NCBI RefSeq assembly: GCF_014201375.1
Contig: NZ_JACHDZ010000007.1
Location: forward strand, 1-64,000
Origin: Tunturiibacter empetritectus
Lineage (GTDB): Bacteria > Acidobacteriota > Terriglobia > Terriglobales > Acidobacteriaceae
Reading direction: 5' to 3'
Length of the DNA stretch: 64,000 nucleotides
The notes beneath the pieces were generated by a model. It saw nothing but the letters and a program-made list of their open reading frames with translations. It was not told the DNA's origin and ran no database searches. Below, one piece after another: positions 1 to 64,000 of this stretch. Position 1 is the first letter of the stretch. Each line of letters begins with the position of its first letter. Position numbers and translations under genes: made by a program.

Positions 1-408
1 AACGCAAACGTCACTTCCATTCAAAGCCTCATGCATCTCACCGAAGAAGGTGATCCTCTCGCCATCAAGGCGATACAGAAGCAGGCCCTGCATCTGGGAC
101 AAGGCCTACGCCTCGTCACCGCGGCCCTGTCTCCGGAGCTCATCCTCATCGCCGGCGCTTTCACCACAGCGTGGTCTGCCTTCGGCTCCATCGTTCAGGA
201 CGAGTTGGTATCCGGAATTCTCGCAGGCTCTCCACCTCGCCTTGAGATCGCAACGGGAGGAGAGATGGCCCGCCTTCGTGGAGCTGCAGCGATCGCCCTC
301 CAGCGTCACTCCGGCTATCACAGCTCATCCCGCCGCGGCACGAAAGAAAAATCGAACGCAAGCAAGCGCCCCGAGACTAGTAATCAAACCGCAAGCATTG
401 CACATTAA
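1..408 (+). CDS. ROK-family sugar kinase/regulator, C-terminal part only
   Basis: The frame is open to the left edge of the window, so the N-terminus lies outside it. The visible ~135 residues contain LGQGLRLVTAALSPELILIAG (about residues 32-52), which matches the conserved C-terminal part of ROK proteins (a loop of the form 'G-x-G-L-a-x-l-x-N-x-x-x-P-e-x-I-v-i-G-G'). ROK members are cytoplasmic glucose/fructose-type kinases or XylR/NagC-like repressors; the ATP-binding and zinc motifs that would tell them apart are not in view. It ends 18 bases before the start of a xylulokinase remnant in the same direction, which fits a pentose-catabolism context. Family assignment is fairly safe, specific function is not. 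Confidence 0.6.
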   Translation, partial: NANVTSIQSLMHLTEEGDPLAIKAIQKQALHLGQGLRLVTAALSPELILIAGAFTTAWSAFGSIVQDELVSGILAGSPPRLEIATGGEMARLRGAAAIALQRHSGYHSSSRRGTKEKSNASKRPETSNQTASIAH

Positions 409-425
409 CACGAGATCTCACATCT

Positions 426-811
426 ATGTATCTAGGCATCGACTGCGGCACTCAAGGGACAAAGGCTCTCCTAATCGATGAGCACGGCATCGCGCAGGAC
501 CGGGGACACGCTATGCATGAGGTGATCCAGCGAGCCGCCGGCGCCCGCGAGCAGGATCCGAAGTGGTGGATTGAGGCGCTTCGCTATCAGTGAAGCAAGC
601 GATATCACACGCTCCTGACCACCAAATCAAAGCTCTCGTGGTTTCCGGCCAGCAGCACGGACTGGTCGTTCTCGACGAGCACCTGCAGGTGATTCGCCCT
701 GCCAAGCTCTGGAACGACAGGGAACCAGCAACGCAAAAACGCGGAATTGATCGCCCGCTTCGGAGGCCAGCAAGCCTACTTCGAGATCTCGTCTGCTCCG
801 CTGCGTTCTAG
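426..811 (+). pseudogene. xylB: Xylulokinase (FGGY kinase) N-terminal remnant, frameshifted
   Basis: ATG at 426 opens MYLGIDCGTQGTKALLIDEH, the FGGY-kinase N-terminal phosphate-binding motif, but this frame stops at 591-593. The homology continues in the next frame from 590 (VKQAISHAPDHQIKALVVSG, then QQHGLVVLDEHLQVIRPAKL, WND), and shifts again near 720 to another frame (NAELIARFGGQQAYFE). Two single-base indels therefore break about 125 codons, and the remaining ~370 residues of a normal xylulokinase are missing. An intact enzyme would phosphorylate xylulose to xylulose-5-phosphate. It follows a ROK gene, as in xylose loci. Confident as a relic, not functional. Confidence 0.75.
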
Positions 812-1271
812 ATGTGTTTGGTCAACTGCTTTTCGTAGGCTTCGGCGAAGCCCTGACAGCGAAGGTTGTTATCCCACTGCCTGGCGAATCTCTGATGCTT
901 GCCAACCCACACGCTCCATCCGGTCTACCAACGGTTCTGTCACCCACTACGGCGAGCTATGGCCCTTGCCATCGAGGCCATCGAAGAGGGTCCGAAGTCG
1001 TTTCGGTAGTAGTAGGGTCCCCGAGCGGATTGTAACTCTGATTAAGAAGTGGAGAGGAAAAAAGATTTTGTAATGCCTATGCGCTCGGGTCTTTCATCGT
1101 TAACGAAGTGATCCCGCAGACCTTGAACGGCGATCTGCGGATCTGGCTCTTGCAGCACTCGTCAGAGTCCAGTGAATAAGCAGTTGCTCACTGCCCCAAG
1201 AGTTCGCAGCTCTCAGGACCACTTATCACTTCTGTAGTGTCCTCCTTATCAGAGGAGAGTCAACGGTTCGG
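812..1271. other. Intergenic/degenerate stretch, no recognised gene
   Basis: Several short overlapping frames exist but none carries a motif I recognise. A peptide stretch read from about 1074 (NAYALGSFIVNEVIPQTLNG) looks protein-like and ends at a stop near 1177, so this may be the tail of another decayed gene. I cannot name its family. Confidence 0.4.
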
Positions 1272-2509
1272 TTACTCCTCCCGTTCAGGCTCGAGCAGCG
1301 CCAGCCCCTGCCGCAGAGATGCCGTATCCATCTTTGCGTACTTCGCCGTCTGGGCGATCGTCTTGTGTCCGGCGGCCTCCTGGATCAGCTTGAGGTTGGC
1401 ACCCTTCTGTGCGAGCCGCGAACAGAACGTGTGACGATTGTCGTGCCAGTGGAAGTTTGTGACCCTCGCCCGATGAAGCACTGAAGCCCACCACTTCTTA
1501 CTGTCCGCGATGCCGAAGACGGAGTTGGCAGGTGACTCGTTCGGCTTATCCTTGCTCCGGCGCTTCCGCTCGAGCGGGATAACCTTCAGGGTCATCAGTG
1601 CCTTCTCTACCGTGGGCAGGATCTGAACCGTCCTCCAGGTCCCATTCTTAGTTTCGCGGAGGGTCAGCTCCTTGGTCTCGAAGTTGACGTCTGGTCCCCA
1701 CGTCAGGGAGTACTGCTCCGTCTTTCTCATCCCGGTCATCAGTGTGATCTCGAACTCACACAGGCGGTGGATCATTCTCTTGGGGCGGCGCTCGTTCTGT
1801 GGGCCGCATGCATCGATGTCCCCTTGGAGGACTGCACGGATCCGTTGCTCCTCCGACGGTAGAAGGAAGCGTCCCTCCCGACCGTTATTCATCGCGCGGG
1901 ACTCGATGGCGCTTACCGGGTTGACGTCGACCAGGTCCCGCTGACGGCCATACTTGTAAATCGCCGAGAACATAGCTTTGTAGCGATTCTGGGAGGCCGG
2001 GGACATCGGTCTCGACGGCTTCGGCTTCTTGAGGGGGTCCCGCGTGTGTGTGGTTGGGGCCGTCATCAAGCTGCTCAGCCAGTCGTCGATCTCGCGGGCC
2101 TTTATGTCCCTCGCCGGTCGAGTGCCGAATGCCTCCTTGATGCGCTGGATACGGAACGGAGGGTTGCGCAGGTCCTTGTACTCGTTGGGCCTGCTCCTGA
2201 TCTGGTGGATGAGCCCGAGAGGTCGCCCAGGAGAACCTCAGCTGTCTTCGCAGCCTCCTTCGCGGCGGCGATCTTGTCAGCTGCTACCTCGGCGGCGGTC
2301 CGGATGGGTAGCTTTGCCAAGGTCGGTACGTCTGCACCGCCGTCGCGCTTGAGCGTCCGCGCCTTCTCCACCCATGCGATAGCGGCTGCTCTATCCCTTT
2401 TAAAGGACTTGCGGACCAGTTTTCCGTCTTTTCGGTACCTAGCGTGATACAGTCCGCTTCCAGGTACCCTCTCATAAACACCCCCTACCATCGCTACAGG
2501 TCGCGCCAT
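1272..2509 (-). pseudogene. Tyrosine recombinase (phage/island integrase), one frameshift
   Basis: Read on the minus strand from ATG at 2509, the first ~95 residues are an arm-binding-type N-terminus (VYERVPGSGLYHARYRKDGK, KSFKRDRAAAIAWVEKA). The frame breaks near 2225 and continues in another frame as LIHQIRSRPNEYKDLRNPPF and the core-binding domain (ASQNRYKAMFSAIYKYG). The catalytic half, from about 2069 down, keeps the Arg in TGMRKTEQYSLTW, HDNRHTFCSRL (H-x-x-R), GHKTIAQTAKYAK (His and the nucleophile Tyr). One indel separates it from an intact ~410-residue integrase, so decay is recent or a sequence error is possible. It lies about 200 bases from a tRNA 3' fragment with a direct repeat, the expected position of an attachment site. 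Confidence 0.85.
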
Positions 2510-2705
2510 TACTGGGTAGTGCCTCCGTCAACCACCTTACAAGAGTGTGATACGAATGTGATACACGCCAGTGTCTAAACCTGCACTTTTTGGCACTTTC
2601 TCTGTTCCAGCCTGCACATCGTGGATCAAGTGTAACTATTGATATAGCTTACTTAATGATGCATCTTGATGCAGGGAAGTGCAGGCTGATAAAGACGCGC
2701 TTAGC

Positions 2706-2751
2706 ACTCCTAACGCGAAGGTCGCAGGTTGGACTCCTGCCCGGGCCACCA
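2706..2751 (+). pseudogene. tRNA 3'-half remnant (possible tRNA-Arg-CCT), integration-site scar
   Basis: The stretch ends like a tRNA: T stem GCAGG (2724-2728), loop TTGGACT, CCTGC (2736-2740), acceptor strand CCGGGCC (2741-2747), discriminator A and CCA (2749-2751). An anticodon-loop-like CTCCTAA precedes it and would give anticodon CCT. No matching 5' acceptor strand (GGCCCGG) lies upstream, the anticodon stem does not pair well, and the T loop has TTGG instead of TTCG. It is therefore a 3' fragment, as left at attL or attR when an island inserts into a tRNA gene. Confidence 0.6.
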
Positions 2752-2756
2752 CGCCA
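2731..2756 (+). repeat. 26-bp direct repeat, copy 1 (candidate att core)
   Basis: This copy starts GGACTCCTGCCCGGGCC and ends ACCACGCCA, spanning the 3' T-stem, acceptor strand and CCA of the tRNA fragment. An identical copy lies at 2784-2809. Duplication of a tRNA 3' end next to an integrase gene is the usual product of site-specific island integration. Confidence 0.7.
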
Positions 2757-2783
2757 CAAATCTCCGAATCGCGCTTCGCATCA

Positions 2784-2809
2784 GGACTCCTGCCCGGGCC
2801 ACCACGCCA
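2784..2809 (+). repeat. 26-bp direct repeat, copy 2 (candidate att core)
   Basis: Identical over 26 bases to 2731-2756. The flanks differ: CAAATCTCC follows copy 1 and GATCAATTC follows copy 2, and copy 2 is preceded by TCGCATCA rather than a T stem, so only the tRNA tail is duplicated. The close spacing (53 bases) suggests tandem att scars from two insertions, or loss of an element from between them. Confidence 0.65.
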
Positions 2810-2873
2810 GATCAATTCGAAACACAAGCCTGACAAAGCATTGACATCCGCTGTTTTACGAGAATTCATCACA

Positions 2874-2902
2874 TTGTCCTGAATATTTATCTGATCTATA
2901 CT
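2874..2902 (+). promoter_or_regulatory. Sigma70-type promoter of the cobalamin operon
   Basis: TTGTCC (2874-2879) and TATACT (2897-2902) are separated by exactly 17 bases. The predicted start of transcription falls near 2909, immediately before the first conserved element of the cobalamin riboswitch, which supports the assignment. A second TTGACA (2841-2846) has no good -10 at the right distance. Confidence 0.55.
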
Positions 2903-2910
2903 CGAACTGT

Positions 2911-3076
2911 TTCCGGTGGTTGCTTCAGAGAAGCCAACCAAAAGGGAATCCGGTGAGAGCCCGGAACTGCCCCGCAGCGGTAATCAGGAACGAAAGCTCC
3001 AACAAGAGCACTGGTCTGGTAGTGGACTGGGAAGCTGGAGCGATTAGGCAGCCTGTAAGTCCGAAGACCTGCCGCA
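2911..3076 (+). promoter_or_regulatory. Cobalamin (B12) riboswitch
   Basis: The leader holds the conserved elements in order: GGGAATCCGGTGAGAGCC at 2944-2961, then GGAACTGCCCCGCAGCGGTAA at 2962-2982, GGGAAG in the middle arm, and the B12-box-like AGCCTGTAAGTCCGAAGACC ending in TGCC at 3050-3073. These are diagnostic for the adenosylcobalamin-responsive aptamer. A small hairpin (GTGTCC / GGACAC, around 3080-3098) and a G-rich stretch follow before cobG at 3198. No T-run terminator is seen, so control is more likely through translation initiation or another anti-structure. High cobalamin should repress the cob operon. Confidence 0.92.
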
Positions 3077-3197
3077 AACAGTGTCCACATCGGACACAGT
3101 GACACACGCCTCCGAGGGGAAGGCCGGGTGGCCGCAGCCTATTCCGTCGCTGCGTTTCCCGACCATCTTGCGGTGACAGGTCAAGAGAGAAAGTCGC

Positions 3198-4502
3198 ATG
3201 ATGAGAGTTGGAGAGAGTTTCTGCCCTGGAATTCTTCACGCCGTCCAGGCGAAAGACGGTCTACTCACTCGTATAAGAGTGCCGGGAGGGATGATCACCC
3301 CCAGCCAACTCACTGCTGTCGCAGAACTCTCAACCTCGTTCGCTAACGGAAACATCGAAATTACTTCACGCTCCAATTTGCAATTGCGCGCGATTCAAAA
3401 GAAAGATCTGAAGTCCTTGGTTCAAGGGTTGGACTCCGCCGGCTTTCTTCCTTCACCAGAACACGATCGAGTCCGCAATGTAGTGACAAGCCCCTTCGCC
3501 GGGTTAGGCTTCGGTGAGATTTTGGATACACGGCCATTCGTTCGAGAGTTAGATCGTCGCCTCATTGCAAATCAGGGGATGGCCGGTCTACAACCTAAGT
3601 TCAGCTTTGCCATCGATGGCGGAGGGGACTGGTTTGCTCGCGATAGCGATGATCTAACCTTGCGAGTGAAGCGAGTAATGAACGTAGATGACACGCATTT
3701 GTTTCATTTCATCATTGGGAACACCTTCTCCGGCTTCTGCGTAAGGGTAGATGAGGCCCTGGACTGCATACTCGAGGCCGCAAAGATATGTCTCAAGATC
3801 TCAAAAGAACTCGAGATGCCAGCAAGGGGAAGGAAGATTGCGTCAGTACCTCAGGCGATGGGTCGATTACTTGAGGAGTTGTCGAGTTTTCTAGTGGCTT
3901 GTCCTTCTCCCGGCAGTTCAACCCTCGTTGCCCATATGCCGGTAGGAGTCTATGCAACTCAGCGATTCGATTTCGCAAACTTGGTTCCCTTGGTTCCTCT
4001 CGGACGACTAACCGCAGAGCAATTGCAGTGTGTAGCCGCAATCGCGAAAGAGTGCGATGGAGATATTCGGTTGGCTCCATGGCGGGGTATCGTGCTCGGA
4101 TCTGTTCCGGAACGTTCGATTAGCCAGATTACTGCGCGGCTTGAGGCCGTAGGCGTGTCCTTTGACGGCAAAGATGGGTATCTGGGGATAGCCGCGTGTG
4201 CAGGGAGCGCCGGCTGTGATGCTTCTTTGGCTGACGTGAGACGTGATGCGTCTTTGTTGGCATGCCGCCTGGCCGGCCGCAATACAAAACATGGCTGGAC
4301 GGTCAACATCTCAGGATGTGAAAAACAATGCGCGATGCGAAATGGTGCGACTGCTGAGCTGATAGCAAGTTCCTCTGGTTACGATTTGCGGATCGATGGG
4401 CGTTTTATCGCGTCAAACTGTTCGCTTGAATTTGTTATGGACAAGGTGGCTGCATGTCAGGCAGAGGTGCCCTTTGAGGTTTTTCGTGACGATGACTTAT
4501 AA
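3198..4502 (+). CDS. cobG: Precorrin-3B synthase CobG
   Basis: CobG is the oxygen-dependent monooxygenase of the aerobic cobalamin route; it hydroxylates precorrin-3A and forms the gamma-lactone of precorrin-3B. The 434-residue product has the nitrite/sulfite-reductase ferredoxin-like half-domain near the start (VPGGMITPSQLTAVAELS, then FANGNIEITSRSNLQLR). It also has the 4Fe-4S/siroheme-type cysteines in CAGSAGC (about residue 334-340) and SGCEKQC (about 372-377). It is the first gene behind the riboswitch, and its presence with cobF marks the late-cobalt (aerobic) pathway. A second ATG at 3201 is equally possible. cobH overlaps its 3' end by 11 bases. Confidence 0.88.
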   Translation: MMRVGESFCPGILHAVQAKDGLLTRIRVPGGMITPSQLTAVAELSTSFANGNIEITSRSNLQLRAIQKKDLKSLVQGLDSAGFLPSPEHDRVRNVVTSPFAGLGFGEILDTRPFVRELDRRLIANQGMAGLQPKFSFAIDGGGDWFARDSDDLTLRVKRVMNVDDTHLFHFIIGNTFSGFCVRVDEALDCILEAAKICLKISKELEMPARGRKIASVPQAMGRLLEELSSFLVACPSPGSSTLVAHMPVGVYATQRFDFANLVPLVPLGRLTAEQLQCVAAIAKECDGDIRLAPWRGIVLGSVPERSISQITARLEAVGVSFDGKDGYLGIAACAGSAGCDASLADVRRDASLLACRLAGRNTKHGWTVNISGCEKQCAMRNGATAELIASSSGYDLRIDGRFIASNCSLEFVMDKVAACQAEVPFEVFRDDDL

Positions 4503-5115
4503 GAAAGACGCCCGGGATATTTACCGAGAATCCTTTGAGATCATCAGGGCGGAATCGGACCTATCTTCGTTCTCACCAGTACTCGCACGCGTGGTGGTGC
4601 GGATGATTCACGCATGTGGGATGACAGATCTGGCGCAATATGTCTCTGCATCATCTACAGCTACTGAAGTCGGCGAGCAGGCGCTTCTAGCCGGGATGCC
4701 CTTACTTTGCGATGCAAATATGGTGGCAAATGGGATCACCCGATCCCGACTTCCGAAGGACAACGAAGTGATCTGTACGCTGAGTGATCCACGCACCGCA
4801 GAACTAGCGAGAAGATTTGAGACGACGCGCAGCGCAGCGGCGCTGGAGCTCTGGCGCGATAGACTCGGCGGTTCGATTGTTGTGATCGGAAACGCACCGA
4901 CGGCTTTGTTTCACCTGCTCGAGATGCTCGAAGCAGGCGCAGCGGCTCCCGCACTCATCATCGGCATTCCTGTTGGTTTCGTTGGCGCGGCGGAGTCAAA
5001 AGCAGCCCTTGAGACTAACCACCTGAATCTTCCTTATTTGACGGTTCGAGGGCGCCGCGGTGGAAGCGCCATCGCCGCGGCTGCCGTCAACGCTATGGCA
5101 AGTGAGGAAGAATGA
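4492..5115 (+). CDS. cobH: Precorrin-8X methylmutase CobH
   Basis: The 207-residue protein begins MTYKKDARDIYRESFEIIRA and carries the conserved VVRMIHACGMTDL with the catalytic histidine at residue 40. It also has the CbiC/CobH landmarks CDANMVANGI, VIGNAPTALFHLLE and GIPVGFVGAAESK. It moves the methyl group from C11 to C12, turning precorrin-8X into hydrogenobyrinate. The start at 4492 overlaps the end of cobG, which implies translational coupling; a longer in-frame reading from 4396 lies wholly inside cobG and is unlikely. The stop overlaps the next gene by four bases. Confidence 0.9.
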   Translation: MTYKKDARDIYRESFEIIRAESDLSSFSPVLARVVVRMIHACGMTDLAQYVSASSTATEVGEQALLAGMPLLCDANMVANGITRSRLPKDNEVICTLSDPRTAELARRFETTRSAAALELWRDRLGGSIVVIGNAPTALFHLLEMLEAGAAAPALIIGIPVGFVGAAESKAALETNHLNLPYLTVRGRRGGSAIAAAAVNAMASEEE

Positions 5116-6623
5116 TTAAAAGCACAATGCCAGGAAAACTATTCGGCGTTGGACTAGGACCTGGCGATCCTGAGCTTATTACTCTCAAGGCTCTGCGTAT
5201 TATCAGGCAGGCTCACGTTGTTGTTTATCCGACAGCCAAGCACGGCCAGAGTAACGCACGTTGCATTGTGAGCGCGGAGTTGACACACGAACAGATCGAG
5301 ATGCCGATGATTTATCCAATCACGACAGAATCGACCGATCATCCTGGCGGTTATGAGGCGATCATTGCTCAGTCCTATGATCAGATGGCTGAGCAAATTG
5401 CGGCTCATCTGCTGGAAGGTCGTGACGTTGCGGTTCTATGTGAGGGTGATCCCTTTTTTTATGGGTCGTTTATGTACCTTCACGACAGGCTGGCTCACCG
5501 CTTTTCCACCTCGGTGATTCCAGGAATTCCATCTGTGATGGCCGCTGCAGCAAGGCTCGGCACTCCGCTCGTCAGAAGGGATTCAGAACTAACTATACTC
5601 CCTGCAACTTTGTCGGAAGATGTCTTGACAGCTCGGCTAAATCCTCGTGATGCATTTGCGATCATAAAACTTGGCCGCAACTTCACGAAGGTGAAAAACG
5701 CATTGTCTCGAGCCCAGGTTTTGAGTAAGGCTCTCTACATCGAACGTGCGACGATGAGCCAGGAGCGGATCGTTCCACTAAGCGAAGTAGATTCGCCAAG
5801 CGTTCCTTATTTTTCGCTCATACTTGTTCCTGATTCGAGGCAGAGCCAACACAGTGATATCGTCAATAGCCCAGGACAGATAGCAGTTGTCGGACTAGGA
5901 CCAGGCTCCGCTGAGTGGATTACGCCGGAGGCCCAGCAAGCACTTGCTAAGGCGACCGATCTGGTTGGATACCAGCGATATCTGGATCGAGTTCCACTTC
6001 GATCCGGTCAGCGTCGTTTCGGATCTGACAACAAGGTAGAGGCAGAGCGCGCACGTCATGCGCTCTCTCTCGCGGAGTCTGGCAGGCGCGTATGTGTCGT
6101 TTCGTCGGGAGACCCAGGTATTTTTGCAATGGCCTCCGCAGTGTTGGAGTCGGTGGATCAGGGGCCAGAAACATGGCGTTCTCTCGATATCCGCATTATT
6201 CCTGGGGTTTCGGCAATGCAAGCAGTAGCAGCCAGATTGGGTGCTCCTCTCGGTCACGATTTTTGCGTTATTTCGCTGTCGGATCGTCTAAAGCCCTGGG
6301 AGGTCATCGTGAAGCGGTTGCACGCTGTTGCTTCCGCTGACTTCGCCATCGCGATTTATAACCCCATCTCTTCTGAGCGGAAGTGGCAGTTGGCAGAAGC
6401 ACAGGCAATTCTCGCAAGCTATAGGACGCCCGAAACACCGGTAGTACTAGCCCGCGCTGTCGGCAGATCAGACGAGAAAATTGTGATCACAGATCTTGCG
6501 CGATTCGATCCTTCATTGGCCGACATGCAGACGCTCATTCTTGTCGGTTCTTCGACAACTCGCAGTCTCGCTTTGTCGAATCATCGGGAGATGATCTACA
6601 CTCCTCGAACCTATGGGGTTTGA
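5112..6623 (+). CDS. cobIJ: Fused CobI-CobJ methyltransferase (precorrin-2 C20 / precorrin-3B C17)
   Basis: This 503-residue protein joins two SAM-dependent tetrapyrrole methylases. Residues 1 to about 250 are CobI (KLFGVGLGPGDPELITLKAL; VAVLCEGDPFFYGSFMYL), which methylates precorrin-2 at C20. From about residue 254 CobJ begins (QIAVVGLGPGSAEWITPEA; VCVVSSGDPGIFAMASAVLE), which contracts the ring and methylates C17. Both domains keep the Gly-rich GxGPG motif and the SGDP/EGDP loop, so both look active. Fused cobIJ genes are known in actinobacteria such as Mycobacterium. The ATG overlaps the cobH stop, and cobL starts three bases after the cobIJ stop codon. Confidence 0.92.
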   Translation: MIKSTMPGKLFGVGLGPGDPELITLKALRIIRQAHVVVYPTAKHGQSNARCIVSAELTHEQIEMPMIYPITTESTDHPGGYEAIIAQSYDQMAEQIAAHLLEGRDVAVLCEGDPFFYGSFMYLHDRLAHRFSTSVIPGIPSVMAAAARLGTPLVRRDSELTILPATLSEDVLTARLNPRDAFAIIKLGRNFTKVKNALSRAQVLSKALYIERATMSQERIVPLSEVDSPSVPYFSLILVPDSRQSQHSDIVNSPGQIAVVGLGPGSAEWITPEAQQALAKATDLVGYQRYLDRVPLRSGQRRFGSDNKVEAERARHALSLAESGRRVCVVSSGDPGIFAMASAVLESVDQGPETWRSLDIRIIPGVSAMQAVAARLGAPLGHDFCVISLSDRLKPWEVIVKRLHAVASADFAIAIYNPISSERKWQLAEAQAILASYRTPETPVVLARAVGRSDEKIVITDLARFDPSLADMQTLILVGSSTTRSLALSNHREMIYTPRTYGV

Positions 6624-6625
6624 CT

Positions 6626-7876
6626 ATGCGACCTACTCAAACTGAAATAGCGAGATCGGATTTCAACGAGCGTTGGTTGTCGATCATCGGCATTGGCGAA
6701 GATGGCTGGGATGGCCTTAGTCTAGCAGCGAAGCAAGCTGTAGAGTCTGCGGAGTTTCTTTATGGTGGCGTTCGCCATCTCGCCTATGTTCCAGCGGTTA
6801 GTGCTGCCCAGATAGCGTGGCCATCTCCCATGGCCCCAGCGGTGCACGAGATTCTGACACACCATCGAGGTCGGAGTAGGGTTTCTGTTTTAGCCAGCGG
6901 CGATCCGATGCTCTTTGGCGTTGGTGTGACGCTCACTCGCGAGTTGGCCCCCACCGAGTTTCTTGTTGTACCGCAGGTCTCTGCTTTTTCCCTGGCGTGT
7001 GCCCGCCTCGGCTGGGGAGTTTCTGAGACCGTCCTGGTATCACTGGTCAATCGCCCGATCGAGCAAATGCACAGATACCTTCATCCAGGCCAGCGGCTGG
7101 TACTTTTCTCTGAAGACGGCACAACGCCTGCGGCAGTTGCGCAATTTCTAACCGACAGCGGGTATGGATCGAGTCAATTCACGGTCTTTGAATATCTGGG
7201 TGGCTCTGCGGAGAGACGCCGGGACGACCGGGCAAATATTTGGTCAGTACAACAATGTGGTGATTTGAATCTGATTGCGGTCGTATGCATTGCTGATTCT
7301 GAAACGAGACGGTTGCCGATTGTTCCAGGACTCTCCGACGATTTCTATCTAACAGACGGACAACTGACAAAACGTGAAGTCCGCGCCGCAACGCTAGCGC
7401 GTTTAGCACCGTTGCCGGGCGAACATTTATGGGATGTAGGAGCGGGTACGGGAACGGTAGGTATCGAATGGATGCGCTCTCATCCTTTATGCTCGTGCAT
7501 TGCCTTTGAAGAACGCGAAGATAGGGCCGCTAGAATTTTAGCCAACGCGAAGAGACTTGGTGTGCCAACCCTAAAGGTAATCAAGGGGAGTGTGCCGTCT
7601 ACTCTCAACGGATTGCAGCCGCCAGACGCGATTTTTATCGGAGGGGGAATCGGCAGGGACGGCCTGTTCCAGGCCTGCTGGGACAGACTCCCCAATGGCG
7701 GTCGGATCGTTGCGAACGCGGTTCGCATCGAAAGCGAGATAGCGGTAGCAACCTGGCAGAGGTTGTACGGCGGCGAGCTTGTGCGAATCCTCGTAGCTAG
7801 AGCAGAACCCGTCGGTGGCGTCCTCGGATGGCGTCATTTGATGCCAATTACTCAATGGTCGGCGGTGAAGTCATGA
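6626..7876 (+). CDS. cobL: Precorrin-6Y C5,15-methyltransferase (decarboxylating) CobL
   Basis: A 416-residue CbiE-CbiT fusion. The N-terminal half is a tetrapyrrole methylase (WLSIIGIGEDGWDGLSLAAK; VLASGDPMLFGVGVTL), and the C-terminal half from about residue 235 is a CbiT domain (DGQLTKREVRAATLARLAPL, DVGAGTGTVGIEWMRS, AIFIGGG). It methylates C5 and C15 of precorrin-6B and removes the acetate carboxyl at C12. I choose ATG 6626, with GGGG eight bases upstream, over TTG 6620, which overlaps the cobIJ stop. The stop overlaps the ATG of the next gene (ATGA). Confidence 0.9.
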   Translation: MRPTQTEIARSDFNERWLSIIGIGEDGWDGLSLAAKQAVESAEFLYGGVRHLAYVPAVSAAQIAWPSPMAPAVHEILTHHRGRSRVSVLASGDPMLFGVGVTLTRELAPTEFLVVPQVSAFSLACARLGWGVSETVLVSLVNRPIEQMHRYLHPGQRLVLFSEDGTTPAAVAQFLTDSGYGSSQFTVFEYLGGSAERRRDDRANIWSVQQCGDLNLIAVVCIADSETRRLPIVPGLSDDFYLTDGQLTKREVRAATLARLAPLPGEHLWDVGAGTGTVGIEWMRSHPLCSCIAFEEREDRAARILANAKRLGVPTLKVIKGSVPSTLNGLQPPDAIFIGGGIGRDGLFQACWDRLPNGGRIVANAVRIESEIAVATWQRLYGGELVRILVARAEPVGGVLGWRHLMPITQWSAVKS

Positions 7877-8238
7877 GCATCTCTTGTTCGATCGGGATTG
7901 GCTGCTCCTCTCGTGCGACATCTTCGGATGTTATTCAGCTTATTCAACAGTGCGTAAGCGAAATTACTCCCGGAGGCATCCTCGCAACGTTGGACCGTTG
8001 CTCAAATATCGGAGAAGCAGTCGCGACTACGCTCAAACTGCGGCTTGTACTGTTTCCGGCGAGTGTTCTTGCGCAGGTTCGCGGAATTAAAAGTCAGTCG
8101 TTGCTGGCTGCATCGAGGGTCGGGACAGCGAACGTCGCAGAAGCATCGGCGTTGGCTTCTCTGGGACCAGCAGCCAGTCTGATTTTGCCGCGCCAGACGG
8201 GACGTTTCTGCACGTGTGCTGTGGCGGTGCTGCGATGA
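7873..8238 (+). CDS. cobE: CobE/CbiG C-terminal-domain protein
   Basis: A 121-residue protein starting [20 protein letters not shown], the typical opening of the CobE/CbiG C-terminal domain (a Gly-Cys-rich beta strand then helix). It also has [20 protein letters not shown] and the closing TCAVAVLR. CobE is required for aerobic cobalamin synthesis and may help product release or lactone handling; its exact reaction is not settled. The length matches stand-alone CobE (about 120-150 residues). ATG 7873 overlaps the cobL stop and the stop overlaps cobM, so it is embedded in the operon. A start at 7828 inside cobL is unlikely. Confidence 0.82.
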
Positions 8239-9023
8239 CAGTTCATTTCATTGGAGCCGGACCTGGCGCTCCCGACTTGCTCACGCTGCGGGGAAGAGAT
8301 CTGATTAGCCGCTCCCCCGTGTGCCTGTATGCAGGCTCATTAGTGCCTAAAGAAGTTATCGCACATGCTCCGGCGGGAGCTCGTATCGTTGACTCAGCAC
8401 AGATGAATCTTGATGAGATCATCGCAGAGATCTCCTCCGCTCATGAGAAGGGACTCGACGTCGCTCGAATTCACTCAGGGGATCTTTCAATCTGGAGCAC
8501 GATGGCGGAACAGATCCGTCGTCTCACTCCCCTCGAAATCCCTTACGACGTAACCCCCGGTGTCCCATCATTCGCCGCCGCTGCCGCTACACTCAATCAA
8601 GAACTAACCCTTCCTGAGGTAGCCCAAACTTTGATTCTGACAAGGACCTCAACTCGGTCTACGGCAATGCCAAACGGTGAAGATCTCACAACGCTGGGGC
8701 GATCGGGCGCGACAATGGCCATTCATCTCTCAATCACGAACCTTGATATGGTGACGTCGCAGCTATTGCCACTCTATGGCCCAGACTGCCCAGTAGTCAT
8801 CGTGTTTCGTGCGAGTTGGCCAGACGAAATGATTCTGCGTGGGACACTATCTAATATCCAAAAGATTGTTGCCAAGTCAGGGGTAGATAACAATGCGCTG
8901 ATTTTGGTCGGAAGATCTCTTAGTCGACCCGATTTTGGTGAAAGCTATCTCTACTCTGTTTCCAGAGAGCGCGAGTCGGAGACTCAGGATAGTGTCAGAC
9001 CTGTATCCGCCGACGCAGATTGA
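8235..9023 (+). CDS. cobM: Precorrin-4 C11-methyltransferase CobM
   Basis: The 262-residue protein begins [20 protein letters not shown] and has [13 protein letters not shown]-type (here [13 protein letters not shown]), [17 protein letters not shown] and [20 protein letters not shown], all hallmarks of CobM/CbiF. It adds a methyl at C11 of precorrin-4 to give precorrin-5. I use ATG 8235, which overlaps the cobE stop; the GTG-type frame opening at 8214 would add seven unlikely residues. Four bases separate it from the cobK GTG. Confidence 0.92.
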
Positions 9024-9026
9024 TCA

Positions 9027-9884
9027 GTGCAATTCAAAGATAGGATGTGTAACTTGGCGGACCTCAATCCAACATCGGATGCGATAGAAAGTACGCCCGA
9101 TGGATCTCAAAATTTCTCGCCACGGATACTGATTCTTGGTGGGACTGGAGAGGGAACGAAGCTTGCTTCGCGTCTTGCACATAGATCGGGCCTATATACC
9201 ATCTCTTCACTGGCTGGGCGCGTTAGCGAGCCCACACGTCCCGAAGGAGTCGTCAGAGTTGGAGGATTTGGTGGCGTTGAGGGGCTCGCCTCTTTCCTCG
9301 TGAAAGAGAACATCGGGATGGTCGTTGATGCTACTCATCCTTTTGCTGTCCGGATCAGCCGTAACGCAGAGCTTGCGTGCGCCAGGTTAGGATTGCCACT
9401 AATCGCTTTCATCCGGCCACCCTGGATCAAGTCAAAAGCGGATCTTTGGCACGAAGTCCTAAATTTTGAGGAAGCAGCCAGTGTTGTTGACGTTCAGAAA
9501 GGACGAGCATTCCTGTCTATTGGCCGGCAAGAAGTAAGTTCGTTCGCGGCTTGTCACGAGACCTGGTTTCTGATTCGCGCGATCGAAGAACCGACACGGC
9601 GACTTCCACGTTTTCATGAAATTCTATTACGTCGCGGGCCTTTTAGTCTTGACGAAGAATTACGGTTACTAGAGGATCACTCAATCGATTACGTCATCTC
9701 CAAAAATAGTGGTGGGTCGGCGACATATACCAAAATTCAAGCTGCACGACTACTCGAAATACCAGTAGTCATGGTGAAGCGGCCTGTCAAACATACCGTT
9801 CCAACTGTTGAAACACTTGAAAAAGTACTCGTGGAAGTTGATCGCTTAATTCAGTCTAATCGAACAACACAACGACGCTTATGA
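9027..9884 (+). CDS. cobK: Precorrin-6A reductase CobK
   Basis: An NADPH-dependent reductase that converts precorrin-6A to precorrin-6B. After a ~30-residue leader the Rossmann-like core starts (ILILGGTGEGTKLASRLA), followed by SLAGRVSEPTRPEGVVRVGG, GFGGVEGLASFLVKENI and VVDATHPFAVRISRNA. The Lys-Asn-Ser-Gly-Gly stretch ISKNSGGSATYTKI near residue 230 is the usual CobK/CbiJ signature. The start is uncertain: GTG 9027 gives 285 residues, ATG 9045 removes six. It follows cobM by three bases and belongs to the same transcript. Confidence 0.9.
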   Translation: MQFKDRMCNLADLNPTSDAIESTPDGSQNFSPRILILGGTGEGTKLASRLAHRSGLYTISSLAGRVSEPTRPEGVVRVGGFGGVEGLASFLVKENIGMVVDATHPFAVRISRNAELACARLGLPLIAFIRPPWIKSKADLWHEVLNFEEAASVVDVQKGRAFLSIGRQEVSSFAACHETWFLIRAIEEPTRRLPRFHEILLRRGPFSLDEELRLLEDHSIDYVISKNSGGSATYTKIQAARLLEIPVVMVKRPVKHTVPTVETLEKVLVEVDRLIQSNRTTQRRL

Positions 9885-9954
9885 GATTGCGCATGGGGTA
9901 TCGATGTCTGGAATGTCGGCCACGCGTGTCGACCATTAAAAAGGGAATGTCAAT

Positions 9955-10725
9955 ATGAGGAAGCTATACATCATTGGAATCGGTCCGGGTAATCCAGAAC
10001 AAGTTACGATTCAAGCGATTAAGGCTATAAATCAGGTTGATGTGTTCTTTGTTACGAGCAAAGGAGAGGCGAAGAACGATCTCACTCAGTTTCGAAAAGA
10101 GATATGTGAACGATACATCGACGAGCCATCCTACAGAACTGTCGAGATCGTCGATTCGGGGCGCGATCCGACGATAGATTCTTACGCTTCTCGAGTCGAG
10201 GCGTGGCACCAGCAGCGGGCGCTAACCTACGAAGAACTGATCATTAATGAGTTGCAAGAGAATGAGTGTGGTGCATTTCTTATCTGGGGAGATCCGTCAC
10301 TCTATGACAGCACTCTTAGAGTGATTGATCAGATTATTAGCCGTGGTCAAATTCATTTTGACTACGAAGTCATCCCTGGAATTACAAGCATTCAAGCCCT
10401 CGCAGCGCGCCACAAGATAACTTTGAATGGTATAGGGGAGTCAATTTGTATCACAACGGGTCGTCAACTATCGGCTGCCCTAATCTCCAACACCGAGAAC
10501 GTTATTGTGATGCTCGACGGAAAGTGTTCCTTCAAAGAGGTGCTAGACAAAGAGGTGGAGATCTATTGGGGAGCATACGTCGGTAGTGATAAAGAGGTTC
10601 TCTTGTCTGGAAGACTTACCGAAACAAGGGAGAGCATCGAGATGGCTCGAAGCGCGGCTAGAGAGAAAAACGGTTGGGTGATGGACACCTATCTACTTCG
10701 GAATCCATCTGCACGCCGGCCTTGA
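9955..10725 (+). CDS. cobF: Precorrin-6A synthase (deacetylating) CobF
   Basis: The 256-residue protein opens with MRKLYIIGIGPGNPEQVTIQ, continues with AINQVDVFFVTSKGEAKNDL and LIWGDPSLYDSTLRVIDQI, and has YEVIPGITSIQALAARHKIT. These match CobF, the SAM-dependent enzyme that methylates C1 of precorrin-5 and releases the C2-unit as acetate. CobF occurs only in the aerobic route. A good ribosome binding site (AAGGGA) lies about ten bases before ATG 9955. It stands 70 bases after cobK and its base composition is the most AT-rich seen (25 G/C in the first 60-base row), unlike the right half of the window. Confidence 0.9.
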   Translation: MRKLYIIGIGPGNPEQVTIQAIKAINQVDVFFVTSKGEAKNDLTQFRKEICERYIDEPSYRTVEIVDSGRDPTIDSYASRVEAWHQQRALTYEELIINELQENECGAFLIWGDPSLYDSTLRVIDQIISRGQIHFDYEVIPGITSIQALAARHKITLNGIGESICITTGRQLSAALISNTENVIVMLDGKCSFKEVLDKEVEIYWGAYVGSDKEVLLSGRLTETRESIEMARSAAREKNGWVMDTYLLRNPSARRP

Positions 10726-10843
10726 CAGTAGTTCTCTGCGACAACATACGATCCAATCTTAGCCTTCTTACGGCCTATTCTGGTTATCGCAGCATGCGGG
10801 TTGCAACGAATCGATTGATGGAACTCCACGATGCAACCATAGA

Positions 10844-10874
10844 ACGGGTCGACACTCCTGGATCAGCGACCCGT
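10844..10874. terminator. Inverted repeat between convergent cobF and activase remnant
   Basis: ACGGGTCG (10844-10851) pairs perfectly with CGACCCGT (10867-10874) around a 15-base loop. It sits in the gap between the end of cobF and the convergent minus-strand activase gene. No clear T-run follows on either strand, so a bidirectional terminator role is a guess. Confidence 0.3.
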
Positions 10875-10912
10875 TGACGCTATGCGGCAGGTTTTCAGGT
10901 GCACCTCGAATT

Positions 10913-12264
10913 TCAATCCCCTGCCACTGCCATCTCGTATTGCTCTCGTGGTTGGCTGCGAAGCGTTTGCTCGAACACAGCCAATTGCATTTCGATATTG
11001 CTTTCGATGTGGCGGCGTTTGAGGATGTCTTCACGATAGCGCCGCAGGAAGTAGTCGATTGTTTCGACACGAATGCGGATAGAGCCAATGGGCTTGTTTT
11101 CGTCGAGATCCTTGAATGAGAAATAGGGCGTACCAGATTGCTCGATGATGCCTTCGATGACCCCGTAGATGGGAGCATCGTGACCACACTTGAAGCTGGA
11201 AACCTCGAGCGCAACCAAGTTGGGGGGCGCACGGTAAACTTTGCGGCCCAGACTTTGTGGTTGGCTGGAGTAACGATTCTTCCAGACGTCACTGATGTCG
11301 AGCGGATGGGTAATCAACCAGACCTTTACCACCGGCGGTTGCTTTTTCCTCAGCACGACCATAGTCAATGTAGTAAAGAAGCTTTTCTGTGCCGAGATAG
11401 TTTCCCACCCCAAGCTCTTCCTCTTTCTCAAATTCGACCGATCCCAGCGCTGCAAAGTACTGCGCATTGTCGGGTACTTTGATCAACTCTTCCGGAGTCG
11501 CGCCCTCCGGAATCTCGACCTTCCGTTCTTTCCACATGCGGGGGATGTTGGCCTGCCAGGCCTCCCGCATGCCGCGGATGAACCCATTGGGCCCGCCCAG
11601 GAGAAGAACGTGCGGCCGCAGTGTATGTCCGCGAGTGAGCACGCTGAGGTTTTGCAACACGATTGCCTCGAAGAGCGAGGCCATCAACTCATCCGAGGGG
11701 GTACCGGTCTTCTGCAAACCGTTAATGTCCGTTTCTGCGAAGACACCACACTTACCGGCAACCTTGTGCAGCTTGATACCGTGATATCCCTGAATCGCAA
11801 GCTCTGCCGCGGGGATCTTGAGCTTGGCATTGATCTTGTCGATCACCGCTTCGGTGCCACCGGCGCACTTGTCGTTCATGGAGGGAATCTTCTTCTTGCG
11901 CCCCGTCTCCTCGTCATCTTTGAAGACGATGATCTTTGCATCCTGTCCACCTAATTCGATGACGGAGTACACCTCAGGATGGAGCTTCTCGACGGCGAGG
12001 GACAGCATGCACTTCCTGAACAAACTTGGCGCCGATCATCTCGGCGATAGTTCCGCCACCTGATCCTGTGACAAATATGCGTGTATTTCCAGCGGCGATT
12101 CCAGCGTCGGCTTCCATCCGTCGTAAGAACTCGAGGACCTTTTCCGGCTGGCGTGTCTCATGACGTTGATAGTCCTGCCAGATAGTCTTGTCGGTGGCAG
12201 CATCAACCACAATTGCTTTGACGGTAGTGGAACCTATGTCCAGGCCAACTAAAAATTGATGCAT
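10913..12264 (-). pseudogene. BadF/HgdC-type acyl-CoA dehydratase activase, two frameshifts
   Basis: From ATG 12264 the protein begins with the ATPase phosphate-1 motif (FLVGLDIGSTTVKAIVVDAA) and FVTGSGGGTIAEMIGAKFVQ, then breaks near 12,005. It resumes in a second frame (LAVEKLHPEVYSVIELGGQD, NDKCAGGTEAVIDKINAK, KCGVFAETDINGLQKTGTP), which includes the two cysteines that bind the 4Fe-4S cluster. It shifts again near 11,300 into a frame encoding SSFKCGHDAPIYGVIEGIIE and IRVETIDYFLRRYRE. The activase of 2-hydroxyacyl-CoA dehydratases injects an electron into its partner with ATP hydrolysis. The C-terminal piece resembles the end of the large dehydratase-type proteins, so a deletion may have fused parts. 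Clearly homologous, clearly broken as written. Confidence 0.75.
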
Positions 12265-12282
12265 CGCCTTCTCCTCAAAGGA

Positions 12283-12492
12283 CTAATCCTGAATGCCGGT
12301 AAGAAAAGCTGGACGCTTGATTCGTTCTCTTCGGCCAACGCCAGCATAAGGTTCACTCTCCGGTGTGGACTTTTCGCTCTGAAACTTGATCAAATGCAGC
12401 AGGGAGGGTCGCAGCATCACGACGAACAGCGCCGTGAGGGCCGTTCCTAAGGTGATACACGCTACCAGAAGCAGCCCCGACAAGACGCGCAT
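12283..12492 (-). CDS. Small single-pass membrane protein in the dehydratase cluster
   Basis: A 69-residue protein with one strongly hydrophobic segment right after the start (VLSGLLLVACITLGTALTAL, continuing FVVML) and a basic, proline-containing tail ending KRPAFLTGIQD. The start codon lies at the end of the upstream dehydratase-like gene and the stop lies 18 bases before the activase, so it sits inside the gene cluster and is unbroken. I do not recognise its family. It could anchor the complex to the membrane; that is inference. Confidence 0.5.
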   Translation of the reverse strand: MRVLSGLLLVACITLGTALTALFVVMLRPSLLHLIKFQSEKSTPESEPYAGVGRRERIKRPAFLTGIQD

Positions 12493-14272
12493 CAGGCAAC
12501 CCGCTGTATACCTGGCGTGGAGACACGACTCCGGCGGTGATAGGCACTATCTTTATTCATCAAATCACTCACATGCCAGGCGAACTGCGCAGCGGTCCCA
12601 GCGATACCCTTCCGATGTGGGACCCGGTAAAGTGCCTGCTTCAGCTTCGGGTGCTGCTCGACGTAATCGTGCAGCTCATCTAAAGATTTGCCAGTCTCTT
12701 GCAAGACTCCGTCAAACTCGGCGCGCGCTTTAGCCTTTGCTTCTGCGAGTGCCATCTGGACCCGGCTGTGCGCATTGACTTCGCCTTCGCCCGAGGTCTC
12801 AATGGGTAGGAAGATCATGTCTTTGAACTTGTTGACGACTCGAGATTGAACACCACCCGATTGCGTCGAGGGCATACAGCCGAAGGGCTTCAGAGCCAGG
12901 ACCATGTGGCACAGATGATTCACGGTGTAGTAGACATTCTTGCCGACCTCCATATAACCCTCTCCGCCACGGGCGAGCTGATGGTAGAAGGGATGGGCCA
13001 GCCGCGAGAGCTCCTTCTGGGGAATCAAGTGATGAGCTGTATCTCTCATGTGTTTGATGGTGCGGTGATAAAAATACGTCCACATAGCACCTCCGGCGCT
13101 GAGCCCTCCGGTCTTTTTGAAGATCTTTAGTTCGTTCGCAAGACGCTCCTTCACCTCGTACCACTTGGGATCACGATAGGGAGCTTCCGCGTCCGCTCGC
13201 GCTTTGGCGACGAACATCATGTAGGCTATCCATGTAGCGATCGGTTCGACTAGCACCTGTGCACCTTCCTTTTCGAGGAAGGCGAACATATTGAAGTTGC
13301 CGTCGCCCTCGGTTGTCTGGGCCCAGAACTCACCAGTGATTTTGATAACGGGTTTTACACGCAAGCGGTCAATTTCGATCGTGTTGATGCTGTCGCGGCA
13401 GGAGTGCAGCGCGTCCACGTACTCTTTGCCGTAGAGGTTGTCACCGATCTTCCCGCGAGTGCAGCCAATTCCCGTGAGTTTCTTATTCTTATCGAGGAAC
13501 GGTTTTGCCCAGGAAGGAGCAGCGTCCATGATTTGTGCCAGCGCTTCCGGTCGCGCAGCGTATCGGTGAGTGTCTTCACTGATTCCCGGATGACGCGGTC
13601 GGTCTCGCCTTTGTTCATTTCAAAAGGGCGAACTTGGTACACAAGCTCATTGATGACATCTCCAAGATTGAGCGCATTGAGCATGCCCATGCCAAAGTCA
13701 ACAGAGAACTTCAATCCCGGCTCGCCACTTGCGGCCTTGATGCCGTCGGTTTGCTGGAATAGCAGAACACGGAAGCCATCGAAGCCAGCATTCTGCAAGG
13801 CGAAGCGGTATTCAGCTTCGTACATCCCGAAACGGCACGGACCACACGAACCGGCGGTGAAGAAGACATAGTTGTCGATGATCTGCTGCTTGGTCTGGCC
13901 CTGTTGCTCCAGCATCTGGAGGTAACGCACGAGATTGCCGACCGTGAAATACGTCGGGTTGCACTGACCGTTGTTTCCGAACTCCTTTCCGGCCTGGAAG
14001 TCATCCACGACCGGCGTCGGAATATTCTCGCAATGATAGCCGCTAACGTGAAAGACGGCCTTGATCATCTCTTCGCGCTTCCAGGTGAGACCGCCGAAGA
14101 GAATCGTTACGTAGTCTTGTTCTGCGGCAGTGAATGTGCGCTCTACTGGCTTTTTGAACTCGCGCATACGCGCCAATCCGGCTTCCGCACGAAGACGCGC
14201 CCGCTCAGCATCGATACGAGCCTGGATCTCTACTTCAAAGTCTTTTTGAACGATCTCTTCAGTTACCGGCAT
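12492..14272 (-). pseudogene. 2-hydroxyacyl-CoA dehydratase-like (HgdB/DUF2229-related) protein, one frameshift
   Basis: ATG 14272, with GGAG just upstream, starts MPVTEEIVQKDFEVEIQARI. Family-like stretches include FGGLTWKREEMIKAVFHVSG, GNNGQCNPTYFTVGNLVRYL, FTAGSCGPCRFGMYEAEYRF and, after a shift at 13,532-13,534, KNKKLTGIGCTRGKIGDNLY and TGEFWAQTTEGDGNFNMFAF. The conserved cysteines fit an Fe-S-binding dehydratase component. Restoring one A in an AAA run (minus strand) rejoins the frames into about 590 residues. The partner activase lies downstream and a radical SAM gene upstream. The substrate is unknown. Confidence 0.7.
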
Positions 14273-14321
14273 TTGCGTCTCCTTGTGCTCGATTGCGTGC
14301 GAGTTTCGATCGGTTCCGCTA

Positions 14322-15620
14322 TCAGGGATAGTCCGGCATAACATCTGCCCGTTCGCTCCCTGGAAGCCATGAGCGAGTTGCTTGAAGAAATACTTGATGA
14401 CACGCTGGTCGTTGTAGCACCAGCCGACGATATGGATTAAGCGTAGAAAAGCAGTGGGTCTGGCAGGACTCTTTCTGGCGATCCAATTGTTTGGTATCGA
14501 ACTTGTGATCGCCGACTACGCCCCAGTCATAGTTCGCCGTATACATCGGAAAGCAGGGCGCGAGCGTTCCATCGACACGGATGATCATGGAGTTCTGACC
14601 GGCACGGCAGTTCCAGGGGAAGTGGTTGCCTTTCATGAAGTCGACCATCTGCCATAACCGAGTGTTTGAGTTCACCATTTTGTATCCGGCATTCTGCTTT
14701 TCAGTCAGCCACTGAATCGTCTCCTCCACGGCCGGCCAGTCATCCTTCGTGATGTAGGTGACGTTGTGGTCCGCATGCTTGAAGTGCTCGTCCTGCTCAA
14801 GCAACGGAGACTCGTTGATGTGGTAGTCAGTTGCGATGCCGTTGTCGTGGGCGATCTCGGTAAGCTCTCGGACATCGTCCAAATTATTGCGGCAGATATT
14901 GATGTTGAGGAAGACCGACAAGCCATATCCGTATTGCTTGCGGATGAGGTAGTCAAATTGCTTGCCGATGGGGACCAGAGCCTTAGGCAAGCCCGGTTTC
15001 ACATCGACGGCATCCACGGCGATATTGAAGGTGGAGATACCGCATCAGCCAGCTTGTCGATTACGTCGGTGCGCAATAGCCGTTCGTCGGGAGGTAGATC
15101 CAAAAGTTCTTCTTTGCGGCATAGTAGGTGATTCGATGAATAGGGTCGGGGCGCAGCAGCGGCTCTCCGCCCATGTAGGCGAGCACACGACAGCCTGTGC
15201 CATGGAGCCAATCAATGGAGCGCTTAGCCGTATCCTCAGTCATTCCCCTGACTTTGTTGTCAAAGGCCCAGCAGTAGTGGCAGTCGAGATTACATTTGAA
15301 CTCAGTAAAGAGATAAGAGATGAGCGGATGGAAGTCGCCTGCCGTAACCAACGGATGTAGGGGAATAGCCATCCTTGCATCGCGTGATAGATCTGCCCTG
15401 GTCTCCAGTTGCGTTTTTCGGGCGGAGCCCAACTACCTGCCTCATCGATTGGGCCGAGCAGCTCGGGATGCTGCGGAAATACGGGATCAGGAAATTTCTG
15501 CGGCTTCCCACTGGACGACAACCCAGGCGAGATCGCTGTTGATTTCGTAAGTAGATCATGTAGCGGGACGTCAAGCCGAAAACCAGGCATTTGTTCCGCT
15601 TGCTGCTGCTCCTGATGCAT
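14322..15620 (-). pseudogene. Radical SAM/SPASM-like protein, multiple frameshifts
   Basis: A ribosome binding site (GGAGGA) precedes ATG 15620. The coherent protein is spread over several frames. PGFRLDVPLHDLLTKSTAIS and NWRPGQIYHAM come first. After a shift near 15,385 follows FHPLISYLFTEFKCNLDCHY, with the radical SAM CxxxCxxC (CNLDCHYC), and CRVLAYMGGEPLLRPDP. After two shifts near 15,075 and 15,045 follow FDYLIRKQYGYGLSVFLNIN and NCRAGQNSMIIRVDGTLAPC, a SPASM-like cysteine region. A last shift near 14,430 leads to VGWCYNDQRVIKYFFKQLAH. At least four indels make a sequencing artefact alone unlikely. It heads a cluster with the dehydratase and activase remnants. Confidence 0.7.
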
Positions 15621-15759
15621 CGGTCCTCCTTCTCAAGACCAATGGAAAAAGACCCTCAACCTGCGAGTCTCAAATGCTACTACCGGTCTTTTCATTTCAG
15701 CCATTGCAACTTGCGCGAGAGAGCCACGCGACGCCTTCTCCAAGAAAGAAATAGACCTT

Positions 15760-17373
15760 TTGTCTTTAGTTGCCGATTACGTTGCGTTGGCAATCGACGA
15801 CTGCCTGAACTTTGCTCATTCAGAATCAGTGCGAGTTCAACTGGAGAGCGAACGGAGGAAGTTGCAGCTCATCCTTGACCTGAACAACAGCATTGTCTCC
15901 AATCTTGAGTTACGAGATGTTCTGCGGTCCGTCTCTCCCAGCATTCGCAAGACCATGCGGTTGGACGGAGTGGCTCTGATTCTGCCCGATGCCGCGAACC
16001 AACAACTTCAACTTTATGCGCTTGACTTTCCAGACGGTAAGGGCATCTTGCATCAAGATATGTCAAGATCTCTCGACGGTTCGCTAGCCGGCCAGGTCTT
16101 TCGCACCGGAAAGCCATGGGTGGGAAATATTGAGGATCTGAGCGGATCAGGTTTTGGCAACTGGGTTATCTCCGGAGAAGGCGTCAAAACGCTCTGCATG
16201 CTCCCGCTAACCCGGTGCAACTCCACTCTTGGGGTGCTCTGTCTGGTAAGACTGGAGAAGAACGCATTCACTTCACCAGATATCGAATTTCTGTCTCAAA
16301 TCGCCGGACAGGTGGCGATCGCTATCGACAATGCATTTGCGTATCTCCGGATTACGGAGCTCTCAGATCAGCTCAAACAGGAAAATCTCTATCTTGAAGA
16401 TGAGATCCGCAGCGAGCTCAATTTTGAGGAGATCGTTGGGAACAGCACAGCACTCCGCCAGGTGCTGCGTCAGGTGGAAGTAGTCGCGCCGACAAACTCA
16501 ACCGTTCTGATACTAAGAGAGACTGGCAGCGGAAAGGAACTGATTGCACGCGCCGTTCATAACCTCAGTCGGCGTCGGAACCATCCCTTCGTCAAACTGA
16601 ACTGCGCGGCAATTCCCACCGGTTTGTTGGAAAGCGAGCTATTTGGGCACGAGAAAGGGGCGTTCACCGGAGCAATCGCGCAATGGATTGGGCGTTTCGA
16701 GTTGGCATCTCAAGGGACTATCTTTCTAGACGAAATCAGCGAGATTCCGGTTGACCTGCAACCCAAGCTTCTGCGCGTTTTACAGGAACGAGAGTTTGAA
16801 CGCTTGGGCAGTTCGCGTACGCTTCGCACCGATGCCCGCCTCATTGCGGCCACCAACCGGGAGTTGAGCGCGATGGTGGAGGAGGAGCAAAAGTTTCGCT
16901 CTGATCTGTTTTACCGGCTGAACGTCTTCCCCGTCTATGTCCCGCCTCTTAGGGAGCGGAAAGAGGACATCCCATTCCTGGTCAGTCATTTTGCCCAGTA
17001 CTTCGCTCGCAACATGACGAAGGACATCGACACGATCTCCGCCGAGACTATGAATGCGCTGGCCAACTACCCATGGCCGGGAAACGTTCGTGAATTGCAG
17101 AATGTGATTGAACGGGCGGTGATCCTCTCGAAAGGCCCGATGCTGAAGATATCCTTAACTGACTTGAGATCAAAATCTTCCGATCCGAACAGTCACATAA
17201 ATGGAATTGCGACTCTAGAGGAGATCGAAAGAAGGCACATTCTGTCAGTCCTTGAGCAGAGCAACTGGGTCTTCGCGGGCCCAAACGGAGCAGCTGCGAA
17301 GCTTGGAATGAAGCGTCCAACGCTGCAGTTTCGGATGCAAAAGCTCGGCATCTCCCGCCCACAGAAATCCTAG
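15760..17373 (+). CDS. Sigma54-dependent transcriptional activator with GAF domain(s)
   Basis: The 537-residue reading has the tail of one GAF domain, a complete second GAF (about residues 40-200), and an AAA+ domain with a Walker A of RETGSGKE, the sigma54-contact loop GAFTGA and the [19 protein letters not shown] motif. It ends in a Fis-type helix-turn-helix ([20 protein letters not shown]). Such activators open sigma54 promoters in response to small-molecule or redox signals. The frame is open upstream to 15,616 and encodes more GAF-like residues ([20 protein letters not shown]), but no ATG is found, so the N-terminus may be truncated; TTG 15760 is only a possible start. It is divergent from the radical SAM cluster and may control it. 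Confidence 0.8.
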
Positions 17374-17705
17374 TTCACAGAAACGCGCAATAGCTTGACT
17401 CGTTGAGTGCCAACCGTTTGGCATGCTGCCAATCTATAAGCATCTCCGAAAACATCTCTATATCGATTTCGCCATCTTCTACGCAAAAGTCAGCCACTGG
17501 AGAATGTCTGTGTGTTAGGCATGCCGATTGCTCGCATGTTAGACAGCCGACAGACATGGAACGTTGAGCCGGACGCTGGATGAAAGAGAGAGAAAATATT
17601 GGCCGGCTACGCCCGCTGATGCACGTGATTGACGGGCTACTGTGCAATAGCAAGGTTTGTCTCAAGGAGATAGTTGGTCATATCGGATTGTAAGGAACGA
17701 GCAAC
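17374..17705. other. Gap with possible small cysteine-containing minus-strand frame
   Basis: Between the activator and the STAS-like gene, a minus-strand frame (17,665-17,375, or from an internal ATG at 17,557) encodes MSVGCLTCEQSACLTH followed by an acidic helix (EDGEIDIEMFSEMLIDWQHA). The composition looks protein-like, but no ribosome binding site or known family supports it. Confidence 0.3.
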
Positions 17706-18002
17706 ATGCTGCGAATCACTGTGACCGAGAGTACATCCGAGCAACGGTGGATTCTTCAAGGCCGGTTGACAGGATCAACCATCGAAGAGTTGATCACTAG
17801 TTGGCGCGCAAATCCACGGTGTCAGCCATCTCGGAGCTGTGTTGTAGATCTCAACGAGATCACGTCCATCGACAAGGATGGCGAGCAGGTTCTTCTGATG
17901 ATGCTCCGGGATGGAGCAAAGTTTGTGGCGACTGGACTGTATACGAAGCATCTCTTAGAATCGCTTTCGGTTCAGGACGCACCGGGGGGAGATTCATTTT
18001 GA
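17706..18002 (+). CDS. STAS-like (anti-anti-sigma type) small protein
   Basis: A 98-residue protein: an N-terminal beta strand pair (MLRITVTESTSEQRWILQGR LTGS split by a turn), a helix (EELITSWRANP) and the central strand CVVDLNEITSIDKDGEQVLL. Strand-D-L-x-x-I-T-x-I-D is the typical STAS/SpoIIAA-like core. In classical members a Ser follows the core Asp and is phosphorylated; here the equivalent region reads SIDKDGEQ, so a switch by serine phosphorylation is doubtful. AAGGA precedes the ATG at a good distance. It may relay a signal to the neighbouring regulator, but that is inference. Confidence 0.6.
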   Translation: MLRITVTESTSEQRWILQGRLTGSTIEELITSWRANPRCQPSRSCVVDLNEITSIDKDGEQVLLMMLRDGAKFVATGLYTKHLLESLSVQDAPGGDSF

Positions 18003-18216
18003 TTTCAAAAAAAAGACGTATTCATAACGCCGCTCTACTCCGATCCTTCGACGCCTTTCTGAAGCATGCCGGCCTTTCGCCGCGCCCTACGCAGACATCG
18101 ACCAATATACGATCAGTACCTGAGAATCGCGGGAGGTAGAGGGATCGGCGATGATGAAGCAAACTGTAGACCGCTTTGGCTCAAGCGGCCAGCTATTCGT
18201 CAAGAACTCTTTGCGG

Positions 18217-21200
18217 TTACTGAAAATCGTGGGATCGCAGCTCCAATCCGTTGCCGCACAATTCCCGCAGGCGAACAGCCTTTACGTGGACCACGTTGTC
18301 CTGATTTTGAAGCAACCCCTCAGTCAGCAAGAATTTGCTGCGGGTGACTAGCAGACGATCCCGGTCGTAGAGATCCGGTGTGACGATGACATTGGCTATG
18401 CCAGTCTCATCTTCCATCGAAATAAAGATGAACCCTTTCGCCGTGCCGGGGCGCTGCCGAGCGATGACACAACCAGCGGTTCTTACGAACTCTCCGTCTT
18501 TGCACTTCCGCAACTCCTCCGCAGTTAGGACCCCCTGCCGTCGTAATTCGGTACGCCGACGATACATTGGGTGCCTGTCTACTGTGAGACCTGTTCCGGC
18601 ATAGTCGGCGATCAGGCGCTCTCCGATCTCCATTTGTCGGAGCGGCAATGGCTCAGCATTATCTTTCAGCCAGTCGCTCTGCTGCCTGAGTAGAGGCCCC
18701 TCTAGCTTGCCGGCACGTTCCACCTGCCAGAGAGCATCCCGGCGATGGGCAATCCCATCGATCTTATTTAACGCACCGATTCGGGCCAAGAGCGTGAGTT
18801 CCTTTCTGTCGAGCGACCCGACACGCAGGGCAAGATCCTCTGCCGATCGGAAGGGACCATCCTGGACACGTGATTTTACGAGTGCTTCTGCCGACAGCTT
18901 TCGCAGGCGTTTGGCATAACCCAGTCCCAATCGCAGAGACAAGGTTCCGTTTGATTCGTATTCAATAGTGCAAGGCCAATCCGAAATCTGAACATCGATC
19001 GGTTTCACACGCAGGCCGTGACGTTGCGCATCCTTCACGAGCACAGCAGATGAATAAAACCCCATCGGCTGATTGTTGAGGATGGCACAGGTAAAGGCCG
19101 CAAGATACTTCACCTTGAAATACGCCGACGCATAAGCAATGAGCGCGAAGCTTGCCGCGTGCGACTCTGGAAAACCGTACAGGGCAAAAGAGCTGATGTT
19201 CTGGACGATCTTGTCCTGGGTAGCGGTGTCTATACCATTGACGGTCATACCTGCGCGGAGCTTGCCTTCCAGATTTTTCATGCGCTCCCACGAGCGGCGC
19301 ATTCCCACCGCGCGTCGCAGCTCTTCCGCTTCTGCGCCGGTGAAGTTGGCAACCGTCATCGCCATACGGAGCAGCTGTTCCTGAAAGAGTGGAACACCTA
19401 GAGTCCGCTTCAGCACTAGTTCCAAGGAAGGATGCGGATAAGTAACTTTTTCCTTCTTCTGCCGCCTCCGTATATAGGGGTGCATCATCTTGCCGACGAT
19501 CGGCCCAGGTCGGATGATGGCAACTTGCACGACGAGATCGTAAAACTTCGTGGGATTGTTTCGCGGTAGCGATGCCATCTGAGCGCGAGACTCCACCTGG
19601 AACATCCCCACCGTGTCTGCATTTTGCAGTGACCGATAGACCTCTTCGTCTTCCGGCAACTGCGCCAAATCGATCTTCTCGCCATAGTATTGCGGGATCA
19701 GCTCTACGCAGTCCTTCAGGACCGCCATCATACCGAGACCGAGAAGGTCCACTTTAACGATGTGCAGGTCGGCACAGTCTTCCTTATCCCATTGGACGAC
19801 AGTGCGGCCCGGCATCGAGGCGCGCTCCAACGGAACCACACAGTTCAACTGCCCTTGGCAGATGACCATACCTCCCGAGTGTTGACCCAGATGTCGAGGC
19901 AGGTCTTGAATACGCATAGAAAGTTCGAGATATTTGGCGGTACGCGGATGTTTCAGGTCGAAGCCGGCATTGTGAAAGGAATGCGCCATCGTATCGGTTT
20001 TGCCTCGCCACTCCCAATTGCTGACTAGGCTCGACAGGCGCCCCAGTGATTCTTCATCGAATCCGAGAGCTTTGCCAACCTCTCGGGCAGCCGATTTGCC
20101 GCGATAGGTGATGACGTTCGCGGTCATTGCGGCTCCGAGCTCACCGTACCGCTGGTAGATGTACTGGATGGCTTGTTCTCGCTTGTCTTCGGACGGTAGA
20201 TCGAGATCAATGTCCGGCCACTCTCCCCGGCTCTCACTCAGAAACCGCTCGAAAAGAAGTTCCATACCGACAGGATCGATAGCTGTGATTTCGAGCGCAT
20301 AGCAGACGGCGGAGTTGGCCGCACTCCCACGGCCCTGAATCAGGATGTTATTGCCCTTGCAAAACCGAACGATGTCCCAAACGATGAGGAAGTAGCCGGC
20401 GAAGCCGAGCTTTGCGATCAGCGTTAGTTCATGCTCGACCTGTTTTTTCGCTCTCTCCATCAGGTCACTGTCGTTCTTCGGGCCATAGCGTCGCGCCACA
20501 CCCTCCGTCACTCGCTTCCTCAAGAAACTGTCCATCGTCTCGCCATCCGGCGCCGGATAGCAAGGGAACTTATAGCCAAGATCGTTCAACTCAAATCTGA
20601 GGCGAGAGGAGAGTTCCGCTGTGTTTTCGATACTGCCGGACACGTCCCGAAACATTACCGCCATCTCATGTGCTGGCCGGATGTGACGTTGATTGTTCAG
20701 CGTGAGCAAACGCCCAGCGTGATCGAGGTCTGTATGGTGGCGCACTACGGTAAAGAGGTCCAGAATCTCACGGTCATATGCAGTAGCATGGCGGACCCCG
20801 TTCGTCGCTAGCACAGGCAGGTGCAGGGAGCGGGCAATCCGAATCGCGGCCTGATTTCGCCACTCCTCCTCGCGTTCGCAATGACGTTGTAGTTCGACAT
20901 AAACGTTCTTCGGACCGAAGATGCGAACCAATTGTTCCACAGTCTGTAGACCTGCTTCCTCGCCACCGCTTACCAACGCCGAAGCAAGAGGGCCTTCATC
21001 TCCGCCCGTCAAACAGATGAGGCCTGATGCGTACTGCTGAAGATCCTCGAAGTTCGCTGCTCCTTCTTCTTTCGTCTTTTCGCGCATCTTAAACTGCGTG
21101 ATGAGCTGGCAGAGGTTTTGATATCCCTCGCGCGATTCACAAAGAAGAGGCAACCGTGCAGGTTCCTGGGGGTGCTGGTGTGGAAGCCATTCAGGAGGCG

Positions 21201-21435
21201 TGAGCCGCAAGCCGAAGCTCGATACGCCAACCTCGGCTCCAATATGTGCCTGAATCTTGTTCCTCTTCGCGCTGGTGTGAAAACGAGCGGAACCGTAGAC
21301 GCCATTGTGGTCGAGCAAGGCCATCGCTGGCATTTCGAGCGTAACCGCCCGTTCGACAAGTTGTTCTGGCTGCGATGCTCCCTGAAGGAAGCTGAATGCA
21401 CTAGTAGCGTGCAACTCTACATAACGCTCAGTCAT
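18217..21435 (-). CDS. dnaE2: Error-prone DNA polymerase DnaE2 (ImuC)
   Basis: The 1072-residue protein starts with the PHP domain (YVELHATSAFSFLQGASQPE; MALLDHNGVYGSARFH). The C-family polymerase core follows (IQGRGSAANSAVCYALEIT; WPDIDLDLPSEDKREQAIQY; HIVKVDLLGLGMMAVLKDCV), then a helix-hairpin-helix region and an OB fold (FVRTAGCVIARQRPGTAKGF). It is the translesion polymerase of the SOS mutasome and depends on ImuB for clamp access. I choose ATG 21435, which overlaps the imuB stop by eight bases; the longer reading from 21,513 adds residues encoded inside imuB. Length is normal for DnaE2. Confidence 0.93.
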   Translation of the reverse strand: MTERYVELHATSAFSFLQGASQPEQLVERAVTLEMPAMALLDHNGVYGSARFHTSAKRNKIQAHIGAEVGVSSFGLRLTPPEWLPHQHPQEPARLPLLCESREGYQNLCQLITQFKMREKTKEEGAANFEDLQQYASGLICLTGGDEGPLASALVSGGEEAGLQTVEQLVRIFGPKNVYVELQRHCEREEEWRNQAAIRIARSLHLPVLATNGVRHATAYDREILDLFTVVRHHTDLDHAGRLLTLNNQRHIRPAHEMAVMFRDVSGSIENTAELSSRLRFELNDLGYKFPCYPAPDGETMDSFLRKRVTEGVARRYGPKNDSDLMERAKKQVEHELTLIAKLGFAGYFLIVWDIVRFCKGNNILIQGRGSAANSAVCYALEITAIDPVGMELLFERFLSESRGEWPDIDLDLPSEDKREQAIQYIYQRYGELGAAMTANVITYRGKSAAREVGKALGFDEESLGRLSSLVSNWEWRGKTDTMAHSFHNAGFDLKHPRTAKYLELSMRIQDLPRHLGQHSGGMVICQGQLNCVVPLERASMPGRTVVQWDKEDCADLHIVKVDLLGLGMMAVLKDCVELIPQYYGEKIDLAQLPEDEEVYRSLQNADTVGMFQVESRAQMASLPRNNPTKFYDLVVQVAIIRPGPIVGKMMHPYIRRRQKKEKVTYPHPSLELVLKRTLGVPLFQEQLLRMAMTVANFTGAEAEELRRAVGMRRSWERMKNLEGKLRAGMTVNGIDTATQDKIVQNISSFALYGFPESHAASFALIAYASAYFKVKYLAAFTCAILNNQPMGFYSSAVLVKDAQRHGLRVKPIDVQISDWPCTIEYESNGTLSLRLGLGYAKRLRKLSAEALVKSRVQDGPFRSAEDLALRVGSLDRKELTLLARIGALNKIDGIAHRRDALWQVERAGKLEGPLLRQQSDWLKDNAEPLPLRQMEIGERLIADYAGTGLTVDRHPMYRRRTELRRQGVLTAEELRKCKDGEFVRTAGCVIARQRPGTAKGFIFISMEDETGIANVIVTPDLYDRDRLLVTRSKFLLTEGLLQNQDNVVHVKAVRLRELCGNGLELRSHDFQ

Positions 21436-22942
21436 AAAGGGCCGCCATCTGCCAACGATCCTGCATGAGATCGCGTACCAGACAGCAGGAGAGCAAAGTG
21501 CTGTCCTGCGCACGCGCTACCAGATCCCACTGTTCGAGGCTCCAGAAAGTCGGGTTCCACCACTCGCCGCCTGTTAGCCAAGGTCCGTAGATACGTTCGA
21601 CGAGGTAACGTTTATCCCGAAAGACAAACGCCTTCGGGCGCTGGCTCTGCAATGTAACTGAGACATTTTCAGCTGATCGCAATTGTCGCGATGCGGATGG
21701 GAATCGGTTTGAAGAAATCACGGGAGTCGAGTTGGCCGACACGGTGAATGGCTCCATACGAAATCCTTTTCGTTGGTGTGTGTCATTAAGGACAGGGCTG
21801 CCCACGCATTCATCGCCGACGATGGCGCGGATACGGGCGAGTGTAACGTCGAGCTGCATCGGTTCGGGGAGTTGTGGAGAGAACAGGCCGAGCTGGACCT
21901 TACTCGTGCTGCCGGGCTCGGCCGAGAGAGTCAGCGACAGAATGGCGGCTTGGTATGGATGGGCATTGAGGTCGAGATGGAGCAGTTTGACCCAGAGTTG
22001 TTTGTCATTCGTCGGCAGCGCGGAACGGACGGTGCACGTGTGCGTCTCTTTATCTTCGAGCGTGAGCGTAACGGTAACCGAAGCCAGCGCGAGCACACGC
22101 GCCCTCGCACGCAGGATAAGTTGATCCAACATTATATTCACTACGAAGAGCAATGAAGGGAGCTCTTCAACGGGTGAGTCGAGTTCTATCCGCTCTTCGA
22201 GAATGAAAGCAGGCTCCATCGGTTGAAACAGGTGGGGCAGATCTCCGCGTGCCGACTGACGAAGACGCTTACCCTCCTGCCCCATCCGAGCGATGAGTTC
22301 TCCCTCAGGCAAAGCTGCAAGCATTCCCAGGGTGCGGATTCCCCAAAGTGAAAACGTCTCCTCGTGCTCTTCTGTAAGCCCCAGTACCCTGAGGGGCAGC
22401 GGTGCGAGTGTAGTAGCTTCGTCCCCCCGTGGAATGATCTGCACAGCAGTTCGCGGAGGGAGGCCTTTGGCAAGAGATATTGCTGCATTGCGGTTGCTGC
22501 TGACAGTCGCGCAGGCGGCAATGCCAAGTGCCTTGACACGGTGCAGAAGGTTACGCGCTAGTGTTTCCGCCGGGCCCAAAAGCTTCTCTGTCCCAGCAAT
22601 GTCAATGGCACTGAGAAAGGCACGATCTTCGCTTAGATCCTCTACGTGCGGCGAAAATGCGCGGGCGCATTCGAGCAGCGCGGTCTTCGTAGATGCCTCT
22701 TCTTTCTTCGAACGCGTCAGGACTGCGACAGAAGGAAAGGTATCGACCTCTACGGAGGTCATGCCATGAGCAATGCCGAGCAAGCGCCCCTTCGTGTTGA
22801 GCGAACAAACCTGTTGCAATGGCAGTTCACCCTCCATAACGACGCATGGCCTGTTGCGTAACTCCAGCCTGAGACGCAGTAGTGTCTGTGCTGGAAACTC
22901 TTTCGCATAGAGGCAGGCATACAGCTCAGCAGGTTTCGTCAT
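21428..22942 (-). CDS. imuB: ImuB, inactive Y-family polymerase-like mutasome hub
   Basis: A 504-residue Y-family-like protein. The position where active polymerases have the first acidic cluster (DxDxFFA) reads YACLYAKEFPAQ, so the catalytic carboxylates are missing, as in known ImuB proteins. The finger/palm resemblance continues in HVEDLSEDRAFLSAIDIAGT and the helix-hairpin-helix (LGLTEEHEETFSLWGIRTLG). VQLGLFSP near residue 380 matches the QLxLF beta-clamp-binding motif, which fits its role as adaptor between the sliding clamp, ImuA and DnaE2. ATG 22942 overlaps the imuA stop (ATGA); the upstream in-frame start at 22,957 is less likely. Confidence 0.9.
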   Translation of the reverse strand: MTKPAELYACLYAKEFPAQTLLRLRLELRNRPCVVMEGELPLQQVCSLNTKGRLLGIAHGMTSVEVDTFPSVAVLTRSKKEEASTKTALLECARAFSPHVEDLSEDRAFLSAIDIAGTEKLLGPAETLARNLLHRVKALGIAACATVSSNRNAAISLAKGLPPRTAVQIIPRGDEATTLAPLPLRVLGLTEEHEETFSLWGIRTLGMLAALPEGELIARMGQEGKRLRQSARGDLPHLFQPMEPAFILEERIELDSPVEELPSLLFVVNIMLDQLILRARARVLALASVTVTLTLEDKETHTCTVRSALPTNDKQLWVKLLHLDLNAHPYQAAILSLTLSAEPGSTSKVQLGLFSPQLPEPMQLDVTLARIRAIVGDECVGSPVLNDTHQRKGFRMEPFTVSANSTPVISSNRFPSASRQLRSAENVSVTLQSQRPKAFVFRDKRYLVERIYGPWLTGGEWWNPTFWSLEQWDLVARAQDSTLLSCCLVRDLMQDRWQMAALYD

Positions 22943-23976
22943 CGCACACCTGCCCATGTGCTCCGGGTGGACCAGCTTGCCACATTTGCGTTTTGTGGTG
23001 GCTTGCGAAGCGGGACCGCATTGGATGGCGTTTGCGTAAAACGTCGGCGCGCCACTTCTACTCGATGCTCAAAGCCAGTGAAGACAGTAGCGTCGTCGTT
23101 GAGCGGGTCTCCTGGATATAAGCGGAGTACTAGTTCTGCGCTGCTCTTGGCGCAAGAGTGCTGGGTCAGGAGAACGAAGCTCACCTGAGTCTTTTCGGCA
23201 GATGCGCGATACCTAAACCATGTTGCCAATTGCACTCGCGAGGCATGCTCGGGTGCGATGCTACCCATGTCCAGTACGATCGCACTGAAGCCACCGCCCT
23301 GCAGGATTAGATCTGTCGACTGGAGTGCCTGTTCGATCCTTGACCACGGTTTTCTAGGAGTGGTGTGGCCGCCCCATTTCTTTGGGACTGGCCGTTGGTT
23401 CGGTTCAAAGACCTCCGGTTCCCGTCTTACTCTTGGCTGTGGTTCAGCACATCGTGGCGCAATCATCTCCTCTCTAAGAAAGGTACTTACCGCACCCGAA
23501 AGACCTTTTACTTCACCGCGCGGATGAGGGCTGTATCCTCCACCGTGTAATCCTTTTTTCGTAGGCGGAGAAACGAGGTATTTGTCGGGAAGAGTGAATT
23601 GCTCTTTTGTGGCCCGTTGCAGTTTGTCCGCGAGAACACCACACCTCACCCAGAGCAACCTGGACAAATCAACTCCTGCCGCTGCAGCCGATTCTGGATT
23701 GAAGACATCAGCCACATCGATCCAGGCGCAGACCTTTGCCGACTGTGTAAGATTGGCGAGAAAAGAGAGCGCGAGGGAGGTGCGCCCGCTGCACTCCCGA
23801 CCGATCATCTCTGTGATAGCTCCAACTGGCAGACCACCTTTAAGTACCTCATCCACCGCAGCGACACCCGTGGGTGCAACAGGGCGAAGCACCTTTTTCG
23901 CCGGCGTCAGGGCAGAAGGAATTCGGTTAGCCAAAGTGGCTTCAAGTTGAACGCGTATTGTGGCGGAGGATGTCAT
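22939..23976 (-). CDS. imuA: ImuA, RecA-like SOS mutagenesis protein
   Basis: The 345-residue protein has the RecA-fold opening TGVAAVDEVLKGGLPVGAIT followed by a P-loop-like EMIGRECSGRTSLALSFLAN, then VCAWIDVADVFNPESAAAAG (Walker-B-like region), as in ImuA/SulA-related proteins. The P-loop lysine is replaced by Arg (SGRTS instead of SGKTT), so ATP hydrolysis is questionable. A ~70-residue basic insertion (around residues 125-205, with PHPRGEVKGLSGAVSTF) is longer than I would expect. First gene of imuA-imuB-dnaE2; a LexA-type box lies 9-23 bases before its ATG. Confidence 0.85.
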   Translation of the reverse strand: MTSSATIRVQLEATLANRIPSALTPAKKVLRPVAPTGVAAVDEVLKGGLPVGAITEMIGRECSGRTSLALSFLANLTQSAKVCAWIDVADVFNPESAAAAGVDLSRLLWVRCGVLADKLQRATKEQFTLPDKYLVSPPTKKGLHGGGYSPHPRGEVKGLSGAVSTFLREEMIAPRCAEPQPRVRREPEVFEPNQRPVPKKWGGHTTPRKPWSRIEQALQSTDLILQGGGFSAIVLDMGSIAPEHASRVQLATWFRYRASAEKTQVSFVLLTQHSCAKSSAELVLRLYPGDPLNDDATVFTGFEHRVEVARRRFTQTPSNAVPLRKPPQNANVASWSTRSTWAGVR

Positions 23977-23984
23977 GTTGTTAT

Positions 23985-23999
23985 GTTCGCCTTATGTTC
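23985..23999 (-). promoter_or_regulatory. LexA-type operator GTTC-N7-GTTC before imuA
   Basis: GTTC at 23,985-23,988 and GTTC at 23,996-23,999 are direct repeats with exactly seven bases between them, inside a larger direct repeat of TTATGTTCGCC. GTTC-N7-GTTC is the form of the LexA operator described for Alphaproteobacteria. It lies immediately upstream of the imuA start, where SOS repression of the mutasome is expected. Confidence 0.65.
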
Positions 24000-24919
24000 G
24001 CCTATTGATAGGGAGCCAGTCAATCACTGCTCGCACAGTTACCGGTGCAATCTGAGACTAAGTCACACATCTGACGAAAGATAAAAATGTCAAAGAGTGT
24101 GCCCGGCACCTTCTAAACTTGCCTGCATGTGTGGTCGATACCGCAGACATGATGGGTTCGAGGAACAATGTCAGGCTGCCGCCTTGGAGTGATGTCATGT
24201 ACAAAATGGCTCTCCCGTTCGGTCTTACAGTTTTATTCACGGTGGTCGTCACCGCAATCGTTAGCGGGTGCGGCTTCCGACATTTGGCATTTTTTCTGTA
24301 CGATTGGTCTCTAGGTAGGGAAGTTCACAATCCTTGGGTTGATCGTTCTTCCGATTGCGATCTGGGATATGAAGCGTGAGAAGAGGGGTTTATCCGCCCG
24401 GTAGTGAAACGGACCAGGATCGAAGGGAAGACAATCGGCTGGCACAATTCCGTTATTCGCTGGGGACAAACCCTGCAAGAAACACGTCTCGGAGGACGGA
24501 TGATTTCCACAGGTGGGGCACAGGAAGGGAAAGCCACACTATGAGGCGGAAGGTACCTGGAATCTGTTGGAGGCGAAAAAGAGAAGTTTGCCGGAGACGC
24601 GGCCTCACGGCAAATTCGTGTGGTTGCGTGGGCCTGCAATGTGCCGAATTTGCTATCCATCACATTTTCTGTCGATCTAACACGAACTGCTGCCTAAGTG
24701 GATCTTTGGGTCACGGCCGTCTCTCAGTAAGAGAAGCAGCGACTTCACCGTGCCAAAATTTGGGCAACCGCTAAGCTATTGACTCTGAGAGGCCCTCTTA
24801 TGGCCCTGGAGATACTCGTAGAACCGCGTATTGTTCCCATAAATAGGTGTTCTGTTCCCAGTCGCATGCAGCTATGTGAAGGCTCAATGAGTTTCTAGGT
24901 TTTATGCGACAGGCGAACA
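24000..24919. other. Degenerate region with remnants of a small membrane protein
   Basis: A plus-strand frame from 24,197 encodes MYKMALPFGLTVLFTVVVTA and IVSGCGFRHLAFFLYDW, then loses sense near 24,308. A neighbouring frame continues with KFTILGLIVLPIAIWDMKRE and stops at about 24,400. Together they resemble a two-helix membrane protein broken by an indel. Nothing else in the stretch is recognisable. Confidence 0.35.
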
Positions 24920-25990
24920 CCCTTAGAGACGATCGAGAGACCTCCTGATGAAAATCCAACCCTCGCTGTATTAGACCCAACCTTTGACATCATCCTTGAT
25001 CGTTTCATCACCGAGGAACGCTTGCTTGAAATCAAGAGCGTGCGCCCTGGTGAACGAAGCGATGACATTAGCGAACTGAGCTATTCAACTGCTTCTGGCT
25101 ACCTCAGCAACATCAAGCGCATCCGGGAAAAATGGGGAACCACCCGCGTCTCTCGGATGAAGCCGATGAAGATCCAGGAGTGGCTGAAGGGCCTTAATTT
25201 GGCACCGAAGACCAAAGGCCATATCAAGGCTGTCATGCACCGCTTGTTCGAGAAGGCGATGTTTTGGGAACTGGTCGAATGGCAGCGCAATCCTATGCAA
25301 CTCGTGGAGATCAAAGGGATCAGCAAGCGGCGGAAGCGGCCATTGATCCTGACGGTCGATCAGTTCTTTATGGGCTTTGAACTCGTACCGCAGCCCTATC
25401 GCACGATGGTGCTGGTGGCGAAGAGCTGAATGCTGAGTTTCTCAAAGTGAATGTCCGGCTTCTCGATCGCGAGGACCTCCGAGGATGAGTTGCCGCTCGA
25501 TCCGGACCTCGCGGCGATCCTTTTGGACTGGATACGCCAATGCGAACGAGAGGCCCGAGAGGCGTTCGAGAGAACCGGAATCGAGGTTCAGGAATCTGAG
25601 CTTCTTTTCACGAGTCCCGTCACGGGACGCCACTACCACGCGTCGCCCATCCAACAGGACTACTTCCGTCCTGCATGGTGCTGTCTCGTGGCGTGTCCAA
25701 CGTGTGGGGCAGGTGCCGGCGTCTGGTGTTTTACAGACTCCCCGGTGCCCAACGGAAAGCGTCTACCGATTCACGATGAGCGCTGGGAGGCGGCGGGCAA
25801 GTATGGCCATGTCGGCTGGCACACCTTCCGGCATACCTATCGTTCGTGGCTCGATGACACGGGTGCTCCCATCGGCATCCAACACAAGCTGATGCGGCAC
25901 GCCCAGGTTGCGACCACCATGAACGTTTGTGGGAACGCTCTGATGGAGTCCAAACGCGATGCGAACACAGCAGTTGTAGCAAGATCTTGA
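24920..25990 (+). pseudogene. Tyrosine recombinase (integrase) remnant next to tRNA-fMet
   Basis: Homology starts before any ATG (LDPTFDIILDRFITEERLLE), runs through the core-binding domain (STASGYLSNIKRIREKWGTT; HIKAVMHRLFEKAMFWELVE), and stops at 25,427-25,429. The segment with the first catalytic Arg is lost. A second frame from 25,451 carries WHTFRHTYRSWLDDTGAPIG and LMRHAQVATTMNVCGNALME. The last motif normally reads NVYGNA, so the nucleophilic Tyr is Cys here. A zinc-ribbon-like insert (CPTCGAGAGVWC, near 25,700) sits between the box-I region and HTFRHT. Three independent lesions make it inactive. It ends 106 bases from the 3' end of the initiator tRNA gene, the likely integration site. 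Confidence 0.85.
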
Positions 25991-26034
25991 GGAGCTCGTA
26001 GCGATGAACGGAAACGCCTCCAGAAACAACCAAA

Positions 26035-26073
26035 CCCCACGGAGAATTGTTGGCTTCTCTTACGTGGGGTTAT
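26035..26073. terminator. Inverted repeat between integrase remnant and tRNA-fMet
   Basis: ACCCCACG near 26,036 pairs with CGTGGGGT near 26,064, with about 21 bases between. It could be a terminator for the minus-strand tRNA or part of the attachment site. No T-run follows on either strand. Confidence 0.3.
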
Positions 26074-26096
26074 CTGGGGTTAGCGTTTTCGCTAAG

Positions 26097-26173
<77 letters not shown>

Positions 26174-26263
26174 CTTTGAATATACCGTTACTCCCAGCTT
26201 AGGTCAATTAGCCTGAAGTGGAGCTAAGGGCGGGTTTCTTGTCTGTGTCGAGATAGATTGAAC

Positions 26264-26290
26264 GGAACTTTTACCCGAAAACCGAGTCTG
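26264..26290 (+). promoter_or_regulatory. SigmaE-like (ECF) promoter
   Basis: GGAACTT (26,264-26,270), 15 bases, then GTCTG (26,286-26,290) matches the E. coli sigmaE consensus GGAACTT-N15-GTCTGA in all but the last base. It lies 58 bases before the ATG of a predicted envelope protein, a usual target class for envelope-stress sigma factors. Confidence 0.5.
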
Positions 26291-26347
26291 CATCAATAAG
26301 GATGTTAGCGTGGCGATAGAGTGCTGCGCCGGAGGGAGCGGGGGCAT

Positions 26348-27694
26348 ATGTACGAGGGGTTTCAGCGCAAGTTTTTCAAGTTCGCGATGACGGCATTTTT
26401 GATGGCCAGTCTGGCGTCGAAGGGTGGCGTGGGGTTAGCGCAGGCCAAGCCAGCGACTGTGCCCGATGCCGAGATTGAGGCAAGTGTTCTGAAGGCTTTA
26501 GCGGGTGCCCCGGAGTTGGCCGATCAGGCGATCACCTCGACTACCGTTTATGGCGTCGTGACGCTGAGTGGCACGGTGCGGGATGAGCCGTCGCGTGATC
26601 TTGCGGATCACGTGGTTTCGAATACGGCCGGAGTGCAAAAGGTTGTGGACCAGTTGGTCGTTGGTGCGGTCCCGGCTGCTACTGACAACTCTTCGCAGCA
26701 ACAGCAGGACTCCTCTCAGGGAACGAATCCAAATCTGCAATCTGATGGCTCGGTTGCTCCTCCGCAAGCGCAGAGCACTCCGTCTCCAAACAGTCCGAGT
26801 GCACCTGCTGCGCCGCAGGGTTCCCAGCAGGCCAGCCCGTACCCACCCCCTTACCAGGGGCAACAGGGTGGTCAGAATCCCCCGCCTTATCAGGGGCAGC
26901 AGGGTGGTCAGTATCCTCCAGCTTATGGTGGGCAGGGGGGACAGTATCCACCGCCTTATCCGGGACAGCAGCAGCCGGGGCAGTATCCGGCTTATGGGCA
27001 GCCTTATCCTTCGCAGTATCCTCCGCAGCGGCCTTATGTGGCGCAGAAGGGTGGAGACGCCGTTGTGGTGCCGATTGGAGCCAACCTTCGGGTTCGGATC
27101 AACCAGGGGTTGAACAGCAAGAGCACCACGGTCGGGACTTCGTTTGACGGAGTGGTTCTGAATGACGTGGTGGCTGGTAATTCGATCGCGATTCCACGTG
27201 GTGCTTCTATCCAGGGAACTGTGGTGGGGGTGCATACTGCGGGCGAGTTGAAGGGCAAGGGCGAGTTGAAGTTGCAGCTCAATTCTGTTTCGCTGGGCGG
27301 CAGGGTCTACCCGATTGCTACCGATTTCTGGTGGCACCAGGGGGTGGATAAGACGGGGAACACGGTAGGGAATACGGTGGGGCTGGGCGCGGTTGGCGCG
27401 TTGATCGGTGCGGTTGCCGGCGGCGGCGTGGGGGCGGCTGTCGGTGCCGGGGTTGGCGGCGTGGCCGGTCTCGGCGTGTCGGCGGCTTCGGGCCGGGGCG
27501 AGGCAGAGCTGCCTCCTGAGGCGATCCTGGTCTTCCATCTGACGCAACCGGCGGACATTACGACGGTGTCTCAGGCTGAGTTGAACCGACTGGGTGCAGG
27601 TGTTCCGGTGGGCGCGGATCCACAGTTCCGTCGCCGTTATCCTCCTCCTCCTCCGCCTGGCTACTACGGTCCTGGTTACTACCGGCCTTACTAA
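26348..27694 (+). CDS. Exported BON-domain protein with Pro/Gln/Gly/Tyr repeats and glycine-zipper segment
   Basis: A 448-residue protein. Residues 1-33 look like a signal peptide (FAMTAFLMASLASKGGVGLA, QAKP). A BON domain follows (VLKALAGAPELADQAITSTT, VTLSGTVRDEPSRDLADHVV), then ~110 residues rich in Pro, Gln, Gly and Tyr with repeats of PPYQGQQGGQ/YPPPYPGQQ. After this come a beta-rich region (LRVRINQGLNSKSTTVGTSF) and a Gly/Ala/Val glycine-zipper stretch (GLGAVGALIGAVAGGGVGAA), and a Pro/Tyr tail. BON domains bind phospholipid or envelope components, so a periplasmic or outer-membrane role is likely. ATG 26348 has GGAGGGAG upstream. A terminator follows at once, so it is a single-gene unit. 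Confidence 0.75.
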   Translation: MYEGFQRKFFKFAMTAFLMASLASKGGVGLAQAKPATVPDAEIEASVLKALAGAPELADQAITSTTVYGVVTLSGTVRDEPSRDLADHVVSNTAGVQKVVDQLVVGAVPAATDNSSQQQQDSSQGTNPNLQSDGSVAPPQAQSTPSPNSPSAPAAPQGSQQASPYPPPYQGQQGGQNPPPYQGQQGGQYPPAYGGQGGQYPPPYPGQQQPGQYPAYGQPYPSQYPPQRPYVAQKGGDAVVVPIGANLRVRINQGLNSKSTTVGTSFDGVVLNDVVAGNSIAIPRGASIQGTVVGVHTAGELKGKGELKLQLNSVSLGGRVYPIATDFWWHQGVDKTGNTVGNTVGLGAVGALIGAVAGGGVGAAVGAGVGGVAGLGVSAASGRGEAELPPEAILVFHLTQPADITTVSQAELNRLGAGVPVGADPQFRRRYPPPPPPGYYGPGYYRPY

Positions 27695-27703
27695 GTTGTC
27701 GTT

Positions 27704-27740
27704 GGGAGAGAGTCGGCTTTTGGCTCTCTCCATCTTTTTT
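27704..27740 (+). terminator. Rho-independent terminator after the BON gene
   Basis: GGAGAGAG (27,705-27,712) pairs with CTCTCTCC (27,724-27,731), followed by ATCTTTTTT. The stem is perfect over eight bases and the T-run is strong. Confidence 0.85.
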
Positions 27741-27756
27741 CGTTGCAGATTGTGAT

Positions 27757-27797
27757 ACGCCCGTGAAGCAGCTTTGGCTGTTTGCGGGCGTTTTTTT
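27757..27797 (+). terminator. Second rho-independent terminator
   Basis: ACGCCCG (27,757-27,763) pairs with CGGGCGT (27,785-27,791), enclosing a smaller GCAGC/GCTG pairing, and is followed by a run of T to 27,797. It backs up the terminator 20 bases earlier. Confidence 0.75.
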
Positions 27798-28485
27798 CGC
27801 GTGGGTGCGAGCCGGCACTGCCGCAGCTTGTGGTGAGTTTGTGGTGTGAACTGTGGCTGCTGTGGCGTTTTCGTGGCTATCTTTTGGCTGGCTTAGGGCG
27901 GCTTGGGTTAGCGGCTGAGGTTCCTTGGCTGGGCTCAGACCCCTCCCCCTCCCCCTAGGCTAGGAGGTATTTTGGGAGTAAGGTGCTTATATTCAGTGGC
28001 TTACAGGTGGGTCGTGGCTGTAAGCTATTCATAACAAATGGGTTGTTGCTAAAATATTTATTATCAATGAATTAGCCCCGGAGGGTCTCCGGGGCTGATG
28101 TGTGTCTTGGATCTTGCTACCAGTATAGCCGTTGGAGTGAAACTCATACGCCACGTGATTCTCCTTGTGTGGCGCGGGTTTCGTTGTTTTGGGGCTTGAC
28201 AGGTTTTTTGGAGATCGGCGGAGGACGCAGTTTGGGTTCTTTCGGTTTTAGGCAGATCGGAGAATCGGAGGGCGGCGAGTTCAGCGGTGGCTACTGGCTT
28301 ATGGACGAAGAACAACAGCAAGGACAAAGACAAATACGGGGATCCTTCGACTGCGTTGCTCACAAAGTGCCGTGAGCAACTTCGCTCAGGATGACGATGG
28401 TTGAGGGCGCAGGATGACGACTATAGGTGAGTGACTCATCGCTTGGGATTCGGTGCTAGGCTGCTGAAGGGGACCAGGAGTAACG
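27798..28485. other. Non-coding stretch with composite intergenic element A
   Basis: No gene is supported here. It contains a perfect 10-bp GC-rich hairpin (28,074-28,096), TATA box-like AGTATA (28,122-28,127), TACGCCACGT (28,147-28,156), GGGGCTTGACAGG (28,191-28,203) and a GGATCCTTC...AGGATGACG module (28,341-28,394) that includes the inverted repeat GTTGCTCAC/GTGAGCAAC. The first four parts recur in the same order and spacing near 59,032-59,154. On the minus strand AGTATA reads TATACT, which could start a short RNA that ends in the hairpin. Confidence 0.5.
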
Positions 28486-29124
28486 ATGATTTTTGATGTT
28501 GAGAAGATAAAGGCGCGTGAGACCTATAACCTGCTGATCGGTCTGGTGGCGCCTCGGCCGATTGCGCTGGTGACGAGCATGAACGAAGAGGGCAGGATGA
28601 ATGCTGCGCCTTATAGCTCGTACAACTACCTTTGCACCGATCCTCCGATCGTCGGGCTGGGCGTGATGAATCGTCCGTCGGAGCATTTTGTGCCGAAGGA
28701 TACGGCGCGGAATATCCGGCGGACGGGGGAGTTTGTGGTGAACGTGGTGACCGAGGATATCGCACAGCAGATGAACATCTGCGCTACGGATTTTCCTGCG
28801 GAGTTTGATGAGGTGGAGATGGCCGGGTTTACGACTGCGCCCTCGCAGGTGGTGAACGTGCCGCGGATCGCGCAGGCTCATGCGGCGCTCGAGTGCAGAG
28901 AGTTTACGACGATGGAGATTGGCCGGTCGCGGATTGTGCTGGGGCGGGTGGTGTCGATTTACATCGAGGACAAGTTTGTCGATCCGGCGGGGCCTTATGT
29001 GCTGTCCGAGGAGTTGCATGCGATTGGCCGGATGAATGGGCTGGGGGCTTATGTGAAGACGCGGGACTCGTTCTTGAATATTCCGCGGATTCCTTATGAG
29101 GAGTGGAAGAAAGGGAAGAGATGA
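28486..29124 (+). CDS. Flavin reductase-like FMN-binding split-barrel protein
   Basis: The 212-residue protein has the flavin-reductase-domain pattern: NLLIGLVAPRPIALVTSMNE near the start, MNAAPYSSYNYLCTDPPIVG (the A-P-x-S motif that contacts FMN), and KDTARNIRRTGEFVVNVVTE. Members bind FMN and reduce it or use it to modify small substrates; the true substrate cannot be read. A ribosome binding site (AGGAG) precedes ATG 28486. The stop overlaps the start of an ApbE gene, so the two are probably translated together. Confidence 0.85.
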   Translation: MIFDVEKIKARETYNLLIGLVAPRPIALVTSMNEEGRMNAAPYSSYNYLCTDPPIVGLGVMNRPSEHFVPKDTARNIRRTGEFVVNVVTEDIAQQMNICATDFPAEFDEVEMAGFTTAPSQVVNVPRIAQAHAALECREFTTMEIGRSRIVLGRVVSIYIEDKFVDPAGPYVLSEELHAIGRMNGLGAYVKTRDSFLNIPRIPYEEWKKGKR

Positions 29125-30176
29125 GGCGCTGGCTGGCAGTCGTCTGGCTTGCGATCACTCTGAGCGTGGCACCACTGGCGGTTGCAGCTGCGCCGTCGCC
29201 TTCGCCGCTCAGGTTGTTTATAACGACGCATCCTGCGATGGGTACAGAGTTCACTTTGTACCTCTACAGCGCGAGCCCTGCGGTTGCGGCTGCTGCGTCC
29301 GAGGAGGTCTTCGACGAGGTCGACCGGATTGAGCAGCTGCTCTCGAACTATCGCAACTCGAGCGAGCTGTCACGGATCAATCAGAACGCCGGCGCTGGTC
29401 CCGTGACAACTGACCCGGAGATGCTGGATTTTTTAGAGCAGTCCGAGCACTGGAGCCAGGCCAGCAGCGGGGCCTTCGATATTACGGTGGGCCGTCTGAT
29501 GAAGGCGTGGGGGTTTTTCCGTTACGATGGACGTATTCCGATGGACTCCGAACTTGAAGATCTTCGTGCAGTAACAGGGTGGGAGAAGGTGAAGCTTGAT
29601 CCGGCTGCCCGCACGGTGCAGTTCACCTCGCCGGGGATTGAACTCGATCCGGGAGGGATCGGCAAGGGTTTTGCTGTGGATGCGGCGGTTCGCATTCTGC
29701 GTGCCGATCACATCGTGGCGGCGATGCTTTCTGCGGGCAGCAGCACGGTGTATGCGTTGGGCGCGCCGCCGCACAAGACGGGATGGCGTGTCGTCGTTCC
29801 GGGGCCTTTGCCTTCGCAGAAGACGCTCTCGGTGATTACTCTGCGCGATACCTCGCTCTCGAGCGCCGATTGCAGTCAGAAGAACTTCACGCTGGGTGGT
29901 CATCGTTACTGCCACATCATGGACCCGCGCACGATGCGTCCGGTGGAAGGCAGGATCCAGGTGAGCGTTGTTGCTCCTTCGGCAACTGCGAGCGATGCGC
30001 TCTCGAACGTCGTCTTTGTCGAAACACCGGAGCAGAGTGTTGCTACGCTCAGGGCCTTTGCTCCGGATGCTCATGCTTTGATCGTCTCCGGCGATGCGGG
30101 GGCTGCACGTTGCACCACCTTTCACTGGATAAGTCATGGGACAAGCTCGATTGACTCAACCCATTGTGCTCTCTGA
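29121..30176 (+). CDS. apbE: FAD:protein FMN transferase (ApbE family)
   Basis: A 351-residue exported protein: signal peptide (RRWLAVVWLAITLSVAPLAV), then the ApbE core (HPAMGTEFTLYLYS; RIEQLLSNYRNSSELSRINQ; SSGAFDITVGRLMKAWGF; GIELDPGGIGKGFAVDAAVR; RYCHIMDPRTMRPVEG). ApbE uses FAD to attach FMN covalently to Thr/Ser of membrane or periplasmic flavoproteins. ATG 29121 overlaps the stop of the flavin-reductase-like gene; starting at 29,103 would add six residues before the signal peptide. No obvious flavinylation target is adjacent. Confidence 0.88.
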   Translation: MRRWLAVVWLAITLSVAPLAVAAAPSPSPLRLFITTHPAMGTEFTLYLYSASPAVAAAASEEVFDEVDRIEQLLSNYRNSSELSRINQNAGAGPVTTDPEMLDFLEQSEHWSQASSGAFDITVGRLMKAWGFFRYDGRIPMDSELEDLRAVTGWEKVKLDPAARTVQFTSPGIELDPGGIGKGFAVDAAVRILRADHIVAAMLSAGSSTVYALGAPPHKTGWRVVVPGPLPSQKTLSVITLRDTSLSSADCSQKNFTLGGHRYCHIMDPRTMRPVEGRIQVSVVAPSATASDALSNVVFVETPEQSVATLRAFAPDAHALIVSGDAGAARCTTFHWISHGTSSIDSTHCAL

Positions 30177-30214
30177 ACTGTTTTCTGAAACTGTTTTAGC
30201 TTCCAAGGCCAACT

Positions 30215-31450
30215 ATGAACCGTCGTGACTTTCTACAATCCGCCTCCGCTGCTGCTCTTGCCTCAACCACGATCGCCCGCGCTGCTGTGCCGGCGGTGAA
30301 ACCTGTTCGGCTGGGTATCATCGGCGCGGGCAGCAGAGGGCAGGAGAACCTTCGCCAGTTTCTGCGTGTGCCCGGAGTCTCGGTCGAGGCCATCTGCGAC
30401 ATCTATCCTCCGCGGTACGAGCAGGTGAATCGCCTTGTTGGCAAAGAGGTGCCACATACAGCCGACTACAACGAGTTGCTGGCGCGCAACGATATCGACG
30501 CGGTGATGATCGCCTCGCCGGTGGCGTGTCATGCGGAACATGTGATCGCCACGGCGAAGACGGGCCGGGCGATCTATGGAGAGAAGGCGCTGGGCTTCAC
30601 GGTGGAGGACAACCAGAATATTCTCGACGCGGTGGTGCGTAGCAAGGTCCTGTTTCAGATTGGGCATGAGTATCGCTATGCGTCTTGGGTGCGGGAGGCA
30701 ATACGCCGGGTGCATGCCGGCGAGATTGGAACGCCGACGCACGTGTATGCCTACTGGCATCGCAACGGCGATTGGCGGCGGAGTGTTCCTTCGCCTGATC
30801 CCGATGGAAAGCTGGAGCGGCTGATCAACTGGCGGTTGTATCGCGAGAGCTCGGGTGGGCTGGGCACGGAGTTGGGCTCGCATCATATCGATATGGCGAA
30901 CTGGGTCTTTGGCGAACAGCCTGAGAGCGTGATTGGGACCAACAGCATCTGCCGTTATCACGATGGACGCACAGTTGGCGATAATGTGCAGTCGGTTTTT
31001 AATTACTCTCAAGGGCGGCGGCTGGTGTTCTCGTCGATTACGGATAATGCGAAGGTTGGGTGTGAGCTCTGGATCTATGGCACGGCCGGGAGCGTGCAGA
31101 TCACGATCGAAGACGCCACGATGTACTTCGAGAAGAATCGTTCGAATAAGCCGACCGCCGATCAGGCAGAGGGCAAGACCGTCGTTGAGCGTGGCGTGGT
31201 GACGGGGGCCTCGTATTCGACCGCGGGCGAGATGCCGTATCGTGGGCCGGGCGAGAAGGTTGTTGTGGCGAGTTCGGAGGATCCAACGCTGGCGGCGGCT
31301 CGCTCGTTTGTGGAGGCTGTGCGCGGGGAGCATGCGATCTTTGCCGATGTGCAGTGTGGGTTTCGTGCGGCGATTGCTTGCTCGGTGGCACATGATGCGG
31401 TGTTTGTGGAGAATAAGATGCTGATTCCGAAGGCGGCTCATAGCGGTTGA
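30215..31450 (+). CDS. Gfo/Idh/MocA-family oxidoreductase with Tat signal
   Basis: The 411-residue protein opens with a twin-arginine leader (NRRDFLQSASAAALASTTIA) and has the NAD(P)-binding Rossmann start (VRLGIIGAGSRGQENLRQFL). DIDAVMIASPVACHAEHVI and GRAIYGEKALGFTVEDNQNI, the 'E-K' active-site segment, follow. Exported members of this group act on sugars or sugar acids; the cofactor is carried folded through Tat. It follows apbE by 38 bases. The substrate cannot be inferred. Confidence 0.85.
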   Translation: MNRRDFLQSASAAALASTTIARAAVPAVKPVRLGIIGAGSRGQENLRQFLRVPGVSVEAICDIYPPRYEQVNRLVGKEVPHTADYNELLARNDIDAVMIASPVACHAEHVIATAKTGRAIYGEKALGFTVEDNQNILDAVVRSKVLFQIGHEYRYASWVREAIRRVHAGEIGTPTHVYAYWHRNGDWRRSVPSPDPDGKLERLINWRLYRESSGGLGTELGSHHIDMANWVFGEQPESVIGTNSICRYHDGRTVGDNVQSVFNYSQGRRLVFSSITDNAKVGCELWIYGTAGSVQITIEDATMYFEKNRSNKPTADQAEGKTVVERGVVTGASYSTAGEMPYRGPGEKVVVASSEDPTLAAARSFVEAVRGEHAIFADVQCGFRAAIACSVAHDAVFVENKMLIPKAAHSG

Positions 31451-31497
31451 AGCGGCGTGCTGCTCGCTTCGGTCTTGGAGCAAAAGATCGAGGCTGG

Positions 31498-32340
31498 TTA
31501 GGAGAGGTACTCCTTGAGCCAGGGGTCGGTGGAGTGGACGAGCTCTTCGGTGGTGCCATCGAAGACGACTTTGCCCTCGTTGAGGACGAGGAACTTTGTG
31601 CTGTCATCGATGCCATTGTTGGGGATCTGTTCGACTTTGCCGGTCTCGGTGTTGAAGCGGCTGCGGGCGAGGAGGTAGGCGTCCTGGATGCGGTGGGTGA
31701 TGACGAGCGAGGTGGTGTGGGTGACGTCGCGCTGCTTGATGACGAGGTCGATGATGGTGGTGGAGGTGATGGGGTCGAGGCCGCCGGTGGGGGAGTCGTA
31801 GAGGATGAGGTCGGGGTTGGTGATGATGGCGCGGGCGATGGAGACGCGGCGGCGCATTCCGCCGGAGAGTTCGGAGGGGAACTTCTCGATGGTGTTTTCG
31901 AGCTCGACGAAGCGGAGGGCTTCGACGACGCGTGCGTGCGTTTCCTCTTCGGGGAGGTGGTCTTCGTGGAGGCGGTAGGAGACGTTATCGCCGACGGAGA
32001 TGGAGTCGAAGAGGGCTGACTCCTGAAAGACCATGCCGATGCGGCTGCGGAGCTTGAAGAGCTCGGTCTCACGCATGGTGGAGACGTCTTCGCCGAAGAC
32101 ACGGATGGAGCCGGTGTCGGGCTTGAGGAGGCCGTTGATGAGTTTGAGGAGGACGGATTTTCCGCCGCCGGCGGGGCCGAGGATGATGCGGGTTTCACCG
32201 CGCTGGACGGTGAAGGAGACGTTCTGGAGGACGGGCTTGACGTCGAAGATGATGGAGACGTTGTCGACGACTACGATGGGCTCCTTCGAGTCGGGCTGCT
32301 GCTCGAGGGTTGCGGAGTCGGATTGGGCGAGGTCTGCCAT
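31498..32340 (-). CDS. mlaF: ABC transporter ATPase, MlaF type (phospholipid transport)
   Basis: A 280-residue ATPase with Walker A GPAGGGKS (about residue 56), Q-loop MVFQESALFDSISVGDNV, signature LSGGMRRRVSIARAI and Walker B LILYDSPTGGLDP. The order and the LFDSISVGDNV text match MlaF/Ttg2A, which powers transfer of glycerophospholipids between inner and outer membrane. Compared with typical MlaF it has an acidic N-terminal extension and an insert after the H-loop (FNTETGKVEQIPNNGI). The permease gene lies 18 bases upstream on the same strand. No MlaD-type substrate-binding gene is next to it. Confidence 0.88.
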   Translation of the reverse strand: MADLAQSDSATLEQQPDSKEPIVVVDNVSIIFDVKPVLQNVSFTVQRGETRIILGPAGGGKSVLLKLINGLLKPDTGSIRVFGEDVSTMRETELFKLRSRIGMVFQESALFDSISVGDNVSYRLHEDHLPEEETHARVVEALRFVELENTIEKFPSELSGGMRRRVSIARAIITNPDLILYDSPTGGLDPITSTTIIDLVIKQRDVTHTTSLVITHRIQDAYLLARSRFNTETGKVEQIPNNGIDDSTKFLVLNEGKVVFDGTTEELVHSTDPWLKEYLS

Positions 32341-32358
32341 TGGGGTGAGATTGCTGCC

Positions 32359-33138
32359 TTACCTGCCGAAGACGCCGATCATGGCGCGGGTGACGAGGAG
32401 GTCGACGATGATGATGAAGACCGAGGAGACGACGACGGCCTGGGTGGTGGCTTTGCCGACACCCTGGGTACCGCCTTTGGTGTTCATGCCGAAGTAGCAG
32501 CCGACGGTGGCGATGATGAAGCCGGAGAAGAGGGGCTTGGTGAGGCCCTGGACGACGTCTCCGTACTGGAGGGCGCGGTAGGAATTATGGAAGTACGAGG
32601 AGCCGTTGAGTCCGAGCAGGGCAACGCTGATGAGCGCGCCGCCGGCTATACCGCAGGCGTCGGACATGATGGTGAGGAAGAAGAGCATGAAGACGGTGGC
32701 GTAGAGGCGTGGGGTGACGAGCTTGCGGACGGGGTCGGTACCGAGGGCTCGCATGGCGTCGATCTGTTCGGTGACCTTCATGGAGCCGATCTCGGAGGCC
32801 ATGCCGGAGGCGTTGCGGCCGGAGACCATGAGGCCGGTGAGGACGGGGCCGAGTTCTTTGACCATGGAGAGGGCGACGAGATTGCCGGTGAGGCTGACGG
32901 AGCCGAAGGCCTCGAGCGAGGTGGCGGACTGGAGGGCGAGGACGCAGCCGGTGAAGAAGCCGGTGAGGACGACGATGGGCATGGAGCCGACGCCGATGTA
33001 GTCCATCTGGGTGTAGATGTCGGCCAGATAGCGTGGGCGGGTGAAGAGATTGACGACGGCCCGCCAGGACAGGATGGAGTAGTCCTGGATCGCGGCGAGT
33101 CTTTCCTTGGCGAAGATCTCTGGGGAGACAAAGGGCAT
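32359..33138 (-). CDS. mlaE: ABC transporter permease, MlaE type
   Basis: The 259-residue membrane protein has the MlaE signature: QMDYIGVGSMPIVVLTGFFT, GAVLALQ-like GCVLALQSATSLEAFGSVSL, ELGPVLTGLMVSGRNASGMA, EIGSMKVTEQIDAMRALGTD and RLYATVFMLFFLTIMSDACG. About five to six membrane helices. It partners MlaF downstream. I start at ATG 33138 (MPFVSPEIFAKERLAAIQDY); an upstream in-frame start at 33,321 would run into the divergent dehydrogenase. Confidence 0.88.
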   Translation of the reverse strand: MPFVSPEIFAKERLAAIQDYSILSWRAVVNLFTRPRYLADIYTQMDYIGVGSMPIVVLTGFFTGCVLALQSATSLEAFGSVSLTGNLVALSMVKELGPVLTGLMVSGRNASGMASEIGSMKVTEQIDAMRALGTDPVRKLVTPRLYATVFMLFFLTIMSDACGIAGGALISVALLGLNGSSYFHNSYRALQYGDVVQGLTKPLFSGFIIATVGCYFGMNTKGGTQGVGKATTQAVVVSSVFIIIVDLLVTRAMIGVFGR

Positions 33139-33253
33139 GTTTATGTGGCTCAGATTATCAGATGCTGGGGTTGCGGTGAGGATTGCATGTTTTGAACGAT
33201 TTGAGGGATGGCGAAATGTGCACCAATCCGGCCGGGAATGAGAAGATAGAAGA

Positions 33254-34321
33254 GTGAATGCTGAGATGACGGCGGCGGTGTTGTACGGCAAGGAAGATCT
33301 GCGGCTGGAACGCGTGGCCATACCGCAGGCCGGTGTCGGAGAGCTGGTGGTGCGGGTGGGCGCGGCGCTGACCTGTGGGACGGATCTGAAGGTCTATCGC
33401 CGAGGCTATCATGCCAAGATGCTGAAGCCGCCGATGCCGTTTGGGCATGAGCTGGCGGGGGTGGTGGAGGAGGTGGGCGCCGGGGTGACGGCGTTCAAGG
33501 TGGGGGACCGGGTGGTGGCTTTGAACTCGGCTCCGTGCGATGTCTGTTTTTTTTGCAGGCATGGACAGCAGAATCTTTGTGAAGACCTTTTGTTCAACAA
33601 TGGGGCGTATGCGGAGTTTATTCGGATTCCGGCGCGGATCGTCGAGAAGAATACGTTAATTGTGCCGGAGGGGGTTCCGCTGGAGTTTGCGGCGCTGACT
33701 GAGCCTCTGGCTTGTGTGGTGCGCGGGCTGGAGGAGAGTGGAGCGAAGGCCGGGGACACGATGGTGGTGATCGGAGCGGGGCCGATTGGGTTGATGTTTA
33801 TGCATGCGGCGGAGATCGCTGGGGTAGAGGTGATTGCCGTGGTGAAGCGCGAGGACCAGATTGAGGCGGCTAAGCTGTTTGGCGCGCGCGAGGTGGTTCA
33901 TGTGGGCGCGGTGCCGGATGTGGTGGCGGCCACGCGTGCTCTGACTCCTGCGGGAAGAGGCGCGGATATCGTGATCGAGGCTGTGGCGGTTCCGGCGACG
34001 TGGGAGTGGGGGGTGGATATGGTGCGGAAGGGTGGGGTGGTGAATTTTTTTGGGGGTCCACCGAGCGGGACGAAGGTAAAGCTGGATACGAACCGGCTGC
34101 ACTATGGCGACATTACGTTGAAGGCTAGCTTTCACCACACGCCGGCGACCTGCAGGACGGCGTTTGAGCTGGTGACGAGCGGGCGGTTCAAGTGCGCGGA
34201 GTACATTACGGGGCGAGCGGGACTGGACGAGGTGCCGGCGATCTTTGCGGGGATGATGCATCGGAATGGAAGTGCGCGGGACATCAAGACGGCGGTCTTT
34301 CCCGCTGGGGGGCCGCGGTGA
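33254..34321 (+). CDS. Zinc-dependent medium-chain alcohol dehydrogenase in the hopanoid operon
   Basis: The 355-residue protein has the catalytic zinc ligands (TCGTDLK and GHELAGVVEEVGAGV), four structural-zinc cysteines (CDVCFFCRHGQQNLC) and the dinucleotide motif VVIGAGPIGLMFMHAAEIAG, so it is a sorbitol/threonine dehydrogenase-like enzyme. It is read with hpnC, hpnD and hpnE (the stop overlaps hpnC's GTG), which suggests a role in isoprenoid or hopanoid metabolism, but no such reaction can be assigned from sequence. GTG 33254 is used; ATG 33266 is an alternative. Confidence 0.8.
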   Translation: MNAEMTAAVLYGKEDLRLERVAIPQAGVGELVVRVGAALTCGTDLKVYRRGYHAKMLKPPMPFGHELAGVVEEVGAGVTAFKVGDRVVALNSAPCDVCFFCRHGQQNLCEDLLFNNGAYAEFIRIPARIVEKNTLIVPEGVPLEFAALTEPLACVVRGLEESGAKAGDTMVVIGAGPIGLMFMHAAEIAGVEVIAVVKREDQIEAAKLFGAREVVHVGAVPDVVAATRALTPAGRGADIVIEAVAVPATWEWGVDMVRKGGVVNFFGGPPSGTKVKLDTNRLHYGDITLKASFHHTPATCRTAFELVTSGRFKCAEYITGRAGLDEVPAIFAGMMHRNGSARDIKTAVFPAGGPR

Positions 34322-35259
34322 GCGAGACGACTGCGATGCAGCATGCGCTGCTGGGAGCTCCGCATGAGTATTTGACGCCGCTGGAGAGGCCGACTCTTGC
34401 CGAGGCGCGGGCCTGGTGCAGAGAGCTGGCGACGTCGCACTATGAGAACTTCCATGTCGCGACATTTTTTCTCCCGACGAAGGTGAGGCCGCACTTCGAG
34501 AGCATCTACGCGTACTGCCGGGTGGCGGATGACCTGGGGGATGAGGTGGAGGATCGCGAGGTGGCGACTCGTCTGCTGAACACCTGGGGCGCGATGCTGG
34601 AGGAGTGCTACGACGCGCCGGAGCGGTCGATGCATCCGGTGTTTGTAGCGCTGCGGGAGACGATTCGCGAGTGCGATCCGCCGCGGCAGCTCTTTCTGGA
34701 TCTGCTGCATGCGTTTCGGATGGATCAGTACAAGACGGAGTATGGGAGTTGGGAGGAGTTGCTGGAGTACTCGCATTACTCGGCGAATCCGGTGGGGCGG
34801 CTGGTGCTTTGGGTGTGCGGGTATACGGATGAGGCACGGGCGTTGATGTCTGACAAGGTTTGTACGGCGCTGCAACTGGCGAACTTCTGGCAGGATGTGG
34901 TGGAGGATAAGGAGCGGGGGCGACGGTATCTTCCGGCGGAGTCGATGGTGCGGTTCGGGGTGGAGGAGGGGCAGATCGAGGGGCGAGTGTTTACGCCGGA
35001 GTTTCGCGGGATGATCCAGGAGCTGGTGGTGCGGACGCGGGCGATGCTGCTGAAGGGTGGAGAGATCAGCCTGCATGTGGATAAAGAGCTGAAGGTGGTG
35101 CTGGATCTGTTTCGCAAGGGAGGAGAGGCGATTCTGAACGGCATTACGAGGCAGGACTTTGATGTGCTGCGGGGAAGACCGGTGGTGTCGAAGACGCGGA
35201 AGGCTGGTCTGCTGATCGAGGCGCTTTTGGGCAAGCTGAGCGCGGGGATGACTTCGTGA
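34318..35259 (+). CDS. hpnC: Squalene/phytoene synthase-family protein HpnC (hydroxysqualene synthase)
   Basis: A 313-residue trans-isoprenyl transferase. HYENFHVATFFLPTKVRPHF and AYCRVADDLGDEVEDREVAT hold the first Asp-rich motif; LANFWQDVVEDKERGRRYLP holds the second. In the three-enzyme bacterial route HpnC turns presqualene diphosphate into hydroxysqualene. GTG 34318 overlaps the stop of the dehydrogenase; ATG 34336 is another possible start. hpnD follows with a four-base overlap. Confidence 0.9.
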   Translation: MSETTAMQHALLGAPHEYLTPLERPTLAEARAWCRELATSHYENFHVATFFLPTKVRPHFESIYAYCRVADDLGDEVEDREVATRLLNTWGAMLEECYDAPERSMHPVFVALRETIRECDPPRQLFLDLLHAFRMDQYKTEYGSWEELLEYSHYSANPVGRLVLWVCGYTDEARALMSDKVCTALQLANFWQDVVEDKERGRRYLPAESMVRFGVEEGQIEGRVFTPEFRGMIQELVVRTRAMLLKGGEISLHVDKELKVVLDLFRKGGEAILNGITRQDFDVLRGRPVVSKTRKAGLLIEALLGKLSAGMTS

Positions 35260-36194
35260 CGATTGTTGAGGCTTATGCCGTGTGCACGGGGATTGCGCAG
35301 CGGGAGGCGAAGAATTTTTACTACTCGTTTCGCGTGTTGCCGGAGCCTAAGAGAGATGCGATGTGCGCGGTGTATGCGTTTATGCGCCGGGCCGATGATA
35401 TCTCCGATGAGGAGACGATGCCGGTGGTGGAGCGGCGTGTGGTGATGTCGGAGTGGCTGAGTGCGTGGCGGGAGGCGCGGCGGAGCGGGGTGTCGGATGA
35501 TCCGGTCTTTGTGGCGTTGAACGATACGCAGAAGAGGTTTGCGATTCCGGATGCGTTGCTGGAGGACCTGGTGCGGGGTACGACGATGGACCTCGAAGAG
35601 TCGCAGGCCGATGTGATTCTTGTAACTGATACGGTTGCAGATAAAACGCAGACGCTGCAGGTGTACGAGGATTTTGAGGGGTTGTATCGCTACTGCTATC
35701 TGGTGGCGTCGGTGGTGGGGCTGGTTTGCATTCGCATCTTTGGGTATAGCGATCCTCGGGCGGAGGTGCTGGCGGAGAAGACTGGCGTTGCGTTTCAGCT
35801 GACCAATATTTTGCGGGACGTGAGTGAGGATGCGGAGCGTGGACGGATCTATCTTCCGCTGCAGGATCTGACTGCGGGCAGGGTTGAGGTGAAACAGCTG
35901 CTGCAGGTGGTTCGTCGGGAGGCTGAGACGAAGGTGGTGCGGAGTTTGCTGGCCCAGGAGGCGGCGCGGGCGTTGATGTATTACGCTGCGGCCGAGGAGT
36001 TGCTGCCGCTGATCGACAAGGATAGCCGGGCGGCGTTGTGGGTGCTGGTGACGATCTATCGCGGGCTGCTGGAGCGGATTATGGCGAAGAACTACGATGT
36101 GTTTTCGGAGCGCGTGAGTGTGCCGACCTCGCGGAAACTTTTGATCCTGGCGCAAGGGATGGGGATGGCTGTGCGCAACCGGATGGTTTTGTGA
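35256..36194 (+). CDS. hpnD: Presqualene diphosphate synthase HpnD
   Basis: The 312-residue protein has YSFRVLPEPKRDAMCAVYAF, FMRRADDISDE (first Asp motif), YCYLVASVVGLVCIRIFGY and FQLTNILRDVSEDAERGRIY (second Asp motif), the standard landmarks of HpnD. It condenses two farnesyl diphosphates to presqualene diphosphate, the step before HpnC. The GTG start overlaps the hpnC stop and the stop overlaps the likely hpnE GTG, so the three genes are translationally coupled. Confidence 0.92.
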   Translation: MTIVEAYAVCTGIAQREAKNFYYSFRVLPEPKRDAMCAVYAFMRRADDISDEETMPVVERRVVMSEWLSAWREARRSGVSDDPVFVALNDTQKRFAIPDALLEDLVRGTTMDLEESQADVILVTDTVADKTQTLQVYEDFEGLYRYCYLVASVVGLVCIRIFGYSDPRAEVLAEKTGVAFQLTNILRDVSEDAERGRIYLPLQDLTAGRVEVKQLLQVVRREAETKVVRSLLAQEAARALMYYAAAEELLPLIDKDSRAALWVLVTIYRGLLERIMAKNYDVFSERVSVPTSRKLLILAQGMGMAVRNRMVL

Positions 36195-37642
36195 GTGGTG
36201 GGATTGTGAGTGGTCCCGCTGTGAATGGTACAGCACATAGCGATGTGATTGTTGTTGGAGCCGGTGCAGCGGGACTTGCGGCGGCCAGTGCGCTGGCGCG
36301 GGCAGGGAAGTCTGTAACTGTTCTTGAACGTAAGCCTTATGTGGGCGGGAGAGCTTACTCGTATGAGCATCCTGCGCTGGGGGAGGTGGTGGACCAGCAG
36401 CATGTACTGCTGGGATGTTGCACGAACCTGATTGAGCTTTGCGAGCAGGCTGGCACTGCGGGCAAGATTCGGTGGTATGACGAACAGACTTTTCTCGAGC
36501 CGAATGGAAGTGCCAGCACGATTGTGACGAGCGATCTGCCTGCGCCGTTTCACTTCGCGCCCAGCTTTGCGCGCATGTCGATGCTGGGGTGGAAGGACAA
36601 GATTGGGCTTGCGCGTGGACTAATGGAGTTCTTTCGCGGGTATCCGGCGGAAGATACGGAGAGCGTCGAGCATTGGCTGAAGCGTACGAAGCAGACGGAG
36701 CTTTCGATTAGGCACTTCTGGAGCCCGATTGTGATGGCGACTTTGAATGATCGTCTGTCGCACTGCTCGACTCGGTATGCGGGCAAGGTTTTTCATGAGC
36801 TGTTTGTGAAGTCGTCTACGGGTGGGCGGCTGGGGATACCTACGGTTCCGCTGAGCGAGTTTTATGCGGCAGAGGCGCGGATGATCGAGGCTCACGGGGG
36901 GACGGTGCGGCTTCGGGCGAGCGTAGAGGGGTTGGTGCGGGAGGGGGATGGACGGTGGCGTATTTATACGGCTGACGCGGGGTATACGGCTGATGCTGTG
37001 ATTCTGGCGCTCCCGTTTGAACAGACGCAGAGGCTGCTGCCGGCGGTTCGGGTGAATGAGGAGTTTGCGGGACGATATGCCGAGACTAAGGATGATCTTG
37101 AGTTGAAGATGGCTCGGCAGATGCACTCGCCGTTTACTTCGATTTTGCTTTGGTATGACCGCGAGATTACTGAGCTTGATCATGCGTGGCTGCTGGATAC
37201 GACGATTGAGTGGTTCTTTCATAAGTCGCGAATCAGGCGGTATGCGAAGGAGAAGGGAAGCTATGTTGAGTTGGTGATCGCGGGCTCGCGGGCGCAGCTG
37301 AGCATGACCCGGGAGGAGATTCTCTCGTCGGCCTTGCGGGAGCTGGAGATGTTCTTTCCTGAGGTGAAGCAGGCGAAGCTGGTGAAGAGTGGGGTATTGA
37401 AGGAGGCTCGGGCTACGTTCTCGGTGACGACGGGGCTGGATCAGTTTCGTCCGAAGCAGCAAACGGAGTGGCCGGGGCTTTTTCTTGCGGGGGATTGGAC
37501 TGCGACGGAGTGGCCTTCGACGATGGAGGGTGGGGTTCGGAGCGGGCGGCTGGCGGCGGGGGCGGTGGTGGGGGATTCGAAGCGATTTATGGCGGCGGAG
37601 ACTCCGGCCAGTGGGTTGATGCGGTGGTTTAGTCGGGAGTAG
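36191..37642 (+). CDS. hpnE: Squalene-associated FAD-dependent desaturase HpnE
   Basis: A 483-residue flavoprotein with the FAD-binding start SDVIVVGAGAAGLAAASALA and the GG-doublet region ERKPYVGGRAYSYEH. WSPIVMATLNDRLSHCSTRY is in the middle and FLAGDWTATEWPSTMEGGVR closes the FAD site. HpnE reduces hydroxysqualene to squalene, completing hpnC-D-E. The start is one of several GTG codons; I use 36191, which overlaps the hpnD stop. A longer frame from 36,038 lies inside hpnD and is rejected. Confidence 0.9.
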   Translation: MSGGIVSGPAVNGTAHSDVIVVGAGAAGLAAASALARAGKSVTVLERKPYVGGRAYSYEHPALGEVVDQQHVLLGCCTNLIELCEQAGTAGKIRWYDEQTFLEPNGSASTIVTSDLPAPFHFAPSFARMSMLGWKDKIGLARGLMEFFRGYPAEDTESVEHWLKRTKQTELSIRHFWSPIVMATLNDRLSHCSTRYAGKVFHELFVKSSTGGRLGIPTVPLSEFYAAEARMIEAHGGTVRLRASVEGLVREGDGRWRIYTADAGYTADAVILALPFEQTQRLLPAVRVNEEFAGRYAETKDDLELKMARQMHSPFTSILLWYDREITELDHAWLLDTTIEWFFHKSRIRRYAKEKGSYVELVIAGSRAQLSMTREEILSSALRELEMFFPEVKQAKLVKSGVLKEARATFSVTTGLDQFRPKQQTEWPGLFLAGDWTATEWPSTMEGGVRSGRLAAGAVVGDSKRFMAAETPASGLMRWFSRE

Positions 37643-37655
37643 CTAGCGACGAGAT

Positions 37656-37710
37656 GTCCTGCCGGACGGGCCCACTTCGCGTGGGGCGGTCACTTCGTGA
37701 CGTGTATACC
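37656..37710. repeat. 55-bp dispersed intergenic repeat, copy 1
   Basis: It starts GTCCTGCCGGAC (self-complementary), followed by CCCACTTCGCGTGGG (stem CCCAC/GTGGG), GTCACTTCGTGAC (stem GTCAC/GTGAC) and ends GTATACC. It differs from the copy at 56,707-56,761 at one base. A shared CTCCCGTTGGTCG follows both copies. It lies in the convergent gap between hpnE and a transporter gene. Confidence 0.9.
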
Positions 37711-37783
37711 TTGTCTTGCTAGGCGGAGTTTGAGGGGCCTCTCCCGTTGGTCGGAACGGGCAGTTGCTTTGCTTGGTTCTCGT

Positions 37784-38167
37784 TTATTTTGCGAGCAATG
37801 CTACGCCGGCGCAGACGAAGAGTGCGGCGATCCAGCGGCGGCTGTCTACGTTTTCTTTGAGGAAGAACTTTGCGGCAGCGGCGGTGGTGATGAAGGTGAG
37901 AGAAGCCGTTGCTGGGGCGATGAGGCTCAGGTCTGCTCCGGAGAGTGCGAAGAGGAGCGAGAAGAAGCTGAGGGCCATGCAGGTGATTCCAAGGAGGAAC
38001 ATGCCGCTGGAGAGGACGGCTTTGATGGCGCCTAGTAGGCCGGATTTGGCGCGGATGTCGTCGAGGTCGCCTAGCTTGCGCATGCCGCCGGCGATGAGGA
38101 TGTCGCCGGCGGTGGCGGTGAGGACGACGACGGCGATGGTGGCCCAGGTGTGGAGGGCGTAGTTCAT
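37784..38167 (-). CDS. Small DMT/EamA-like membrane protein (half-transporter B)
   Basis: A 127-residue, four-helix membrane protein with two EamA-like landmarks: TWATIAVVVLTATAGDILIA GG split by a turn, and LSLIAPATASLTFITTAAAA followed by FFLKENVDSRRWIAALFVCA G. Four-helix members of the drug/metabolite transporter superfamily work as pairs. The start overlaps the stop of a similar gene by four bases, so the two probably form a heterodimer. Its place between hpnE and hpnJ suggests a lipid-related export role, which is inference. Confidence 0.75.
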   Translation of the reverse strand: MNYALHTWATIAVVVLTATAGDILIAGGMRKLGDLDDIRAKSGLLGAIKAVLSSGMFLLGITCMALSFFSLLFALSGADLSLIAPATASLTFITTAAAAKFFLKENVDSRRWIAALFVCAGVALLAK

Positions 38168-38583
38168 GGGAGGGCCTCGACTTCTACTGGGGCGTGCTCG
38201 GTGCGCGAGGGACCGTTGGCGACGAAGCCTACGCCGATGACGATGAGGGCAACGCCGAGCCAGCGGGAGCGGGAGACGTGCTCGTGGAGCCAGAAGCGCG
38301 AGAGGACGGTGACGATGACGTTGCCGAAGGCGGTGGCGGGGAGGACGAAGGTGATGTCGGCCCAGCTGAGGGCGGTCATGTAGCAGGCCATGAAGCCTAG
38401 CAAGACGATGATGCCGGAGATGATCCAGGGGCTTTTGAGAGCGAAGAAGAGTGCGCTGAGGTGATGAAGGGAGACGGGGCCGAGCTGCTTCATGCCGATG
38501 CCGAGGAGTGCGTCGCCGATGGAGGCGCCTAGCATGACGGCGATGAGGACGAGCCAGCGGCGGGGAGTGAGGGTGTGTTGCAT
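38164..38583 (-). CDS. Small DMT/EamA-like membrane protein (half-transporter A)
   Basis: A 139-residue, four-helix membrane protein. It starts MQHTLTPRRWLVLIAVMLGA, has MTALSWADITFVLPATAFGN and FWLHEHVSRSRWLGVALIVI, the typical closing half of an EamA repeat, and a short acidic cytoplasmic tail. It overlaps the downstream partner by four bases. The pair resembles the small EamA genes often seen with hopanoid or undecaprenyl-lipid genes; the substrate is unknown. Confidence 0.75.
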   Translation of the reverse strand: MQHTLTPRRWLVLIAVMLGASIGDALLGIGMKQLGPVSLHHLSALFFALKSPWIISGIIVLLGFMACYMTALSWADITFVLPATAFGNVIVTVLSRFWLHEHVSRSRWLGVALIVIGVGFVANGPSRTEHAPVEVEALP

Positions 38584-38629
38584 CTCTTGATCGATCCGTT
38601 CTGGTGCTGAAAGCCCGGTGGTGAAAGCT

Positions 38630-38664
38630 AAGAGAAAGCGGCCAGCATCTGCATGCTGACCGCT
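38630..38664 (-). terminator. Terminator after hpnJ
   Basis: AGCGGCCAGCAT (38,637-38,648) pairs with ATGCTGACCGCT (38,653-38,664), with one mismatch. On the minus strand the hairpin is followed by TTCTCTT, so it probably ends the hpnJ transcript. Confidence 0.55.
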
Positions 38665-38690
38665 CGTTAGATGCTTTGCCGACAGGGTAG

Positions 38691-40178
38691 TTATGCGTTC
38701 ATGCTGACGGATTCCTGCGCCTTGGCGGCGTTGGCTTCCTTGACGGCGCGCACGGCCTTGTTGCGTTTGGAGCGGAGGCTCATGAAGGACTTTGCCTCGG
38801 TGTAGAGGCGGGGCACGTCGCGGTTGACGATGGCCTGCCAGACGACACGGAAGGCAGCCTTGGGGCGGAAGTAATACTCGTCGTAGAACTTGTGCACCAT
38901 CTCCATGACGTACTCGACGGGGAGGCCGGGGTATTCGATGTGCGCCATCTGGTGGCCGCCCTCATCGCTCATGGCTTCGTTGGTGATGAAGCCGTTCTCC
39001 TTGGCGTAGTCGAAGAACTCGGTGCCAGGGAAGGCGTGGGCGATTGAGACCTGAATGGTCTCGCAGTCGAGCTGCTTGGCGAAGTCGATAGTGTTGCGGA
39101 TCGACTCGCGGGTCTCTCCGGGGAGTCCGAGGATGAAGTCGCCGTGGACGACGAGGCCGAGCTTGTGGCAGTCGCGCTGGAAGTCGAGGGCACGTTGAAC
39201 GGTGGCGCCCTTCTTGATGTTCTTGAGGATCTGAGGGTCACCGGACTCGTAGCCGACGATGAGGAGGCGGCAGCCGGCTTCCTTCATGGCTTTAAGGGTG
39301 TCGTAGTCGGTGGTGACGCGCGAGGTGCAGGACCAGGTGAGGCCGAGGGGTTTCAGCTTTTCGCAGAGCTCGATGGTGCGGGCCTTCTGGATGTTGAAGG
39401 TGTCGTCGTCGAAGAAGAACTCCTTGACGTGGGGGAAGAGTTCCTTCGCCTGCTTCATCTCGGCCGCCACATCATCCGTAGACCGCTTGCGCCAGGCATG
39501 GCCGGAGAGGGTCTGGGGCCAGAGGCAGAAGGTGCACTGGGCGGGGCAGCCGCGGGTGGAGTAGAGCGCTACGTAAGGGTGGAGGAGGAAGGGGACGTTG
39601 TACTTGGTGACGTCGAGGTCGCGGTGATAGATCTCCGTGGCCCAGGGCATCTCGTCGAGCTCTTCCGGGGTGACCTGTGGGCGGTCGGGGTTGTGGAGGA
39701 TCTTGCCGGTGGATTTGTCCTTGTAGCTGATGCCGAGGATCTCGTTGAGCGGCTTTCCGTTGGCGTACTCGACGACGGAGAAGTCGAACTCGCGGCGGCA
39801 GATGAAATCGATCGCGGGGCACTCGTTGAGGGCTTTGTCGGGTGAGGTGGTCACCGGAGGGCCGACGAAGGAGATCTTGATATTCGGGTAGGTCTGCTTG
39901 ATGACCTCGGCCATCTTCTGGTCACCGTCCCAGCCCATGGTGCTGGTGAAAAGCACGAGGAACTCGTAGTCCTTGAGGATCTCGACGACCTCCTGCCACT
40001 TGATGTGGTGGGGTGGGGCGTCGAGGAGACGGGAGCCTTCCAGCATGCCAGCTGGATAGGTGAGCCAGACGGGATACCAGTAGGACTCGATCTCGCGGGT
40101 TGCGGGCCAGCGGGAGCTGGCGCCACCGTCAAACTTCTCGAAGGAGGGCGGGTTCAGAAATAGTGTCTTGAGAGGCAT
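38691..40178 (-). CDS. hpnJ: Hopanoid-associated B12-binding radical SAM protein HpnJ
   Basis: The 495-residue protein has an N-terminal B12-binding-like fold (LKTLFLNPPSFEKFDGGAS; FLVLFTSTMGWDGDQKMAEV; KISFVGPPVTTSPDKALNEC) and a radical SAM core with CPAQCTFC (CxxxCxxC). VKEFFFDDDTFNIQKARTIE, LIVGYESGDPQILKNIKKGA and HGDFILGLPGETRESIRNTI follow. HpnJ has been linked to forming the cyclitol ring of bacteriohopanecyclitol from bacteriohopanetetrol. It may need cobalamin, which is interesting beside a full cob operon. A terminator hairpin follows the gene. Confidence 0.85.
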   Translation of the reverse strand: MPLKTLFLNPPSFEKFDGGASSRWPATREIESYWYPVWLTYPAGMLEGSRLLDAPPHHIKWQEVVEILKDYEFLVLFTSTMGWDGDQKMAEVIKQTYPNIKISFVGPPVTTSPDKALNECPAIDFICRREFDFSVVEYANGKPLNEILGISYKDKSTGKILHNPDRPQVTPEELDEMPWATEIYHRDLDVTKYNVPFLLHPYVALYSTRGCPAQCTFCLWPQTLSGHAWRKRSTDDVAAEMKQAKELFPHVKEFFFDDDTFNIQKARTIELCEKLKPLGLTWSCTSRVTTDYDTLKAMKEAGCRLLIVGYESGDPQILKNIKKGATVQRALDFQRDCHKLGLVVHGDFILGLPGETRESIRNTIDFAKQLDCETIQVSIAHAFPGTEFFDYAKENGFITNEAMSDEGGHQMAHIEYPGLPVEYVMEMVHKFYDEYYFRPKAAFRVVWQAIVNRDVPRLYTEAKSFMSLRSKRNKAVRAVKEANAAKAQESVSMNA

Positions 40179-40306
40179 AATAATAACTCGATTTTACCAT
40201 TTCGTTAAGGGCTTGAGGGGCTTTTCTGACGTTTCGAGGAGGTATCTGATGCGATGCGTGAGTGCGCCAGACGATTCATTTCACAACGGATATTCGTGAA
40301 TTTGGG

Positions 40307-41653
40307 TCAGGGTTTTGCGGGAGCGACGGGCTGTGCCTGCAGGGCCGCGGAGATCCAGCTTTCGAGGTCGCCGCTCTCTCGCATGAGATTGATCTGAGCC
40401 TGTTGCAGCTCGAAGTTGGCGTTGAGGACGGCGAGGAACTTTTCCCGTTCGGCGATGCGGGAGGTCTGCTCGTCTTTGGGCGTCATCTGGGTGCCCGTCA
40501 TGTTTCCGTTGCCGGTGTTGAGTTGAACGAGGAGGACGTCGAGGTTCTGCTGGGCGAGCTGCTGATCAAGGGTGGCGATCTCGGCGCGGACGGCGAGTTC
40601 TGCTACGGCGTGCTGGATTTTGAGTCGGGAGTCGAAGAACTGATCGCGGATCGAGTCGGCTTCGTGCTGGGCGTGGGCGGCATCAGCGTCTGCCTCGCGT
40701 GCTTTGGCTTTGTGGGCGACGTCGAAGAAGGGAATGGTGATCTGGACGCCGATGGCGGCGTTGTTCTGCTGGAAACGGAAGTAGTAGTCCTGCAGGTTGT
40801 TGAACTTTGCGAAGCGGCTGTACTGGGCTTGGAGAACGATCTGCGGCCGCCAGAGGTAGCGGTTCTCTCCAAAGGCGATCTCACGCTTGGAACGCGCGTT
40901 GGCGAAGGCAGACTCGACGGCGGGGCTGGAGCCGATTAGCGTTGCGTTGATGTCGGCGGACTTGCCGTCGAGCAGGTCGCCGGTGAGGGCGGGAACGCTG
41001 CTGCCGGAGGTGCTGATGCCTTGCGGGGGCAGGCCGAGGAGGCGCGCCAGATGAGCCTGGTCAGTAGCCGCCTCGTCGTCCACGCGAAGACGGGCGAGAT
41101 GGATCTGCGCTGCGGTGAGGCGGGCGGTGGTGAGATCGAGGGGGGTGTCCTGACCGGAGGTGAGACGATCCTCGACGATGGAGACGAGATGGTCGGCGAA
41201 GCCTTGCTGCTGCTGGAGGACGGTCTGTCGCTGAAGGTCGCGATGGAGCGCGAGGTAGGTGATAGCGGTGTCTTCGGTGACGGCCTCGCGAACGTCCTTG
41301 AGTGCGAGGCCGGCCGCTTCGAGGGAGGCCTTGGCGCCGCGGATGTAGTCGCGTTGGGGATAGCTGAAGACAAGAGACTGCGCGGTGAGGTTGTAGATGG
41401 AAGGCTGGCCCAGCGGGAATCCGTAGGAGGGAGGGCCGATGGAGGATGCGCCGACAACATTTGGGACGAAGGCGTCTATGAGTTGATCGAGGGCGGCCTG
41501 CGCCTTGTTGACGTCGGCCTGCGCGGTGAGAACTTTGGGGCTGTTCTTCAGGGCCAGACCTACCGCGCTGGTAAACGATATCTGCGCGATGGCAGGCGTC
41601 ACGGCACAAGCCACAGCAGAGCACGCGATCAATTGGCGAAGAAGACGAATCAT
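40307..41653 (-). CDS. Outer-membrane efflux protein (TolC family)
   Basis: The 448-residue protein has a signal peptide (LRQLIACSAVACAVTPAIAQ) and two outer-membrane-efflux repeats. The first reads ISFTSAVGLALKNSPKVLTA, the second GSSPAVESAFANARSKREIA. Long coiled-coil-like helices follow (AKAREADADAAHAQHEADSI). TolC-type trimers form the outer channel of tripartite exporters. It is the last gene of a minus-strand set with an adaptor and a TPR protein. Confidence 0.85.
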   Translation of the reverse strand: MIRLLRQLIACSAVACAVTPAIAQISFTSAVGLALKNSPKVLTAQADVNKAQAALDQLIDAFVPNVVGASSIGPPSYGFPLGQPSIYNLTAQSLVFSYPQRDYIRGAKASLEAAGLALKDVREAVTEDTAITYLALHRDLQRQTVLQQQQGFADHLVSIVEDRLTSGQDTPLDLTTARLTAAQIHLARLRVDDEAATDQAHLARLLGLPPQGISTSGSSVPALTGDLLDGKSADINATLIGSSPAVESAFANARSKREIAFGENRYLWRPQIVLQAQYSRFAKFNNLQDYYFRFQQNNAAIGVQITIPFFDVAHKAKAREADADAAHAQHEADSIRDQFFDSRLKIQHAVAELAVRAEIATLDQQLAQQNLDVLLVQLNTGNGNMTGTQMTPKDEQTSRIAEREKFLAVLNANFELQQAQINLMRESGDLESWISAALQAQPVAPAKP

Positions 41654-41706
41654 ACTTGCTGGGAGATTCCTTAGGAACGGTTAGAGATCATGGTACCGCC
41701 TTTTGC

Positions 41707-42681
41707 CTACGATCCCTGTAATGCTTTGCGGGCGGGTACATAGTTCGATGCGAGGGAGAGAGCTGCGAGGTATTCGTTGTGAGCTCCGGCGGTGTCTCCG
41801 CTTTGGGCGAGAAGGCCACCTAGCTGGAGATGAACTTTGAAGGCGGGGGCTCCGTCGGTTTTGCCTGAGGCTGCGAGGTAGGTGCGAAGGAGACTGATGG
41901 CTAGTTGGGGTGAGTTGTGAGCCTCCGAGAGGGTGGTGGCGGCGTCGACCAGGGGAGGGCCTTTGCGGTGATCGGCGGCTACGGCGGCTCGAAGGGCTTC
42001 GAGCATCTTGTCCGGCTGATTGTGGCGCTTGTAGAAATCGCCCAGGTCGATGTAGGCTTCGGGCGTTTTGCCTGCAGCGACAGCGGCCTGATACTCGGCC
42101 TCCGCGGCTGCGCTGTTTTTTTTCTTCTCTGCGATGAGGGCCAGGAGGCGGTGGGATTGAGCGGGGAAGCTGGGCTGCATTCTGGCGGCGAGAGCCTGGG
42201 CTTTGTCGGTGCCGCCGCCGATCATGGAAGGGGCCGCGACGTAGTATTCGCCGAGGTCGCTCATGGCCTGGAAGTTTTCGGGGCTGAGTTGGACGGCGCG
42301 CTCGAACTCGTTGTGAACCTTGATGGCGAGGCTTAACGCGGAGAACGGGCTGGCATGGGCGGCCTTGTATCCATAGGCGCGGGCGAGCCACATGTGATCT
42401 TCGCTGCTGTCGGGTGCGTTGGTTACGGCTAGTTCGCACTCGTGGATGGCGGGGTCGGCTTTCTCCTGGGCGTAATAGACGCGGCAGAAGAGCTGATGGG
42501 CAAGCGCATTGTTGGGTTGGGAGGCGAGGAGATCCTGGAGCATGGCTGCGGCTTCGTCGACGCGACCCTGCTGGAGGAGGGCGTTGGCCTGGGTTTCGTC
42601 AGCAGCGAGTAGGGGAGTCGTGAAGAGGAGGGCGAGCAGGAACGCGTGGGGAAGACGAAACGGGCGTGTCGAAGGGGACAT
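41707..42681 (-). CDS. Exported TPR-repeat protein
   Basis: A 324-residue protein with a signal peptide (LPHAFLLALLFTTPLLAA) and about six tetratricopeptide repeats, e.g. ANALLQQGRVDEAAAMLQDL, LAHQLFCRVYYAQEKADPAI, AYIDLGDFYKRHNQPDKMLE and QLGGLLAQSGDTAGAHNEYL. TPR arrays mediate protein-protein contacts. The start lies two bases after the adaptor stop and the gene ends 53 bases before the TolC gene, so a structural role in the same exporter is likely but unproven. Confidence 0.8.
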   Translation of the reverse strand: MSPSTRPFRLPHAFLLALLFTTPLLAADETQANALLQQGRVDEAAAMLQDLLASQPNNALAHQLFCRVYYAQEKADPAIHECELAVTNAPDSSEDHMWLARAYGYKAAHASPFSALSLAIKVHNEFERAVQLSPENFQAMSDLGEYYVAAPSMIGGGTDKAQALAARMQPSFPAQSHRLLALIAEKKKNSAAAEAEYQAAVAAGKTPEAYIDLGDFYKRHNQPDKMLEALRAAVAADHRKGPPLVDAATTLSEAHNSPQLAISLLRTYLAASGKTDGAPAFKVHLQLGGLLAQSGDTAGAHNEYLAALSLASNYVPARKALQGS

Positions 42682-42683
42682 AG

Positions 42684-43925
42684 CTACTCGACTATTTTGA
42701 CGGGGAGCCCATTGGTGAGTTCACGGTTGTTGACGGCGCTGAGGGCGACCGTGTCTTTTTCGGAGAGGCCGGTGACGATTTCGAGGCGGGTGAGATTGAC
42801 TCCGACGCCTACCTGAACGGGGGTGCGGACGAGCCTGTTGTTGACGACGCGAAAGACGAAGTCTCCGCCTTCGGTGTGGAGGGCTTCGCGGGGGACGCTG
42901 AGGACGTTGAAGCGCTGCGAGGTGGTGACGGTGACGACGACATTGGTGTTGGGGAGGAGGTCGCCGCGGGCGTCGTCGACGGTGATGATGCACTCGCCGA
43001 CGTTGCGTGTGCCGTAGGTGATGACGGTGGAGGGGGCGCGGCTGATATGGCCGTGCCAGGCCTGAGTGGGCTTTGCATCCCAGACGATCTTGACGGCCTG
43101 ACCTACTGCGAGTTTTCCGATCTCGGGCTCGTCGAAGTAGGCTCGGACCTGGATCCTGTTCAGGTCGGCTTCATCGAGGAGGTTTTCGCCGGCGGGGACG
43201 AAGTCGTAGTTGGAGACGGGGATGGAGTAGACGGTTCCGGGGAACGGGGCGCGAATATTGGCGTTGGCGTAGGCGGCCTTTGCGGCGGCGAGGGAGGCTT
43301 GTGCATCGGCGAGCTGGGCTTCGGCGCGGGACCGGTCCGTGGCGCCGTAGCGCTGGGTGCTGCGGGTCTGAAGGCCCTTGACGGAACTTTCGGCGGTGAG
43401 GAGTCGCTGTTCGGCGGAGGCTACCTCGCTAGCGGAGGCGGCTCCCTTCTGCTGGAGGGCCTTGAGTGCTCCGAGATCTTTTGCGGCCTGCCGCTGCTGC
43501 TGCTCGGCGCGGCTGAGATCACCGGAGAGTCCTATGCGCTCGTCCTGCGAGCCTCCCTGACCGATGTCGTGGAGGGTCGCCTGGGCGGTGTGAACTGCGG
43601 CGTTTGCGGCTGCGATCTTGGCGACAGCGTCGGCGTCATCCATCTTGACGAGGAGCTGGCCTGCTTTGACCTTCTGGCCAACCTCGACGTAAACCTTTTC
43701 GACGACACCTGGGGCTGTCGCGACGGCAGGGAACTCTTCGATGGGCTCGACCTTGCCGTTGGTCGAGACGGAGCTGACGATGTTCTGGTGGTCGACGACT
43801 GCGATGCGAACGCCAACCATGTCGCGGGTGGACGAGCGCACGATGATGAAGCCGATGGCGATGATTGCGAGGAAGATGCCCCACAGCATTACAGGATTTA
43901 GCCGTCTTGTCTCAGTAGTGGGCAT
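42684..43925 (-). CDS. Periplasmic adaptor (membrane fusion) protein
   Basis: The 413-residue protein has one N-terminal membrane anchor (MLWGIFLAIIAIGFIIVRSS), a lipoyl-like half (VSTNGKVEPIEEFPAVATAP; GVVEKVYVEVGQKVKAGQLL) and a long coiled-coil hairpin (about residues 90-190). The second lipoyl half (NIRAPFPGTVYSIPVSNYDF) and a beta-barrel domain follow. This is the MacA/HlyD/EmrA type adaptor that links an inner-membrane pump to TolC. No pump gene is adjacent, so the partner must be elsewhere. Confidence 0.88.
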   Translation of the reverse strand: MPTTETRRLNPVMLWGIFLAIIAIGFIIVRSSTRDMVGVRIAVVDHQNIVSSVSTNGKVEPIEEFPAVATAPGVVEKVYVEVGQKVKAGQLLVKMDDADAVAKIAAANAAVHTAQATLHDIGQGGSQDERIGLSGDLSRAEQQQRQAAKDLGALKALQQKGAASASEVASAEQRLLTAESSVKGLQTRSTQRYGATDRSRAEAQLADAQASLAAAKAAYANANIRAPFPGTVYSIPVSNYDFVPAGENLLDEADLNRIQVRAYFDEPEIGKLAVGQAVKIVWDAKPTQAWHGHISRAPSTVITYGTRNVGECIITVDDARGDLLPNTNVVVTVTTSQRFNVLSVPREALHTEGGDFVFRVVNNRLVRTPVQVGVGVNLTRLEIVTGLSEKDTVALSAVNNRELTNGLPVKIVE

Positions 43926-44018
43926 CAGTCGAAGGTTCAGTATATAAGACGCTGCACGCGGTCCGATCGGACCAGAAACTTTTGAGGATAAGGTAGTTAA
44001 CCGATGCGATGCAGCGGG

Positions 44019-45866
44019 TCAGGCGAGCCGGAGAGCGACTAACTCCAGCTCCAGACCGGGGAACTGAGGGTTGGTTTTGGACTTCAATCTGTAAGCGGCA
44101 TCGAGCTGTGAGCCTGTATTGAGGCCTATTTCAGCGCAGCGGGCTGGCCAGTCTATGGTGCGGCTCCAGCCTAGAGCGCTGATACGGGTGATTGTGCCGG
44201 AACTCAGAAGGCCGGGGCTGTGAAGCTGGAGGCAGATGTGTTTTTCTTTGATGAATCGAACGGGCGCGGAGAGGGTGAGGCCGCGGGTGAGGAAGACGGG
44301 CTCGCGGTTGCCGATGCCGAAGGGCTCGCAGCGGGTGAGCCAGTCGTAAAAACTCTGGGTGAGGTCGCTGAGGAGAAGCTCGGCGTCGCACTCGAGTGGA
44401 GGTGCGGTGATCTCTCCGGTGAGTCTGGGGGCGCCGTAGCGCTGCATGCGTTCGCGGAGGAGGGGCGTGCGGTCGGAGGGCATGGAGAAGCCGACGGCGT
44501 GGGCGTGGCCACCGAACCTGGAGAAGAGCGGTGCGTCTGATGGGGTTAGCGGCTCGTGGACCGCACTTATGGCGTCGAGCAGGTGGAAGCCGTTGATGGA
44601 GCGACCGGATCCGTGGGCGTGGCCGTCTTCGTGGGTCATGACGATGGCAGGTCTGCCGGTGCGGTCGACGACGCGGGAGGCGAGGATGCCGAGGACGCCG
44701 CGATGCCACTCGGGGTCGTCGAGGATGATGCACTCGGCGAGGTAGTCCCCGAGGCTGTCGCGCAGGGCGGAGAGTTGGGCATCGATGGCTTCGAGTGCTT
44801 TGGCTTCGGTGGCGCGGCGCTCGTCGTTGAGGCGGTTGAGTTTGTCTGCAAGGTTGGTGGCGCGGGCGGGGTCTTTGGTGAGGAAGAGCTCGACGACGTC
44901 GCCGGCGATGTCCATGCGGCCTGCGGCGTTGATGCGGGGGGCGAGTCGAAAGCCGACTTCGGTGGCGGTGGGTGGGCGATTGATGGGGATCTGCGCTACC
45001 TGCATGAGGGCGCGCAGTCCGGGCTGGACAGGGTTGCGAAGCTCTTTGAGGCCGAGGGCCGCGATGACCCGGTTCTCTCCTTCGAGGGGGACCGAGTCGG
45101 CGATGGTGGCGATGGCGACCAGCTTGAGAAAGGAGGGAATCAGGCCGCGTTTCAACTTTGCGCGCTGCTCTTCGGTCTCGGTTGCGGCCAGCAGGAGAGC
45201 ATGGGCGAGTTTGAAGGCTACTGCTGCGCCGCAGAGATGTTTGAAGGGGTAGGGGCAGTTCTGCTGAGCGGGATTGAGGACTGCGACCGCGTCCGGAATG
45301 CCGATGACGCCGTCGGGGAGGTGGTGGTCGGTGACGATGAGGTCCATGCCGAGAGCCTTAGCTTCTTCGGCTGCAGCGAAGGCTCGGATGCCGGTGTCTA
45401 CGCTGATGACGAGACGGATGCCAGAAGCGGCGGCTTCTCCGAGGACGCCAGTCTGTATGCCGTAGCCCTCGCGGATGCGGTGAGGGACGTGGTAGGTGAC
45501 GGTGGCTGGGGTCTCTTTGGGGGCGATGCGTTCGATGGCGGTCTTGAGGAGGACGGTGGCGGTGGTGCCGTCGACGTCGTAGTCGCCGTAGATGAGGATG
45601 GGTTGGCTGGTGCGGACGGCGTGCTGGATGCGGGCGACGGCGGTGTCCATGCCGAGCATGAGCATGGGGTCGATGAGGTCGTCGAGGGTTGGGGTGAAGA
45701 AGGTCTGGGCTTCCGCTGTGTTGGAGATGGCTCTGGAGACGAGGATCTGAGCGATTGCGTACGGACAGCCTAGGGCATCAACGAGCTTCCGAACGGCAGT
45801 CTCGTCTGCGGGGCGGGTGGTCCAGGCTGGCAGCCCAGCTGGATTGCCAACGGGGGCGGTGGACAT
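44019..45866 (-). CDS. recJ: Single-stranded-DNA-specific exonuclease RecJ
   Basis: The 615-residue protein has the DHH-family motifs LIYGDYDVDGTTATVLLKTA and LIVTDHHLPDGVIGIPDAVA. Also present are FKHLCGAAVAFKLAHALL and, in the DHHA1 part, HGSGRSINGFHLLDAISAVH and FSRFGGHAHAVGFSM, all RecJ hallmarks. RecJ is the 5'-3' exonuclease of RecF-type recombination and mismatch repair. It lies nine bases after an unknown small gene and 93 bases before the adaptor gene. Confidence 0.92.
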   Translation of the reverse strand: MSTAPVGNPAGLPAWTTRPADETAVRKLVDALGCPYAIAQILVSRAISNTAEAQTFFTPTLDDLIDPMLMLGMDTAVARIQHAVRTSQPILIYGDYDVDGTTATVLLKTAIERIAPKETPATVTYHVPHRIREGYGIQTGVLGEAAASGIRLVISVDTGIRAFAAAEEAKALGMDLIVTDHHLPDGVIGIPDAVAVLNPAQQNCPYPFKHLCGAAVAFKLAHALLLAATETEEQRAKLKRGLIPSFLKLVAIATIADSVPLEGENRVIAALGLKELRNPVQPGLRALMQVAQIPINRPPTATEVGFRLAPRINAAGRMDIAGDVVELFLTKDPARATNLADKLNRLNDERRATEAKALEAIDAQLSALRDSLGDYLAECIILDDPEWHRGVLGILASRVVDRTGRPAIVMTHEDGHAHGSGRSINGFHLLDAISAVHEPLTPSDAPLFSRFGGHAHAVGFSMPSDRTPLLRERMQRYGAPRLTGEITAPPLECDAELLLSDLTQSFYDWLTRCEPFGIGNREPVFLTRGLTLSAPVRFIKEKHICLQLHSPGLLSSGTITRISALGWSRTIDWPARCAEIGLNTGSQLDAAYRLKSKTNPQFPGLELELVALRLA

Positions 45867-45875
45867 TGGCTTTGT

Positions 45876-46334
45876 TTACTCGTCGCTGTCGTCGACTACG
45901 ATGCCGCCGAGGTCGGTGACGGTCTCCATGAGGTTCTGGAAGCTGTCGTACCAGTCGGTTGCGACCTCGAAGATGAACATGACGCCCTGGTGGGCGAAGC
46001 CGAGCTGGAGGTAGCCGACTTTGCCGACGTGGTTGACGAGATACTCGGCGTCGTCGAGCTCTTCGGAGTTGTCGTCGGGGAAGGTCTGGTCGCGAAGCTG
46101 TTCGAGCAGGATGGCGACGTCCGATTTTTCGAGGATGACTTCGCTCATGGTGACGAAAGGGGAGCCGGCAGCCTTGGCGTGCTCGACGAAGTCCTTCCAT
46201 CCGTCGGGGTTTTCTTCTTCGAAGATGACGGTGGGGACATCTTCGGTGATGTAGGCGTTGAGGCGACGCATGCCGTGGCCGGCGATGAAGGCCACCATGT
46301 CGTCTTTGAGCGAGATAAGATTGTCAGGTTGCAT
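45876..46334 (-). CDS. Conserved hypothetical acidic protein upstream of recJ
   Basis: A 152-residue soluble, acidic protein (many Asp/Glu, C-terminus VVDDSDE) with no recognised motif. Predicted mixed alpha/beta: FVTMSEVILEKSDVAILLEQ, VNHVGKVGYLQLGFAHQGVM and FIFEVATDWYDSFQNLMETV. Nine bases separate it from recJ, which suggests one transcript. Its function is unknown. Confidence 0.65.
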   Translation of the reverse strand: MQPDNLISLKDDMVAFIAGHGMRRLNAYITEDVPTVIFEEENPDGWKDFVEHAKAAGSPFVTMSEVILEKSDVAILLEQLRDQTFPDDNSEELDDAEYLVNHVGKVGYLQLGFAHQGVMFIFEVATDWYDSFQNLMETVTDLGGIVVDDSDE

Positions 46335-46422
46335 TCGATAAGTATTGTCTCAGAAACGCCGGTGCATCGCACGAGAGACTTCGTTGCGGGCGCGGCTGTC
46401 GGCTGGTGGAAGGGAATCTGGA

Positions 46423-46743
46423 TTGGCAAAGTTCAAGCATCATGTTTTTATCTGCATCAATGAACGGGACGAGAGCGCATCGCGGCCGAGTTGCAGCGGC
46501 GAAGGTAGCAGGGGGCTGAAATCGGCCTTCAAGGATGCGGTGAAGGACGCGGGGTTGAAGGGGCAGATTCGGGCGAATGAGCTTGGCTGTCTCGACCAGT
46601 GCGAGCATGGGCCGGTGGTGGTGGTCTATCCGGATGCGGTGTGGTACGGGGCTGTCTCTGCGAACGATGTGGGGGAGATTGTGACGGAACATCTGCTGCA
46701 TGGGCGTCCGGTGGAGCGGCTGCGGCTGGCGATACTTGTCTGA
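46423..46743 (+). CDS. Thioredoxin-like [2Fe-2S] ferredoxin
   Basis: A 106-residue protein starting at TTG 46423 with AAGGGA about ten bases before it. It carries C-x12-C (CINERDESASRPSC) and C-x3-C (ELGCLDQCEHG), the four ligands of thioredoxin-like ferredoxins such as the NuoE-type domain, and the hydrophobic strand GPVVVVYPDAVWYGAV. Such small proteins shuttle electrons; no partner gene is next to it. A start at 46,345 would lengthen the product into the divergent region and has no good ribosome site. Confidence 0.75.
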   Translation: MAKFKHHVFICINERDESASRPSCSGEGSRGLKSAFKDAVKDAGLKGQIRANELGCLDQCEHGPVVVVYPDAVWYGAVSANDVGEIVTEHLLHGRPVERLRLAILV

Positions 46744-46850
46744 ATACAGAGAGTTGTCCGCATAAGCCCATGCTGAAACGTATGTGATGGTGCGGTGAGG
46801 AGCGGGCGGTGGATGCGCCGTTACGCGTGGTATATTCGAAGGAAAGTCAA

Positions 46851-47129
46851 ATGATTTTTTCAAAAGATTACGTTGGATACCTGGCGCGCCAGACGGTTAA
46901 GCATTTAGTCGCCGAGAAGATGATCCACACTGACAAACCGGCTGTGGTCAACGAACGCGTCACTGCGGGAATGGTGGATGAGCTGGCGCTGGAAGACCGG
47001 ATCAACGATGAGGTTCGCGTGATCCTTGAGGCCTTTCAGGATGACATGCGCAAGACCGGCGCGAGCTATCCGGAGATGTTCAAGAAGGTTAAGAACGAGT
47101 TGGCCCGCAAGTATAAGGCGGTGCTGTGA
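46851..47129 (+). CDS. DUF507-family protein, first of two
   Basis: A 92-residue protein (MIFSKDYVGYLARQTVKHLV, VRVILEAFQDDMRKTGASYP, KVKNELARKYKAVL). DUF507 members are short helical proteins of unknown function. AAGGAAA precedes ATG 46851; an upstream frame from 46,809 is less likely. The stop overlaps the start of a second DUF507 gene by four bases, a characteristic paired arrangement. Confidence 0.8.
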   Translation: MIFSKDYVGYLARQTVKHLVAEKMIHTDKPAVVNERVTAGMVDELALEDRINDEVRVILEAFQDDMRKTGASYPEMFKKVKNELARKYKAVL

Positions 47130-47401
47130 GAATCTCTCGCGACAAGCTGAACAAGCTGGCTCATACGGTGGCAGATACCCTGGCGGAGATTCCGGAGGTC
47201 GATTTTCTGGAGGATCGGAATACGATTCGGCAGGAGGCTCGGAAGGCTCTGGAGAAGCTGCTGATGGAAGAGACGAAGATCGATGCGGCGGCTCGGCAGA
47301 AGATCGCTTCGCAGCGAAAGATCATCGTGGAAGGGTCGCAGGAGTGGGACATCCTGTACCGCAAGTACTACAACGACGAGGTAAAGAAGCTGGGGCTGTA
47401 A
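47126..47401 (+). CDS. DUF507-family protein, second of two
   Basis: A 91-residue protein starting at GTG 47126 (RISRDKLNKLAHTVADTLAE), with EARKALEKLLMEETKIDAAA and VEGSQEWDILYRKYYNDEVK. It resembles its upstream neighbour in size and helical pattern and overlaps it (GTGA). The pair may form a heterodimer. The function is unknown. Confidence 0.8.
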   Translation: MRISRDKLNKLAHTVADTLAEIPEVDFLEDRNTIRQEARKALEKLLMEETKIDAAARQKIASQRKIIVEGSQEWDILYRKYYNDEVKKLGL

Positions 47402-47499
47402 AGGCTTCTTTTTCAGAGGGCCGCAGGCCGCTCAGCAGCGTCGTTAGCTGATATAATTTGTATATCGCAGTGGAGAAGTTCCTCTCCTGTTTGGTTTCT

Positions 47500-47576
<77 letters not shown>

Positions 47577-47603
47577 ATCCTTTCCTTCTGCAACTTCGTG
47601 TTT

Positions 47604-47680
47604 GGCGCCATGGTGTAACTGGTTAACACGCGGCCCTTTCAAGGCTGAGAGTACGGGTTCGATCCCCGTTGGCGCTACCA
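47604..47680 (+). tRNA. tRNA-Glu (UUC)
   Basis: A second complete tRNA 27 bases after the first, near identical in the D and T arms (acceptor GGCGCCA/TGGCGCT, encoded CCA). The anticodon loop is CTTTCAA, so the anticodon is TTC. The anticodon stem CGGCC/GGCTG has one G-U pair. Confidence 0.95.
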
Positions 47681-47976
47681 ACCCTTCAACAACTTAGACA
47701 GAGAAAACGGTCGTCCGGTTCCCCGCGTAGCCGGCACTGGTCAGGGTTGCGCAGGCTTCTCGAGCGGAGCCGAAGATGCGCTCCGTCGGTGTGTGAATCC
47801 AATGTGAAAGTCAGGACTACCGGCTCCAAACATTTGGCGAATTTGAAGGAGCGTCTGCGTCTAATGAAGAGATAGAGGAAACGTTCTTCAACCCCCGATC
47901 ACCATAGGTAGAGGGCCGTCGTGGCTCTGCTAGCGACACAATGGCAATGCAACGTTGAAAGGGCAGGTTATAGCTG
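47681..47976. other. Gap without supported gene
   Basis: I see only short frames without ribosome sites or recognisable motifs here. Confidence 0.4.
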
Positions 47977-48201
47977 ATGTTAATGAACCAAAGTCAACTT
48001 CTTTCCTCCTGGCCGAACCTCGAAAAGTGGCCGGAGTGTGATGAGGGCATAGAGCTTACGCGGAGTTTTCTGAAAGCCGTCCGTGAGTGCGTGAACACGT
48101 TAGGTAAGCGCAGGACAAGCGGCAGGCGTGCAGAACTTTTGTGGACCTATAACGCGATGGTGCAGCATAGCGACAGTTGTAAGAAGTGCAATGAGAATTG
48201 A
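47977..48201 (+). CDS. Small hypothetical cysteine-containing protein
   Basis: A 74-residue soluble protein (SQLLSSWPNLEKWPECDEGI, FLKAVRECVNTLGKRRTSG, ending HSDSCKKCNEN). A C-x-x-C near the end could bind a metal. Helical content and a lone position downstream of the tRNA genes give no functional hint. ATG 47983 is an alternative start. I do not recognise a family. Confidence 0.45.
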   Translation: MLMNQSQLLSSWPNLEKWPECDEGIELTRSFLKAVRECVNTLGKRRTSGRRAELLWTYNAMVQHSDSCKKCNEN

Positions 48202-48543
48202 TTCGATTGATTCGATTCCAAGAGGCGAGATGGGCACAGGGCGAGTGTGCCCATTGACCTTTAATGTTTCACAAAGCCACAAATCTCCCGGGGGCAAGCA
48301 GTTTTGAAACTTCGGGCGTAGCGGGGCGCCCCTTCAAGCCATCGGCAGCCGAGACGCAGCGAACGGCTATTTGACAATACTTTTGACATCAACATGCCCA
48401 TGACGTTCGTGGATGTGAGAGGGCTTGTTTTTCTTCCGATACGAAACGCTTCGACGTTCGAGACCACTATCCAAACAGAGTCGAAAGAAAAGAACTTGTG
48501 CAATGGGGGCCATGTAGCCAAATCGCAGAGCGAGGTGAACGTT
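48202..48543. other. Intergenic stretch, nothing recognised
   Basis: A frame starting at 48,394 runs into the next gene, but its first 50 residues look random and no ribosome site precedes it. I see no RNA gene or repeat. Confidence 0.4.
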
Positions 48544-48822
48544 ATGGAAATATGCATAAAGTACGGCGGCAAACTCCACTGTCACTACATTCCAATCATC
48601 GAATACCCGATAACATTCAAAATTCCAGGTATTGGGCCTATTAATTACCCGGCATTTCTTGTGGACGCAACGCTAGTGGCTTCGATGCATGCCGCAGCGA
48701 GCAAAGTGTCGGATGAAAAAGTGAAGGCAGCTTTGAACAGCGGAATAGTGGCCTCTGTAAAAGCGATGCAGGATCACGCTGGCGCAGACGTCCAGATTAA
48801 ATTGGCAGGGGCGGAGCGTTAG
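48544..48822 (+). CDS. Small hypothetical protein
   Basis: A 92-residue protein from ATG 48544 (ribosome site GAGG about eight bases upstream): MEICIKYGGKLHCHYIPIIE, then FKIPGIGPINYPAFLVDATL and a C-terminal helix with KVSDEKVKAALNSGIVASVK. No family recognised. A 13-bp perfect inverted repeat follows directly. Confidence 0.5.
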   Translation: MEICIKYGGKLHCHYIPIIEYPITFKIPGIGPINYPAFLVDATLVASMHAAASKVSDEKVKAALNSGIVASVKAMQDHAGADVQIKLAGAER

Positions 48823-48839
48823 GACAATCTTGTGAGAGC

Positions 48840-48877
48840 TGCAAAGCCCACCACCTGGGAAGACGGTGGGCTTTGCA
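48840..48877. terminator. Long perfect hairpin between small gene and miaB
   Basis: TGCAAAGCCCACC (48,840-48,852) pairs perfectly over 13 bases with GGTGGGCTTTGCA (48,865-48,877); the loop is 12 bases. It lies 17 bases after the stop of the small gene. No long T-run follows, so a terminator or RNA-stability role is likely but not certain. Confidence 0.5.
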
Positions 48878-48980
48878 TCCCCGCGACCAGTCCTTTTCCT
48901 CGAACCGGGCTTGAGTCGAAGGCCACTCAAGTCATAAGCCTAGTGTCAATCGTGCTTTAGCGAACGGCTATACTGTAGCA

Positions 48981-50363
48981 GTGAGTAAGACTTTTTATAT
49001 TGAGACGTTTGGCTGCCAGATGAATGCCCATGACTCGGAGAAGGTCATCGGGACGCTGGAGCAGCAGGGGTATGCCCGCGTGCAGGATGAGGACGCGGCC
49101 GGGTTGATCTTGTATAACACCTGTTCGATTCGCGATAAGGCGGAGCAGAAGGTATTTCATCGGCTGAATGAGTACAAGAAGCTGCAGGGTGAGGGGAAGA
49201 AGTTCGCTGTGCTGGGCTGCGTCGCTCAGCAGGAGGGCGAGAAGATCTTTGAGAAGGCTCCGTATGTGTCGATGGTGGCGGGGTCGGCTTCGTACCGGAA
49301 TCTGCCGGAGATGCTGCGGCGGCTGGAGGCTGGGGAAGAGCGGATTACGGGGCTCGATGACCGGCAGACTGATCTGACGTTTGAGACCGAGTTTACGGCG
49401 CGGTCGAATCCGCATCGTGGGTATATCACGATCATTGAGGGTTGCGACAAGTTTTGCGCTTACTGCGTGGTGCCTTATACGCGCGGCAAGGAGCGCAGCC
49501 GGACTGCGGCTTCGGTCTTGGTTGAGGCGAAGAAGATGGTGGACCTGGGGTTCACGGAGATTCAGTTTCTTGGTCAGAATGTGAACTCGTACCGTGATCC
49601 TTCGGGAAGGATGTCGTTTGCGGAGTTGCTGGTTGCGGTTGGGGAGCTGCCGGGGATTCGACGCGTGCGGTTTACGACTTCGCATCCGCGGGACTTTACG
49701 CGGGACATTGTGCAGGCGATCGATGACACGCCGACACTCTGCGACCATATTCATCTGCCGGTGCAGTCGGGGTCGAGTGCGGTGCTGAAGGCTATGTCGC
49801 GGGAGTATACGCGGGAGTGGTATCTGGAGCGGATGAGTTGGATCAAGGCGGCCAAGCGCGATATCAGCATTACCAGCGACATGATTGTGGGTTTTCCGGG
49901 CGAGACGGACGCGGATTTTGAGGAGACCATTACGCTGGTGGGCGAGGTGCAGTACGACGCGGTGTTTGCGTTCAAGTTTTCGCCGAGGCCGAACACGCCA
50001 GCGGTGACGATGGCGGACAGCATTCCGGATGAGGTGAAGTCGGAGAGGCTGCGGATTTTGATGGACCGGCAGCGGGAGATTCAGCGGGAGCACTATGGAC
50101 GGCATCTGGGTGAGGTGCAGGAGGTGATGGTGGAGAGCTACAATCCTTCGCGCAACCAGGTAGTCGGACGCAGTTCGCAGAACAAGACGGTGAACTTCTC
50201 GACTGTGCAGATTGTGCAGGCTCAGCCTCCGATCGGGAGTTATCTACCGGTGCGGATTACGCAGACGCTGCCGAACTGCCTGGTGGGTGAGGCGATCGCC
50301 GAGGCGGACCCGTTGCCTTTTGTGGCGGTGCAACGGGCTGCGGATTTTGTGGTGCTCAACTGA
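48981..50363 (+). CDS. miaB: tRNA-2-methylthio-N6-dimethylallyladenosine synthase MiaB
   Basis: The 460-residue protein has the N-terminal Fe-S domain (FYIETFGCQMNAHDSEKVIG, CSIRDKA, LGCVAQQEGEKIF), the radical SAM motif CDKFCAYCVVPYTRGKERSR, and a C-terminal TRAM domain (PIGSYLPVRITQTLPNCLVG). It adds the 2-methylthio group at position 37 of tRNAs that read UNN codons. GTG 48981 gives the right N-terminus (SKTFYIETFGC). The stop overlaps the next gene's ATG. Confidence 0.93.
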   Translation: MSKTFYIETFGCQMNAHDSEKVIGTLEQQGYARVQDEDAAGLILYNTCSIRDKAEQKVFHRLNEYKKLQGEGKKFAVLGCVAQQEGEKIFEKAPYVSMVAGSASYRNLPEMLRRLEAGEERITGLDDRQTDLTFETEFTARSNPHRGYITIIEGCDKFCAYCVVPYTRGKERSRTAASVLVEAKKMVDLGFTEIQFLGQNVNSYRDPSGRMSFAELLVAVGELPGIRRVRFTTSHPRDFTRDIVQAIDDTPTLCDHIHLPVQSGSSAVLKAMSREYTREWYLERMSWIKAAKRDISITSDMIVGFPGETDADFEETITLVGEVQYDAVFAFKFSPRPNTPAVTMADSIPDEVKSERLRILMDRQREIQREHYGRHLGEVQEVMVESYNPSRNQVVGRSSQNKTVNFSTVQIVQAQPPIGSYLPVRITQTLPNCLVGEAIAEADPLPFVAVQRAADFVVLN

Positions 50364-50887
50364 TGAATCCCTCTTCTGTTCAACCCGTCGTGCAGGCTCC
50401 TGATGAAGTCGAGATGCAGATTCGCGGGCTCATGATGGACCCGGTTACGAATATGCCCATCATTGTGCTGAAGGATGTTGGGAGCGATCTGGTGCTGCCG
50501 ATCTGGGTGGGGATCTTCGAGGCGAATGCGATTGCCCTGGAACTGGAGAAGACAGCTACGCCGCGCCCGATGACGCATGACCTGTTGCAGAACATGGCTC
50601 GTGGGCTGAATGCCGAGGTGCGCAAGGTGGTGGTGTCAGAGCTGCGGGATGATACGTTTTTTGCGGTGATCTGGATGGACCAGGCGGGCGAGACGGTGAC
50701 GATGGATGCGAGGCCGTCGGATGCGATTGCGCTGGCGCTGCGGTGGGACTGCCCAATCTATGTCAATCGCACGGTACTCGAGAACTCGAAGCAGGCTGCC
50801 AGCGGCTCCCCGAATGTGAATGCCGAGGAGATGCGGCGGTGGCTTGAAAATCTGAATGACGATGACATGGGCCGCTACAAAATGTAA
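50363..50887 (+). CDS. Bifunctional nuclease-domain (BFN/DUF151) protein
   Basis: A 174-residue protein with the BFN pattern: IIVLKDVGSDLVLPIWVGIF, EANAIALELEKTATPRPMTH and TMDARPSDAIALALRWDCPI. Plant and bacterial BFN-domain proteins have been reported to have RNase and DNase activity; here this is inferred from the family. It overlaps miaB by one base and is likely co-transcribed. Confidence 0.85.
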   Translation: MNPSSVQPVVQAPDEVEMQIRGLMMDPVTNMPIIVLKDVGSDLVLPIWVGIFEANAIALELEKTATPRPMTHDLLQNMARGLNAEVRKVVVSELRDDTFFAVIWMDQAGETVTMDARPSDAIALALRWDCPIYVNRTVLENSKQAASGSPNVNAEEMRRWLENLNDDDMGRYKM

Positions 50888-50896
50888 CGGTTTTGG

Positions 50897-52012
50897 TTAC
50901 AGCCAATTGCAAAGTGTTGCGACGCGTTCGGCCCACTCGTCTTCTGTGGGGAGATGAGGCTGTGGGACGACGTGATGCTTGTCTTCGAGGATGCCTTCGA
51001 TCGCAGACTGGAGCGCCGGGGTCATGTTTTCTTCGCCTCCGGTGAAGACGGTTGCCCAGGGGGTGTCGAGCAGAATGTCGCTGACGCCCGATTCGCGGTG
51101 GAGCAGGACTGGGATGCCGCGGTGGAGCGATTCGATGGCGGGGATTCCGTAGCCTTGAACGGCGGGCATGAGGAAGAGGTGAGTCTGTGAGAAGAGTCGC
51201 TCGAGATCGTCGTCGGGGACGAAGCCGTGGAAGTGGATGCGGTCGCCGATGCCGAGGGTTTGAGCCATCTGGGTAAGGCTTGGGATGAGAGAGCCTTTGC
51301 CTGCGAGGTCGAGTCTCCAGTCGATGAGGGAAGAGAGCGGTTTTTCGTTGCGCTCCAGTTTGGCGAGGGCGCGGATGATCCAGTCGATGCGTTTGTTGGG
51401 TTCGATGCGGCAGACGGAGAACATTCGGAGCTGGTCGTTTACCGGGTGAGCGAGCTGGGCTGCGGGGCTGGTGACGAGGCCGCCCATGCGGGCGATCTTT
51501 GCGTCGATGTTGAAGTCCTTGCGGCATTCGCTGCGGAGGTACTCGCTGGTGACGATGGTGTTGCCGCCGGAGCGCAGGCCATAGCCGATGATGCGATTTG
51601 AGACGGCGATGCGCAGCTTTATGGGTGCGCGGCGGGTGTCCTGATCACCGAAGAGCGAGGGCGTGTCGTGCATAAGGGTGTGGAATCCGCGCTGTCCGGC
51701 TAGGGTTGCGTGAAGGGCCGGTTGATAGCCGGAGGCGAGCGGCTTGGGTGAGTTTGGGGGCTGCTGGTTGAAGTAGGTGCGGAGGGAGGCGACCTTGTGG
51801 CGTGCTCCGGGTGAGGGTTTGAGCTCGACGACCTGCAGGGGGTGGGTGGCGTATTGAGCGAGGTTGCAGCGGTCGAAGTAGGTGACGACGTGATTGGGCA
51901 GGTTGCGTTGATGGAGCCAGCGGGAGAGCGCGAGGACGCTGCGCTCTGAACCGCCGAACTGGTCGATCTCGGTGATGAGGATGGGGCGGGAGCCGCTCGA
52001 GGGTGTTTGCAT
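50897..52012 (-). CDS. Glycosyltransferase family 4-like protein
   Basis: The 371-residue protein has a GT-B layout. The N-terminal half has ITEIDQFGGSERSVLALSRW. The C-terminal half has FSVCRIEPNKRIDWIIRALA, RIHFHGFVPDDDLERLFSQT and LFLMPAVQGYGIPAIESLHR with the E-x7-E-like nucleotide-sugar-binding site (GYGIPAIE). It transfers a sugar from a nucleotide donor to an unknown acceptor. It is convergent with the BFN gene, and downstream of aroA on the same strand. Confidence 0.82.
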   Translation of the reverse strand: MQTPSSGSRPILITEIDQFGGSERSVLALSRWLHQRNLPNHVVTYFDRCNLAQYATHPLQVVELKPSPGARHKVASLRTYFNQQPPNSPKPLASGYQPALHATLAGQRGFHTLMHDTPSLFGDQDTRRAPIKLRIAVSNRIIGYGLRSGGNTIVTSEYLRSECRKDFNIDAKIARMGGLVTSPAAQLAHPVNDQLRMFSVCRIEPNKRIDWIIRALAKLERNEKPLSSLIDWRLDLAGKGSLIPSLTQMAQTLGIGDRIHFHGFVPDDDLERLFSQTHLFLMPAVQGYGIPAIESLHRGIPVLLHRESGVSDILLDTPWATVFTGGEENMTPALQSAIEGILEDKHHVVPQPHLPTEDEWAERVATLCNWL

Positions 52013-52068
52013 GGACCTGTTGGGAGATTGAAGTCAGCTTAGCAAATTGCAGTGTTGACGACGGCGGC

Positions 52069-53406
52069 TCAGCGTTGGCAGAGATTGTCGAGATGAGTGA
52101 AGAACTCTGGAAAACTGATGGCGGCGGATTCGGCTCCGTGAATTACGGTATCTCCGGTGGCGCGCAGGGCGGCGATGGAGAAGGCCATGGCAATGCGGTG
52201 ATCGGTGCCGGAGTCGATCTGTGCTCCGTGAAGGGGCTGGTTTCCGGGGATGACCAGGCCGTCCTCGTGCTCGGTGAGTTCTGCTCCCATGGCGCGGAGG
52301 TTTTTTGCAACCAGGGCGATGCGATCGGACTCTTTGACGCGGAGTTCTTTGGCGTCGCGGATGGTGATGCCGTCGTGGGTGTAGGGGGCGATGGCGGCGA
52401 GGACGGGGAGTTCGTCGATGATCTGAGCGGCGAGAGCTCCGCCGATGTGCATGCCGCGGAGGCCGTTGGGCGAGACGTTGACCTGAATGGTGCCGATGAG
52501 TTCGCCGTGGTGCTCTTCGACGTTGAGGACTTTGATCTTGCCGCCAAGTGCGGTGATGACGTCGAGTAGGGAGGCGCGGGTTGGGTTCATGCCGACGCTG
52601 TCGAGGATGAGGTTGGAGTCGGGGAAGAGGAGCGCGGCGCAGAGGAAGAAGGCCGCGGAGGAGATATCGCCGGGGATGGTGGCGTCGATTGCTTTCAGGG
52701 TTTGATGGCCGGGGATGCTTAGCTTTGTGACCTCTCCTCCTCGAGAGCTGGTGCGATTGAGGGTTGCCCCGAAGGCCTGGAGGGCGTGTTCGGAGTGGTC
52801 GCGGGTGCGAATGGATTCGGTGAGGCTGGTGGTGCCGTTGGCCTGGAGGCCGGCGAAGAGGACTGCGGTTTTGACCTGGGCGCTGGGGATTGGGGTGTCG
52901 AAGTCGATGGCGTGGAGTGGGCCGCCGTGAACGGTGATGGGGGCGTGGCCGTCTTTGTCTCCGGGATTTAGAGTGAGGTCGATCTTTGCGCCCATCTGGC
53001 CGAGCGGTTTGCGAATGCGCTCCATGGGACGGAGGCTGAGGGAGTGATCGCCGATGAGAGTGAAGGTGTGAGGATGAGGGGCGATGAGGCCGGCGAGCAT
53101 ACGCATAGTCGAGCCGGAGTTGCCGCAGTCGAGGGGTGCAGAGGGTTGCAGAAATTTTCCTGCGGTGCCGGTGATCTCGATGGTCTTGTCTTCTTTGTGG
53201 ACGATGGTTGCGCCGAGTGCCTCCATACAGGCGAGAGAGGAGTGGGGGTCGGCGCCGGTGGAGAAGTTGGAGAGGCGGGTGGTGCCTTCGGCGAGGCCGG
53301 CCAGCATGGCGTAGCGGTGGGAGATGGATTTGTCGCCCGGGAGGGTGAGAGAGCCCTTGAAGTTGCGCGCGGGACGAATGGTTTGCGTGTTGGAAGAGGA
53401 AGACAT
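52069..53406 (-). CDS. aroA: 3-phosphoshikimate 1-carboxyvinyltransferase (EPSP synthase)
   Basis: The 445-residue protein has the EPSP-synthase motifs LPGDKSISHRYAMLAGLAEG, DCGNSGSTMRMLAGLIAPHP and ITIRDAKELRVKESDRIALV plus DHRIAMAFSIAALRA. It joins phosphoenolpyruvate to shikimate-3-phosphate, the sixth step of the shikimate route. It is full length and alone among its pathway genes here. Confidence 0.95.
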   Translation of the reverse strand: MSSSSNTQTIRPARNFKGSLTLPGDKSISHRYAMLAGLAEGTTRLSNFSTGADPHSSLACMEALGATIVHKEDKTIEITGTAGKFLQPSAPLDCGNSGSTMRMLAGLIAPHPHTFTLIGDHSLSLRPMERIRKPLGQMGAKIDLTLNPGDKDGHAPITVHGGPLHAIDFDTPIPSAQVKTAVLFAGLQANGTTSLTESIRTRDHSEHALQAFGATLNRTSSRGGEVTKLSIPGHQTLKAIDATIPGDISSAAFFLCAALLFPDSNLILDSVGMNPTRASLLDVITALGGKIKVLNVEEHHGELIGTIQVNVSPNGLRGMHIGGALAAQIIDELPVLAAIAPYTHDGITIRDAKELRVKESDRIALVAKNLRAMGAELTEHEDGLVIPGNQPLHGAQIDSGTDHRIAMAFSIAALRATGDTVIHGAESAAISFPEFFTHLDNLCQR

Positions 53407-53611
53407 TGAGTTCTAGCTTACAATCCTTTGCGTGATTGCGAGAGCCGCGGAAGACGGCCAGAGTAGAAGAGTAGAGATGAGGGTGGTAGACGCCTGAAGA
53501 GACTGGGAAAGCCGGTGGGATATCGCTTACGCTCTTACTTCACATACCTCCAACGAGGAGATGTACTAGAGGCGTTCTCTGAGTTTTGTGCAAAATAAAG
53601 CGATTTAACGT

Positions 53612-53642
53612 ATCGCGGCGGGAGATGTACTTCCGCCGCGAT
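53612..53642 (-). terminator. GC-rich hairpin after the 561-residue secreted protein gene
   Basis: ATCGCGGCGG (53,612-53,621) pairs perfectly with CCGCCGCGAT (53,633-53,642). It lies 40 bases after the end of the minus-strand gene. The following sequence is AT-rich (ACGTTAAATCGCTTT) but not a clean T-run. Confidence 0.5.
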
Positions 53643-53681
53643 GCGTTGTGAGGTGGATGGGTGTTTTGGGGTGAAGTGCGA

Positions 53682-55367
53682 CTACCAGCGATCGTGATCC
53701 GTCCGTGTGCCAGGGGTGAAGGAGACGCCGCGGAGGACTTCGGCGAAGTCGGCTTTACGTACGATGGTGAACTTTTCCTTGGCGGCTTTGGTGGCGTCGG
53801 CGTTGGATAGATCATCGGTGACGGCTACGAGGCGGTTTGGATCGGCGCCCTGATCTCCGCTGCCGCTGACGGTGGAGGTGATGGCGTAGAGAGTAACTTT
53901 GCCGTCGTCGTTGACCCTGCCGGTAAGATTACGGACGCCGTCGGTGGCTGGCGACCAGGGAAGGCTGGTGGCGGAGTTGTTGCCGGTGGGGTATCGGTTG
54001 ACCGTGTAGGGGACGCCGAGTTCGAGGCCGGTCTGCAGGGTGTAGGCGCGGCTCCAGGACTTGGTGGAGGAGTTGAAGATCCACTTCTGGATGCCTGCAG
54101 TGGTCTGGGCGGCGGCGTGGGTGTAGAGGGTGGTGTCGCTAGCGAAGCCGTCGCCTTCGTCGGCTACATAGAGGGTGTCAGCGTTGGCGAACCAGATGCC
54201 GAAGGGAAAGGCGACTGGGTTGGCGGTCTTGGCCAATGCGGTGGGGAAGCCAGCGAGGATGCACATGTTGCTGGGCAGGCCAGCAGTTTGGAGCTTGGTT
54301 GGGTCGTACGCCAGGGGAGAGATGGGGAGCGTTGCTCCGACGGCGGGGACGCCTACACCGTTGGGGCAGGCGGTGCCGGTGGTGTCGACGAAGTAGACGG
54401 TGTTCACGCCGTTGCCGCCGCTGCCTTTGGTGTAGTAGAGGACGTTGTTGAAGACGGTGAGCCCGCGGAAGTTGTCGTCCTTGCCGATCTTGTCTGCCTT
54501 ATCGCCGAGCAGGGTGACGGAGAAGCTGGCGACAGGGGTGGGGGTGCCGGGAGTCTGGAAGCTCTCGAGGGCGTTGGCGGGATCGATGATCTGAGCGCCG
54601 GCGCCGAGGATAACGCCGTTGGGCTGGGGATTGCTGCCGTTGCCAGCGTTGCCGGAGGTGTAGAAGAAGTTGGCTCCGTTGGTGTTGTTGAAGATGGCGG
54701 CGCGGCCGTTGTTGCCGCTGTAGGCGTTGGTTTCGGTGAAGGTGAACTTGCCGGAGCGGTTGACGGTGGCGACGGCACGATAGTAGGCCACGCCGACGGG
54801 GTTGGTGGGATCGATGACGCCGGGGGTGTTGGAGTTGGAGACGTCGATGGTGTTGACGGGCGCGACGTAGTCGATGAAGGTGAGCAGCTTGCCGTCGGTG
54901 GAGAGGTTGAGGGCTTCTTCCGACTTCGAACTGAAGCTGGTGACGAGCTGGTTGCTCTCGGAGCGGATGTTGCGCTGGGAGCTGTTGGGGACCTCGAGGC
55001 TGTCGACGAGAAAGCCCCAGGGCGTGACCTGGTCGAGATAGACCTTGGAGGTGATGCCGAAACTGCCATCGGCGAGGACGTTATTGAAGACGTAGGGGAA
55101 GGTGCCGTCGTTGGTCGCGGCTACGCAGGGGGTGGTGGTGTTGGCGCAGTTTGGGGGGAGGAACGCGCCTACCTTTACGTTGTTGGGGTTGTTGTCGTAG
55201 ACGCTGCGAGAGACGACGAGATTCCCAGGGAAGAAGCGTATATGGTCGTCGTGGTCGCGGTCCTGCGCGCTGACGGGGATACCGACGAGAGTGGCCAGGG
55301 AAAGAGCTGCGGCTCCTTTGAGGAGCGGCTGCCAGGAACTTTTTGACTTCGGAAAGAAGGGTTGCAT
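53682..55367 (-). CDS. Large secreted protein, probable beta-propeller, function unknown
   Basis: A 561-residue protein with a signal peptide (LLKGAAALSLATLVGIPVSA). A His/Asp-rich stretch (QDRDHDDHIRF) follows, then repeats rich in Asn, Gly, Thr and Ser. FRGLTVFNNVLYYTKGSGGN, FGIWFANADTLYVADEGDGF and QKWIFNSSTKSWSRAYTLQT resemble blades of a beta-propeller. No catalytic motif is visible. The C-terminus has the reading RGVSFTPGTRTDHDRW. It is flanked by hairpins and is probably a single-gene unit. Confidence 0.7.
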   Translation of the reverse strand: MQPFFPKSKSSWQPLLKGAAALSLATLVGIPVSAQDRDHDDHIRFFPGNLVVSRSVYDNNPNNVKVGAFLPPNCANTTTPCVAATNDGTFPYVFNNVLADGSFGITSKVYLDQVTPWGFLVDSLEVPNSSQRNIRSESNQLVTSFSSKSEEALNLSTDGKLLTFIDYVAPVNTIDVSNSNTPGVIDPTNPVGVAYYRAVATVNRSGKFTFTETNAYSGNNGRAAIFNNTNGANFFYTSGNAGNGSNPQPNGVILGAGAQIIDPANALESFQTPGTPTPVASFSVTLLGDKADKIGKDDNFRGLTVFNNVLYYTKGSGGNGVNTVYFVDTTGTACPNGVGVPAVGATLPISPLAYDPTKLQTAGLPSNMCILAGFPTALAKTANPVAFPFGIWFANADTLYVADEGDGFASDTTLYTHAAAQTTAGIQKWIFNSSTKSWSRAYTLQTGLELGVPYTVNRYPTGNNSATSLPWSPATDGVRNLTGRVNDDGKVTLYAITSTVSGSGDQGADPNRLVAVTDDLSNADATKAAKEKFTIVRKADFAEVLRGVSFTPGTRTDHDRW

Positions 55368-55709
55368 TAGTGTCTCCGTGGTGTTGATTTTCGTGCTGAG
55401 TTACGGAGAGGACTCTATGCCGGCTATGTTAGGAACTGGTGAATCTTAAGTAAAGCTGAAGAAGGCTCAGACGAGGTGAGAATGGATAGTGAAGCGCATG
55501 GCTTCTGAGTGAACGAAAGTAGACTGGCCTGCGTAGGTTGTCTTGAGAGAGGCGCGAAGCATCCTATCAGCATTGAGACGGGATCTTATTTTCTACTGTG
55601 CGTGATGTTGGTGTCGACGTTACGGCGTGGTGTACGTCCATTGGAAGTGCTCCACAGACTTTGCGGGCGCTGTAAGTAGTTGGTGCAGGATAACGGAAAG
55701 GGATTGAAG
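55368..55709. other. Intergenic stretch between divergent genes, nothing recognised
   Basis: This is the shared promoter region for the secreted protein (minus) and the DUF2076 gene (plus). I do not see a clear -35/-10 pair or repeat. Confidence 0.4.
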
Positions 55710-56639
55710 ATGACTCCTCAGGAACAGGATATGATTGGCGGTCTGATCGACCGCATCCAGAAGACGCAGCTTGCAGAGAAAGATACGGACGCGGAACAGA
55801 TGCTGCAGCAGGGATTGGGACGCAACCCAGATGCACTATACATTTTGGCGCAGACGGTGCTGGTGCAGAAGTATGCGCTGGAGCAGGCGCAGACACAGCT
55901 GTCGCAGGCGAAGGCGCAGATCGAGCAGATGCAACAGCATCCGGAGCCGAAACATGCGACGAGTTTTTTGGGGAGTCTACTGGGGCGCAATGAGGAGCCG
56001 GCGCCACCCCCACCGCCACCACCACAGCAGGCTTATCTGCAGGGCGGGGGGCCGGCTTATCCACCGTATGCTCCGGTGGGAGGCGGGTATGGTGCCGCTC
56101 CTCAGTATGGGGCTCCGGTACAGTATGGTGCTGCTCCTCAGTATGGGGCTCCGTCGCAGTATGGGGCTCCGCAGGGGATGGGTGGAGGTGGGTTTATGCG
56201 GGGCGCTCTGCAGACGGCTGCTGGAGTTGCGGCAGGTGCGCTGGCGTTTCAGGGCGTGGAGTCGCTGATGCATGGGTTTGGGCATGAGGCTGGGTATGGC
56301 GGCAGTCAGGGACTGGGCGGCTTCGATGGTGGTCAGCGTCCGACCGAGGAGATCGTCAATAACTACTATGGCGATGATCGTGGAGGCGGAGGAGGACACG
56401 ATGTTTCGGCGGATGAGAGGTCGCTGGGGCAGCAGGAGGATCGGGACTTTGGGTCGCGTGGCGGTTCGGATACATCCTCAAACGATCGGGATTCTCTTTA
56501 TGGGTCCGATGACACAGGTGCTGGCGATGATGCTAGCTTCGACGATTCGGATAGTTCGAGTGATGATGCTTCGTTCGATGATAGCGGCAACTCTTGCGAT
56601 GATGGGTCGGGTGGTGGAGACGATAGTAACTTCGCCTAA
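55710..56639 (+). CDS. DUF2076-family protein with repeat-rich linker and acidic tail
   Basis: A 309-residue protein. Residues 1-75 (MTPQEQDMIGGLIDRIQKTQ, DALYILAQTVLVQKYALEQA) are the helical DUF2076 start. A Pro run and Tyr/Gly/Ala/Pro repeats (QYGAPVQYGAAPQYGAPSQY) make a flexible linker. GGGGFMRGALQTAAGVAAGA is a glycine-rich, membrane-active-like helix. The last ~80 residues are very rich in Asp, Ser and Gly. The role is unknown. I start at ATG 55710 with GGAAAGGGATTG upstream. A terminator follows. Confidence 0.75.
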   Translation: MTPQEQDMIGGLIDRIQKTQLAEKDTDAEQMLQQGLGRNPDALYILAQTVLVQKYALEQAQTQLSQAKAQIEQMQQHPEPKHATSFLGSLLGRNEEPAPPPPPPPQQAYLQGGGPAYPPYAPVGGGYGAAPQYGAPVQYGAAPQYGAPSQYGAPQGMGGGGFMRGALQTAAGVAAGALAFQGVESLMHGFGHEAGYGGSQGLGGFDGGQRPTEEIVNNYYGDDRGGGGGHDVSADERSLGQQEDRDFGSRGGSDTSSNDRDSLYGSDDTGAGDDASFDDSDSSSDDASFDDSGNSCDDGSGGGDDSNFA

Positions 56640-56662
56640 AGTGCATCTTGTTGAAGTGAGGA

Positions 56663-56694
56663 GAGGCCTGCTTGGTGCGGGCCTCTTTTCCTTT
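56663..56694 (+). terminator. Rho-independent terminator after the DUF2076 gene
   Basis: GAGGCCTGC (56,663-56,671) pairs with GCGGGCCTC (56,677-56,685) with one wobble, followed by TTTTCCTTT. Confidence 0.75.
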
Positions 56695-56706
56695 GTAGAT
56701 GCTGCT

Positions 56707-56761
56707 GTCCTGCCGGACGGGCCCACTTCGCGTGGGGCGGTCACTTCGTGACTTGTATACC
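56707..56761. repeat. 55-bp dispersed intergenic repeat, copy 2
   Basis: It matches the copy at 37,656-37,710 at 54 of 55 bases (T instead of G before the final TGTATACC). The same three small palindromes are kept, and the shared CTCCCGTTGGTCG follows. It lies between the DUF2076 terminator and the end of the convergent phosphatase gene. Confidence 0.9.
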
Positions 56762-56802
56762 GCTTCGCCCGGTGCTCCCGTTGGTCGCAAGGGAAGAGAT
56801 TT

Positions 56803-58845
56803 CTAGGTGCTTTGGCCGGTGGCTCGTAGGACCACTATGGTCTCGTCGTCGAAGTGGGCGGTGCCGGCCTGGAAGTCAGTGACCGCCTGGAGCACGGTGT
56901 CTACCGTGAACTGGGCCGTGGGTTGGTGCTGGGACTCGAGGAGTTGGGTGAGCCGTTCGTCGCCGAACATGTCGCCGGTGGCGTTGATGGCGTCGACGAT
57001 GCCGTCGGAGAAGAAGACGATGAGGTCGCCGGGGCGGGTGGAGAGGGTGAACTCTTCGTACTCGGCGTTGGGGAAGAGGCCGAGGGGGAAGCCTTCGGCT
57101 TGAATGGTGCGGACGGTGGGCGGCTTGCTGGTGTCGGAGTTGACGGCGACGAAGAGGGGTTGGACGGAGCCGGCGTTGGCGATCTGGAGGGTCTGGTTGT
57201 TGTCGTCCCAGACGGCCATGAGCATGGTGACGTATTGGGAGTCGAGCTTGCGCTCCTGCAGCTGGTCGTTGAGCGCGGTGAGCATAGCTGCGGGAGAGAG
57301 ATGCTGGGGCGCTAGGGAGCGGAGGATTCCGCTGACCAGGGCGGCGTAGAGTGCGGCGGGAGCTGCTTTGCCGCTGACGTCTCCTACGGCGATGGCGATG
57401 CGGCCGGAGCCGTAGTCGAGGTAGTCGAAGACATCGCCTCCGATGGAGCGGGCGGCGACGAAGCGGGAGGCGATCTCGGCGCGATCAAGCTTGGGCGGGT
57501 GCGAGGGCATGAGACGCAGCTGGACCTGGCGAGCCATGTCGAGGTCGCGCTCCATGCGCTGCTCCTCCTCGTGGATGCGCTGGTAGAGCTTGGCGTTGGC
57601 GATGCTGATGGCAACCTGTGAGGCGAGGGTGGAGAGGGTGCGCTGGTGATCGTCGTTGTAGTAGTTGACGCGGGTGTGTTCGAGGTCGAGGACGCCGATG
57701 ACCTCGCCTTTGTAGACGAGGGGAATGGCGAGTTCGGAGCGGACCTCGGGGTTGGCTTCGACGTAGCGTGGCTCTTTGCGGACGTCGGGCGCTAGGATGG
57801 GCTCGCGGAGCTGGGCGGAGGTACCGATGAGGCCTTCGCCGAGAGCGATGGTTCGTGCGCGGGTGACGCGTTCGCCGAAGCGGGAGGAGAAGCGATGCTC
57901 GAAGAGCTGGGTGCGGTCGTTCCACAGGAGGATGGTGAACATGTGGAAGTCGATGACGCGCTTGAGGAGCTGACCGATGCGTTCGAGGAGATCGTCGGGA
58001 TCGAGGATGCTGGTGATCTCGCGGGAGATTTCGTTGAGCACGGCGAGGGTTTGGGCCTGGCGGGAGACGCGGGTGTAGAGGCGGGCGTTCTCGATGGCGA
58101 TGGCCATGCGGGAGGCGACCAGCTCGAGCAGGCGCTGGTGCTCCATGGTGAAGTAGCCGATGGTCTCGGACTGTAGATCGAGGACGCCGATGACCTTGTT
58201 CTTGACTACGAGCGGGACGGCGAGCTCGGAGCGGACGTTGGGGTTCGCGTCGATGTAGTTCTCCTGCGTGGTGACGTCTTCGATGAGGAGGGATTTGCGT
58301 TGCAGTGCGGCCTGGCCGGCGACGCCGCGGCCGAGCTTGATGCGCATGCGCTCGACCTCGGAGGAGTGGCCGATCTGGAAGCGCATGCGGAGGTCGGAGG
58401 CGCGCTCGTTGATGAGGAGGATGGCGAAGATCTTGTAGTCGATGACGGCGCGGACGAGGTCGGCGACGCGGTGCATTAGGGTGTTGAGGTCGAGGGTGGT
58501 GTTGAGGGCGTCGGCAAGGTTGTGGAGGAACTCGACCTGGAGGGGCTCGACGCGAATTTTGGGGTCGGCGGCGTGGGGGTGGAAGAGTTGCTGGGTGGGC
58601 GGGCGGTAGTCCCCCTCGTAGGGGTGCTCGGGCGCGGGTGCTTCGGGAGCAGCGGGTGGCGTGGAACTCGGTTTGATGGGGGAAGGCATTCTGCTTTGCG
58701 TTGATATTACCGGGTGAGGTTGGGTTTGGGGAGTGCCTGATCGGGATTGCGGATCGGTGTGGACGAGCAGCCGGGGTTCTTCCGCTGGAGCCAGTGTGGG
58801 CGTCATATCTCGCGGCTCCTCTCCGGTTGTGATCGTGTGATTCAT
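56803..58845 (-). CDS. GAF-GAF-SpoIIE (PP2C-type) serine phosphatase
   Basis: A 680-residue signal protein. The first ~100 residues are Pro-rich and disordered. Two GAF domains follow (about 120-260 and 290-430; each has RSELAVPLVVKNKVIGVLDL or RSELAIPLVYKGEVIGVLDL). The rest is a SpoIIE phosphatase domain with GGDVFDYLDYGSGRIAIAVG, DVSGKAAPAALYAALVSGIL, FFSDGIVDAINATGDMFG and DDETIVVL, which hold the metal-binding Asp residues. Such proteins control sigma factors through anti-anti-sigma factors; no STAS gene is adjacent. Both GAF domains look complete. Confidence 0.88.
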   Translation of the reverse strand: MNHTITTGEEPRDMTPTLAPAEEPRLLVHTDPQSRSGTPQTQPHPVISTQSRMPSPIKPSSTPPAAPEAPAPEHPYEGDYRPPTQQLFHPHAADPKIRVEPLQVEFLHNLADALNTTLDLNTLMHRVADLVRAVIDYKIFAILLINERASDLRMRFQIGHSSEVERMRIKLGRGVAGQAALQRKSLLIEDVTTQENYIDANPNVRSELAVPLVVKNKVIGVLDLQSETIGYFTMEHQRLLELVASRMAIAIENARLYTRVSRQAQTLAVLNEISREITSILDPDDLLERIGQLLKRVIDFHMFTILLWNDRTQLFEHRFSSRFGERVTRARTIALGEGLIGTSAQLREPILAPDVRKEPRYVEANPEVRSELAIPLVYKGEVIGVLDLEHTRVNYYNDDHQRTLSTLASQVAISIANAKLYQRIHEEEQRMERDLDMARQVQLRLMPSHPPKLDRAEIASRFVAARSIGGDVFDYLDYGSGRIAIAVGDVSGKAAPAALYAALVSGILRSLAPQHLSPAAMLTALNDQLQERKLDSQYVTMLMAVWDDNNQTLQIANAGSVQPLFVAVNSDTSKPPTVRTIQAEGFPLGLFPNAEYEEFTLSTRPGDLIVFFSDGIVDAINATGDMFGDERLTQLLESQHQPTAQFTVDTVLQAVTDFQAGTAHFDDETIVVLRATGQST

Positions 58846-59568
58846 ACGCTCCTGGCACTCAGGGGGTACCCCCCCATATTATTGTCGTGTAAGTGGGTTA
58901 TTTTTGTTGCCTTTGCAAGGAGAGGCTACTCGCAAAAATAACATTGCAAAAGGTTTAGCTGCAGAATCCTCATTCCAAAGGGTTTGTAGTCTAATTCTCC
59001 TTTGACGGGTGTATAGCTGCTTAAACGAGACGACCCCGGTGACCGGGGTCGAAAATTTAAGTGCTATATCCATTATAGCGGAGGCGATAGAACTGGTACG
59101 CCACGTCTATGTTTTTGATTTTGAATGGGATTGGTCGTTCGGGGGCTTGACAGGGGACTGGTGGCTCTTCGCTGCGCTGTTCATGGTGAGGCTGGACCGC
59201 TTCGGTCGATTTTTGTGGGGAAGAGCGAAAACGATTGGAGTGTTTGGGTTGAAGGTTCGAACGGTATGGGTGGGTGGAAGGTGTCGGGATCCTTCACTCC
59301 GTCAGGATGACGGCGAAGAGCGGCAACGGCAAAAGCAACGACAACCACAACCGCAGATCCCCTTCGGGGATGACAACAAGAACGGCAACAACCAAAGACA
59401 AAATACAGGGGTCTCTCCACTGCGCGACGAACGATAAGGCTGTTCGTCGCTCCGGTCGAGATGACGCCTTTAAAGACGCCTCATCACTCACGCCCCATCA
59501 CTAGACGCCTCATCGCTAAACGTCCCGTCGCTAGGCGTCCCGTCTTTATGTGATAAGACGCGGTGGAT
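58846..59568. other. Non-coding stretch with composite intergenic element B and tandem repeats
   Basis: No gene is supported. It contains a hairpin (GACCCCGGTGACCGGGGTC, 59,032-59,050), ATTATA (59,072-59,077), TACGCCACGT (59,097-59,106), GGGGCTTGACAGG (59,142-59,154) and GGATCCTTC...AGGATGACG modules from 59,287. These match the order and spacing of the element in the gap at 28 kb. On the minus strand ATTATA reads TATAAT, a possible -10 element for the phosphatase gene downstream or for a short RNA. A 15-bp tandem repeat fills 59,476-59,549. Confidence 0.5.
59476..59549. repeat. 15-bp imperfect tandem repeat, five units
   Basis: Five consecutive units of about 15 bases: ACGCCTCATCACTC, ACGCCCCATCACTAG, ACGCCTCATCGCTAA, ACGTCCCGTCGCTAG and GCGTCCCGTCTTTAT. 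They lie in the gap before the 3' end of deoC. I do not see inverted repeats or a link to a known family. Confidence 0.75.
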
Positions 59569-60360
59569 TTAGTAGGTGGGGGCTGGGGTGGCTGGGTCTG
59601 GGGCGTGTCCTGCGAGCTCGTTGAGGATTTTGACGCTGGCGCTGGCTCCTATGCGTGAGGCGCCGGCGCGGAGCATGGTGGTGGCGTCGGCGAGGGAGCG
59701 GATTCCGCCGGAGGCTTTAACGCCGGCGCGGGTGCCGGCTACGCCGCGGAGGAGACTGATGTCGTCGGCGGTGGCGCCGCCGGTGGAGAAGCCGGTGCTG
59801 GTTTTGAGGAAGTCGGCGCCGGCTGCGAGGGCGAGCTCGGAGGCACGGAGTTTTTCTTCGAAGGTGAGGAGGCAGGTTTCCAGGATGACTTTTACGATGG
59901 CTCCGGCGGCGTGGGCGATCTGTACGACGCCGTGGATGTCTTGGCGGATGGCTTCGTAGTCTGCGGACTGGGCGGACTTGAGGAGGCCGACGTTGAGGAC
60001 CATGTCGATGTCGTGGGCGCCGTGTTTGAGCATGTGCGCGGTCTCTTCGCGCTTGGAGATGGCGAGGGTGGCGCCGAGGGGGAAGCCGATGACGACGCCG
60101 ACGGGAATGCCGGTGCCTTGGAGGGCGGCGGTGGCGAGGGGGACCCAGGCGGGGTTGACCATGGCGCAGGCGAAGCGGTGTTCGGCGGCTTCGTTGCAGA
60201 GCTGGAGGACCTGGGTGCGGGTGGCGTCGGGCTTGAGGAGGGTGTGGTCGAGGACGGCGGCGAGGTTCTGCAGGGAGGAGAGGGTGTGGGCGGCGAAGGC
60301 TGCGGCGTCGAAGTGCTCTGGGCCGTGGGGGAGGGGATCGGTGATGGACAGCGTGTTCAA
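59569..60360 (-). CDS. deoC: Deoxyribose-phosphate aldolase
   Basis: The 263-residue protein has VLDHTLLKPDATRTQVLQLC, FACAMVNPAWVPLATAAL and VIGFPLGATLAISKREETAH. VKVILETCLLTFEEKLRASE and FLKTSTGFSTGGATADDISL carry the Schiff-base Lys, and VKASGGIRSLADATTMLRAG the second active-site Lys. It splits deoxyribose-5-phosphate into glyceraldehyde-3-phosphate and acetaldehyde. Length and motifs are normal for DeoC. It stands alone, so it is probably a salvage gene. Confidence 0.95.
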   Translation of the reverse strand: MNTLSITDPLPHGPEHFDAAAFAAHTLSSLQNLAAVLDHTLLKPDATRTQVLQLCNEAAEHRFACAMVNPAWVPLATAALQGTGIPVGVVIGFPLGATLAISKREETAHMLKHGAHDIDMVLNVGLLKSAQSADYEAIRQDIHGVVQIAHAAGAIVKVILETCLLTFEEKLRASELALAAGADFLKTSTGFSTGGATADDISLLRGVAGTRAGVKASGGIRSLADATTMLRAGASRIGASASVKILNELAGHAPDPATPAPTY

Positions 60361-60495
60361 AAAAGTGCTCCTTCGGCGAGGGGAGGTGTTCGCGCCGGGT
60401 TACTTTCTATCATACGGGGGTTGGGGCTGGTTTAACAGATGTGAGTACTTGCGAGCCGGGGTGGTTCGATCTCGGGTTTTATACATCAAAAGAGT

Positions 60496-61569
60496 GTGAT
60501 CAATAATGGCTTGAAGAACGGATTGCGGCTTTCGGTGCTGGATCAGTCGCCGGTGCCTGCGGGGAGTTTCGCCGGGGTGGCTTTGGCGAACTCGATTGAG
60601 CTGGCGCGGCTGGTGGATGGGCTGGGGTATAGCCGGTTCTGGATGTCGGAGCACCATGCGATGGATACGCTGGCGTGTACGGCTCCGGAGGTGATGCTAG
60701 CCCGGATTGGTGCGGAGACGAAGCGGATACGGATTGGGTCGGGCGGGATTATGCTGCCGCACTACACGCCGTTGAAGGTGGCGGAGTGTTTTCGGATGCT
60801 GCATGCGCTCTATCCGGACAGGGTGGACCTGGGGATTGGGCGCGCGCCGGGGGGTGGGCCGATTGAGGCGCTGGCGTTGAAGCGGGACAGGAAGACGAAG
60901 ATGCTCGATGATTTTCCGGACCAAGTGGGCGAGTTGCTGGCGTTTCTGGGGCATCGGTTTCCGGAGGGGCATCCGTTTGCAGGGATTCGGGTTTCGCCGG
61001 AGATGCCGGGTGGGCCGGATGTGTGGATGCTGGGGTCGAGTATGTGGAGCGCGGCGGCGGCGGTGGAGTTTGGGCTGCCTTACTCGTTTGCGCATTTCTT
61101 CAGCCCGGTGAATACGCGGGCGGCGATTGAGACTTATCGGCGTGGGTTCAGTGCGAGTGCTTACCGGAGGACGGCGGAGGCTACGGTGGCGGTGGGTGTG
61201 ATCTGCGCGGAGACGCAGGAGGAGGCGGAGTTTCTGTTTTCGAGCGTGCGGCTGCTGCAGCGGCGGATTCGGCAGGGTGATCGGCGACCGGTGGCGTCGC
61301 CGGAGGACGCGGCGCGGGAGTTGTACAAGTTGGGCGATATGCCGCAGGAGGAGGGAGAGTGGCCGCGGTACTTTGTGGGGACGCCTGCGGTGGTGCGGGA
61401 ACAGATGGAGGCGATGGCGGAGGAGTTGGGGATTGGGGAGCTGATCGTGAATACGATTGTGTGGGATCAGGCGAAGCGGCTGCAGAGTTATGAGTTGCTG
61501 GCGGAGGAGTTTGAGTTGGGCGCATTCGCCGGGGAGAGAGATGCGCGGATGGTTGATCTTCGAAGTTAG
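60496..61569 (+). CDS. Luciferase-like (LLM) flavin-dependent monooxygenase
   Basis: The 357-residue protein has LRLSVLDQSPVPAGSFAGVA at the start, YSRFWMSEHHAMDTLACTAP, RIRIGSGGIMLPHYTPLKVA, ECFRMLHALYPDRVDLGIGR and APGGGPIEALALKR. These are the landmarks of the MsnO8-like LLM group (bacterial-luciferase family, FMN-dependent). The start is GTG 60496; a better start could lie a few codons downstream. The substrate is unknown. It is divergent from deoC. Confidence 0.85.
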   Translation: MINNGLKNGLRLSVLDQSPVPAGSFAGVALANSIELARLVDGLGYSRFWMSEHHAMDTLACTAPEVMLARIGAETKRIRIGSGGIMLPHYTPLKVAECFRMLHALYPDRVDLGIGRAPGGGPIEALALKRDRKTKMLDDFPDQVGELLAFLGHRFPEGHPFAGIRVSPEMPGGPDVWMLGSSMWSAAAAVEFGLPYSFAHFFSPVNTRAAIETYRRGFSASAYRRTAEATVAVGVICAETQEEAEFLFSSVRLLQRRIRQGDRRPVASPEDAARELYKLGDMPQEEGEWPRYFVGTPAVVREQMEAMAEELGIGELIVNTIVWDQAKRLQSYELLAEEFELGAFAGERDARMVDLRS

Positions 61570-61930
61570 CGAATCATTCATGGGTGATTGAACGTGAAGT
61601 TTACGGCTGGAGATTGAGACAGCGCAGACGGGTTCTCTTCTGACTCTGTAGCGGCCTCGCACGCGCGAAAAGTGCATTACGACGCTCGTCTCGAGCGTCT
61701 GTCGCGGCACTATGACCGCAGGTTGCTGGAGTTGATTTTTCTTCCAGGCGGAGTCGGTTTACCGGACGCAATTGTCACTCGTGTCACAAAGTTGTAAATA
61801 TGTTGTCATTCGTTGCGCCTTCTACCGACATGGTTAATGTGAGTGGTCTATTGTTTCGCTTGCTGCTGAGAGATGGGTTCCGCTGTGGTCTCACTCGAGG
61901 CAGAGATGTCTCGCTTCGAGGTACAACGAA
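61570..61930. other. Intergenic stretch with a short inverted repeat
   Basis: GACGCTCG and CGAGCGTC (61,681-61,699) form an eight-base perfect stem with a three-base loop. No T-run follows. No gene is supported in the rest. Confidence 0.4.
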
Positions 61931-63076
61931 ATGCGAATCTACGAATGTTTCTCGCACCGTGAAACAGATGTGCCGCTGCTTCGCCAAAGAAGCAGAACTG
62001 GTTGGAGCAAAACTCTTACAGCCGTTACGTTGCTGGTCTGTGCGACTGGAATAGGACTCGCGCAACACCATGACGGCGACGATGCTTTTCTGCCGAGCCC
62101 GGTGAGAAGTGTCTCGACGGTACCGAGTAATGGGGATGCGAATCCGTACGGGGTTGCGTTTGTTGGGGATAACTTTCAGGCTGGGTCTGGGCCGCTGAAG
62201 CGTGGAGACATTCTCGTCTCGAACTTCAACAACAGCATGACTCTGCAGGGTACGGGAACGACCATCGTCAGGGTGCCGAAGAGCGGATCGACGACCGTGT
62301 TCTTCCAGGGTAAAAAACCGCTGGGGCTTTCTACGGCGCTGGGGACGCTGCAGTATGGGTTCGTGGTGGTCGGGAATGCGCCGACGGCGGATGGTACCGC
62401 AGCGACTGCAGGGCCCGGGTCGCTGTTGGTGATCAACAATCAGGGCAAGCTGATACAGACGTTCACCAGTGCGGAGATACAGGGGCCGTGGGACATGGCG
62501 CTGGTTGACGGCGGAGACAGGGCAACTGCGTTTATCACCAATGACCTGACGGGGACGGTCGTCCGGCTGAAGTTCAAGGTTAGCTTTAGCGGTCTGACGC
62601 TGCTGAGTACGAAGACGATTGCTTCGGGGTATATTCACCGCGGCGATCCGGTGACGCTGTTTGTGGCTCCCACGGGACTGGTGTACGACGATCGGCGCGA
62701 CGTGCTGTACGTTGCCTCGACGGGGGACAACGCCGTCTTCGCGGTGTGGGATGCGGCGGACCGTCATACGGATGGTGGATTGGGCACCATCATTTACCAG
62801 GACAATGTTCATCTGCACGGGGCGCTGGGGCTGGCGATGGCTCCGAATGGGCACCTGCTGGTGACCAACAACGATGGCATCAATCCCGATGCAAATCAGC
62901 CGAGCGAGATCGTCGAGTTTACGACGGACGGAAGATTTGTGAAGGAGATCCCGGTGGATCCGGCCCAGGGCGGATCGTTTGGTTTAGCGGTGCGCACGAC
63001 GGAGGATAAGGCGATTCTGGCGGCGGTCGATGACAACACTGCGACGTTGACGATCTGGACGCTGAATTCCGAGTAG
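61931..63076 (+). CDS. Secreted NHL/beta-propeller-like protein
   Basis: A 381-residue exported protein with a signal sequence (KTLTAVTLLVCATGIGLAQ) after a ~25-residue basic stretch, so GTG 61970 could be the real start. The mature part has recurring beta-strand units such as GLVYDDRRDVLYVASTGDNA and HGALGLAMAPNGHLLVTNND, GRFVKEIPVDPAQGGSFGLA, which resemble NHL or SMP-30-like propeller blades. No catalytic residues are clear. Confidence 0.7.
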   Translation: MRIYECFSHRETDVPLLRQRSRTGWSKTLTAVTLLVCATGIGLAQHHDGDDAFLPSPVRSVSTVPSNGDANPYGVAFVGDNFQAGSGPLKRGDILVSNFNNSMTLQGTGTTIVRVPKSGSTTVFFQGKKPLGLSTALGTLQYGFVVVGNAPTADGTAATAGPGSLLVINNQGKLIQTFTSAEIQGPWDMALVDGGDRATAFITNDLTGTVVRLKFKVSFSGLTLLSTKTIASGYIHRGDPVTLFVAPTGLVYDDRRDVLYVASTGDNAVFAVWDAADRHTDGGLGTIIYQDNVHLHGALGLAMAPNGHLLVTNNDGINPDANQPSEIVEFTTDGRFVKEIPVDPAQGGSFGLAVRTTEDKAILAAVDDNTATLTIWTLNSE

Positions 63077-63280
63077 GCCGCGAAAGGTAGCTTCTGATGC
63101 GGCTTGGGTGTACTGAATAACAATCAATTCTGCCAACCCAGTGCAGCGTTATGCTGCCATCTAGCGTGCAAAGTATCATCCACACCGAAGGCGTGCGGTG
63201 CTGCGGTTTGCCGACATGCAACCGAAATAACCGAATGTGTAATAGTGCGTCACCATCGGAGCGTAGTGTAGGATTTCGCC

Positions 63281-63754
63281 ATGCGAGAAACGCGTTTACG
63301 AGTCTTCGCGGTGGCAATCGCGAAGACGTTGTTCCTTGTTCAGGCATACGCCCAGCAGAGTCACTGGTCTTCGGCGGATGATAAAACCGCGAAGTACATC
63401 ATCGAGATGGAGCGCAAGTGGGCTGAGGGTGTATGTGTTGACAACGGTGTCGTCGCTGGTCTGCTTGCCGACGACTTCCAAGGCACTTCCACGAGCGGTG
63501 CGCGCTTCACAAAAGCTGATGAACTGAAGGACGAGAAAGGCCCACGCACCGCTCATGAGTGCGAACTTGATGAGGCTAAAGTGCGTTTCTTCGGAGACAG
63601 TCTTGCCGTTGTCTACGGCAGCGAACATTATGTCGGCAAAGATAAGTCCCAGCCGAACATAGAGGTGTGCCAGGTTTGGACTGACACGTGGCTGAAGCGC
63701 GGCGGTACATGGCAGATCATCGCCTCGCACGATAATCGCGTGAAATGTAAGTAG
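63281..63754 (+). CDS. Exported DUF4440/SnoaL-like protein
   Basis: A 157-residue protein with a signal peptide (RVFAVAIAKTLFLVQAYAQQ) and an NTF2-like fold: IIEMERKWAEGVCVDNGVVA, GLLADDFQGTSTSGARFTKA, FFGDSLAVVYGSEHYVGK and TDTWLKRGGTWQIIASHDNR. These are typical DUF4440 patterns; members bind or convert small molecules. AGGA lies about ten bases before ATG 63281. Confidence 0.75.
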   Translation: MRETRLRVFAVAIAKTLFLVQAYAQQSHWSSADDKTAKYIIEMERKWAEGVCVDNGVVAGLLADDFQGTSTSGARFTKADELKDEKGPRTAHECELDEAKVRFFGDSLAVVYGSEHYVGKDKSQPNIEVCQVWTDTWLKRGGTWQIIASHDNRVKCK

Positions 63755-64000
63755 GAGAGAACGCCTGACCTTTCGTTATGCACTGGCATGGTCTGCTGGG
63801 GCTTTTACCAGGTCGAGACGCAGAAAGGCTTAGCCATTGTGGCTAGTGGCCGGCTAGCCCGAACCAGACAGCTCCGGGCGGTTCTCAGTCGATCAGGAAC
63901 TCACAGGGCTCTCTGCACAGAACTCAATGAGCGCATTGGCCTGTTACGGCTAACTGAGAGCGTGCCGATCACACGTCGCCCTTACCGCGGGATGTTCTTT
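63755..64000. other. End of window, no supported gene
   Basis: No coherent frame or recognisable RNA is visible in this last stretch. Confidence 0.4.

Follow-up and report, generated by a model that had tools for sequence, protein, structure and literature searches.

Decayed remnants of a probable PlsA/PlsR/Ger-type lipid ester reductase operon with a companion radical SAM gene in Tunturiibacter empetritectus

The minus-strand cluster at positions 10913-15620 of the window (the whole 64,000-nucleotide stretch of Tunturiibacter empetritectus DNA analysed here) consists of the remnants of three enzyme genes and a small membrane ORF, and is a pseudogene cluster with intact copies elsewhere. We rate it somewhat better than even that this is a decayed operon whose intact form encodes a glycerol ester-to-ether lipid reductase of the PlsA/PlsR/Ger type and a companion radical SAM enzyme, the lipid substrate and ether product being predicted from sequence. 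Together, the reductase and the double-activase protein (ACT below) most likely represent, in Acidobacteriota, a variant form of the anaerobic reductase that turns ester lipids into ether lipids; where intact, the enzyme looks oxygen-sensitive and directed at ordinary ester lipids of the membrane. The original prediction had placed a radical SAM protein, a dehydratase-like protein, a 69-residue membrane ORF, and an activase on one strand, opposite a sigma54 activator, and each of these lies where it was placed. It had named no pathway for them; the reductase pair does match one, that of the PlsA/PlsR/Ger-class enzymes reducing lipid esters to ethers, as a separate divergent clade.

Along the minus strand, the cluster begins with a radical SAM pseudogene with a twitch/SPASM-like C-terminus (14342-15620), recognized by tblastn with the proteins of loci L026, L025, and L023, by PF04055, and by conserved cysteines, and lying in pieces in different frames. 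It is followed by a BCR/HAD-fold reductase pseudogene resembling PlsR or 'Red2' (12495-14272), assigned by BLAST, by fold, and by identity to intact copies (85-93% in tblastn) and split over two frames. The 69-aa ORF (12283-12492), with one hydrophobic transmembrane-like stretch, starts close to the reductase stop. The last gene (10916-12264), found by tblastn, is what is left of a PlsA/Ger-like protein with two activase domains and DUF2229: activase domain 1 (12264-11316) is followed by the C-terminal end (11329-10916), so that residues 1-317 and 1098-1237 of 1237 are kept and about 780 internal residues, including the second activase and DUF2229, are gone. With intact homologues as tblastn queries, all three enzyme genes contain frame breaks; the copy had been predicted to be damaged, and the damage is larger than was noted.

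Several small frame breaks close together might suggest sequencing or assembly error in an intact operon, an explanation that we consider highly improbable. The missing ACT residues argue against it, as does DUF2229, which has no match anywhere in the whole genome of the window strain. Adjacent genes are open, including the cob genes at 5112-10725 and a 1098-aa ORF at 18217-21513, so poor sequence quality in general does not explain the damage, and a sister genome (G031) has a second decayed copy (L146) at the same cobF-flanked place. Some matches in other genomes were also reported to contain stops, for example the radical SAM match of G063. The flanking cobF gene (precorrin-6A synthase; 9955-10725, plus strand; TIGR02434, 348 bits) is outside the system: membership in a cobalamin operon was rejected, as the cob genes are on the opposite strand and the L026 flanking genes scanned (a partial flank) include no cob gene. 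A plasmid origin was likewise rejected, the window reductase fragment having no plasmid match.

Elsewhere the neighborhood is conserved with intact frames, as had been anticipated. The order radical SAM-reductase-ACT, co-directional and with open frames, was found in 5/5 same-genus loci examined, and the recurrence of three open genes in the same order in five genomes of one genus indicates that the neighborhood is not due to chance. Genome G033 is among the carriers of an operon with open frames (locus L027), and Edaphobacter lichenicola M8UP30 (locus L040) has an intact reductase pair with the radical SAM gene. A scan of genome contigs confirmed 435 relatives, the best 80 of which are all titled acidobacterial. 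Across 80 named loci, the radical SAM gene is linked to the reductase operon in 43, in several gene orders, so the families do occur together in other genomes; the other 37 have no radical SAM gene in the flank examined, some of these flanks being incomplete. At the level of genomes (249 searched), 43 have both genes, 23 the reductase only, 22 the radical SAM gene only, and 161 neither, an association with a Fisher p of 7.6e-16, uncorrected for kinship. The lone occurrences (23/66 reductase genomes with no radical SAM match, 22/65 radical SAM genomes with no reductase match) imply that the radical SAM step can be dispensed with, and a tree built from a selection of 35 radical SAM proteins shows three or more switches in linkage state. 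Within the Edaphobacter-like genomes the operon is intact in some, broken in others, and matchless in most.

The intact reductase is 595 aa long and has no Pfam or NCBIfam match at E<=0.001 in either the window pieces or the intact copies scanned, and a PDB sequence search with the family gave three matches at E<=1, none from the BCR/HAD family. By BLASTP, it does match the Red2/PlsR part of four PlsA-type references (E 2e-11 to 2e-19). Its predicted fold (mean pLDDT 79.3) matches DCCP, 3-methylbenzoyl-CoA reductase, and HadBC, with alignments to DCCP 7yyl (Z 9.6, rmsd 4.8, 279 aligned), 9gai (Z 8.9, rmsd 5.1, 292 aligned), and HadB 3o3n (Z 8.4, rmsd 4.4, 274 aligned). The dehydratase-like label is thus supported by fold, despite profile searches without a match. 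Both features of the BCR/HAD superfamily, the reductase fold and an ATP-dependent type of activase, are present by predicted fold and domain searches.

The activase comes from the ACT protein, which in its intact form (1237 aa, L026) carries PF01869 in two stretches and PF09989 (DUF2229) on one chain. The window fragments match PF01869 at E 8.1e-10 and 2.4e-4, the latter under the curated cut-off. The predicted BadF/HgdC-type activase therefore stands as a BadF activase domain and falls as a free HgdC-type protein, the fragment being the front stump of a double-activase/DUF2229 fusion. Against four PlsA-type proteins (BLASTP), the ACT front is 30.6-33.8% identical (E 3.7e-80 to 5.5e-105) and the DUF2229 part 26-28%. 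Eleven ACT cysteines and three reductase cysteines are conserved in 6/6 PlsA/PlsR-type references and in 3/3 short acidobacterial paralogues, and these 14 are candidate cluster ligands. Two others mark the acidobacterial clade: Cys 604 of ACT (6/6 vs 0/6 references) and Cys 143 of the reductase (6/6 vs 1/6 references). Of 14 control genomes, four contain DUF2229. Two of them, those of Thermotoga maritima and Lactococcus lactis, count for the ether-lipid reading, and both the ether lipids of T. maritima and a plasmalogen synthase of Lactococcus cremoris are in the literature; Thermus composti and Deinobacterium chartae count against it.

In a phylogenetic tree, ACT groups with six PlsA-type references at 100/100, yet not inside them, these references being homologues known by annotation. 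The ACT clade is its own. Its branch is long, at 2.79 changes per column, and draws from the tree program a warning of long branches meeting; the homology of ACT to PlsA and of the reductase to PlsR is remote (about 30% and 20%, respectively). Like PlsA/PlsR of Clostridium perfringens and relatives, the acidobacterial system has two activase domains and DUF2229 on one chain plus a second reductase, with homology over most of the length and the 14 cysteines in common with PlsA/PlsR-type homologues. Unlike them, it is a separate clade with the reductase gene first and longer proteins (595 aa vs 404 aa for a Fusobacterium PlsR-type reductase, 1237 vs 975 aa for ACT), its loci often have a radical SAM partner, and one subclade has a sigma54-type promoter. 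With Ger of Thermotoga and Desulfatibacillum, set beside it here by description, it shares the two PF01869 domains ('BB') in ACT, and differs in being split into two proteins; the accessible text of PMC13274423 gives this two-activase layout for Ger and links it with saturated alkyl ethers. DCCP, benzoyl-CoA reductase, and 2-hydroxyacyl-CoA dehydratase resemble it in the predicted fold of the 595-aa protein and in activase type, but the 595-aa protein has no sequence match to them and a CoA substrate is not indicated.

These features suggest a mechanism. Within a single ACT chain, the two activase domains would form an internal dimer sharing one [4Fe-4S] cluster, with Cys 134/173 and 476/515 (L026 numbering, here and below) as predicted ligands and the cluster itself presumed to be occupied. 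ATP hydrolysis at this dimer would send low-potential electrons to [4Fe-4S] clusters in both halves of the reductase, putatively held by Cys 905/952/1147 in the DUF2229 half and Cys 104/146/469 in the separate 595-aa half. These clusters could then reduce the ester carbonyl through a ketyl radical, from which loss of water would give a vinyl ether and further reduction an alkyl ether. An additional step on the same lipid is probably the work of the radical SAM protein.

Intact radical SAM proteins are 428-446 aa long. The best window fragment matches PF04055 at E 8.5e-10 (Pfam), and among 11 relatives CX3CX2C and five further cysteines are conserved in at least 10, with Cys 110/114/117 and 340/358/388/392 invariant in all 11. 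The combination of CX3CX2C with C-terminal auxiliary cysteines is that of twitch/SPASM-type auxiliary-cluster proteins. From the fold search with the weak structure model (mean pLDDT 60.8) we draw a single reading, a predicted radical SAM protein with an auxiliary-cluster region; 7tom ranks 32 among the fold matches of this weak model (Z 11.9, rmsd 4.6, 227 aligned). Tes/GDGT-MAS and Mss, synthases of membrane-spanning lipids, are also radical SAM enzymes with a lipid context. Identity with Tes/Mss was rejected, the acidobacterial protein scoring 35.1 bits with NF045702 vs a curated cut-off of 450, and the genomes usually carry a separate Tes/Mss-like protein: 55 of 61 searched have one (best E <=1.3e-54), seven of them passing the model cut-off, while four have weaker radical SAM matches alone and two have none.

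The small ORF and the regulator have narrower distributions than the enzymes. L023 has a 75-aa ORF in the corresponding position, with which the 69-aa ORF shares 44.9% identity (tblastn), and a hydrophobic small ORF occupies this place in 8/12 Edaphobacter-like loci examined vs 1/55 others, so the predicted membrane protein is real at this locus and limited, as a member of the system, to the Edaphobacter-like group. Divergent from the cluster, the window has a sigma54 activator with GAF, AAA+, and Fis-type HTH domains (15700-17373, ORF 15760-17373, plus strand; Pfam, tblastn), which is 77-81% identical to those of L025 and L026 by tblastn, with an N-terminus about 140 residues shorter. Adjoining it is a STAS-like small protein (17706-18002, plus strand), 73.9% identical to its homologue at L026:4493-4798 and with a weak STAS_2 match under the cut-off. 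The co-occurrence with a sigma54 gene that had been proposed as a check was found in part: an activator match is present in 7/80 loci, in six of which it is divergent and adjoins the operon. A sigma54-type promoter lies beside the divergent activator in 6/6 such loci, in part of the Edaphobacter group; L027 lacks both the promoter site and an adjoining activator. In that part of the group the operon is probably sigma54-dependent through the divergent GAF-domain activator, with promoter use and a regulatory signal predicted from these sequence features.

Two other readings concern what the intact enzymes do. The reductase pair could be a BCR/HAD-family paralogue that has abandoned ether formation for another acyl substrate, be it a CoA thioester, another lipid, or an ester derived from a fatty acid, with the radical SAM enzyme finishing the product. 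The long stem branch, the clade-marking Cys 604 and Cys 143, and a reductase half that exceeds the 404-aa Fusobacterium protein by about 190 residues would all fit this, and a shorter PlsA/PlsR operon (about 1040 and 430 aa), which coexists with the long system in some Acidobacteriota, could be the true ether maker. We nevertheless regard this as rather unlikely, since all 14 cysteines of the PlsA/PlsR-type references are retained, the tree puts the PlsA-type references closer to the ACT clade than the acidobacterial short type, solo radical SAM relatives adjoin lipid genes in some loci, and the patchy distribution within the genus agrees with the sporadic presence of ether lipids. The second reading, that the pair makes ethers alone and the radical SAM protein, loosely tied to it, modifies lipids or cofactors in a role of its own, has an appreciable chance, a little short of even, and is compatible with our preferred explanation. 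Each gene occurring without the other and the repeated changes of linkage speak for it, whereas the strong association (with no kinship correction), the linkage in several gene orders, and the five co-directional same-genus operons speak for a joint function.

If the preferred reading of an ester-to-ether reductase with a companion enzyme is correct, it would add a linked radical SAM enzyme to ester-reductase chemistry. We found no description of the operon in the accessible parts of the literature on Ger and acidobacterial ether lipids (PMC13274423, PMC11150832, PMC11868695, PMC8941075). The introduction of PMC13274423, in its accessible text, is worded as if Mss and Ger genes were known in Acidobacteria too, which makes it likely that Ger homologues from this phylum have been mentioned before. 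Relative to these sources, as far as their accessible parts go, the recurrent radical SAM linkage and the sigma54-type promoter in part of the Edaphobacter group are new. The same sources report that Edaphobacter aggregans Wbg-1 makes iso-diabolic ether and brGDGT (PMC13274423), a species for which an oxygen response is also reported, that Ger2, a close Ger paralogue, yielded no ethers (PMC11150832), and that acidobacterial brGDGT synthesis is still unclear, with elb or agps genes in only some subdivision 4 genomes (PMC11868695).

A more specific proposal is that the long split PlsA/PlsR-class reductase, often with the radical SAM enzyme, sigma54-controlled in part of Edaphobacter, and lost repeatedly, is the missing system for brGDGT-type ether bonds in Acidobacteria of subdivisions 1 and 3. 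'Solibacter usitatus' is a known brGDGT producer, tetraesters have been reported for 'Koribacter versatilis', and brGDGTs are widely used soil and lake thermometers. We hold this proposal tentatively and think it doubtful. If true, it would bring a dedicated radical SAM step that is new to PlsA/Ger (such as full saturation, alkyl-chain modification, or action at the sn-2 position), and more than one loss of the operon would explain sporadic ethers among close relatives that keep a Tes/Mss-like chain-coupling enzyme. With the operon intact, broken, or absent among Edaphobacter-like genomes, one can ask directly whether its state predicts ether lipids, and what the sigma54 activator senses. The window strain, with its broken copy, is predicted to produce iso-diabolic acid and no ethers of the PlsA/Ger type. 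The PlsA/Ger-class operon is one candidate to account for the still unexplained formation of ether bonds in the soil lipids that serve as climate thermometers.

On the minus strand, the cluster runs from 15620 to 10916 through a radical SAM gene, a dehydratase-like one, a hydrophobic ORF of 69 aa, and a piece of an activase gene, and a sigma54 activator gene runs in the opposite direction on the plus strand from 15700. This is the order set out in the original prediction, which also suspected damage to this copy, and damage is what we find. Proteins from three same-genus genomes (loci L023, L025, and L026) match the cluster only piecewise: the radical SAM gene (intact size 428-446 aa) and the dehydratase-like gene (intact size 595 aa) both fall into pieces in different reading frames, what remains of the activase gene covers residues 1-317 and 1098-1237 out of 1237, and the sigma54 gene is shorter than its counterparts in L026 and L025 by about 140 N-terminal residues. 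The predicted BadF/HgdC-type activase holds as to domain type, but the fragment belongs to a 1237-aa protein with two PF01869 domains and a DUF2229 domain (PF09989), and DUF2229 has no match anywhere in the window genome. The adjoining cob genes and a 1098-aa ORF are open frames; the cluster itself is a pseudogene cluster.

Among 61 genomes searched (the window genome, 36 of the same genus, and 24 others), 19 match the dehydratase-like fragment, with 5/36 as the same-genus share; the window genome, G014, G002, and G035 were placed in one genus. The predicted neighborhood recurs elsewhere in part: at five same-genus loci the three enzyme genes lie in one direction and in the same order, radical SAM, a 595- to 597-aa protein, and a 1222- to 1282-aa protein (longest ORFs), but the small hydrophobic ORF is present at 8 of 12 Edaphobacter-group loci and at 1 of 55 other loci of normal arrangement, a count that leaves out seven loci of other arrangement and six lacking the long gene. 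A DNA search across 41 genomes of the genus gave matches in 10: in the window genome itself, over long stretches in six others (G063 among them), as a remnant in the sister genome G031, and over fewer than 50 bases in two. The G031 remnant (L146:5132-8238), a second decayed copy, has the same cobF flank, a long protein reduced to its last 744 residues, and an adjoining ORF that by eye resembles a recombinase. In same-genus G063 the radical SAM match runs across an in-frame stop (C6:51697-52995), and this copy may also be decaying. At E<=1e-30, the 595-aa family has matches in 66 of the 249 genomes of the class that are at least 90% complete.

The original prediction could name no pathway for these genes; both reductase halves prove homologous to PlsA/PlsR-type proteins of bacterial plasmalogen synthesis, represented here by annotated homologues from plasmid records (Haliovirga, Listeria, Collinsella, Fusobacterium, Acetoanaerobium, and Subdoligranulum). 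Compared with the first four, the long protein shows 30.6-33.8% identity in its front part (E 3.7e-80 to 5.5e-105) and 26-28% in its DUF2229 part; the 595-aa protein aligns with their second half at about 20% identity (E 2e-11 to 2e-19). In the Fusobacterium reference the halves are separate adjoining genes (975 and 404 aa), the plsA-plsR layout of C. perfringens as outlined in excerpts of PMC8788747 and PMC12838417. All six references and three of three short acidobacterial paralogues share eleven cysteines with the long protein and three with the 595-aa protein, grouped as a pair per activase domain (spacing 39), another group of four, and a triad per reductase half; Cys 604 and Cys 143 (L026 numbering) are extra cysteines specific to our clade, apart from Cys 143 in one of six references. 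By sequence, the solved structures nearest to the long protein are those of the activators for 2-hydroxyisocaproyl-CoA and 2-hydroxyglutaryl-CoA dehydratase, at E about 5e-23. Pfam and NCBIfam give nothing for the 595-aa protein at E<=0.001. Its predicted model (mean pLDDT 79.3) aligns best with DCCP (7yyl; Z 9.6, rmsd 4.8, 279 aligned), and also with 3-methylbenzoyl-CoA reductase (9gai; Z 8.9, rmsd 5.1, 292 aligned) and HadBC (3o3n; Z 8.4, rmsd 4.4, 274 aligned); Foldseek alone ranks DCCP first (E 3.8e-3), and the first unrelated rows of the fold search reach a similar Z of 8.3 but align only about 110 residues.

In a tree of 32 rows, our clade (14 rows) is a single group (100/100), and its grouping with the six PlsA-type references is likewise supported at 100/100; its stem is long and carries a program warning about long branches coming together. 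The opposite side holds nine rows of a shorter PlsA/PlsR type from Acidobacteriota, along with Paraclostridium and two odd acidobacterial proteins. The shorter type, a two-gene operon of about 1040 + 430 aa with its own clade, occurs in other Acidobacteriota (L147:5816-10436, L148:748-5285, L190, L191, L192, L193, L196, and L197) and sometimes shares a genome with the long system. Further DUF2229 proteins of 1312 and 1406 aa (L194:2935-6873 and L195:2727-6947) have very long branches and are perhaps a third type. DUF2229 also occurs in 4 of 14 control genomes: Thermotoga maritima, Lactococcus lactis, Thermus composti, and Deinobacterium chartae. The window cluster almost certainly belongs, as a broken copy, to the PlsA/PlsR-like branch of the BCR/HAD superfamily.

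In the Edaphobacter group, all six distinct loci with a divergent activator carry a TGGC-N8-TGC site of the -24/-12 type, placed 83-121 bases upstream of the radical SAM start (with the L026 start as the reference in the alignment). Not all of these sites are strong singly: shuffled sequences attain the observed score in 0% of trials (L023), 1% (L024), 1.3% (L041), 1.7% (L043), 4% (L025), 10% (L026), and 30% (L042). Among six loci without an adjacent activator, L048, with an activator relative about 5 kb off, has a like site, L045 has a weaker site, and the remaining four lack one; nor was one found at the corresponding place in the window copy. Classical sigma54 promoters have an IHF site upstream. 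Upstream of the -24/-12-type site, five of the six loci (L025, L026, L041, L042, and L043) carry ATCAR-N4-TTA, which we take to resemble an IHF site.

The radical SAM protein, with a CX3CX2C motif, additional conserved cysteines, and a weak predicted model (mean pLDDT 60.8), is a less constant companion. At 80 named acidobacterial loci, several ending at contig ends, all 80 have the reductase, 74 the long protein, and 43 the radical SAM gene (at least 35% identity), which is placed upstream, between both reductase genes (as at seven loci), or downstream on either strand. Across the 249 genomes, 43 have both reductase and radical SAM gene, 23 the reductase alone, 22 the radical SAM gene alone, and 161 lack both, with cut-offs of 1e-30 and 1e-40 and a Fisher p of 7.6e-16 uncorrected for kinship; the two lie within 15 kb in 18 of the 43. 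A tree of 35 selected radical SAM proteins (16 linked, 19 not) requires at least three changes of linkage state. We also considered 20 loci with the radical SAM gene away from the reductase, 12 in reductase-free genomes and 8 in genomes with a reductase elsewhere. A fatty-acid hydroxylase directly follows it in L168:8026-10115; by clustering, a protein of that family, an SDR-family protein, and an unknown precede it in L176:4998-8964; and it lies beside a VTT-domain protein and an AMP-binding/carrier/acyltransferase protein in L167:7951-14035, with the same neighbor families in L169 and L170 (clustering). At most of the 20, no lipid-type neighbor was seen in the part scanned. Where present, such neighbors are suggestive of a link to lipids. 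It is quite possible, if somewhat short of an even chance, that the reductase pair makes ethers alone and the radical SAM gene is loosely associated, with its own role.

That is a separate question and can be compatible with our preferred reading, that the reductase pair is probably an ester-to-ether lipid reductase. The paired activase domains would hydrolyze ATP, and low-potential electrons would pass via a cluster shared by these domains to the clusters of both reductase halves, which would reduce the ester carbonyl; loss of water would then give a vinyl ether, and additional reduction an alkyl ether. Tested Ger (glycerol ester reductase) enzymes carry two PF01869 domains, and PlsA and Ger are generally not yet separable by sequence (both from portions of PMC13274423). 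In E. coli one Ger gave mono- and diethers and its close paralogue Ger2 none (PMC11150832, in part), which may serve as a reminder that behavior can differ between homologues. Action on another acyl substrate seems less likely.

E. aggregans makes iso-diabolic ether and brGDGT in small amounts, and its brGDGT production can rise with oxygen limitation (passages of PMC13274423). If G033, which has an operon with open frames (L027), is E. aggregans, a sigma54 switch does not explain this response, because neither an adjacent activator nor the promoter site was found at L027. A Tes/Mss-like gene, of the radical SAM family for chain coupling, occurs in 55 of the 61 genomes searched (E at most 1.3e-54), and one of these is the window genome (C4:28455-30014; 324 bits to NF045702, below the cut-off of 450), and a Tes homologue is in print for E. 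aggregans (PMC8941075, in extract). The ester-to-ether step, rather than chain coupling, may therefore be the variable part among close relatives.
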